The translations under genes were made by a program, and so were the position numbers. 33,838 bases of DNA from a candidate division WOR-3 bacterium (GTDB lineage Bacteria > Hydrothermota > Tepidihabitantia > Tepidihabitantales > Tepidihabitantaceae), in contig JBDRUN010000017.1 in NCBI GenBank assembly GCA_039801365.1, positions 1-33,838 of the forward strand, read 5' to 3'. Under the pieces are notes generated by a model. The model saw nothing but the letters and a program-made list of their open reading frames with translations. It made no database searches and was not told where the DNA came from. Shown here piece after piece: positions 1-33,838 of the stretch (the first letter of the stretch is position 1; each line of letters opens with the position of its first letter).

Positions 1-465
1 AGTTTCATGCGGGACCTGCAGCCAATTGCCTTGCGGATGGCAAGACGGCAGAACCTTTTCGTCGAGCCGGCCAAGATATCCGGCCTGTGCGGCAAACTCC
101 TGTGTTGTCTGAATTTTGAAGAAGAGAGCTACCGCCAGGGTCTAGCTGAACTACCAAAGGTCGGTGCCACGCTCAGGACTAGTCGAGGTATAGGTAAAGT
201 TGTCGGTGTTGAGGTATTGTCGCGCCGGGTAAGGGTACGTTACGATGACCAGGTTGAACAATTTATTGTCTTTAAGGACGGCATGGCGAAGGAGGAGGAG
301 TTGTCAGAATCGTCCGGCGCTCTGCGGGTGGAATCAGGAATGAAGAGTCTAGGGACCCAGGGGCCCAGCGGCTCTGTCTTCGAACCCCTCAACCGTGAGA
401 CGACCGAACCCTGTTCTGTCAGCGAAAGGACTATCGGTAGACCGAGGAGTACAAGACATGGCTGA
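1..465 (+). CDS. PSP1-domain protein (RicT/YaaT family), 3' part
   Basis: C-terminal 154 residues of a PSP1-domain protein; the reading frame is open at base 1, so the true start lies outside the window. The diagnostic stretch 'KISGLCGKLLCCLNFEE' lies about 25 residues into the visible part and is followed by a small beta-rich segment (VGATLRTSRGIGKVV) and a variable polar tail. In Bacillus the family member RicT/YaaT joins the RicA-RicF-RicT complex that affects RNase Y and sporulation; many other bacteria carry it with no known role. The clustered cysteines (GLCGKLLCC) are typical of the family and may bind an Fe-S cluster, as in the Ric complex. The stop codon overlaps the thiC start by 8 bases, so the two are probably translationally coupled. 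Confidence 0.88.
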   Translation, partial: SFMRDLQPIALRMARRQNLFVEPAKISGLCGKLLCCLNFEEESYRQGLAELPKVGATLRTSRGIGKVVGVEVLSRRVRVRYDDQVEQFIVFKDGMAKEEELSESSGALRVESGMKSLGTQGPSGSVFEPLNRETTEPCSVSERTIGRPRSTRHG

Positions 466-1783
466 AATCTCACTCCGGGATAGCTGGCTCCGGCAACTCA
501 GCCGGGAAGAGGGAGTTAGGACCGATGAACTTAAGGAGTTGGTCCGGACAGGCCGGGTTGTTGTTCTTGCGAGCCGGTACCATAGGGTGAAGCCGGTCGC
601 AGTCGGCCAGCGGATGCGGGTGAAGGTCAACGCCAATATCGGTACTTCGCCGGACCGTAGTGATTTGGAACAGGAGTTGGCAAAGCTGCGGGTTGCCGTT
701 TCCGTCGGTGCTGATACGGTGATGGACCTGTCGGTTGGAGGAAATGTTGATGAGGTCCGCAAGGCGATTATCGCCGAGTCTCGGATTCCGGTTGGAACTG
801 TGCCGGTATACCAAGTTGCGCTTGACGCCCGCCGCCACGGACGGTCGTTCGTTGAGACCAGGGTGAAGGACGTGTTCGCCGGACTCGAAAGGCACCTTAG
901 GGATGGAGTTGACTTCATTACTGTCCACTGCGGAGTTACGCGGCGGAACATTGAAGCCATCCGCCGCAGCAGGAGGGTGTGCGGCATAGTTTCGCGCGGG
1001 GGTTCGATGATGGTCGAGTGGATGATGCACAATCGCCGGGAGAATCCACTCTATGAATACTATGACGAACTTCTTGCGATGGCACGGCACTACCGGACAA
1101 CGCTGAGCTTGGGCGATGGCCTTAGGCCCGGAGCGCTGGCCGACGCGACTGACGAAGCCCAGGTCGCGGAGCTGGTTACAATTGGCGAACTGGTGCAGCG
1201 GGCACGAGCGGCTGGTGTGCAGGCAATGGTTGAGGGACCGGGGCATGTTCCTCTGGATCAGGTTGAGGCGAACGTCCGGCTTGAGAAGGTCGTTTGTGAT
1301 GAGGCGCCGTTCTATCTACTGGGTCCGCTTGTGACCGACGTCGCGTGCGGGTACGACCACATCTCGGGTGCAATCGGTGGCGCCCTGGCTGCGTACTATG
1401 GGGCCGATTTCTTGTGCTACGTCACGCCGTCCGAGCACCTAGGTCTGCCGGGTGTCGAGGATGTCCGGCAGGGCGTGATTGCGTCGAGGATAGCGGCCCA
1501 TGCGGCCGATGTAGCCCGGAGACATCCGGGTGCATCAGACTGGGACCGTCGGGTGTCAACGGCCCGGGCAAGGCTGGACTGGCGCGAGATGATTGACGGC
1601 TGCCTTGATCCGACACGCGCCAACGAGGTATTTAGGCTTGGTCGTTCGCGGACTGAGGGAGTGTGCACTATGTGCGGTGAGTTTTGCGCAATCAAGAGAA
1701 GTAGAGAGACACTTGGTAGCCGGCCACGGATTGCCCGTGCTAAGCGAGGCTTGCGAGGTTCGACAGGCCGCAAGAATACATGA
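458..1783 (+). CDS. thiC: Phosphomethylpyrimidine synthase ThiC (short form)
   Basis: ThiC is a radical SAM enzyme that turns aminoimidazole ribotide into HMP-phosphate for thiamine synthesis in the cytoplasm. The 441-residue protein matches the short form without the N-terminal domain of E. coli ThiC. Family signatures seen in order: HCGVTR, SRGGSMM, ENPLYEYYDELL, SLGDGLRPG, EGPGHVPLDQ, GPLVTDVACGYDHI, and a C-terminal Fe-S motif with C403, C406 and C410. That spacing is CX2CX3C, one residue tighter than the CX2CX4C of E. coli. The frame extends upstream to 395, but the start at 458 (MAEISL) has AGGAG at 445-449 in front and begins the conserved region. It overlaps the PSP1 gene by 8 bases and is followed 22 bases later by an aminotransferase gene. 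I see no thiamine riboswitch immediately upstream; control may act from outside the window. Confidence 0.96.
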   Translation: MAEISLRDSWLRQLSREEGVRTDELKELVRTGRVVVLASRYHRVKPVAVGQRMRVKVNANIGTSPDRSDLEQELAKLRVAVSVGADTVMDLSVGGNVDEVRKAIIAESRIPVGTVPVYQVALDARRHGRSFVETRVKDVFAGLERHLRDGVDFITVHCGVTRRNIEAIRRSRRVCGIVSRGGSMMVEWMMHNRRENPLYEYYDELLAMARHYRTTLSLGDGLRPGALADATDEAQVAELVTIGELVQRARAAGVQAMVEGPGHVPLDQVEANVRLEKVVCDEAPFYLLGPLVTDVACGYDHISGAIGGALAAYYGADFLCYVTPSEHLGLPGVEDVRQGVIASRIAAHAADVARRHPGASDWDRRVSTARARLDWREMIDGCLDPTRANEVFRLGRSRTEGVCTMCGEFCAIKRSRETLGSRPRIARAKRGLRGSTGRKNT

Positions 1784-1805
1784 CCGATGAATTGACGGAG
1801 GGCGT

Positions 1806-2912
1806 ATGAAGAAGCCAACAATCAGAACAACCTACAAGCTGTTTACTCCAGGGCCGGTACTCGTACCGGACGACGTCAGAGAAGTTGTGGCCGGCGAGCT
1901 GGTCTACCACCGCGAGGAGCTATTCAGCAAGCTGTATGAATCAGTCCGCAAAGGCCTGCAGGATGTATTCTTGACCAAGAACGAGGTGTACGTGCTTACC
2001 GCGTCGGGGACTGGCGCGATGGAAGCGGCAGTATCGAATCTGATTGGTCCAGGTGACAAGGCGCTGGTCGTGACCGCGGGTAAGTTCGGCGAGCGCTGGC
2101 GCGAGCTGTGCATGAGGTTCGGCGCTTACGTTGACTCTTTGTCGGCGCCGTATGGCGAATCGGTTCCTCCGCTCGAGGTTGAGCGGCAACTTCTAGCCAA
2201 CGACTCGGTGAAGTGCGTGTTTGTCACGTTGACTGAGACCTCGACTGGTGCGGTCCATGATATCAAGGCGTACGGTGACGTATGCCGACGCTTGAACCGT
2301 ATTCTAGTTGTGGATGCAGTCGCCGGCCTTGGTGCGGACGAGCTGCGCGCTGACGCGTGGAACGCCGACGTTGTGTGCGGCGGCTCGCAAAAGTCTCTGG
2401 CCGTGCCGCCGGGGTTGTCTTTCATCAGTATCAGCCCCCGGGCATGGGAGCTCGTTGAGCGGTCTAAGCGGACAAGATACTACTTCGACCTGAGAGCATA
2501 CCGCAGCTATGCAGAAAAGGGACAGACGCCCTGGACACCGGCAATTTCGCTGTTTTTCGGCCTTGACCTTGCACTCAGGAAAATCGGCAGACAAGGGGTC
2601 ACGGCATATTGGCAGCAGCACAAGCGCATGGCGGATTACGTGCGCTCCTATGTGAAGGAACTCGGACTCGAACTGTTTCCGCAGCGGCCGTCAAATGCCT
2701 TGACCGTCATCAAGATGCCGGAGAATGTCGACGGCACGCAGATAGTCGCTGCTTGCAAGAAGGACGGCATCCTCTTTGCAAACGGTCAGGCAGAGTTGCG
2801 GGGCAAAATAGTGAGAATTGGCCATATGGGCCCGGTGCCGCGTACTGCCATGGACCACGCGCTGGCATGCTTTAGGAGACACTATCTTGCTATCAGTCGC
2901 AGATCTAAGTGA
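1806..2912 (+). CDS. Class V PLP-dependent aminotransferase (alanine-glyoxylate / serine-pyruvate type)
   Basis: A 368-residue fold-type I aminotransferase of class V. The N-terminal 'FTPGPVLVPDDV' and 'HREELFSKLYESV' are hallmarks of the alanine-glyoxylate/serine-pyruvate branch. 'TASGTGAMEAA' binds the PLP phosphate, 'VVDAVAGLGADEL' holds the aspartate that contacts the pyridine nitrogen, and K196 in 'GGSQKSLAVPPG' is the Schiff-base lysine. Likely substrates are small amino and oxo acids (alanine, serine, glyoxylate, pyruvate, hydroxypyruvate or phosphohydroxypyruvate); the sequence alone does not decide between them. The start has GGAGG at 1797-1801. It lies 22 bases after thiC on the same strand and is probably co-transcribed, although no direct metabolic link to thiamine is obvious. 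Confidence 0.9.
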   Translation: MKKPTIRTTYKLFTPGPVLVPDDVREVVAGELVYHREELFSKLYESVRKGLQDVFLTKNEVYVLTASGTGAMEAAVSNLIGPGDKALVVTAGKFGERWRELCMRFGAYVDSLSAPYGESVPPLEVERQLLANDSVKCVFVTLTETSTGAVHDIKAYGDVCRRLNRILVVDAVAGLGADELRADAWNADVVCGGSQKSLAVPPGLSFISISPRAWELVERSKRTRYYFDLRAYRSYAEKGQTPWTPAISLFFGLDLALRKIGRQGVTAYWQQHKRMADYVRSYVKELGLELFPQRPSNALTVIKMPENVDGTQIVAACKKDGILFANGQAELRGKIVRIGHMGPVPRTAMDHALACFRRHYLAISRRSK

Positions 2913-3540
2913 CCACGTCTTAGTACGTTAGAGAGCACGCCGTCTACCCATGCAACCGTCGCACAGAAAAGGATTGTTTCGAGTACGTAACCAACTTACC
3001 CACAAGCGGTTAGGCGTGGCTCTTCGGCACGAATGTTGCACACTGAATGCGAAACATGAGCAAGTTCTCTACCCCCGGCTCGTGGAAGGTGTTTGTTGGT
3101 GGATTGTTACTCATCTCGTTCGGGTTCGCTTCGAGCGTCGGTATGAAGCCGGTGGAAATCTTGGTCCCGCTTACTGCTGTTGTCGGCTGCCTTGTCCTAT
3201 TGACTTCACTAGCGGGCAGCGGACCGCGTGCTTTCCTGTAGCCAGGTGTCCGACGTCCGGCATCCGGGTCTGTTCTTGAAGTGCACGCTCGCCTGCGCTT
3301 TCCAGATGGCGGCAGACTGCCATACACCACACTTCGAGTGCGAGCCGGTGCCCTGGATACTAAACCCGGCACACCTTTTCTTCCTTACTGCGGCAGCCGG
3401 ATGATCGACATCGAACTGAGGCGGCGAGCAGACTAGCAAACCACAACCGCCGGACAGGTGTCTTCATTCTGGATGACGCGCAGGCCGATGCGGAAAATCT
3501 GACAACCCGGTTTTGGGGTTACCAATAGTCAACAAAAGAC
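2913..3540. other. Mostly non-coding gap
   Basis: Apart from the doubtful small membrane ORF at 3056-3241, I see no gene with a start site and recognisable product. Short frames on both strands overlap each other and have no family features. Confidence 0.5.
3056..3241 (+). CDS. Possible small two-helix membrane protein
   Basis: An open frame of 61 codons (MSKFSTPGSW...) encodes two hydrophobic stretches, about residues 10-27 and 31-52, separated by a short turn, as in small inner-membrane proteins. No convincing ribosome binding site precedes the start and I recognise no family. It sits alone in an otherwise non-coding 670-base gap. The alternating hydrophobic pattern is the only support, so it could be chance. 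Confidence 0.25.
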   Translation: MSKFSTPGSWKVFVGGLLLISFGFASSVGMKPVEILVPLTAVVGCLVLLTSLAGSGPRAFL

Positions 3541-3566
3541 CACCGCCGCCCAGCTGGACGGCGGTG
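3541..3566 (-). terminator. Rho-independent terminator of the CruF-like gene
   Basis: An 8-bp outer stem (CACCGCCG with CGGCGGTG) encloses a self-complementary CCAGCTGG core. Read on the minus strand it lies 19 bases past the stop codon of the carotenoid-synthesis gene and is followed by GTCTTTTGTTG, a T-rich run. Position and direction fit a terminator for that gene. Confidence 0.7.
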
Positions 3567-3584
3567 TCGGTGCCCGGACAGAGG

Positions 3585-4442
3585 TCAAGCCGCCGGAGTC
3601 GGTGCTTCGGCCAAGTGTGGTCTTGCCGCCATACTTCTTGTACGGATGGCGATTGCCAGTGTGGCCAATAGGACTACGGCAATACCAAGCCAGCCGGCGC
3701 CGGTCATGCGGAACCGGAAGCACATTGCGGTCGGGTACAGCATCACCGCCACGAACATCCAGAGTGCGCTGCGCTTCGCCAGGTTTGACTCGGCGAGCCG
3801 CTCAGCATCAGCCGCTGAAGGCTCGACTGCCAGAAAGAAGAGCACCACAAACATCGCCGTCGCATACCAGCCGACAAAACTGGAGAGCGGGATGCCGTGG
3901 TAGAATCCGTACTGACCGAAGCTTACCGCGCTGCGCACAACTGCGAGCGGACCGGCGCTGAGCTGCCACAGGGCCATAATGAACCCGGCGGTCAGGGGCA
4001 TCGCAGCAATGGTGCTGGGCTCGCTGGACTTGGCACGTACCAGGTATGTAGATACGATGAATACGATATAGAGTGTCCCGAACCAGGTGAGTACGACGCT
4101 GAACGGAACGTGGCCAGGCAGCATTAGTCCAACCGCAACCCTGAGGTCACGAACTCGGTGGAACCAATGGCTGCCGAACACCGCGCCGAAGTTAGTGCCC
4201 AGGTACTCGGCCACGTACGGCAGAATTAGGCCGAGCGCCAGGAACCAGAGTGCGCGTCCGGTCCCGAGATACGACAGACTGTGTAGCAGGGCAAAAGCGG
4301 CCAGACAATAGACTGGCATCAGACTAAGCCAGCCCACGGTCGGCCGCACGACTGCGTCAGCTATCATGAAGCCGACCGTCGCTAGACCCGTGAACGCGAT
4401 GCCGAATATGGCCAGGCCAGTGTTCTGGGTAGTGTTTCTCAT
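3585..4442 (-). CDS. Carotenoid biosynthesis membrane protein, CruF-like (DUF422)
   Basis: A 285-residue polytopic membrane protein with about seven to eight hydrophobic segments. 'EYLGTNFGAVFGSHWF' and 'YGFYHGIPLSSFVGWY' match the two conserved blocks of the Caroten_synth (DUF422) family, which includes CruF, a carotenoid 1',2'-hydratase acting on psi end groups (bacterioruberin- or myxol-type pathways). The start at 4442 is chosen because GGAGG stands 5 bases upstream; the frame stays open to 4490 without a better site. The substrate cannot be read from the sequence. No other carotenoid gene (crtB, crtI, cruG) is in the window, so the pathway must be encoded elsewhere or the protein does something else. 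It is divergent from the SpoIID-like gene and ends in a hairpin terminator. Confidence 0.75.
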   Translation of the reverse strand: MRNTTQNTGLAIFGIAFTGLATVGFMIADAVVRPTVGWLSLMPVYCLAAFALLHSLSYLGTGRALWFLALGLILPYVAEYLGTNFGAVFGSHWFHRVRDLRVAVGLMLPGHVPFSVVLTWFGTLYIVFIVSTYLVRAKSSEPSTIAAMPLTAGFIMALWQLSAGPLAVVRSAVSFGQYGFYHGIPLSSFVGWYATAMFVVLFFLAVEPSAADAERLAESNLAKRSALWMFVAVMLYPTAMCFRFRMTGAGWLGIAVVLLATLAIAIRTRSMAARPHLAEAPTPAA

Positions 4443-4649
4443 CAATCCTCCAGTTGGTTTGTCCTTACTGGAAAGGGTGGCAGTTGGCATATGCCCCTGT
4501 ACGGGCCCTCTCGAAACCGCACCTTGATGCCGTTCCTTCCCAAAGCACTACTATTTTACTCGGAATCTGCGCCCGGTCAATGGCAAGAAAACGGAAACGC
4601 GCCGTGCCCCAGCAGTGTCTTGTCCTAAGGCCTGATTTGACCAACCTCA
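4443..4649. promoter_or_regulatory. Divergent intergenic region between CruF-like and SpoIID-like genes
   Basis: About 200 bases separate two divergent start codons, so promoters for both genes should lie here. The minus-strand ribosome binding site GGAGG sits just outside its start at 4442. I could not identify reliable -35/-10 boxes or an operator. Confidence 0.4.
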
Positions 4650-5843
4650 GTGCGTTGGCTAAATTGGGTCGTGAGTCGCGCGGTCCCCTTGGCTGTGCTC
4701 TTGGCCGTTGCGTGTTGTTGCTACACGCCAATTGCGGTGAAATCGGCGGCTACTGCCGTGTCCGCTGACCAGCAGCCGTCTGTCCGAGTCCGACTGAGCG
4801 CGATTACCACTTCTGCAACAGTGTCGTGCGATGCCGAACTGCAGGTGAAGGCTGCCGGCAACGAACGTCGGACGGACAGAGCGTTCGTCGTACTCAGACG
4901 GGTCGGCAACTCGGTAGTGGTCACGGTTGGCAACAATGAATGGCAACGGACCACGGACACGGTCATACTCAAAGGTGTCCGGAATGTGCCGGTCAGGGTG
5001 GGCGGGCAGGCATACCGGGGCATGGTTTTAGCATTCGTTTCCGCCGACGAACTAGTCGTGGTGAATGAAATTGGACTTGAGGACTATCTGTACAGTGTGG
5101 TGCCGTGTGAAATTGGGCCGATAAGACCGGAGACCTTCGAGGCTGTGAAGGCCCAGGCGGTGGCGGCTCGGAGCTTCACTCTCGCCAGGCTCGGAAAACG
5201 CAAGGCCCTTGGTTTCGACTTGTACGATACGTATCTACGGGACCAGGAATACCAGGGGGTTGGACGCGAGACCGAATTGAGCACACGGGCTGTAGTCGAA
5301 ACACGGGGTGAAGTCCTTCTTTTCGACGGCAAGCCAGCCGAGGCGCTGTACCACTGTAACTGCGGCGGCATCACCGCGCAAGGCAGCCAGCCCTATCTGA
5401 AACCGGTACGCGACACACCAGAACACCGGCCGGGCAGACCATTCTGCGCCGACGGAAAGTACCATGAGTGGCAGGCAGAGTTCGAACCGATTCAGTACGA
5501 TACGATACTCACCCGTCTCGTGGGCGTCGGCGCGAAAATCAAACTACGCCGCGTGAAGCTGCAGAAGGATAAGGTTTCGGGTCGAGTACTGAGCCTCATA
5601 CTTGATACCGATAAAGGAAGGTTCAAGGTGTTTGGCACAGACTTCCGCATGGCCTTGGGCCTACGGTCAACCATGTTCGACCTGAAACTGTCGGCCGGCC
5701 GGATGAACGTAACCGGCAGGGGGTGGGGACACGGCTGCGGATTATGTCAGGACGGTGCCATTGAAATGGCGCGGCGCGGTTCGAGCTACCGTCAGATTCT
5801 AGCGCACTACTATCCAGGACTGAAATTGGGCCAGCAATACTAG
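4650..5843 (+). CDS. SpoIID/LytB-domain cell-wall protein
   Basis: A 397-residue exported protein. The N-terminus has a hydrophobic segment (AVPLAVLLAVACCC, residues 11-24) that serves as a signal; AVAC is a weak lipobox. The SpoIID domain covers roughly residues 105-395. It includes 'LEDYLYSVVPCEIGP' with E154 at the position of the catalytic glutamate of SpoIID, 'EAVKAQAVAARSF', 'YHCNCGGIT', and the C-terminal 'GRGWGHGCGLCQDGA...YRQILAHYYPG'. SpoIID is a lytic transglycosylase that cuts glycan strands lacking peptide stems; non-sporulating bacteria have homologues such as the amidase enhancer LytB. The cysteines near 'HCNCGG' recall the zinc site of clostridial SpoIID. The start is a GTG at 4650 with no clear ribosome binding site; GTG at 4671 is an alternative. 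Its job is probably peptidoglycan remodelling. Confidence 0.88.
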   Translation: MRWLNWVVSRAVPLAVLLAVACCCYTPIAVKSAATAVSADQQPSVRVRLSAITTSATVSCDAELQVKAAGNERRTDRAFVVLRRVGNSVVVTVGNNEWQRTTDTVILKGVRNVPVRVGGQAYRGMVLAFVSADELVVVNEIGLEDYLYSVVPCEIGPIRPETFEAVKAQAVAARSFTLARLGKRKALGFDLYDTYLRDQEYQGVGRETELSTRAVVETRGEVLLFDGKPAEALYHCNCGGITAQGSQPYLKPVRDTPEHRPGRPFCADGKYHEWQAEFEPIQYDTILTRLVGVGAKIKLRRVKLQKDKVSGRVLSLILDTDKGRFKVFGTDFRMALGLRSTMFDLKLSAGRMNVTGRGWGHGCGLCQDGAIEMARRGSSYRQILAHYYPGLKLGQQY

Positions 5844-5905
5844 TACGCTGGACAGCGACGGGTTTTGGGACTACGCTGGTCTGTCGTTCGGACAACTCTG
5901 GATTG

Positions 5906-6481
5906 TCAGGTCTTCTCCGGCGGTACGATGTCTGAGTCGGCAATCAGCACCGCGGCTGCACACACCGACGTCCAGAGTCCGTTCTTGTCGCCGATCGCGC
6001 TCTGCGTAACGTTCTGGGTGCGGTAGATTTCTCCTGAAATCTTCCAAGTTTCTTTGCGCTGGTTATAGCTTGTATCCGGGTCGAATTTCACGCCAAGGGT
6101 AGTTGCGAGCATTTGGGCTGCGAGGTCTTCGGCATATTCACCAGCCGGGTCGTCACGCATGCCGAAGGCGTGAAACTCGGACAGGTAACCATGTTTCTCC
6201 GGGTCCTTGGGAATTGCCACGCCGATTGAGGCGGAAATGAGCCGATGAGGTTCGTTGGTAGCGTTGTCACTCATTACTACAAATACAACCTGGCCTGGCT
6301 TGAGCATAGCCAGGCCACGGCGCCGGGAGATAATCTTGCAGTGAGGCGGGAAAATGGACGATACACGGACAAGATTGAATGCTGCGATGCCCGCGTCACG
6401 CAGAGCTGCCTCAAAGCTGGCAAGCTTCTCGCGGTGGCGACCGACGCCGTTGGTGAGAAACACATACTTGGGCGTAATCAT
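5906..6481 (-). CDS. pdaD: Pyruvoyl-dependent arginine decarboxylase
   Basis: This 191-residue protein is a pyruvoyl-dependent arginine decarboxylase: it converts arginine to agmatine and CO2, feeding polyamine synthesis. The proenzyme cleaves itself between two serines to form a small beta chain and an alpha chain that starts with a pyruvoyl group. The cleavage site is 'NLVRVSSIFPP', with cut S41|S42, in the same place as Ser52-Ser53 of the Methanocaldococcus enzyme. Other family blocks are 'TNGVGRHREKLASFEAAL', 'VVMSDNATNEPHRLISASIGVA' and 'GYLSEFHAFG'. The ATG at 6481 is preferred over an upstream TTG at 6502 because GAGAGG precedes it. The gene follows tRNA-Ala on the same strand by about 110 bases. 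Confidence 0.93.
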   Translation of the reverse strand: MITPKYVFLTNGVGRHREKLASFEAALRDAGIAAFNLVRVSSIFPPHCKIISRRRGLAMLKPGQVVFVVMSDNATNEPHRLISASIGVAIPKDPEKHGYLSEFHAFGMRDDPAGEYAEDLAAQMLATTLGVKFDPDTSYNQRKETWKISGEIYRTQNVTQSAIGDKNGLWTSVCAAAVLIADSDIVPPEKT

Positions 6482-6593
6482 GGGATACCTCTCCGACTCC
6501 AAGAACCTGCGAGAAAAAGAGGGAAGGATAGCCGGTCTGGTCCCGCTACTTCCTTACCTTCTGGACTCGCGTTTATGTAGTTTCTTTCCTGAA

Positions 6594-6666
6594 TGGAGCA
6601 GACCGGAGTTGAACCGGCGACCTCCAGAGTGCGATTCTGGCGCTCTCCCATCTGAGCTACTGCCCC
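6594..6666 (-). tRNA. tRNA-Ala (anticodon CGC)
   Basis: The 73-nt minus-strand cloverleaf is complete. Acceptor GGGGCAG pairs with CTGCTCC, including G3:U70, the alanine identity pair. The D arm is GCTC/GAGC, the anticodon arm CCAGA/TCTGG with loop ATCGCAC, and the T arm GCCGG/CCGGT with loop TTCAACT. Discriminator base is A and no 3' CCA is encoded. The anticodon CGC reads the GCG codon. It begins 64 bases past the stop of the cyclophilin-like gene. Confidence 0.95.
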
Positions 6667-6730
6667 GGAAACGATCAAGCGCTACGCTCTCCGCTTCGCG
6701 ACCGGCGAACGGGCAACGGCCCGGGCAGGC

Positions 6731-7162
6731 TCACGGTGTCGCAAATTCAGTGGGCCCGGCCTGATCGGTGGTTTCGGGTTCGACACGGCCCGGCTCCACT
6801 CGGACGACGATACCGTGACGTTCGCGACGAATAAGGTGGAAGTCCTGCCGGTTGCACTCAAACGTGCCGATGACTGTGACCGGACTGGCCGTGACCGGGG
6901 TCGCGTCCGTACTCTTAGGCGTGCGGCCGAAGAAGATGCACAGGTCGGGTCCGTCCGGCCAGTAGGCGATATCGCCGACATTCACCCGGTCAACCGGAGC
7001 CGTATTCTCAGCCTCAAGCCGCACCGGGAAATAAACTTCCTCGCCCCAGGTCTCGCCGATCTCCTCATAAGGCAGAAGCCGCCAGACCCGTTCGGCAAGC
7101 GGCGAATCGTTGAGCATACCGTTGAGCTCAACACCGCCAACTGTAATCTTTATCGGTTTCAC
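6731..7162 (-). CDS. Cyclophilin-like fold protein (DUF369/TM1367 type)
   Basis: A 143-residue protein of the bacterial cyclophilin-like family (PF04126). The typical pattern is clear: 'MKPIKITVGGVELNGML', 'LAERVWRLLPYEEI', 'WGEEVYFPV', 'VNVGDIAYWPDGPDLCIFFGRTP', then 'PVTVIGTF'. The family adopts a cyclophilin-like beta barrel but lacks known prolyl isomerase activity, and its function is not established. The start is a GTG at 7162 without an obvious ribosome binding site. The last 25 residues are charged and look like a non-conserved extension. It is upstream of tRNA-Ala and the arginine decarboxylase on the same strand. Confidence 0.85.
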   Translation of the reverse strand: MKPIKITVGGVELNGMLNDSPLAERVWRLLPYEEIGETWGEEVYFPVRLEAENTAPVDRVNVGDIAYWPDGPDLCIFFGRTPKSTDATPVTASPVTVIGTFECNRQDFHLIRRERHGIVVRVEPGRVEPETTDQAGPTEFATP

Positions 7163-8308
7163 GGGCGGATGGATTGTAGAAAAGTGGCACCGGTTGTCAA
7201 GCCTCCGATTTTCACCTGTGGAACCACAAGGATAATGCCATAGGGTAATGGCACAGGGAAAATGTCACTCTTGATGGACGCGCGACAATTGTAACCCAGC
7301 CGGGTCATGCTCTATCAATACAATTCTGCTCAAGGAGTGTGCGTTGGGTGATTTCGCGCAACTCCTGGGACACAGTGAAATCTTGGGGCCGGATGTGGTG
7401 CTTGCAAGAGCAGACCTTGGTCGGGTCTTTGTGCTTGCGGGTCGCGGAAGCCGGACAATCTCTCTTGACACGCCGCGGATTCGGAGTAGAACTCGCGTGT
7501 GAATATGACACCGGACCGGCTGGCACACCCCGCCAAGTCCTGGGGGTGGTAGAATACTTGTTGTGTTCCGGGAACTGATACCTATCGTGTCCCCAGAACT
7601 CCCTGTAACAGTCCGGTTCTAAGTGCGGCGCATCCGCGGGCAGGGTTCGCAGCACCGCGCGTCGTCACGAACACCGCACCAAGCAATCGGCCAACTTCCG
7701 CCAGTAGGCCCAACCCAAATCTACCACTGACCGCTAAAGTAATCTCAGCACTACCCTGCACCCTCGTCTCCATCCAGCAAATCGTCCGGCATACCGTTTG
7801 CCCGACAATCCAAGGGACGATTCGCCAACCGACCCCAGTACTGAACCGACCAGTAATCCGTGAGTTGAGCCGACGGACAAACCCTCAATTGTATCGCCAT
7901 ACCGACCAAGGAATGAACTAACGAACAAGCCGGCAAGTCAACCCACTGATGTATCGTCAGTTAGTTCCCTGAATAGCCTGTTGATTCACCGGTGGGTTCA
8001 CTCAAGAGACGAACCGACAGGCGACCCAGGGAGTCATTGGGGGAGTCGTTCCCCGGTTCGTGGGACGGATGGTAATCCTAGTGCAGACTCCAGCGGTGGG
8101 CCATGAGTGCTAAGTCATACATTACTGTAGTGTTGCGTTACGTATTTTGCGAAGTTCGTCTTGTGTTTCTTCGTATCCTGCGCCGTTTGCATTGCCATTC
8201 TGAGCGTGTAGAATCATTTCGGCTGGAGTAGGATCGGCCTTGATGAATCTTCTCATTGACACGAGCCTACTGTGGCCAATGGTCGAAAGCGAAAAAAGGA
8301 GGCTACGA
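7163..8308. other. Gene-poor region with decayed repeat
   Basis: More than 1.1 kb without a convincing gene. It contains the degenerate repeat copy at 7464-7618 and a small inverted repeat, TGCCAT/ATGGCA, at 7236-7253. The minus strand of about 7734-8050 has a run of glycine-, serine- and leucine-rich frames interrupted by stops and frame changes, so it may be a decayed gene or just compositionally biased DNA. No start site with ribosome binding sequence was found until 8309. Confidence 0.5.
7464..7618 (-). repeat. Degenerate dispersed repeat, copy A (possible REP-transposase flank)
   Basis: It matches copy B at 8936-9058 in the same orientation: plus-strand CTTGACACGC, then GTGAATA(A)TGA, CCGG..CGGCTGGCA.ACCCC.CC, GTAGAAT and TGTCCCC..AA.TCCC. 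Copy A carries about 20 extra bases near 7565-7590. Read on the minus strand, it contains TGGGGACACGATA, resembling the conserved block often found in front of REP-associated Y1 transposase genes. No intact transposase frame follows. Confidence 0.5.
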
Positions 8309-8674
8309 ATGTCAGATCCGGTGAAGCGTGTCAGCGCATGGATGCGCAAGTACAACATCGAGCGGGTCAAAGCCACACTCGAAGAACTAAAGCCTGAGAT
8401 GGCCCAGCGGTATCAGGCCGCGGTCGCGGACCTGTACGCAATGGAGATGAAGACCAAGGAAATTCTGAACGCTCAGGGCGTGCAGACCATCCTCTACATC
8501 TCCTACTTGAACTACAGCCGCCAGCTATTCAAACTGTCCCGCAAACAGAAAGTATCGGGTGAGTCAATGCAACTGGCGGCCCAGGTTCTATTGGAAAAGT
8601 GGAAGGCCCGGGGTTGTGACCCCAAGGTCCTTGCCCTGATTCGCAAGGAGGTGTACGACATAGCCGAACCGTAG
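8309..8674 (+). CDS. Hypothetical 121-residue protein
   Basis: I do not recognise a family. The protein is mostly helical and charged, with 'VKRVSAWMRKYNIERVKATLEELKPEM' and 'LYAMEMKTKEILNAQGV', and contains no signal peptide or membrane segment, so it is probably cytoplasmic. The C-terminal half has 'LYISYLNYSRQLFKLSRKQ' and 'QVLLEKWKARGCDPKVLALIRKEV', which might pack as a small helical bundle. The start at 8309 is well supported: AGGAGG at 8295-8300 sits at ideal spacing, while the upstream frame extension begins with TTG and lacks such a site. It stands alone between two gene-poor stretches that carry decayed repeats, so it may be a lineage-specific gene. Confidence 0.7.
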   Translation: MSDPVKRVSAWMRKYNIERVKATLEELKPEMAQRYQAAVADLYAMEMKTKEILNAQGVQTILYISYLNYSRQLFKLSRKQKVSGESMQLAAQVLLEKWKARGCDPKVLALIRKEVYDIAEP

Positions 8675-9082
8675 CACCGCCCCACGCCTTACGCCGCACA
8701 CTCTACGCCGAAATCGGCGACAAGGCAGTTGCGGTCAGAGTGGCTGTCGTCTTGACTTCGAATCCGGCCCGCTCTTTGCCTAGGCCGCAATCGAATGCCG
8801 CACTGCTGCCGACCTCATGGCCATAGCCCAAACTGCCGCAGTGGCTGACGCACCCGCCCGTCGGTCGAGAAGCAGGAAACTTGGCCAAGAAACCCCGTCG
8901 CCCTCGGCATGATGCGTGAAGCGGGTGGCGTCCGACTTGACACGCGGCTGTAATGAGGTATAGCTTGAGCGTGAATAATGATGCCGGGCTGGCTGGCATA
9001 CCCCACCCGGTCTTGATGGGAGTAGAATTGTTCATGATGTCCCCGAAATTCCCGATATTTACCCGAAGTGCGAGGAGGTAGT
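8675..9082. other. Intergenic region containing repeat copy B
   Basis: No gene with a start site is evident. The second half is the degenerate repeat at 8936-9058, which ends just before the ribosome binding site of the next gene. The first part has only overlapping frames without family features. Confidence 0.5.
8936..9058 (-). repeat. Degenerate dispersed repeat, copy B (possible REP-transposase flank)
   Basis: Second copy of the repeat at 7464-7618, about 1.47 kb away in the same orientation. On the minus strand it reads GGGAATTTCGGGGACATCAT followed by GAACAATTC, very like the GGGGACACCATACTTAATT block found in front of many REP-associated Y1 transposases. About 35 bases later an ATGCCAGCC occurs, and the frame one base out of register reads PGIIIHAQAIPHYSRV, loosely like the transposase N-terminus. 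Decay is advanced, so this link is inference. Confidence 0.5.
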
Positions 9083-10216
9083 GTGCCTACAATAAAGTCA
9101 TTGGTTCTGCATTTGAGTATAACGGCTATCTCTGTCATGCTTCCGGTGGCAACTGCGTTTGCCGACGGCTTGGAGGTATCTCTGAGTGCGGAACGCTTCA
9201 CCAATAAGTGGCCGCTGGGCGACCCGGACCCGCACAACATCAGCCCCGGGGAGATAATGCTTGTCACGGTCACGTTCGAACATACCGGAGGTTACCACAA
9301 GTACTATCTGCGCAGCAGCGACTACTTCGAAATCGATGGACTCTATGTCAACGGCTACAAGGCCACGTCATCCGATGACCACTACGTTGCCTGCGTCAAG
9401 CGTAGGAGTGATACCGAATGGTGGTACACTGCTGGGGTACTGTTTGGCGACTTGGGACTGTGGTCACTGGGAACACTCGAACGCAAAGGTGACCGGTGCA
9501 CCATCGTCTTCCTGGCGCGGTTGTACTCGAACTGCCGCTCCGGGCCTATTGCCCTGCAAATGAAAGTCAGGGCTGTTGACATCACGGATATGGACGCTGG
9601 CTTTCAGGACTACGCATCTAATGGCGTTGCGATGGTTGTAGTTGGCTCAACTTCATCGCCCAACCAGCAACCAGATGCCAAGCCAGCAGCGCAATTTGGT
9701 GGCGGTGAGACAGCGGACCATCTGCTTCGCTGGCTCGCAGAGCAGTACTCTGCACACCTGCTTCCGCCTGGAGTATTTGGTGATGGGGTTAGGTCATCGA
9801 TTCAAGGGGATTTCAATGGAGACGGTTGTGAAGACGTAGCTACGTTGGCTTGGCAGAATACCTGTCCCCACCTGATACTCATAGCAGCTGTCAGTACCGA
9901 TAAGGGATACTCTCGATACTGGCTTCGCGGACGGGACTACGGCAGCGTAGAAGAGCTCTCGGTCGTTTGTGTCAATCCGGTAGACAACAGTACGTACTAC
10001 AACGAGGAGGGGTTAGGCGATGCCGGCTACGACATAGATAGAGACGACATTTTCTTTAGCTCCCAGGCAGGTGAGGGGGAATGTTTTAGCTGGCAGTGGT
10101 CGCCTTCGATGCCCCCGGCGACAGCGCGCTTCTGCTTCATAGACTTGGACTCCTTCACCCGCTATTTCTGGAATGGAAAGCACTTTGTTGCGCTTGAGGT
10201 GAATTCCTGGGAGTGA
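9083..10216 (+). CDS. Secreted protein with EF-hand-like DxNxDG motif, function unknown
   Basis: A 377-residue exported protein that I cannot assign to a family. The N-terminus MPTIKSLVLHL... is a Sec signal peptide with likely cleavage after 'TAFA' (about residue 28). Residues about 30-170 form a beta-rich domain (GEIMLVTVTFEHTG, CTIVFLARLYSNCRSGPIALQMKV). After a low-complexity linker near 'SSPNQQPDAKPAAQ', a second domain carries 'GDFNGDGCEDVATLAW', an EF-hand/FG-GAP-type calcium loop. The start is GTG at 9083, preceded by GAGGAGG at 9072-9078; a GTG at 9068 opens the frame further but would place the ribosome binding site inside the gene. It is the first gene after the repeat-bearing region. 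Confidence 0.75.
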   Translation: MPTIKSLVLHLSITAISVMLPVATAFADGLEVSLSAERFTNKWPLGDPDPHNISPGEIMLVTVTFEHTGGYHKYYLRSSDYFEIDGLYVNGYKATSSDDHYVACVKRRSDTEWWYTAGVLFGDLGLWSLGTLERKGDRCTIVFLARLYSNCRSGPIALQMKVRAVDITDMDAGFQDYASNGVAMVVVGSTSSPNQQPDAKPAAQFGGGETADHLLRWLAEQYSAHLLPPGVFGDGVRSSIQGDFNGDGCEDVATLAWQNTCPHLILIAAVSTDKGYSRYWLRGRDYGSVEELSVVCVNPVDNSTYYNEEGLGDAGYDIDRDDIFFSSQAGEGECFSWQWSPSMPPATARFCFIDLDSFTRYFWNGKHFVALEVNSWE

Positions 10217-10728
10217 CCATGGTATGGCTCACAGGAGTTTAGAAACTAGGAAACCGCGGTTCACGGAAGATTACCTTGGGAGGACAGGAATAACCACCTG
10301 TTTCCGGAATATCGGGATTTCGGAATGCGATACGTTTTCTGAGCATGTCAGGGCCGTTGGGTTTCCATGTCTTTTGCCGAATGATGAACCATTGAAGAAA
10401 AGGAAACGTTTCCCTTGCCTGGCTGATATCAAGATGAGAGACGACAAGATGGTGCAGATAGTGGAACCGATACTCGACCCTTCGACAAGCTCATGGTAGG
10501 CTCTGCACGCTCGGTTGCAGACGGATATGTCCGAGGCGGACAAGGTAGCCCCGGCGCTATCGTCGCTACCAACAAAGCGATGGATGCGCTGGTAGATAAG
10601 CCGTAGAGGTTGACGGTCGGTATCATTGTTTAGGCCGCCGGTGGTTGAACCGCTAATGCCCAGCGCGGTGGTTCGGCAACCGGGCCTCTATTGTTGGAAA
10701 CGGCTGAATCAAAACAAAGGCGGTGCGT
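10217..10728. other. Gap with no convincing gene
   Basis: A 91-codon frame at 10224-10499 and a short frame from 10494 to 10604 are open but have no ribosome binding site and no recognisable family. CCCTTCGACAAGCTCA at 10478-10493 resembles a short sequence that recurs in intergenic DNA of many bacteria; only one full copy is seen here. The last bases of the window, GTCCTTCGAC, may be the start of another. Confidence 0.4.
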
Positions 10729-11976
10729 ATGAGATGGAGCATTCTGTCCGTGGCTGCGCTGGCGGTACTCGGTGTAGCACGGACCGACCTAAAGCAGCAG
10801 GCTAAGGCAGCGTATGAGCTTGAGCAGTATCCCAATGCCCTGAGGCTCGCTAGGCAGGCGACCAAGGCGAACCCGAAGGACGCCGAGGCGTGGTACCTAT
10901 TGGGACGCTATATGCACTTCCGTTGCTACGATTCCCGGCCGCTCGCTGGCTTTTCGCGGGCAACGTCGGATTCGATACTCGGTTTTCTTGATCGGGCGGT
11001 AAAGCTGGACCCCAAGCTGGGCGACGCATTCTACTTCATCGGATCGGAACACGGTGTGCGCACCCACGAACCTCTGGTCCGTGGCGATGTCGAACAGGCC
11101 CGGGCCGAGCTACGGGCAGCGCGAACCAAAGGCGGCTATCCTGACTGGATGCTTGAGTACTGCCGAAACCTACTGCGGGTGTGCGAGCGGGACGCCATCC
11201 TTTTCGTGATGGGTGATATGCAGGTGAATGGTGTGCGCTACTTGCAGCTTGTGGAAGGCGAGCGGCCAGACGTCACTGCGTTGCCATATCCGCTCCTGGA
11301 CCGGCCGTGGGCCGTTCTGCTTTACAAAGACGGAATTCCCGGCGCACTTCGGTCGGCACCAATGAGCTGGTCCCGGGAGCAGGTAATGGACATGCACCCG
11401 TACCGGTGGCGAACCGATACGGTACGGATACCGGTGCCGATTTCGGCACTTACCGGTATGGGCATCACGGCCCCGGACACGGTTTTCGAATGGCAGGTTG
11501 AACCGGACCTGTCGAACGGCGAACGGCCAATGCTCAGCGCCATCACCGCCGCGGTAATTGACATCGTCGAGGCGAACAATTGGAGCAGACCTCTCTATTT
11601 CGCGCTTTGCCCGCCGGCCGCGACCGCGGGCATCGTCAGCTACCTGCAGTCCTGTGGCCTGGCACAGCGGCTGCTGCCGGTCCGAACCGCGCAGTACGGG
11701 TTAGCACTCAACACCGAAGTCATCAGAAATGTACTTCTTGACCCGGACTCGTATCGCAACCTCCCCAGCGTCCGGCAGCACGACATGCCACGGGTTTCCG
11801 GGGTGCTCGGCATGTACCGCCATGGGCTGATTGAGCTTGCCGCGCATTACGCCGAAACCGGTCGCAAGGCCGCTTGCGACTCGGTTCTTGACCAGATGAC
11901 CGTGTTGTTGCCGGAAAGCATCCTGCCGTTGCAGCCTGAGCTCCGGGCCGCTGTCGAGCGCCTCAGGAGCCGGTAG
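10729..11976 (+). CDS. Exported TPR protein with DUF2723-tail-like domain
   Basis: A 415-residue protein with a short N-terminal signal (SILSVAALAVLGVAR). TPR-like helices follow at about residues 23-60 (AAYELEQYPNALRLARQA, DAEAWYLLGRY) and 75-95. The central part, 'DAILFVMGDMQVNGVRYLQLVEGERPDV' with 'LLDRPWAVLLY', and later 'NNWSRPLYFA', closely recalls the soluble C-terminal region of DUF2723 membrane proteins ('ILFTYGDNDTFPLWYLQ..EGVRPDV', 'NGWKRPIYFA'). In those proteins the region follows a GT-C-like membrane domain; here it stands alone behind TPRs. The role is unknown, perhaps in surface glycan work. The start at 10729 (ATG) is favoured over GTG at 10723; a weak GGCGG precedes. It is convergent with the next gene. 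Confidence 0.72.
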   Translation: MRWSILSVAALAVLGVARTDLKQQAKAAYELEQYPNALRLARQATKANPKDAEAWYLLGRYMHFRCYDSRPLAGFSRATSDSILGFLDRAVKLDPKLGDAFYFIGSEHGVRTHEPLVRGDVEQARAELRAARTKGGYPDWMLEYCRNLLRVCERDAILFVMGDMQVNGVRYLQLVEGERPDVTALPYPLLDRPWAVLLYKDGIPGALRSAPMSWSREQVMDMHPYRWRTDTVRIPVPISALTGMGITAPDTVFEWQVEPDLSNGERPMLSAITAAVIDIVEANNWSRPLYFALCPPAATAGIVSYLQSCGLAQRLLPVRTAQYGLALNTEVIRNVLLDPDSYRNLPSVRQHDMPRVSGVLGMYRHGLIELAAHYAETGRKAACDSVLDQMTVLLPESILPLQPELRAAVERLRSR

Positions 11977-12057
11977 TCGCACAAGTAGGAGGGCATCGTA
12001 CGTACGACTGCGGCAAAGGCCGGAAAGTAGTATACGAAGATTTCGGTTCTGGGTTGT

Positions 12058-13584
12058 CTAGAGTCGCAGGAGCTTTGTGACCTGACTCGGTCCTTTGTCC
12101 GACTCTAGCTCACAGTAGTACACACCGCCGGGAAGCCCGCTCATGTCGCACCTGACTGCGTGCGAGCCTTGGCTCAACTTCCGGTCAATCAGGGTAAACA
12201 TTCTCCGCCCCAGGACATCAGACACATGTAGCCGTACGTGCTGCGGGCCAGGAACCGCGAAACGCACCGTGGCCACATCTCGACATGGGTTCGGATACAC
12301 ATCGAAACGCCCGCGCAATCCGCCCTGAACAGGCGGAGCGTCCTTGATTCCGCTGACCAGACCGTTTGTATCGGCCTTGATGACCCAGAAGTCAGCGTTG
12401 CCCAGAGTTAGGCTATCCCAGGAGTTGGCGTCGCGCCAGCCCGCTATGGCTAGGCCACTGTCTGATGTCAAGATGATGGCGGAAGGGTCGTCGTTCAAAG
12501 GGCCGCCATACCACCGTGTCCAGAGTGTATCGCCAGCATCATCCAGCCGGAGCAGCCACCAGTTGTCATAGCCCATTCCCGGCGGAGCATAGGTCTGGGA
12601 ATAGGCGGTAAGGTAGTAGCCACTGCTACGGCTTTCGATAATACTGGCTCCGCCGTCATACCGGCCCCTGGTGCCGATGGTTCTTGTCCACTGTGTGTCG
12701 GCACGGGCGTCTAGTTTCATGACCCAGATGTCGCGGTTTGGGAATACATCGTTCTGGCTTCGCTGTCCGGCAAGAATCCATCCGCCGGCTCTTGTTCTTT
12801 CAGGTCGGCCGAGCGTCGTCAGACTGTCCTCACGGAATGACATCACCTTTTGCAGGTTGCCGAACGTATCAATCACAAGATAACTGGCAAAGCCCATGTA
12901 TGCCGGAGGAAACGGCCATTCACCAGTGCAACTGAACGCGGTCATCAAGTACCCGCCATCTCCGGTTGCAGTGATTCCGGCTCCCTGATCCGCGTACTGC
13001 AGGTCGTAGGTTCTAGTCCATATTGTATCGCCATTCTGGTCAAGCTTCAGCAGCCAGATGTCCTTGCCACCAATCTGGGTTCCACGGTTCTTCGTATCGC
13101 CCAGAATCAGATATGTGCCGTCCGGGTTCTGAATCATCGCGCCGCCGTTGTCCTCCAGAGTGTCACCGATGGTCTTGTCTGTAAGGATTTCGCCATTCTG
13201 ACTGACTCTTAGAAACCAGACCTGCCTTCCGTATCGGGGACTATACTTGGTACCGGTAAAGACCAGCTCGTTATTGTTGTTCAGGATTACGTCAAAGATG
13301 AAGTCTCCGCCTGCGCCGACGCCCATCGTGCCAACCCGTCTTGTCCAGACCGTGTCACCGAAAGCGTCTATCTTGATAATGTAACCGTCTTTGTCCCAGG
13401 GGATGTTGGACCAGGTTCCTCCACACACTACGAAATTACCGTTGCCTGTTTCCACGATGCCGCCAAACGCGAATTCAGCCCGGTCGGGCATCCCGTACCG
13501 CTTTATCCACGTCAGCGGCTCAGCGGTACAAACCGCGGCCAGCATGAAAACGATGCGGGCAGCTACGTTGAGGACTGGTCTCAT
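12058..13584 (-). CDS. Secreted beta-propeller-like protein with type IX-like sorting tail
   Basis: A 508-residue exported protein with a signal peptide (VAARIVFMLAAVCTAEP). Residues about 30-410 consist of repeats of roughly 50-60 residues of the pattern 'D.W..KLD..GDT.WTR..G', five or so of which are clear, typical of beta-propeller or delta-60-like repeat proteins found as exported proteins in uncultured bacteria. The C-terminal 80 residues form a sorting tail: 'VYPNPCRDVATVRF', 'VSDVLGRRMFTL' and 'LPGGVYYCEL'. In Bacteroidetes such tails direct export by the type IX system and anchoring; here this is inferred from similarity only. The start at 13584 has only a distant GAGGGA in front. It probably acts at the cell surface or is released. 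Confidence 0.82.
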   Translation of the reverse strand: MRPVLNVAARIVFMLAAVCTAEPLTWIKRYGMPDRAEFAFGGIVETGNGNFVVCGGTWSNIPWDKDGYIIKIDAFGDTVWTRRVGTMGVGAGGDFIFDVILNNNNELVFTGTKYSPRYGRQVWFLRVSQNGEILTDKTIGDTLEDNGGAMIQNPDGTYLILGDTKNRGTQIGGKDIWLLKLDQNGDTIWTRTYDLQYADQGAGITATGDGGYLMTAFSCTGEWPFPPAYMGFASYLVIDTFGNLQKVMSFREDSLTTLGRPERTRAGGWILAGQRSQNDVFPNRDIWVMKLDARADTQWTRTIGTRGRYDGGASIIESRSSGYYLTAYSQTYAPPGMGYDNWWLLRLDDAGDTLWTRWYGGPLNDDPSAIILTSDSGLAIAGWRDANSWDSLTLGNADFWVIKADTNGLVSGIKDAPPVQGGLRGRFDVYPNPCRDVATVRFAVPGPQHVRLHVSDVLGRRMFTLIDRKLSQGSHAVRCDMSGLPGGVYYCELESDKGPSQVTKLLRL

Positions 13585-13672
13585 GGCGAGATTGTAGAAT
13601 CCCTCAGAAAACCAGTCAATACAAGAACCAGCTTATGCAACGCCTGTACCAAGACTAAGTAGCGGTTCGGTA

Positions 13673-14176
13673 TCAGTGGAGCAGCCTGAGTGCTTTGGCA
13701 AGCGAAGTAAGGTTCGCCGCGTAGAACAAGTGGGACCGGCAGCGGCAGTCAGAGGAGCCGAAACCGGGGAAGTGCTGGCGGTGCAGGTCACCAGCGGCCG
13801 GTTCGTAAATGCGCATCGGTTTACGGCCGCATTCACAGCGTGCCGCAGCTAGTGTGCGGACTAGACAGCACTCGCGCATTCCAGGAAAGAAATATGCGTC
13901 CACCGGCCTCATTCTATTCCGGCCGGTGGTGAGGTAGTCTATGTGCCACCGCACACGCTTCTTCCTCGCCAAATGGCGCTGAACCCTCCTGACCGCATTC
14001 AGTCCGCCTGATCCAACGTATAGGTAGAATCCGGCAGGAAAGTCAAGCCTTCCCAGTGCTCCCACTCTCATGTTGCGTGCCTTCTGGTTCCACAGGATAA
14101 GGACATACACAGCCCGACGCATTCTAGATTGCTGGCGCTTGATTCTTGACATTGAAGTTCTGACTTCTGTTCTCAT
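13673..14176 (-). CDS. GIY-YIG-like DUF123 protein
   Basis: A 167-residue protein of the DUF123 family, a GIY-YIG-nuclease-like domain also found fused to endonuclease III in some organisms. The visible motif chain is 'VGALGRLDFPAGFYLYVGSG', 'RVQRHLARKKRVRWHIDYL', 'ECCLVRTLA' and 'PGFGSSDCRCRSHLFY'. The last two are the Cys/His-rich half typical of the family. Function is not established; a role in nucleic-acid processing is suspected. The start at 14176 overlaps the stop of the upstream flavoprotein gene by the ATGA tetranucleotide, strong evidence of translational coupling, although internal ATGs at 14152 and 14122 lie closer to the conserved domain. Confidence 0.85.
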   Translation of the reverse strand: MRTEVRTSMSRIKRQQSRMRRAVYVLILWNQKARNMRVGALGRLDFPAGFYLYVGSGGLNAVRRVQRHLARKKRVRWHIDYLTTGRNRMRPVDAYFFPGMRECCLVRTLAAARCECGRKPMRIYEPAAGDLHRQHFPGFGSSDCRCRSHLFYAANLTSLAKALRLLH

Positions 14177-15474
14177 TTCAACTGCCTACCTGCGATTGCT
14201 TCCGCGACCGCGATTCCTGTTGCCCAGGCAAAGTGTAGGTTGTAACCGCCGGTCTCGGCCCAGGTGTCCAATAGTTCTCCAGTTATGTAAAGGCCGGGAA
14301 ACCGGCAGGCCTGGCAGGTGGTGATGTCAATTTCGTCCAAGCTAACCCCGCCGCCGGTCACGGTCGCACGCTCCATCGGCTCGGTCCCGGTGATGCCGAA
14401 GACCGTGCCTTTCAGAGCGGCGATTGCCTGCTTCTCCCCGGCTCGCGAAAGCTCGCACAGCATCCGGTCCGGCGGCACACCAGCCTGGGCGCATATCACC
14501 TTGCCAAGCCTGCGGGCAACGTAGCCGGCCAGCCGGGTTAGAACCTGCTGCCTAGGATGAATCCGGCGCGCTTCAGCGAACTCTGCGGCAAGCTGTTCGC
14601 GACTCCTGTCCGGCACCCAGTCAATCTTCAGTCTGACGTCCTGGCCTGCTCCGAGTGCCCGGGCCGCGCGACCGGACGGCACAAGCACGGCCGAACCGGA
14701 GACGTACTGGTGTGCGAACACAAAAGGACCTTCGGCCCGCTGGGCAACTGTGGAGTCAATCACAAGTTCGGTTGCGACCCGCGGCTGGGTGATTCCGGCA
14801 AGGCTTGAAAGGTCTTCGGCCGTGCGCAATGCGCACAGGGCTGGAAACCACGGTGAAGTCGCAAGCCCGAGCCGTCGGCACAGCTCAAGTCCATCACCGG
14901 TCGAGCCGGTCTGGGGGAAACTCGCACCGCCGGTGGCGACGCATATGTTCCGGCACAGAAACCTTCCCTCCGGTGTCACCACAACCCAACGCTGGCCCCT
15001 GTCTCCCGGTTCTGCAGTCTGACTTCGTCCTGCTGCATGCTCCAGTGCCGTGACCCGACACGACGTTCTGATAACAACGTCCAGTCTTGCTGCCTCTTGC
15101 ACCAACCGGTCCCGGACACCAGCCGCATCAAGGCCGCAGGGCCAGATACATCCGTCTGCGTCAGTCCGGCTAGTAATGCCTAGTGAGCCGAAGAATCGGA
15201 TAATGCGCTGGTACGGGAAACGCCGCAGCAGGGGTAGCAGCCTCTGGCCTTGCTCGAATCGGTCTGCTATCTGCGTCGGAGTCGCTTCATGGGCAAAGTT
15301 CGCTTTCCGGCCGCCGGTCAGACACAACTTGTGCCCACACCGATCCATCTTCTCAAATACCGTGACCGAAAGACCGAGCCGTGCACCGGCCACAGCCGCG
15401 GCAAGCCCGCTGGCTCCACCACCGACAATGGCCAAATCGCTAACATCCTGATCTTCTGCGAGATGGACGTCCAT
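14173..15474 (-). CDS. YhiN/HI0933-family flavoprotein (BaiN-like)
   Basis: A FAD-dependent protein of the HI0933/YhiN family. The 433-residue product starts 'MDVHLAEDQDVSDLAIVGGG' with a Rossmann dinucleotide motif at about residues 14-24. It also shows 'EKMDRCGHKLCLTGGRKANF' (family typical G.K...TGGGRCN-like region), 'ATGGASFPQTGSTGDGLEL', 'GTEPMERATVTGGGVSLDEID' and the C-terminal 'GLYITGELLDTWAETGGYNLHFAWATG', all diagnostic. Members are soluble flavoenzymes of mostly unknown substrate; the clostridial BaiN reduces bile-acid intermediates. The frame is open up to 15600, but the extra 42 residues resemble no family member and no start there has a good ribosome binding site, so I placed the start at 15474 with moderate certainty. 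It is coupled to the downstream DUF123 gene. Confidence 0.9.
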   Translation of the reverse strand: MDVHLAEDQDVSDLAIVGGGASGLAAAVAGARLGLSVTVFEKMDRCGHKLCLTGGRKANFAHEATPTQIADRFEQGQRLLPLLRRFPYQRIIRFFGSLGITSRTDADGCIWPCGLDAAGVRDRLVQEAARLDVVIRTSCRVTALEHAAGRSQTAEPGDRGQRWVVVTPEGRFLCRNICVATGGASFPQTGSTGDGLELCRRLGLATSPWFPALCALRTAEDLSSLAGITQPRVATELVIDSTVAQRAEGPFVFAHQYVSGSAVLVPSGRAARALGAGQDVRLKIDWVPDRSREQLAAEFAEARRIHPRQQVLTRLAGYVARRLGKVICAQAGVPPDRMLCELSRAGEKQAIAALKGTVFGITGTEPMERATVTGGGVSLDEIDITTCQACRFPGLYITGELLDTWAETGGYNLHFAWATGIAVAEAIAGRQLK

Positions 15475-15672
15475 CAGATTTTCGCTTGACAACGGGAACG
15501 TGTTACTGCATCCTTTCGGCGCGTGGGGCGTCAAAGAATGTAGGAGCACGGCAGTCCGGTCTTCACAAACCGGCTCGGTCAAAGACATTGCCGCGATCAC
15601 TGGACTGTTCGTGTCTCCTTTTTTAGACCCCTCTTGCTTGACGCTGTCCAGTCCGAGTTGGCTACCTTTTTC

Positions 15673-16089
15673 TTATTCGCCGACAACAGTGACAATCACA
15701 CTCCTCTGCCGTGGACGGTTGTCGAAATCGAGAAATACAATCTGTTGCCACGTCCCCAGCACCAATTTACCTTCCCTGACCGGAAACGCGCGCGAGGCGC
15801 CAACGAGAGCAGAACGCAGGTGGGCGAACCCGTTACCATCGCCCCAGGTGTCGTTGTGGCGGTAGCGCCGGTCCTGCGGGGCCAGACGGTTTAGTGCCTC
15901 CTTCAAGTCTGTAACCGCACCTGGCTCGAACTCGACCGTCGTGATACCCGCGGTCGAACCTGGGTTCGCGATGCAGACGATGCCGTTTCTGATTCCTGAC
16001 TTCTCGACAACGCGCCGGACCTGTTTGGTGATGTCTTTGATGTCGCAGAAACCGGCTGTTTCAAGCCTGAAGCTGTCGGCAAAGACCAT
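15673..16089 (-). CDS. YjbQ/UPF0047-family protein
   Basis: A 138-residue protein, the same length as E. coli YjbQ. Conserved blocks are 'GIVCIANPGSTAGITTVEFEPG', 'YRHNDTWGDGNGFAHLRSALVG', 'GKLVLGTWQQIVFLDFDNRPR'. Histidines in the RHND.WGDGN.FAHLR block and in the STA...TV region form the presumed metal site, though the first block has N where many members have H ('CIANPGST' versus 'C.HTSA'). YjbQ can stand in weakly for thiamine phosphate synthase and its main role is uncertain. It sits about 200 bases upstream of the flavoprotein gene on the same strand and only a weak ribosome binding site precedes it. Confidence 0.93.
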   Translation of the reverse strand: MVFADSFRLETAGFCDIKDITKQVRRVVEKSGIRNGIVCIANPGSTAGITTVEFEPGAVTDLKEALNRLAPQDRRYRHNDTWGDGNGFAHLRSALVGASRAFPVREGKLVLGTWQQIVFLDFDNRPRQRSVIVTVVGE

Positions 16090-16298
16090 GCTCTAGCTAA
16101 TCTAGACAAACTGACCGGTGAGTCAAACTGGGCAGGCGCCATGCACAATCCGGCGCAATCCCGGCCTTTCTGCTCGCCCTTTGCGTCCCGGCGCAGAGCA
16201 CCGGGCGTCCGACAACCGGAATTCGCGAAACCAAAAGTCCAACAAACAGCCCAGTACTCAAAGTTCTGAACTCAGTACTTCAGGCCGTAGTACGATTG

Positions 16299-18518
16299 CT
16301 AGTCTTCTTTCCAAATGGCATAGCGGTACCGGAACTCGGGGCCATCCGTCCAGCTCCTGGCTCGCCAGACAGTAGCCGAGTCCGGCTGGCCGATGCTGTC
16401 GTAGGCCGCGGCCAAGCTGACCATTGCCGGTCCGAAGCTTGGGTCTGAACGCAGCGCACGGTCGAGGTAGATGATTGCTGAGCGGTTCTCTCCCGCGGCC
16501 AGCAGCGTGCTGCCTAGATTGTAGGAAAGCTCCGGTGCTAGGGAGTCGAGCGTAAGGGCCTGGCAGAACTCGGCAATTGCCGAGTCAAGTCGCCCCTCGA
16601 GACGCCACGTCAGACCAAGGTAGTTCGCAACCTCGGCCGAGAACGGGTAGCGACACCTGAGTTCACGTAACTCCCGGCGCGCAGCGTCGAACCTGCCGGC
16701 ATATGCCAGATGCACGGCCAGTTGCTGACGGAAATCAGGTTCGTCAGGCTTGAGCCGAACCGCTTCCTGGAACTCGGCTATTGCCCGATTCAGCTCCCCG
16801 CGACCGGCAAGCACCGTCGCCAGTCGAAAGCGTGCATCCGCAGACTTAGGGTCAAGCTCAACCGCACGGCGCAGCTCAGCCTCTGCCCGGTCAAAGTCGC
16901 CTCTTGCCAGGCTAATGTCAGCAGCGTACACTAACTGCCGGCCCCGAATCCTGGGGTTCGGAAATGCCCGCTGGAGCGCAAATGCGCCGATGCCGGCCAC
17001 GGCCAGGATGCCGAGCACCATCAGGAGCTGTTTCCGGAACCGGCGCAGTCCAGTATCAAACAGCAGTCCGACTAGTACAAGCACAAGTGGCTCAACCATG
17101 AACCGGAACCGGTTGTTCTCGCCGATGTCGGCCGCGTTACCGACCACTGCCACATACAGGATGGTCAAAACCATAACCAGCACGGTCGTTTGCGTTGCGG
17201 CTTCGTCCGACCCCGGCCTTTGCTGACTGAAGCTTACCCTGCAGCCTACGAGCCCGAACACGAGTGCCGAAACAAAAGCGAGTACCGAGAAGAAACCAAT
17301 GTCCGCAAAGTCGTGGCCAGACGCATAGGTCTTGTAGCACGGCGTCGCAATCAGCGTACCTGAGAACACTGCTGTCCAGAACTCAACCAGCGGTCTGACC
17401 CGCAGCCCATTGGGTGCAAGCCAGACAAAGTCACTTGTCGGAAAGAACCAGATTGCCCAGGCTCTGAGTACGCTGCGCAGGTACACCATGGGACGGTGTC
17501 GAATAACGTACATTGCATCGCGTAGATAACGGCCGTAGATGTCAATGAATGCCCGGTTGTGAGCATTCGGACTGCCATCGGCCTTAGTCTCCTGGTCGAG
17601 TATCGGAATACCGGTAACTGGCTGGTCAGGAATGTATGGTCGAAATGACCGAACGCTGCCAAACGGATGCATGAGTGCGAAACGCGAGAGCTTGCCCTCA
17701 TGAACCAAGGTCTGGCGCTCAGCTAGCGGCATCGCCAGAGTCAGCTTTGACAGGCTCGCACCAAGCCAGGTGCTAGTCGTGAACTGGCCAAAGAGTGCCA
17801 AGTTCTTGACATAGACAAAGAGCACAATCATCAGTGGTGCGGCTACGGCACATACCACCTGCTTGCGCCGACCCGGTTGCAACAGAACAAGCAGCCAAGC
17901 CACAAGCAGAAACCAGGCAAGGTGAAACAGGCTCCGGATAAGGACAATCGCGGCAAGCAGCGAGAAAAAGCCAAGCCCGTGCCACACCTGTCCTTTGGCA
18001 AGAAAACGATGAAGGAAGACCGTTGCGAGGACAAGTAGTACGGTGACTGGATAGGTATAGAACAGCCAGTTCTCGTAAAGCACCGTTGCCGGAGATGCCA
18101 CAAACAGTCCGGCCAGCAGCACACTCAGTGCAGGCGACACGCCGAGCCCCAACATCAGTATCACCAGGCCAACCGCAAGGCTCAAGCCCAGCACCAGATA
18201 GACAACGTGCAGCGCCAAACCGTAGTGCTCCGGGAACAGATTCACAACCAACCCCACGAACAAATTGTAAAGCGGCGGCTGGCCGTGGAGGTAGTAGATT
18301 GACTGTAAGAGATTGGTCTTCATCAGCGGAAGGTCAATGAAGTGCATAGCCGCGGGGAATGCACTAGTGTCAAATCGCACGCCGAGCAAGAAGTAGACGA
18401 TTCGGGACCCGACAAAGGCTGCAACAACAGCCAGAATGGCATGACGACCTGGCCAGATGACACCGCGCCCGACTGCGCAGCACCGATTCGCCTTGTTCAG
18501 CGAGAATGTTTCTTGCAT
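16299..18518 (-). CDS. GT-C-like polytopic membrane protein fused to C-terminal TPR array
   Basis: A 739-residue protein. Residues about 20-510 hold a dozen or so hydrophobic segments, with a first periplasmic-type loop containing 'RFDTSAFPAAMHFIDL' and 'HGQPPLYNLFVGL', like the 'HPPLYY' region of GT-C glycosyltransferases that use polyprenyl-phosphate sugars. Residues about 535-739 form about six TPRs (ARGDFDRAEAELRRAVELDP, RGELNRAIAEFQEAVRLKP, AAGENRSAIIYLDRALRSDP). This layout resembles predicted protein- or glycan-glycosylating membrane enzymes with TPR tails. Start choice: ATG at 18518 has GGGGA 4 bases upstream, better than the TTG at 18545. Enzyme activity is inference; no strict catalytic motif can be proven here. 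A decayed peptidase fragment lies directly upstream. Confidence 0.78.
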   Translation of the reverse strand: MQETFSLNKANRCCAVGRGVIWPGRHAILAVVAAFVGSRIVYFLLGVRFDTSAFPAAMHFIDLPLMKTNLLQSIYYLHGQPPLYNLFVGLVVNLFPEHYGLALHVVYLVLGLSLAVGLVILMLGLGVSPALSVLLAGLFVASPATVLYENWLFYTYPVTVLLVLATVFLHRFLAKGQVWHGLGFFSLLAAIVLIRSLFHLAWFLLVAWLLVLLQPGRRKQVVCAVAAPLMIVLFVYVKNLALFGQFTTSTWLGASLSKLTLAMPLAERQTLVHEGKLSRFALMHPFGSVRSFRPYIPDQPVTGIPILDQETKADGSPNAHNRAFIDIYGRYLRDAMYVIRHRPMVYLRSVLRAWAIWFFPTSDFVWLAPNGLRVRPLVEFWTAVFSGTLIATPCYKTYASGHDFADIGFFSVLAFVSALVFGLVGCRVSFSQQRPGSDEAATQTTVLVMVLTILYVAVVGNAADIGENNRFRFMVEPLVLVLVGLLFDTGLRRFRKQLLMVLGILAVAGIGAFALQRAFPNPRIRGRQLVYAADISLARGDFDRAEAELRRAVELDPKSADARFRLATVLAGRGELNRAIAEFQEAVRLKPDEPDFRQQLAVHLAYAGRFDAARRELRELRCRYPFSAEVANYLGLTWRLEGRLDSAIAEFCQALTLDSLAPELSYNLGSTLLAAGENRSAIIYLDRALRSDPSFGPAMVSLAAAYDSIGQPDSATVWRARSWTDGPEFRYRYAIWKED

Positions 18519-18569
18519 CGTTCCCCGCGTTGAAAGTCCCGGCAACTCATCACAAACTCATGCCGCGGC

Positions 18570-18880
18570 TCTGTCAGGACCGACCGCGTCGCCACGGCCG
18601 GATGTTAGGGTCGAAGCGAACGGTGTCAAGCGCTGGCACGGTGCTGGCGATACAGACCTACTCGCCGCAGACACAACCAGCGCGGCTTATCGCAGGTCGA
18701 AGTCGAACCGGCAATGTCAGACTTCGCAAAGATGAGAAGCGTCGGCACAGGCCATTCCCGGTTTCAGAACCATGGCGGGCTTGCCCGGAAATGGCGGATC
18801 GAAGAGAAGTCCTGGGGTGAACGGGCTGCGGCGACCAGTCTGACCGATAGGGCAAATGTGGTGGGAAAAGGGTGTCGCAT
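18570..18880 (-). pseudogene. Decayed 5' end of an M1-type peptidase paralogue
   Basis: The minus strand from the ATG at 18880 translates in pieces that align with the first ~105 residues of the intact M1 peptidase at 31630: 'MRHPFPTTFALSVRLVAAA' against MRYLSLLVVFALLFVSVAE, then after a frameshift 'PPFPGKPAMV', 'HCRFDFDL' against HYRLDFDL, and after a second frameshift 'VCIASTVPALDT' against VCIASNAPSLDT. In-frame stops occur twice (before HCRFDF and before VCIAS). A 16-base stretch, AGGTCTGTATCGCCAG on the minus strand (18644-18659), is identical to 31859-31874. Homology fades at about 18575, and the TPR membrane protein starts 50 bases later, so the rest of the gene is gone. Confidence 0.85.
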
Positions 18881-18978
18881 GTGTTCTCATTGCTGAGTAT
18901 TTCGGCGAGTTAGAATGGCAGAAGCCGGTTTTCAGCCGCCCCACGGAGCGTGGCGCGACGAGCGAACGGCAGGCGTGA

Positions 18979-19006
18979 AAAAAGGGGCCGCCCTAGAGGG
19001 CGGCCC
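18979..19006 (-). terminator. Rho-independent terminator downstream of the aquaporin
   Basis: A perfect 9-bp GC-rich stem (GGGCCGCCC, loop TAGA, GGGCGGCCC at 18985-19006) is followed on the minus strand by CTTTTTTC. It lies about 95 bases past the aquaporin stop codon, in the right direction to end its transcript. Confidence 0.85.
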
Positions 19007-19101
19007 GCGTTGAAGTCCGACAACTAGCCGAGCTTCTTGTGGCGTGACAAGATACGGACAGGACCGCGCCTGTCTAGAAAAGGCACCGTCAGCGCTGACG
19101 C

Positions 19102-19803
19102 TTACGCCGCGGCCGGTTTCTCGCGCACCAGCATCCAGACCAAGGCCGCGATGATACCGCCGATTAAGGGCGCGACGATGAACACCCAGACCTGGGACAA
19201 AGCCTGGCCCCTGACCACAAGCGCCGGGCCCAGACTGCGGGCCGGGTTCACCGACGTGCCGGTGATGGGAATGCCGACCAGGTGAATGAAAACCAGCGCG
19301 AGGCCGATGGCAACCCCGGCAAATCCGGCCGGCGCTTTCTCGCTCGTCGCACCGAACACAACGAAGACGAACAGCGCAGTCAGCACGACCTCGGCCAGAA
19401 ACGCCGCGCCGAGCGGGTACCCGGCCGGCGAGCCAGCGTCAAAACCGTTCTGGCCAAGACCGTTTTCTGCAAGTGAATACCCGGGCAGGCCGGCCGCGAC
19501 CGCGTAGAGTACAAGCGCGGCAAGTACCGTGCCCACGCACTGCGCCACGACGTACATTATGGTGTCAACGACCTTCTGCTTGCCCGCAACCAGCATTGCG
19601 AGCGATATTGCGGGATTGATGTGACATCCGGAAATTGGGCCGATTGCGTAGACCATCGCGAGCACCGCAAGCCCGAACGCAACCGATATGCCGGCGAACC
19701 CGATGTGGCTGCCGGCGATTACCGCGCTGCCGCAGCCGATAAACACCAGGCAGAAAGTCCCGATGAGTTCGGCCAGGTAGCGTTTCCAGCTTCTCTCAGC
19801 CAT
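19102..19803 (-). CDS. aqpZ: Aquaporin Z-like water channel (MIP family)
   Basis: A 233-residue six-helix MIP channel with both NPA boxes: 'GCHINPAISLAML' in the first half and 'TSVNPARSLGPAL' in the second. Selectivity-filter residues agree with AqpZ rather than the glycerol channel GlpF: F in 'SVAFGLAV', H in 'FIHLVGIP', T in 'GTSVNPAR' and the R of NPAR. It should therefore carry water across the inner membrane. There is a longer periplasmic loop around 'YSLAENGLGQNGFDAGSPAG', also typical of AqpZ. The ATG at 19803 has GGGGG upstream; the open frame to 19848 is not needed. It diverges from the flavodoxin-like gene and ends in a strong terminator. Confidence 0.95.
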   Translation of the reverse strand: MAERSWKRYLAELIGTFCLVFIGCGSAVIAGSHIGFAGISVAFGLAVLAMVYAIGPISGCHINPAISLAMLVAGKQKVVDTIMYVVAQCVGTVLAALVLYAVAAGLPGYSLAENGLGQNGFDAGSPAGYPLGAAFLAEVVLTALFVFVVFGATSEKAPAGFAGVAIGLALVFIHLVGIPITGTSVNPARSLGPALVVRGQALSQVWVFIVAPLIGGIIAALVWMLVREKPAAA

Positions 19804-20061
19804 TCTACCCCCTTTTCTCGCTACTTTGGCCTGTGGACTGCGTCCCAAGGCGTGTTCGCATCATCTTCCGCCATTGCAGCGGCCTGTCAAGCACTCTCAG
19901 TGAGCAGTCGGCACGGCTTGATTCCCGTCCGCAGAATTCCTAGAATGCCGCGTGAAGAAGAAACTGCTGCCTGATGGCCGCGGTTTACCGCGCCACCACT
20001 TCACCGCTGGACAAGTAACCCGCCCGGCCATGCTGTGCTCAGAGACAACATAGGAGTGCAA

Positions 20062-20523
20062 TTGAAGAAGGTTATCGTCTACTACTCGAAATACGGCTCA
20101 ACCGAGGACTACGCCCGATGGATCGCAGAAGCGACCGGCGCTGAGCTCGTGCCGTTGGCCAAGGTAGGACAGCTCGACCTTTCGAACTATGACGTCATCG
20201 TATTTGGCTGTCCCTACTACGCCTTCCGCCTGAAGATAGCCAGCTTCGTCAAACAATGGCTGCCGCGCCTCGCGGGCAAGAAGGTCGCCTTCTTTGCGGT
20301 CGGCGGCGAGGACCCGACCAGCCCGAACTGCCGCAAGGTGTACGACAAGACATTCACCGAAGAGGCCCGAGCCGCGATGCGGTTCTGGTATTTTACCGGT
20401 CGCATCACTCTGGCTCGGATGGGGTTCCTCGACCGGCTGGTGATGAAGATAATGAAGGCAAAGGACTACGACCGAACTGACCGCGCCGCCGTCGGGCCAT
20501 TGATCGAATTCATGAACCAGTAG
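20062..20523 (+). CDS. Flavodoxin-domain protein (HemG/flavodoxin_5-like)
   Basis: A 153-residue protein with the flavodoxin fold: 'KKVIVYYSKYGSTEDYARWIA' gives the first strand and FMN-phosphate loop (SKYGSTE), 'YDVIVFGCPYYAFRLKIASFVKQWLP' the second flavin loop, and 'KKVAFFAVGGEDP' the next strand. It resembles the flavodoxin_5 group, which includes HemG-type protoporphyrinogen oxidase. Substrate or electron partner cannot be told from sequence. The most likely start is TTG at 20062, because AGGAG stands at 20052-20056 and the flavodoxin strand begins immediately; a GTG at 20035 is upstream of that site. Confidence 0.85.
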   Translation: MKKVIVYYSKYGSTEDYARWIAEATGAELVPLAKVGQLDLSNYDVIVFGCPYYAFRLKIASFVKQWLPRLAGKKVAFFAVGGEDPTSPNCRKVYDKTFTEEARAAMRFWYFTGRITLARMGFLDRLVMKIMKAKDYDRTDRAAVGPLIEFMNQ

Positions 20524-20712
20524 GCCGCGCCCAGACCTCACAAAGCCAAGGGGCGGTTTGTCCTGCGCCTGTGGTCATTCGGTCGCGTGCCATTTCAGCG
20601 GGGGAAAGTTGTACTCGTTGCAGGGATTGGAGGACCGACCCAGGCCAGGCGCATTGACACCGGTGCCCGGGGGACTAGTATGTTCTGCCTCTGCAGGGGC
20701 AAAGGAGTAACT

Positions 20713-23700
20713 GTGAAGAGATCGCTGGCAGTGCTGATTGCCGTCTGTCTGCCGCTCGTGGCAGGCACGATGACGCAGACGGTCCGTTTCGACCGGTCCG
20801 ACCTGATCATCTCCAAGGACAATAACTATGATGCCGTGAACATCACCGGGTTTCCGGCGCTCTCGCCACCAGGCGAGCCTTTGCTGCCGCTTGTTGTGCA
20901 GTCGCTTGTTATCCCGTCTGGGGCGATTGCTACTGGTGTCGAACTTCTGACCGTAGAATGGGTCGAGCTGCCCGGGACCTACAATATTGGCCCGGCCCAG
21001 CCCGACGTGATACTGCCCAGACCCGGACACGACGAAAAGCCAAGACTCGTCGGGCCAGACCATTCGGTTTACTCATCGGCCGAGCCTTATCCGGCACAGA
21101 CCCTTCGGCTGCTTGCGTCTGGTACGATGGCCGGATACCGCATCGCCAATGTTGAGCTTCGGCCGGTTCAGTACTCGCCTGCAACCGGCCGGGTATGGCT
21201 GGCAACGAAGCTGACCTTTCGCCTGACATACGCCGAGGGCGAACGAGCTGCGGTCGCGACTGAGCGGCAGCGCAACAGGTTCGGACAGGTAGTCAAACGG
21301 CTTGTTGCGAACCCCGAAGATGTAACCCGCTTCGCGCCTGCGGTGCGGCGCAGCACCACCAGTGTCTTGCCGCCCGGCGACTACGACTACGTTGTCGTGA
21401 CCGAGGCGCCGATGGACACTGTTTTCCAGCGTCTTGCCGACTGGAAGACGCTCAAGGGAGTTCCGGGAAAGGTCGTGCTGATTTCCTGGATAAACGCCAA
21501 CTATACCGGCTACGACCTTCAGGAAAAAATCCGTAATTTCATCAAGGACGCCTATGCGACCTGGGGCACACAGTACGTGCTCCTCGGCGGCTCAGGCGAC
21601 TACGCCAACACTGGCCAGAACATATTTCCGACTCGGATGGCCCAGTACGAAGGTAACGGCGCAGAGCCGTGTGACCTGTACTGGGCTGGCCTAGATGGCA
21701 ACTGGGACGCGAATGGCAACCACACCTACGGCGAGATTCCCGATAACGCAGACATGTACTCAGACGTGTATGTCGGCCGGGCATCAGTGTACACCGTGGC
21801 AATGGCTCAGAACTTTGTCAATAAGACCATCAAGTACGAGCAGAGTCCGCCGACCGGGTTCATCAAGCGGATGCTCCTGCCGACCGCGATTCTCTGGTCG
21901 AGCTACGAGGAGCGGCCGATGGTCGAGTCAATCGCACGTCAGGCTTCCAGCCGTGCGTTCCAGATTGGCAGGCTGTACGAGCGCAACGGCACCCTTTCGC
22001 AGGCCGCGGTCTGCGAGTCCTTGAACCGCGGCTGGGGAATGAGCCATTGGGACGGTCATGGCAGCCCGACCGGAATCTACATGGGATCGACCCCGTACTT
22101 CTCCTCAACCAATGCCCAGGCGATGACCAACGGCGACAAGACCGGTGTGGCGGTGGCAATCGCCTGCGACTGCGCGGCTTGGGACCAGGTGTCCGGCGGC
22201 GACTGCTTGGCCGAGCACATGGTCAACCGCGTTGGCGGCGGGTTCATCGCCACGGTAATGAACACGCGCTACGGTTACGGCGCAATCGGTCCGGGCGGCA
22301 ACTACGTGCCCGGTCCTTCGGAACGGCTCGACACCACGCTCTATGCTGGAGTGTTCTACTACGGCATGCCCGCGACCGGCCAGGCACTGGCATATTCCAA
22401 GGCGACTTGGGCGCCGTACGCGGACTCGCTCTACCAGTACGCGCACCAACGGTTCTGTATCTACGACCTGACACTCATCGGCGACCCTGAGACGCCGCTC
22501 TGGACCGCGGAGCCGACTCCGGTGAACGTCGCCCACTCAGGCGTCATCACCATCGGCAACAACGTACCTTACCCAGTCACGGTCACGACCGGTTTCGCGC
22601 CGGTCTGCTCCGCACTCGTGTGTCTCAAGAAACCGGGCGAGGTTGACGTCAAGGGCCGGACCAATTCCTCAGGCCAGGTCACACTCTTTGTCTCGGCGCT
22701 TACGCCCGGGCCGATGACGATGACCGTCAGTGCTCGGGACCACTTCCCGTTTCTTGACACGGTTCAGGTCATCGCTTCGAACCGCTATGTCTCGCATCTG
22801 CGCTCGTGGGTGCTTGACCCGGCTCCGGGCGGGAACAACGACTCAATCCTGAACCCGGGCGAGACTGTTAACATCCCGACTTGGGTCAAGAACTGGGGAC
22901 AGCAGACCGCAATGTCGGTGACCGCAAAGTTCCGCACTGCTGACCCGAATGCCCAGGTAACGGACTCGGCCCGTAGCTTCGGCAACATCGGGGCTGGCGA
23001 CTCGGCGTTCACCGGCGTGCCCGGGTTCGGCCTGCACGTCAATTCCGGCCTGCCCAATGCCTATTCGGTCGCCTGCTCACTTATCTGCCGGGATGCGAAT
23101 GACTCGGTCTGGGTATCACTCCTCTCTTATCAGGTCGGCACCCCGGTGCTTGAAAAGCGCACGCAGACAGTCGTGGACACTGCCCACGGCGGCAACGGCA
23201 ACGGCCGACTCGACCCGAACGAAACGGTTGACCTCGCGGTCTGGATTGCCAACACCGGACTCGGGCACGGTTACAACTGCCGCGGCGTGCTCAAGTCCGG
23301 CGACTCAAGGCTTATCGTGCTCGACTCGACCGCAAGCTATGGCAGGGTGCGTAAAGGCGACAGTGCAACCAACGCCGGCGACTGGTACACAGTCCGGGCC
23401 CAGGCCGGAATCCCGCCCGAGACGCCGCTTGTCTGCACGCTTCGCCTCTACGCTGACGGCGGGTACTCGGTCGTGCGCACATTCAATATCATCGTCGGCG
23501 AGTTCCGCAACATTGACCCGATACCAGACGGCCCGCGGCTGCCTGCCTTGTACTGGGCCTACGACGACAAGGACACCGGGTACACCCATCACCCGCAGTA
23601 CCAGTGGGTCGAAATCCGAAGCCAGGGCACGCAACTCAACTTCTCCCACAACGATGCGGTCATCACTGTGAACCTGCCCACGGGGTTCGGGCCGGTCAAA

Positions 23701-24483
23701 TACTACGGCCAGCGCTTCACCCAGCTTTCGATTTCCGCGGACGGCTGGATTGTACCCGGCAACTACACGACCACGAACTACACCAATACCGGTCTCCCCT
23801 CGACCGCAGCACCGCCCCGGGCAATCTGCGCCAACTGGGACGACCTGTACCCCGGATACTCAAGCCAGGACTATGCCTATTACTATCATGACGCGGCCAA
23901 TCACCGGTTCGTAGTTGAGTTTGATTCGGTCAAGTACTACGACAACTCGATTCGCGACAAGTTTGAGTTCATCTTCTACGACACGACGCTTGCGGCTGGG
24001 GACGGCAACTCGAGGATTCTCGTCCAATACCGGACTGCCAATGGATACACCTCAAGTACCATCGGGCTTCAGGACGGCACCCAGCAGGTCGGGATTCAGT
24101 GTCTGTACGACGGTTCCTATCACAAAGGCTGCGCTGCGATTGCGGCTGGCCGCGCCGTCCTATACACCACTGACCCGCCAAGCCAAGTCGGACTTTCATC
24201 CGAGCCATGGACTGCGCTCGTTGACGTAAGAGGACTTGCACTATGGCCCAATCCGTGCCTTGGTCGAGCAACGGTGAGCTGGAACGTGCCGATTGCCGGC
24301 AGGGTGGAGCTTGCGGTGTACGACGCGTCGGGCCGCGAAGTCAGCCAGATTGTCAGTGACGAACTGGCCGCGGGCCGCCATACCCGGACTTGGGACGGAC
24401 GTGCGCTCGCGCCGGGCGTGTACTTTGTAAAGCTCGATGCGCCGGGCAGCACGCGACGGCAGAAACTGATACTGACCCGCTAG
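20713..24483 (+). CDS. Gingipain-like C25 cysteine peptidase with type IX-like sorting tail
   Basis: A 1256-residue secreted peptidase of family C25. Order: signal peptide (SLAVLIAVCLPLVAG); a gingipain-type propeptide region to about residue 215; the catalytic domain from 'YDYVVVTEAPMDTVFQRLADW' to about residue 605; CARDB- or Ig-like adhesion-type repeats; a beta-rich domain ('FSHNDAVITVNLPTGFG'); and a C-terminal sorting tail ('LWPNPCLGRATVSW', 'YDASGREVSQ', 'LAPGVYFVKL'). The catalytic dyad is H449 in 'HWDGHGSP' and C485 in 'IACDCAAW' (C487 is also present), 36 residues apart, like the gingipain spacing. Start GTG at 20713 has AAAGGAG upstream, although the frame is open from 20587. It stands alone on its strand between a flavodoxin gene and a convergent asnA. 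The specificity is unknown. Confidence 0.93.
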   Translation: MKRSLAVLIAVCLPLVAGTMTQTVRFDRSDLIISKDNNYDAVNITGFPALSPPGEPLLPLVVQSLVIPSGAIATGVELLTVEWVELPGTYNIGPAQPDVILPRPGHDEKPRLVGPDHSVYSSAEPYPAQTLRLLASGTMAGYRIANVELRPVQYSPATGRVWLATKLTFRLTYAEGERAAVATERQRNRFGQVVKRLVANPEDVTRFAPAVRRSTTSVLPPGDYDYVVVTEAPMDTVFQRLADWKTLKGVPGKVVLISWINANYTGYDLQEKIRNFIKDAYATWGTQYVLLGGSGDYANTGQNIFPTRMAQYEGNGAEPCDLYWAGLDGNWDANGNHTYGEIPDNADMYSDVYVGRASVYTVAMAQNFVNKTIKYEQSPPTGFIKRMLLPTAILWSSYEERPMVESIARQASSRAFQIGRLYERNGTLSQAAVCESLNRGWGMSHWDGHGSPTGIYMGSTPYFSSTNAQAMTNGDKTGVAVAIACDCAAWDQVSGGDCLAEHMVNRVGGGFIATVMNTRYGYGAIGPGGNYVPGPSERLDTTLYAGVFYYGMPATGQALAYSKATWAPYADSLYQYAHQRFCIYDLTLIGDPETPLWTAEPTPVNVAHSGVITIGNNVPYPVTVTTGFAPVCSALVCLKKPGEVDVKGRTNSSGQVTLFVSALTPGPMTMTVSARDHFPFLDTVQVIASNRYVSHLRSWVLDPAPGGNNDSILNPGETVNIPTWVKNWGQQTAMSVTAKFRTADPNAQVTDSARSFGNIGAGDSAFTGVPGFGLHVNSGLPNAYSVACSLICRDANDSVWVSLLSYQVGTPVLEKRTQTVVDTAHGGNGNGRLDPNETVDLAVWIANTGLGHGYNCRGVLKSGDSRLIVLDSTASYGRVRKGDSATNAGDWYTVRAQAGIPPETPLVCTLRLYADGGYSVVRTFNIIVGEFRNIDPIPDGPRLPALYWAYDDKDTGYTHHPQYQWVEIRSQGTQLNFSHNDAVITVNLPTGFGPVKYYGQRFTQLSISADGWIVPGNYTTTNYTNTGLPSTAAPPRAICANWDDLYPGYSSQDYAYYYHDAANHRFVVEFDSVKYYDNSIRDKFEFIFYDTTLAAGDGNSRILVQYRTANGYTSSTIGLQDGTQQVGIQCLYDGSYHKGCAAIAAGRAVLYTTDPPSQVGLSSEPWTALVDVRGLALWPNPCLGRATVSWNVPIAGRVELAVYDASGREVSQIVSDELAAGRHTRTWDGRALAPGVYFVKLDAPGSTRRQKLILTR

Positions 24484-24497
24484 GGTCTGGCAGAACA

Positions 24498-24532
24498 AGA
24501 GAGCCGTGGTAGCATCCCTGCCACGGCTCTCT
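24498..24532. terminator. Strong hairpin after the C25 peptidase gene
   Basis: A perfect 12-bp inverted repeat (AGAGAGCCGTGG, 11-base loop, CCACGGCTCTCT) begins 15 bases past the peptidase stop codon. No T run follows on the plus strand, so its action as terminator is likely but not certain. Confidence 0.6.
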
Positions 24533-24581
24533 GCTCATCGGCGCGACGGTAGAGTCGGGCCAGTCGCCTCGCGCCCGATAG

Positions 24582-24605
24582 AAGGGGCGGCTTGCGCCGC
24601 CCCTT
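24582..24605 (-). terminator. Hairpin downstream of asnA
   Basis: A 10-bp GC-rich stem (AAGGGGCGGC, loop TTGC, GCCGCCCCTT) lies 20 bases past the asnA stop on the minus strand, followed by CTATCG with only a short T stretch. Together with the hairpin at 24498-24532 it separates two convergent genes. Confidence 0.6.
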
Positions 24606-24625
24606 GGAAACGACTCGGTCACGTG

Positions 24626-25894
24626 CTACTTCAGCACGTAGATGTTGTGCTTCTCGCAGATTTCGTGTAGCTGCTTGGGCCACACCGTGACCGTCACCTC
24701 GCCGATGTGTGCCTTACGCAAGAGCAACATCTGGAGCCGGCCCTGACCGATGCCGCCGCCGATGGACAGCGGTATCTCATCGTTCATTATCATCTTGTGA
24801 TACGGCAGCTCCAGCCGGTCCAGTTGACCGGAAAGCTCCAGTTGCTTCACCAGAGTTTCCTTCGTAACCCGGATACCCATTGAAGACAGTTCGTGGCGGC
24901 GCTTGGTCACGTGGTTCCACACCAGAATGTCGCCATTCAGGCCGTGGGTGTCCTTGCCGGTTTCCTTGGACGTGTCGGTCACCCAGTCGTCATAATCCGC
25001 AGCCCGCATCTCGTGTGGGAACCCGTCCTTCAAGACCCAACCAATACCGATGATGAATATGGCCGGTGAGTAGTCCTGAAGGATTCTTGTCTCGCGCTGC
25101 TTGCGCGGCAGGTCAGGATAGCGCTCAAGGATTTCCTCGGCGTGGATGAAAGTCAACTCCTTGGGCAGATTCGGGTAGCGCGGGTCCCGAAGCTGTGGGT
25201 ACATCTGCTGTACAAAGTCCTCGGCACCGGTGATGACCTTCCAGATTTTCCGGACGACCATCTTCAGGAATTCGAGGTTGCGGTCTTCAGCGGTGATGAC
25301 CCGTTCCCAGTCCCACTGGTCAACATAGGAGGAATGGTCATGGTCCAGGAAATAGTCCTTGCGCACGGCCCGCATGTCGGTGTTGATACCTTCGCCGACC
25401 TGGCAGCCGTACTGTTTCAGGGCCCAGCGCTTCCACTTGGTTGCGGCCTGAACTATCTGAGCATTGATGCGCGGGGAGATACCCAGCCCGCACGGGAAAT
25501 CAATCGGTGTACGTGAACCGTCCCGGTCCAGGTTGTCGTTCATACCGCTTTCTTTCTCGACAATCAGCGGCACCTGCACCATCTGTAGGTTCAGCTCCTG
25601 AGCCAGACCGTCTTCCACGTAACGCTTGACCGCGTAGAGAGCTCGCTGGGTCTCCTTGTTGTCAAGAATCGAGCGGTACCCAATCGGCAGAATTTTGTCA
25701 ACTTCTTCGTAGGTTGAGACACCGGGACCGGCTAAGTCTGCGGCCTTGCCGGTTTTGCCAGGTTTGGGCATAAACCCTTGGGCTATTGGCCTGGCCTTGT
25801 GTCTTGAACCTGTGGCTCTTATCTTCTTGGCTATCTTCTTCTTTACTGGCCGCTTAGCTATTTTTCTTACTGCCTTTTTGGCTTTCTTTACCAT
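24626..25894 (-). CDS. asnA: Aspartate-ammonia ligase AsnA with lysine-rich N-terminal tail
   Basis: AsnA makes asparagine from aspartate, ammonia and ATP. The catalytic part (about residues 65-422) shows 'VEKESGMNDNLDRDGSRTPIDF', 'QDYSPAIFIIGIGWVLKDG', 'LSSMGIRV' and 'SIGGGIGQGRLQMLLL', all typical of the class II-like synthetase fold. The protein is 422 residues, about 90 longer than E. coli AsnA. The excess is mostly an N-terminal tail, residues about 1-30, that repeats lysine-alanine/valine pairs ('MVKKAKKAVRKIAKRPVKKK'), then a basic linker to about residue 55. The start at 25894 is supported by AAAGGAG upstream and is needed to include the tail; a longer frame to 26011 has no ribosome binding site. 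It is convergent with the peptidase gene and divergent from the envelope cassette. Confidence 0.95.
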   Translation of the reverse strand: MVKKAKKAVRKIAKRPVKKKIAKKIRATGSRHKARPIAQGFMPKPGKTGKAADLAGPGVSTYEEVDKILPIGYRSILDNKETQRALYAVKRYVEDGLAQELNLQMVQVPLIVEKESGMNDNLDRDGSRTPIDFPCGLGISPRINAQIVQAATKWKRWALKQYGCQVGEGINTDMRAVRKDYFLDHDHSSYVDQWDWERVITAEDRNLEFLKMVVRKIWKVITGAEDFVQQMYPQLRDPRYPNLPKELTFIHAEEILERYPDLPRKQRETRILQDYSPAIFIIGIGWVLKDGFPHEMRAADYDDWVTDTSKETGKDTHGLNGDILVWNHVTKRRHELSSMGIRVTKETLVKQLELSGQLDRLELPYHKMIMNDEIPLSIGGGIGQGRLQMLLLRKAHIGEVTVTVWPKQLHEICEKHNIYVLK

Positions 25895-26104
25895 CGGGTC
25901 AACTCCTTTGTAGCACCTATTCTTTGGTCTTGAGTCGCGTCTGCGACCCGGACCACGTTGTTTATTCGCGGAATTGCTGCGAGCAGTTGGCCAAGGATAC
26001 TCAGGGCACATCGGCTGTCAAGGTGCCGGCGCCTTATTCAGCGCCCCGCATTTGACAACACGGTTCCGCGTTTCTATGCTCATCGTATGCCAGGAGGTGA
26101 TGTC

Positions 26105-26647
26105 ATGAGTAAGTTCAGCCGCAGCATGATCATCACGGTGCTGACCGTGCTGGTAGCCGTCGGCCTGGCCGCAAAGCTTGAACCGGCAGCAAAGTTCGTG
26201 CACGAGGATGCCAAGGGCAAGCTTACGATAATCGGCAAGGCCGCGGTCGTGCTCACCGGCGACGACCAGTTCGTCAACCGCATAATGGAGGACGTCACGG
26301 CCATCGGTCTGCTTGGCCGCGGCATCAAAGTCGCCTACCCGGATGAGAACAGTTTCGGCAAGTTGCGGCGCGAGCCAGGCAAAGACCCGATGCAGGTCGC
26401 GCGCACGGCCGGCGCCAACGTGCTTCTCACCGGTATGGTCGTTACCGAGCCGGTCTGTCCGTCCGACTGCGGTCGCGAATGTCAGCACCCGTGCCGGAGT
26501 CTGAAGGTGAACATCGCATCGCTTTCGCTCGTTGATGTGCCGCAGGACAAGGTCCTCGTCTGGGCACTGTACGAACCGGACTCAGCGGTAAGCACTTCCC
26601 GGCTGGCAACTGCTTTCGTCGAGCTTTTGGTCGAGAGTCTGAAATAG
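26105..26647 (+). CDS. Exported CsgG-like small protein with CX3CX3CX3C motif
   Basis: A 180-residue protein with an N-terminal signal segment (MIITVLTVLVAVGLAA). The rest looks like a small CsgG/LpoB-type alpha-beta domain: 'VVLTGDDQFVNRIMEDVTAIGLLGRGIKV', 'MQVARTAGANVLLTGMVV', and a closing helix 'SRLATAFVELLVESL'. Residues 119-131 contain four cysteines at exact four-residue spacing (C-PSD-C-GRE-C-QHP-C). The start at 26105 follows a near-perfect AGGAGGTGAT, the strongest ribosome binding site in the window. It is first in a plus-strand run with the LpoB-like, COG3014-like and YcfL-like genes (next start 53 bases on). Function is inferred only by resemblance and context: outer-membrane or periplasmic assembly. 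Confidence 0.75.
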   Translation: MSKFSRSMIITVLTVLVAVGLAAKLEPAAKFVHEDAKGKLTIIGKAAVVLTGDDQFVNRIMEDVTAIGLLGRGIKVAYPDENSFGKLRREPGKDPMQVARTAGANVLLTGMVVTEPVCPSDCGRECQHPCRSLKVNIASLSLVDVPQDKVLVWALYEPDSAVSTSRLATAFVELLVESLK

Positions 26648-26700
26648 GTGGCCGTGACCGTGCGGCCAGTAAGACGTCTAAATGCATCAAAGGAGTCGCA

Positions 26701-27279
26701 ATGAAAAAGGTAATCCGATACAGCCTAGCGCTGGTTGCGTGGTGTCTAGTCGCGGCCTGCGCTTCGTCACACTATGTCCGGCCGGACGAGGTGACCGAGT
26801 GGGACTACACCTATTCGGACACGGACATGAAACTTCTGGCCGAAAAGATGGTGATGTCGCTTTCCGAAGCAGAACTGCCCAAGACCCAAGAAAAGCCTAC
26901 CATAGCGTTCCTGCGCATCGGCAACCGTACCTCTCAGCACGTGGATACGGACGGCATCTCCGAGAAAATAATGGTCAGTTTGGTGAAGCTCGGTCGGTTC
27001 CGGGTCGTCGATCGCGAACTTCTCAAGAAACAGGCACAGGAAATCGCCCTGGTCGAGAACCAGCGGATTGACGTCGAGGGTGCGGTCAAGCTGGGCAACC
27101 TTGTTGGCGCAGACTACTTCCTGACCGGCGACATCATGAGTATTGAGAAGACCTCGGGCGCAACCACGCTTGCCTACTACAAGCTCACGATGCGGCTCGT
27201 AAATGTCAAGACTTCGGTTATCGAGTGGGCCGACGAAAAGGAGCTCAAGAAACGCTCGACCAAGGGGTGGTTCGAGTAG
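26701..27279 (+). CDS. LpoB-family penicillin-binding protein activator lipoprotein
   Basis: A 192-residue lipoprotein. The signal peptide ends in the lipobox VAAC, with C20 the lipidated residue. The mature part matches the LpoB family (PF13036): 'VTEWDYTYSDTDMKLLAEKMVMSL', 'KPTIAFLRIGNRTSQHVDTDGISEKIMVSLVKLGRFRVVD', 'GNLVGADYFLTGDIMSI', 'YKLTMRLVNVKTSVIEWADEKEL.K'. In E. coli LpoB is an outer-membrane lipoprotein that reaches through peptidoglycan and activates PBP1b. AAAGGAG precedes the ATG. It lies 53 bases after the CsgG-like gene and 10 before the next, so co-transcription is very likely. Presence of this protein argues for an outer membrane. Confidence 0.92.
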   Translation: MKKVIRYSLALVAWCLVAACASSHYVRPDEVTEWDYTYSDTDMKLLAEKMVMSLSEAELPKTQEKPTIAFLRIGNRTSQHVDTDGISEKIMVSLVKLGRFRVVDRELLKKQAQEIALVENQRIDVEGAVKLGNLVGADYFLTGDIMSIEKTSGATTLAYYKLTMRLVNVKTSVIEWADEKELKKRSTKGWFE

Positions 27280-27289
27280 AAAAGGAACA

Positions 27290-28534
27290 ATGGGTCCAAG
27301 GACCGACGTCCAAGTGGACGAGAAATCGCGGCACCGGAGTGGCAAGTGTTGGATTATTGCGTCTGCATTCGCGTTCGGGCTGGCCCTGATTACCGCCTGC
27401 GCGCCAAGCGCGTCAACCGTCCCGCCCGGGCCCAGATATTTCTCCAACTTGAGCTACGACAGCGCGGCCGCGAGATTCCGACGTGAAGCAGAGAAACAGT
27501 TCGAGGCCAAGGACATATCCTATCCCCTGAGTCTGCTCAATTGCGCGGTGACCAGTTTCTACGCGGGAAACCTGAAGGAATCCAAGCAGGCGTTCTCTGC
27601 CGCATACAAGATTGACGACGGCAATATCCCGGAGGCGGCCAAATTCTACCAGTGGCTGGTCGTGGACAGTCGCAAGGTGTACCGGTTCACGAAGCGTGAG
27701 CGCGAGCTGGTACACCTGTACCTTGGTCTTTGCTACCTTACCGAGAACAACCTGCCCGAGGCACTGGTTGAATTCAAGAAGCTCCGGCAGATGGACCAGG
27801 ATGCATCAAAACTACCCGTGGTAAACTTTTACATGGGGCTCGTGTACGAGAAGCTGCAGCTGTACGACGACGCGCTTATCGAGTACCGCGGGCTTGCGGA
27901 CATGCCTGGAACCGGCATTGACGCCACCTCGCTCATCAGGCGGGTAGAGATGCTCAAGGCCGGTATGCCCGAGGCAACAAACGAGCTAGTCGTGCACGTT
28001 GACCACCATTCCGAAGACTCTTTCGGCCGAACCGTTGTTTACGCTGACAACAGGCCGGTTGCCGAGCTGCCGCCGTACTCAGACCGGTTCGACGTCCGCC
28101 TGACCGAGGCCGAGGCATCGCGCAAGGCGTTGCAAAAAGCGAGCGCTGAGGCAACCCGCACCGGATTGCGCTGCTGTGGTACGGTCCTGGCCGAGTATCT
28201 GTTTCCAAGGCATGGCGAGGCAATCGGCGATTTGGCCGGCGACCTCGTGCTTGGGGACGAGCGCGCCAATCAGGACAAGCGGGCATGGGGCTACGCCCCC
28301 ACGGCAATCGCAGTTGCCCGTCTAGCCCTACCGTCCGGCACAAACGAAGTCCGACTTGAGTTCTTCGGACCCCAAGGGCTGCTTGGTTCATGCGTGTATC
28401 CTCTGTCCGGCAGGAACCGGCGTGCTGCCCTTGTTACTGGCGGCCGGACAGTAACTTCATCTCATCCGCCAGCTCAGGGGGAGGAACTGTACTTTATAAC
28501 CGCCGGTCTGGCTAAAGAGTTCTACGAATACTAG
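27290..28534 (+). CDS. TPR lipoprotein, COG3014-like
   Basis: A 414-residue lipoprotein; the signal 'WIIASAFAFGLALITAC' ends in an ITAC lipobox. Residues about 50-225 contain TPR-like helices: 'SYPLSLLNCAVTSFYAGNLKESKQAFSAAYKI', 'RELVHLYLGLCYLTENNLPEALVEFKKL' and 'LPVVNFYMGLVYEKLQLYDDALIEYRGL'. The phrase 'LVHLYLGLCYL..NNLPEALVE' and the position between LpoB- and YcfL-like genes resemble COG3014 proteins next to lpoB (ycfM) and ycfL in gammaproteobacteria. Later residues form a mixed domain ending '...EELYFITAGLAKEFYEY'. The start ATG at 27290 has AAGGA upstream; the frame is open farther (27203) inside the previous gene. Function unknown, presumed envelope. Confidence 0.75.
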   Translation: MGPRTDVQVDEKSRHRSGKCWIIASAFAFGLALITACAPSASTVPPGPRYFSNLSYDSAAARFRREAEKQFEAKDISYPLSLLNCAVTSFYAGNLKESKQAFSAAYKIDDGNIPEAAKFYQWLVVDSRKVYRFTKRERELVHLYLGLCYLTENNLPEALVEFKKLRQMDQDASKLPVVNFYMGLVYEKLQLYDDALIEYRGLADMPGTGIDATSLIRRVEMLKAGMPEATNELVVHVDHHSEDSFGRTVVYADNRPVAELPPYSDRFDVRLTEAEASRKALQKASAEATRTGLRCCGTVLAEYLFPRHGEAIGDLAGDLVLGDERANQDKRAWGYAPTAIAVARLALPSGTNEVRLEFFGPQGLLGSCVYPLSGRNRRAALVTGGRTVTSSHPPAQGEELYFITAGLAKEFYEY

Positions 28535-28543
28535 GAGGAGTGT

Positions 28544-29014
28544 ATGAAGACTAAGTCAGAACGCATATTCCAGCAATCTGATGTCAGAACTCCATTCAAG
28601 ATGTTCGCGAAGTTCTGCGTCCTGGGCGCCGTGTCGCTACTGGCGTGCAGTGCCCGCATCAACTCTGTCATTATTGATCGGGATGCTGGAACCAGGCGCT
28701 GGGACATTGACAATCCGTTCCTGGCAAACGACATTAAGATTCTGGATGTCAAGGAAGAGGAGAAGAACGACGCCCTGTTCGTCAGCATCCTGGTCAGGAA
28801 CGGCTGGGGTGTGCGCATCGGCGGGCTGATGAAGGTGCAGTTCTATGACCGCTCCGGCGTTCAGCTCGATGACCCATGGGGCTGGCACCAGATAAACCTC
28901 GAATCATCCCAGGAGGAGTGGTTCAAGTTCATGGCGCCCAAGAAGGCGGACGAAATCAGTCGGATCAAGGTGATGGTCCGAGGTATCAACAAGTACTCTG
29001 GCGCCGGCCGCTAG
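28544..29014 (+). CDS. YcfL-like lipoprotein (DUF1425)
   Basis: A 156-residue lipoprotein with lipobox LLAC ('GAVSLLAC', C35). The mature domain resembles YcfL/DUF1425: 'NPFLANDIKILDVKEEEKNDALFVSILVRNGW', 'LMKVQFYDRSGVQLDDPWGWHQINLES' and a closing 'FMAPKKADEISRIKVMVRG'. YcfL is the neighbour of LpoB in enteric bacteria, with no defined job. The signal peptide is unusually long before the hydrophobic stretch; a second ATG at 28601 would give a normal length but lacks a ribosome binding site, whereas ATG 28544 has AGGAGG nine bases after the previous stop. It is last in the four-gene cassette. Confidence 0.78.
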   Translation: MKTKSERIFQQSDVRTPFKMFAKFCVLGAVSLLACSARINSVIIDRDAGTRRWDIDNPFLANDIKILDVKEEEKNDALFVSILVRNGWGVRIGGLMKVQFYDRSGVQLDDPWGWHQINLESSQEEWFKFMAPKKADEISRIKVMVRGINKYSGAGR

Positions 29015-29076
29015 CGCAAGCATCGGTTCAGGTCTGGTTCAATAGTCTCGCGCCGGGTATGCCGGCCAGCCCGGTG

Positions 29077-30474
29077 CTAGCGGACTTTCACCAACTTCAT
29101 TCGGTCGGTACGACCGTGCGCAGGCCGGATGACGTATGTACCGGCCGCAAGGTTCAAGCCGAGCTCGGCACCAAGAAAGCGACCTACCCGGCGGCCGGTA
29201 AAGTCGAACACGTCGAACTCCTCATGTTCCTTGCCTCGCATCCGCACTGAAACAGAGAACATGGTCGAAGACCGACCCAGCCCGGCCAGGACCCGCTCCT
29301 GTCCAATACCGACCGGGTTACCGCCGAGCCAGCGGCGATAGTAGATCCACTTCTCCTTGTCAAACGTCACGTGCACGTTGGAGTCTGCGGCCGCGACCGT
29401 GTAGTGCATTGCATCGTGCCCAGGTACGCTCTCCGAGATGCACTGCTCCGGGTCCCAGGTTCGGCCGCCGTCAGTCGAGCGGATGTAATGAACCTGATAC
29501 GCCCCCATGTCCCCGCGCACTACATGGACGTTCGAGCCTGAAGCCGCGATGTTCACGGTCCAGGTCTGATTCATGTCTGGGCAGATACAGGTGTCCTGAG
29601 TCCAGGTTACACCCCGGTCGGTCGAGCGCCGATACCACACATCCCAGAACCCGTTCCGACCGTCGCAGTAAGCCAGGTGTACCGTGTCGCCGGCCGAGGC
29701 CAGGCACGGACAATCTGAGACGTCCGGGGTTGGGATGCCGACCCTGGCCAGCCAAGTGTTCCCGTTGTTGGTCGAACGTTGATAGTACACTACCTCACCC
29801 CAAAAGTCGTAGTAGGCACAGATGATAGTGGTACCGATTGCAGCAAGGGTCGGATTCACGTATCCGGTCAGATTCAGCACCGGATTCTCAGTGTTCCATG
29901 TTGCGCCATTGTCAGTCGAACGCCGGTAGTATATCTGGTCGTCGCCCAGTCGATCATCCTCCCAGGCGAGATGCACGCAAGTACCTTCGGTGATGATGCA
30001 AGGAAACCAAGCGCCGTAATACCCGCCCGAGCTGTGCGAGAGCTGAACCGCGGGCTCAAATGTGGCACCAGCGTTGGTCGAGCGGCGATAATACACCTGG
30101 GCTCCTGAATCGCCTTGTTCGTCAATGCCCCGAACCCAAGTAATATGGACAAAGGGGCCGGCTATTGCTACCCCGGGATATCCGGAGTAAACCGAGTCAT
30201 CGGAGATTCGTATCGGTGGCTGCCAACTCACGCCGTTGTCGAGTGACCGGCGGTAGAATATATCGTAGCTGCCGTTTGCTGCTCCGTACCACACCGCGTG
30301 CAGTGTGTCGTGAGCTGCGGCCAAGGCCCAAGTATTGGCCAGCGGCAAGTAGCAAGCAGTGTCGTTCTGATACAACACAACCGGTGGCTCCCAGGCAGCC
30401 AGGGTTGCTGCCGTCAGTAAAACTACGGCCATGATACGGCCGGCTAGATTGGACCTGTCGCTCATTCTCATCAT
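29077..30474 (-). CDS. Secreted BNR/Asp-box (sialidase-like) repeat protein with tail
   Basis: A 465-residue exported protein; signal segment 'IMAVVLLTAATLAAW'. It carries six Asp-box repeats, e.g. 'RRSLDNGVSW', 'RRSTNAGATF', 'RRSTDNGATW', 'QRSTNNGNTW', 'RRSTDRGVTW' and 'IRSTDGGRTW', spaced 50-60 residues as in a six-bladed sialidase-type propeller. I do not see the arginine triad and tyrosine-glutamate pair of true sialidases, so this is probably a binding or structural propeller. The C-terminal end is 'FDVFDFTGRRVGRF' and 'LAAGTYVIR', a weak form of the sorting tail lacking the PNP turn. Start chosen at 30474 (AAAGGA just before; adjacent ATG 30471 is equally possible). Confidence 0.85.
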   Translation of the reverse strand: MMRMSDRSNLAGRIMAVVLLTAATLAAWEPPVVLYQNDTACYLPLANTWALAAAHDTLHAVWYGAANGSYDIFYRRSLDNGVSWQPPIRISDDSVYSGYPGVAIAGPFVHITWVRGIDEQGDSGAQVYYRRSTNAGATFEPAVQLSHSSGGYYGAWFPCIITEGTCVHLAWEDDRLGDDQIYYRRSTDNGATWNTENPVLNLTGYVNPTLAAIGTTIICAYYDFWGEVVYYQRSTNNGNTWLARVGIPTPDVSDCPCLASAGDTVHLAYCDGRNGFWDVWYRRSTDRGVTWTQDTCICPDMNQTWTVNIAASGSNVHVVRGDMGAYQVHYIRSTDGGRTWDPEQCISESVPGHDAMHYTVAAADSNVHVTFDKEKWIYYRRWLGGNPVGIGQERVLAGLGRSSTMFSVSVRMRGKEHEEFDVFDFTGRRVGRFLGAELGLNLAAGTYVIRPAHGRTDRMKLVKVR

Positions 30475-30630
30475 CACATCCTTTCTGTGCGGATTATACG
30501 CACCGGTCAGGCCCTTGGCCCCGGTATCTGTTCCGACCATTTCCGCTAGCTTGTTCTAGTAGCAAATGGCGTCGTTGTCAAGCCGGCGCCGTTGCTTGAC
30601 ACCGGCTCAAGCGCTGATAATTTTGATTCA

Positions 30631-31620
30631 ATGGACATGAAACGAATTGCCATTGCTGGCGCAACCGGACTTGTTGGTGAGACCCTCCTGCGCCTTCTGG
30701 AATCCGGGCCCCATCAGATTGAGGACCTGCGGCTGCTTGCCTCGGCCCGCAGCGCAGGTGCCAAACTTCTGTTCCGCGACCGCGAATACCAAGTGAAGGA
30801 GTTCGCTGCCGAGGAATTCAAGGGCCTCGATGTTGCTTTCTTCTGCGTTGAACCTGAACTTGCGCGCAAGCTCGTGCCCGAGGTAGCAAAGCTCTGCCCG
30901 GTCATTGACAAGTCATCTGAGTTCCGACTCAAGCCCGAAGTCCCCCTGGTCGTGCCCGAGGTGAACTCACAAGCGATCAAGGGTCACAAGAACATCATTG
31001 CCAACCCTAATTGCACCACGATCCCGCTAGCCGTAGCGGTGGCTCCGCTGCACAAGCGATTTGGCCTCGAGGCGTTATACATCGCTACTTATCAGTCGGT
31101 ATCCGGTGCTGGCCGGGCCGCTCTGAACCAGTATCGTTACGAGACCGAGTTCGTTGCCCTGGGCCGGCCGGTGGACACAAAGGGCAGTCCTCTACCCTAC
31201 CAGATTGCTGACAACGTAATACCACAGATTGACTCATTTGACCGGCACGGCCACACTGGTGAGGAGCTGAAGCTGATGCAGGAGACAGCAAAGATTCTGT
31301 CGCTACCTGATTTGCGCGTATGTGTTACCTGCGTCCGGGTGCCGGTCTCAGTCGGCCATTGTCTGGCCGTGACCGCGGTATTTAGCCGGAAGGTTACTGT
31401 CCGCGAAGCCCGGAACGTTCTGCAGCACGCCCAGGGTCTGGTCCTGTCTAGGGACAACGAGTACGCCACGCCCGCCGACTGCCGTGGCCGCGATGCAGTC
31501 TACGTTAGCCGGGTTCGGCAAGGGGCAAAGGAAAACGAACTGCAGTTCTGGGTCGCGACCGACAACCTGCGCAAGGGAGCGGCGCTCAACGCCATCCAGA
31601 TTGCCGAGCTGATCAACTAA
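30631..31620 (+). CDS. asd: Aspartate-semialdehyde dehydrogenase
   Basis: Asd reduces aspartyl-phosphate to aspartate semialdehyde with NADPH, the branch point to lysine, diaminopimelate, threonine and methionine. 'IAIAGATGLVGETLLRLLE' is the NADP-binding loop; 'PNCTTIPLAVAV' holds catalytic C128; 'SVSGAGRAALNQ' follows; and 'RVPVSVGHCLAVTAVF' includes the substrate-binding Arg and the catalytic His. Length (329 residues) is normal. The start ATG at 30631 or the one at 30637 has no clear ribosome binding site; the NADP strand begins just after. The metallopeptidase gene starts 9 bases past its stop, so both may be co-transcribed. Confidence 0.95.
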   Translation: MDMKRIAIAGATGLVGETLLRLLESGPHQIEDLRLLASARSAGAKLLFRDREYQVKEFAAEEFKGLDVAFFCVEPELARKLVPEVAKLCPVIDKSSEFRLKPEVPLVVPEVNSQAIKGHKNIIANPNCTTIPLAVAVAPLHKRFGLEALYIATYQSVSGAGRAALNQYRYETEFVALGRPVDTKGSPLPYQIADNVIPQIDSFDRHGHTGEELKLMQETAKILSLPDLRVCVTCVRVPVSVGHCLAVTAVFSRKVTVREARNVLQHAQGLVLSRDNEYATPADCRGRDAVYVSRVRQGAKENELQFWVATDNLRKGAALNAIQIAELIN

Positions 31621-31629
31621 GGAAAACAA

Positions 31630-33669
31630 GTGAGATACCTGTCGTTATTGGTTGTGTTCGCCCTCCTGTTCGTATCAGTTGCCGAATCCCGACCACCGCA
31701 GGAACTCCCATTTTCTCTGCCGCTCCCGGGCAAGCCAGGTGCGGTCTGGCAGTCTTCCGCTGTCGTCTGTGCGGAATCTTCCCATTCCTACGACGTCCGG
31801 CATTACCGGCTCGACTTCGATTTGCCGATGACCCACGCCGGATATACCTGCCGCGAACAGGTCTGTATCGCCAGTAATGCGCCATCGCTCGACACCTTCT
31901 CGCTTGACTTTGACGGCCTGGTCTGCGACTCGGTCAAACGCTCCGGCATACCCCAGGTATTCTCGACTCCACCCGGGCTTTTGAAGATCGACCTCGCCTC
32001 GCCCGTACCCCTGGGTGACTCGGCGCTGATTGACATATTCTTTCACCGCGAATCAACTGCAGTTCAGAACGCCTATTACTTTTGCCGTCCGCCGACCCGC
32101 ATCTATGCCCACGCGATGACCTGTGGCTGTCCTACTAATAACCACTTCTGGTTTGCCTGCTATGACCATCCATCAGACAAGGCTGAGCGCGGCTGTATGA
32201 TAAACCTAACCGTGCCGGACACTTTTCAGACGTCGTCTAACGGCCTATGCGATTCGGTCACGGTGAACACGGGCAATAACACACGTACCTACTGGTGGCG
32301 ACACCCTTACCCGATTTGCACCTACCTGATGACATTCTCGGCTTCGCGCTTTACCTCATGGCAGGACACCGTTGTCGGCCAGACAGGCGACACCATCCCA
32401 ATCATCCACTTTATGTGGCCCCAGGACTCTGCGCCTTCTCGTGCTGGCTTTGCGCGGCTGCCTGACATGATTGAGTATTTCTCCGACACGCTGCGGTTTG
32501 GCCCATATCCTTTCGAGCGGTTCGGGTTCATACCCGGGTACTACGGATTTCCCTGGGGTGGCATGGAGCACCAGACTACGGTGATGCTCCATACTAGCTA
32601 CATCCCGGGCGGCTCGGACATAGTCCAGGCACACGAGCTTTCCCATATGTGGTGGGGTGACATGCTGACTCACGTGGGATACGCTGACGTCTGGCTCAAC
32701 GAGGGATTCGCAACCTGGGCCGAGGTCTTGTACATGGGCCGCCAGCAGGGACGGGCCTACTTCGCCAACCTGATGCGGGGCCGGGCCAGCTCTTTCTTCT
32801 CACGCGACCGGACCTACCGGTTCCCAATCTACAATCCGCCTTGGTCTCAGATTTACGACTATGGCACGATTTACTGCAAAGGCGCGTGGGTCGAGCACAT
32901 GCTGCGCTACGTCGTGGGCGACACCGCCTGGGAAAGCCCGGGCATATTCTTTACTGCGCTCCGCGCCTACCGGGATTCCTTCCCCTATGGCACGGCCTCG
33001 ACCGAAGACTACAAGCGTGTGAACGAACAGGTCACCGGAATGGACCTCGATTGGTTCTTCGACGAGTGGATTTACCAGGCTGGATTCCCGCGCTACTACC
33101 TGAACTGGACCAAGGAACCGGCCGGCGACAGCTTTCGCGTCGTAACGTACCTCACCCAGCAGAACGGCAACCTTGCTCCGCCGGTATTCCATATGCCACT
33201 GCCGGTTAGATTCTCCGGACAGGGACAGGATACGCTCGTCACAATCCGGCCCCAGGCAAGCCCGCAAATTGACACATTCCTGCTTCATTTCCGGCCTGAT
33301 GAAGCAGTGACCGACCCGGACAACTGGGTTCTGGATTCCACCTACTACACTGGTGTCGCGGAAGAACCAGGGTCCGGTCCTCGGATTCCAGGATTCTCCG
33401 GGTTCAGAGTCGCTCCCAGTCCGGCAAAACGCGAAGTACACTTCCAGGTCTGGGGCAGACCCGGGCACCACGCGCAGCTTGAGATAACCGATGCTGCTGG
33501 TCGCCTTGTGCGCACCATTCCGATTCCGTACTCCATCACCCATACTCCATACTCAATAGTCTGGGACCGCCTTGATTCATCTGCTCGGTCCGTCCCTGCT
33601 GGCGTGTACTTCTGCCGACTTTCGACTGAGCGATCAACTTCGGCCTGCCGCGTGACGCTTGTCGACTAG
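31630..33669 (+). CDS. M1-family metallopeptidase, secreted, with type IX-like sorting tail
   Basis: A 679-residue exported zinc peptidase. Signal peptide 'LSLLVVFALLFVSVAE'. An N-terminal beta saddle as in M1 ('HYRLDFDLPMTHAGYTC') precedes the catalytic domain. The zinc site is H335-E336-L-S-H339 with E358 18 residues on ('HELSHMWWG...NEGFATW'), 'WGGMEHQT' is the GAMEN-like substrate loop, and 'YCKGAWVEHMLRYVVG' carries the tyrosine region. The C-terminal ~90 residues are a sorting tail ('APSPAKREVHFQV', 'ITDAAGRLVRTI', 'VPAGVYFCRL'). Start GTG at 31630 has AAGGA. A short in-frame PYSI-T-H-T-PYSI duplication lies in the tail. It cleaves N-terminal residues presumably, and has a decayed paralogue at 18.6-18.9 kb. 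Confidence 0.92.
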   Translation: MRYLSLLVVFALLFVSVAESRPPQELPFSLPLPGKPGAVWQSSAVVCAESSHSYDVRHYRLDFDLPMTHAGYTCREQVCIASNAPSLDTFSLDFDGLVCDSVKRSGIPQVFSTPPGLLKIDLASPVPLGDSALIDIFFHRESTAVQNAYYFCRPPTRIYAHAMTCGCPTNNHFWFACYDHPSDKAERGCMINLTVPDTFQTSSNGLCDSVTVNTGNNTRTYWWRHPYPICTYLMTFSASRFTSWQDTVVGQTGDTIPIIHFMWPQDSAPSRAGFARLPDMIEYFSDTLRFGPYPFERFGFIPGYYGFPWGGMEHQTTVMLHTSYIPGGSDIVQAHELSHMWWGDMLTHVGYADVWLNEGFATWAEVLYMGRQQGRAYFANLMRGRASSFFSRDRTYRFPIYNPPWSQIYDYGTIYCKGAWVEHMLRYVVGDTAWESPGIFFTALRAYRDSFPYGTASTEDYKRVNEQVTGMDLDWFFDEWIYQAGFPRYYLNWTKEPAGDSFRVVTYLTQQNGNLAPPVFHMPLPVRFSGQGQDTLVTIRPQASPQIDTFLLHFRPDEAVTDPDNWVLDSTYYTGVAEEPGSGPRIPGFSGFRVAPSPAKREVHFQVWGRPGHHAQLEITDAAGRLVRTIPIPYSITHTPYSIVWDRLDSSARSVPAGVYFCRLSTERSTSACRVTLVD

Positions 33670-33715
33670 TGGTCGGCACCAGGCCGGGTCCGCCGCAGGC
33701 AGGGAAAAGTACCCT

Positions 33716-33777
33716 GTTGCCTCATATATGGATGTACTCGAGGACGCCCCGTTGCCTCAGAATACATTTGTACTCGA
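33716..33777 (+). repeat. Two imperfect direct repeats
   Basis: GTTGCCTCA..ATA.AT.TGTACTCGA occurs at 33716-33741 and again at 33751-33777, 35 bases apart, after the M1 peptidase gene. The copies differ at a few positions and by one base in length. No gene covers them. The arrangement could be a binding site pair or part of a larger array cut by the window edge. Confidence 0.6.
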
Positions 33778-33838
33778 ATCATGAGCTTTGTCCAGCTTGA
33801 AGTCGAGATGGTTGCGTCGGCACTGCCTGTCCTTCGAC

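Follow-up and report, generated by a model that had tools for sequence, protein, structure and literature searches.

The window, a stretch of 33,838 nucleotides, carries a four-gene cassette (g1 to g4) whose protein families are already catalogued and which is a variant of a known cluster. Sequence comparison indicates that the broad unit is a pair formed by LpoB and a tetratricopeptide-repeat (TPR) lipoprotein, and that the lipoprotein trio of the window is one version of that pair. DUF1425 is a third partner only in the WOR-3 lineage of the window and in gammaproteobacteria, its place elsewhere often being taken by LPP20, and g1 is an exported, conserved new fourth member added to the known cluster. 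What merits follow-up is the history of LpoB.

Gene layout and protein families

The four genes are co-directional, with intergenic gaps of 53, 10 and 9 bp, and a purine-rich, Shine-Dalgarno-like stretch lies 5' of each. The features are as follows:

26052..26080, plus strand: possible promoter, TTGACA-17-TATGCT, ending 25 bases before g1; a consensus match only, of which about one is expected by chance in the region
26105-26647, plus strand: g1, 180 aa, exported protein, signal peptide without a lipobox (judged by eye)
26701-27279, plus strand: g2, 192 aa, LpoB-family lipoprotein, lipobox VAAC
27290-28534, plus strand: g3, 414 aa, COG3014-type TPR lipoprotein, lipobox ITAC
28544-29014, plus strand: g4, 156 aa, DUF1425/YcfL-like lipoprotein, lipobox LLAC

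The gene coordinates and spacing given in a preliminary description of this DNA were reproduced, and the three lipoboxes that it had read are present, their cysteine being invariant across the aligned g3 and g4 families and almost so across the g2 family. A codon-level comparison with the related genome G120 yielded pN values of 0.12-0.30 against a pS of about 0.70 for g1 to g4, indicating that these are real genes under purifying selection. The neighbouring genes lie on the opposite strand and encode AsnA on the upstream side and a BNR-repeat protein on the downstream side. Elsewhere in the window, positions 20587-24483 encode a Peptidase family C25 (gingipain-type) protein with a propeptide and a C-terminal Por_Secre_tail sorting domain, and positions 12058-13584 (minus strand) encode another Por_Secre_tail protein, a hint of type IX-like secretion signals in WOR-3.

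The assignment of g2 to LpoB, already proposed in that description, was borne out by a match to PF13036 (E 9e-32, 110.4 bits, cut-off 22.3) and by matches of the g2 family profile to the LpoB structures 4q6l, 4q6z and 2mii; against the NCBIfam model TIGR02722, g2 scores 109.6 bits, just below the equivalog cut-off of 110.55. Its VAAC lipobox is kept in relatives. For g4, the score against PF07233 (E 5e-5, 23.6 bits) lies under the Pfam gathering score of 28.3, and the protein is therefore called DUF1425-like. The g4 family profile matches Aeromonas YcfL (7e-4) and PDB entry 3o0l (E 0.0028), which we take to be a DUF1425 protein, in agreement with the earlier reading of the product starting at 28544 as DUF1425/YcfL-like.

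Pfam matches of g3 are confined to TPR models (TPR_2, 8e-7). Its AlphaFold model (pLDDT 78.9) comprises N-terminal TPR helices and C-terminal strands with a helical hairpin; the TPR part matches solved TPR structures in the PDB, and a PDB search of the model returned no solved match for the C-terminal domain. The g3 profile built from the GTDB family of the window (f1) recovers an Aeromonas open reading frame beside ycfL-lpoB at 1.4e-12, a broad g3 profile recovers it at 1.5e-54, and in hhalign the Aeromonas protein and the g3 family align at E 5e-37. The product starting at 27290 had been called COG3014-like, and it is indeed homologous to this Aeromonas lipoprotein. Lipoproteins of this type go by the name COG3014, and the identity given here rests on the Aeromonas homology; COG3014 is named in no paper of the literature library searched.

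The searches made found the g1 family only in f1. The protein has no Pfam, PHROG or PDB match and nothing significant in NCBIfam, and its AlphaFold model, built from four sequences only, has a pLDDT of 37. A C-terminal stretch (GANvLlTG...LVDVPQDKvLvW) vaguely resembles LpoB. The g1 family profile shows no significant similarity by hhalign to either CsgG-like (E 0.42) or LpoB (E 0.05) profiles, whereas the same method relates the CsgG-like and LpoB profiles to each other at E 2e-10. Of the notion of g1 as a fourth, exported CsgG-like partner, the export stands, and the protein is conserved; the CsgG-like label is not supported by these profile comparisons.

Linkage within WOR-3 and across phyla

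The order g1-g2-g3-g4 recurs in eight other f1 genomes (G104, G105, G107, G108, G110, G111, G112 and G120). In a further f1 genome (G119), g2-g3-g4 is present on a contig that begins inside lpoB, so that g1 is not visible, and a genome from another family of the phylum (G132) carries g2-g3-g4 near a contig start. In families f18, f19 and f30 of the phylum, a g3-like gene comes after LpoB, with an LPP20 lipoprotein next to it in f30. Such sharing of cassette order among relatives is far beyond chance. Alongside its window-type cassette, G120 holds a second, different cluster of LpoB-like and DUF1425 genes, plus three lipoprotein-sized genes (contig 34, positions 501-4474; locus L074).

For the wider survey, 84,980 species genomes were scanned with LpoB as the only bait. 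This gave at least 463 loci, of which the best 80, not a random sample, were analysed. They cover WOR-3 (Caldifarciminota), Cloacimonadota, Elusimicrobiota, Bacteroidota, Balneolota, Rhodothermota, Ignavibacteriota, Zixibacteria, Myxococcota, Thermodesulfobacteriota and Kiritimatiellota. Across about ten phyla, a g3 homologue adjoins lpoB on the same strand in 77 of these best 80 loci. Contig ends truncate two of the remaining three (L104 and L141); the third (L124) is a true exception. The latter is an intact locus (10616-11913), about 2 kb downstream of which a frame resembles, by eye, the start of a class A penicillin-binding protein (PBP). Six Elusimicrobiota loci (L091, L097, L103, L116, L118 and L135) have two consecutive g3-like open reading frames after lpoB.

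The third position is far more variable. LPP20 (PF02169) occurs near lpoB in 28 of the best 80 loci and DUF1425 in only four, all of the window type; PF07233 is absent genome-wide from nine genomes that carry surveyed loci from other groups. The preliminary description had inferred that lpoB, ycfL and COG3014 genes kept their linkage far outside Proteobacteria. This holds for the window, its f1 relatives and G132, where g4 was recovered by profile and g3 by homology, and the linkage is not unique to this contig. Its further reading of the trio as an ancient module stands for the pair of LpoB and TPR lipoprotein, which is old and widespread, but not for DUF1425 as a wide member.

In a tree of LpoB and g3, the lineage of the window is well separated from the remaining WOR-3 copies and groups with Aeromonas (SH-aLRT 99), the one further carrier of the trio included; a single clade of all WOR-3 copies was rejected (p-AU 4e-49). 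Both are long branches, and for that reason neither a shared origin nor a transfer is argued from the grouping, which may serve as a lead only.

A putative envelope complex and its alternatives

We give about an even chance to the reading that the four genes form one operon for a lipoprotein complex anchored in the outer membrane and facing the peptidoglycan, with LpoB and g3 as its core and with a route of action other than that of E. coli. The four genes would be co-transcribed, the three lipoproteins would most likely be anchored in the inner leaflet of that membrane, and the globular domain of LpoB would dock on the TPR arm of g3, with g4 and the exported g1 as lineage-specific partners. 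Such a complex would couple the outer membrane to envelope growth, but not, as in E. coli, through an LpoB on a long tether that extends to PBP1B and its UB2H domain. The layout is operon-like, the proteins carry export and lipidation signals and are conserved, and the lipoproteins are homologous to a gammaproteobacterial trio and include a pair of wide distribution; co-location by itself is no proof of an LpoB-g3 complex.

The pair is read as an outer-membrane complex rather than as an activator of the E. coli type because UB2H is scarce, the LpoB tether is shorter and the genome is diderm (five Omp85 matches). The window genome (95.6% complete) encodes two class A PBPs (contigs 114 and 66) with transglycosylase and transpeptidase domains only; neither has a detectable UB2H, the sole UB2H match of the genome being Mfd. 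Among 40 LpoB genomes of many phyla, a UB2H match of any kind was found in 14. Eight of these matches were fetched, seven being Mfd by motif and one a class A PBP, while the other six come from frames as long as Mfd (993-1246 residues); a recognised UB2H PBP is thus present in one of the 40. The genome of that PBP, Elusimicrobia RBG_16_66_12 (L166), lies outside gammaproteobacteria and also carries the LpoB-g3 pair. The tether, from the lipid-bearing cysteine to a conserved asparagine, spans 55 residues in the window and 90 in E. coli, the median being 63, and it is below the E. coli length in nearly all measurable loci.

These data weigh on the canonical alternative, in which g2 would activate a PBP1-type synthase in the manner of E. 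coli LpoB, with g3 and g4 as modulators, like the TPR proteins CpoB and LpoP elsewhere. The LpoB family match and lipobox of g2, the two class A PBPs of the window genome and the Elusimicrobia PBP speak for it, as does the regulation of class A PBPs by TPR lipoproteins in other bacteria (PMC7267771). However, E. coli LpoB requires the UB2H of PBP1B, whose deletion abolishes LpoB cross-linking (PMC3060616), whereas neither PBP of the window genome has a recognised UB2H, 39 of the 40 LpoB genomes are without a recognised UB2H PBP, the window tether is 35 residues shorter, and no PBP gene lies within or beside the cassette. We therefore regard this alternative as unlikely, and the sequences do not support E. 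coli-style docking of LpoB on PBP1B UB2H in the window genome, although its PBPs might bind LpoB through a site outside the Pfam UB2H model. The peptidoglycan-synthesis control suggested earlier is unsupported in this genome by way of the known LpoB-UB2H route, though it may act by another. Aeromonas hydrophila deleted for lpoB forms less biofilm, adheres less and is less resistant to peroxide and predation (PMC5861188), as would suit a general envelope role; this phenotype does not separate the hypotheses.

Gene neighbourhoods in f1 hint at a larger envelope machine. In G107, G108, G110, G111 and G112 the cassette lies directly 3' of genes for three lipoproteins, one CsgG-like, one of about 330 aa and one with FlgT_N, and in four of these five an ABC exporter with FtsX-type permeases comes after it; this linkage is confined to two genera (g4 and g5 in our genus labelling). 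The g1 to g4 products could be accessories of an outer-membrane ring or export assembly resembling FlgO/FlgP/FlgT or CsgG, here non-flagellar. The CsgG-like, LpoB and FlgT profiles are related, FlgO, FlgP and FlgT form the H-ring in Vibrio (PMC7990780), and flagellar rod proteins are absent from the f1 genomes searched; the triad in the window genome and these relatives is in itself a non-flagellar FlgT-type triad. Yet in the window genome (contig 21, positions 5181-8164 of locus L185) and in three other f1 genomes the triad and the cassette are on different contigs, and the examined loci from outside f1 have the LpoB-g3 pair but no triad, which leaves this possibility with little probability. 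A role in lipoprotein trafficking, in which the cassette would act together with the products encoded 3' of it in the two genera (a LolD-like ATPase, FtsX-type permeases and a LolA-like protein), is very improbable: the gene order in L075-L078 agrees with it, and a LolA-like gene was identified in one exporter locus (L076; PF17131, 1.5e-53), but the exporter linkage is absent from the window and was not seen in the loci of other families, and such exporters are common neighbours generally.

An outer-membrane complex with LpoB and g3 at its core, the reading preferred here, also bears on the age of LpoB. The paper that described it, applying stringent cut-offs, regarded LpoB and UB2H as recent gammaproteobacterial or enterobacterial inventions (PMC3060616); the occurrence of the pair in about ten phyla implies that the LpoB family is much older than that view. 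With a UB2H PBP in only one of 40 LpoB genomes, the job of LpoB in E. coli is probably not its original one. It is conceivable, though we hold this more tentatively than the complex itself, that LpoB and the TPR lipoprotein constitute an old diderm envelope machine nearly always without UB2H, that PBP1B activation was a later re-use, and that the TPR partner was lost from the enterobacterial locus. The nearly constant TPR companion gives the well-studied LpoB a definite partner and an ancestral role that can be tested.

Comparison with known systems

Like Vibrio with its FlgO/FlgP/FlgT, five relatives of the window have FlgT_N and CsgG/LpoB-related lipoproteins, here beside the cassette; unlike in Vibrio, flagellar rod genes are absent, and the cassette proteins themselves are not Flg proteins. 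The clusters of LpoB, COG3014-type lipoprotein and LPP20 in Cloacimonadota, Elusimicrobiota, Myxococcota and the WOR-3 family f30 share with the window the succession of LpoB and TPR lipoprotein, but have LPP20 in third place, with no DUF1425 found.

The gammaproteobacterial comparison comprises E. coli K-12 and one Aeromonas chromosome. The ycfL-lpoB neighbourhood was already known (PMC3130732). In the E. coli operon hinT-ycfL-lpoB-thiK (L033), the DUF1425 and LpoB lipoproteins are adjacent as in the window, but in the order ycfL-lpoB and with no g3 homologue beside them, and E. coli LpoB differs in its long tether and its UB2H partner. The Aeromonas caviae record (NZ_AP026896.1, 4.9 Mb) is filed as plasmid pKAM479_3 but, judged by its size, looks like a chromosome. 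Its trio (L163) consists of a g3 homologue, a DUF1425 protein (PF07233, 4e-27) and LpoB (PF13036, 3e-52); it is without g1 and in the order g3-g4-g2 instead of the g2-g3-g4 of the window, but all three lipoprotein families are adjacent on the same strand, and the window-family profiles match each of them.
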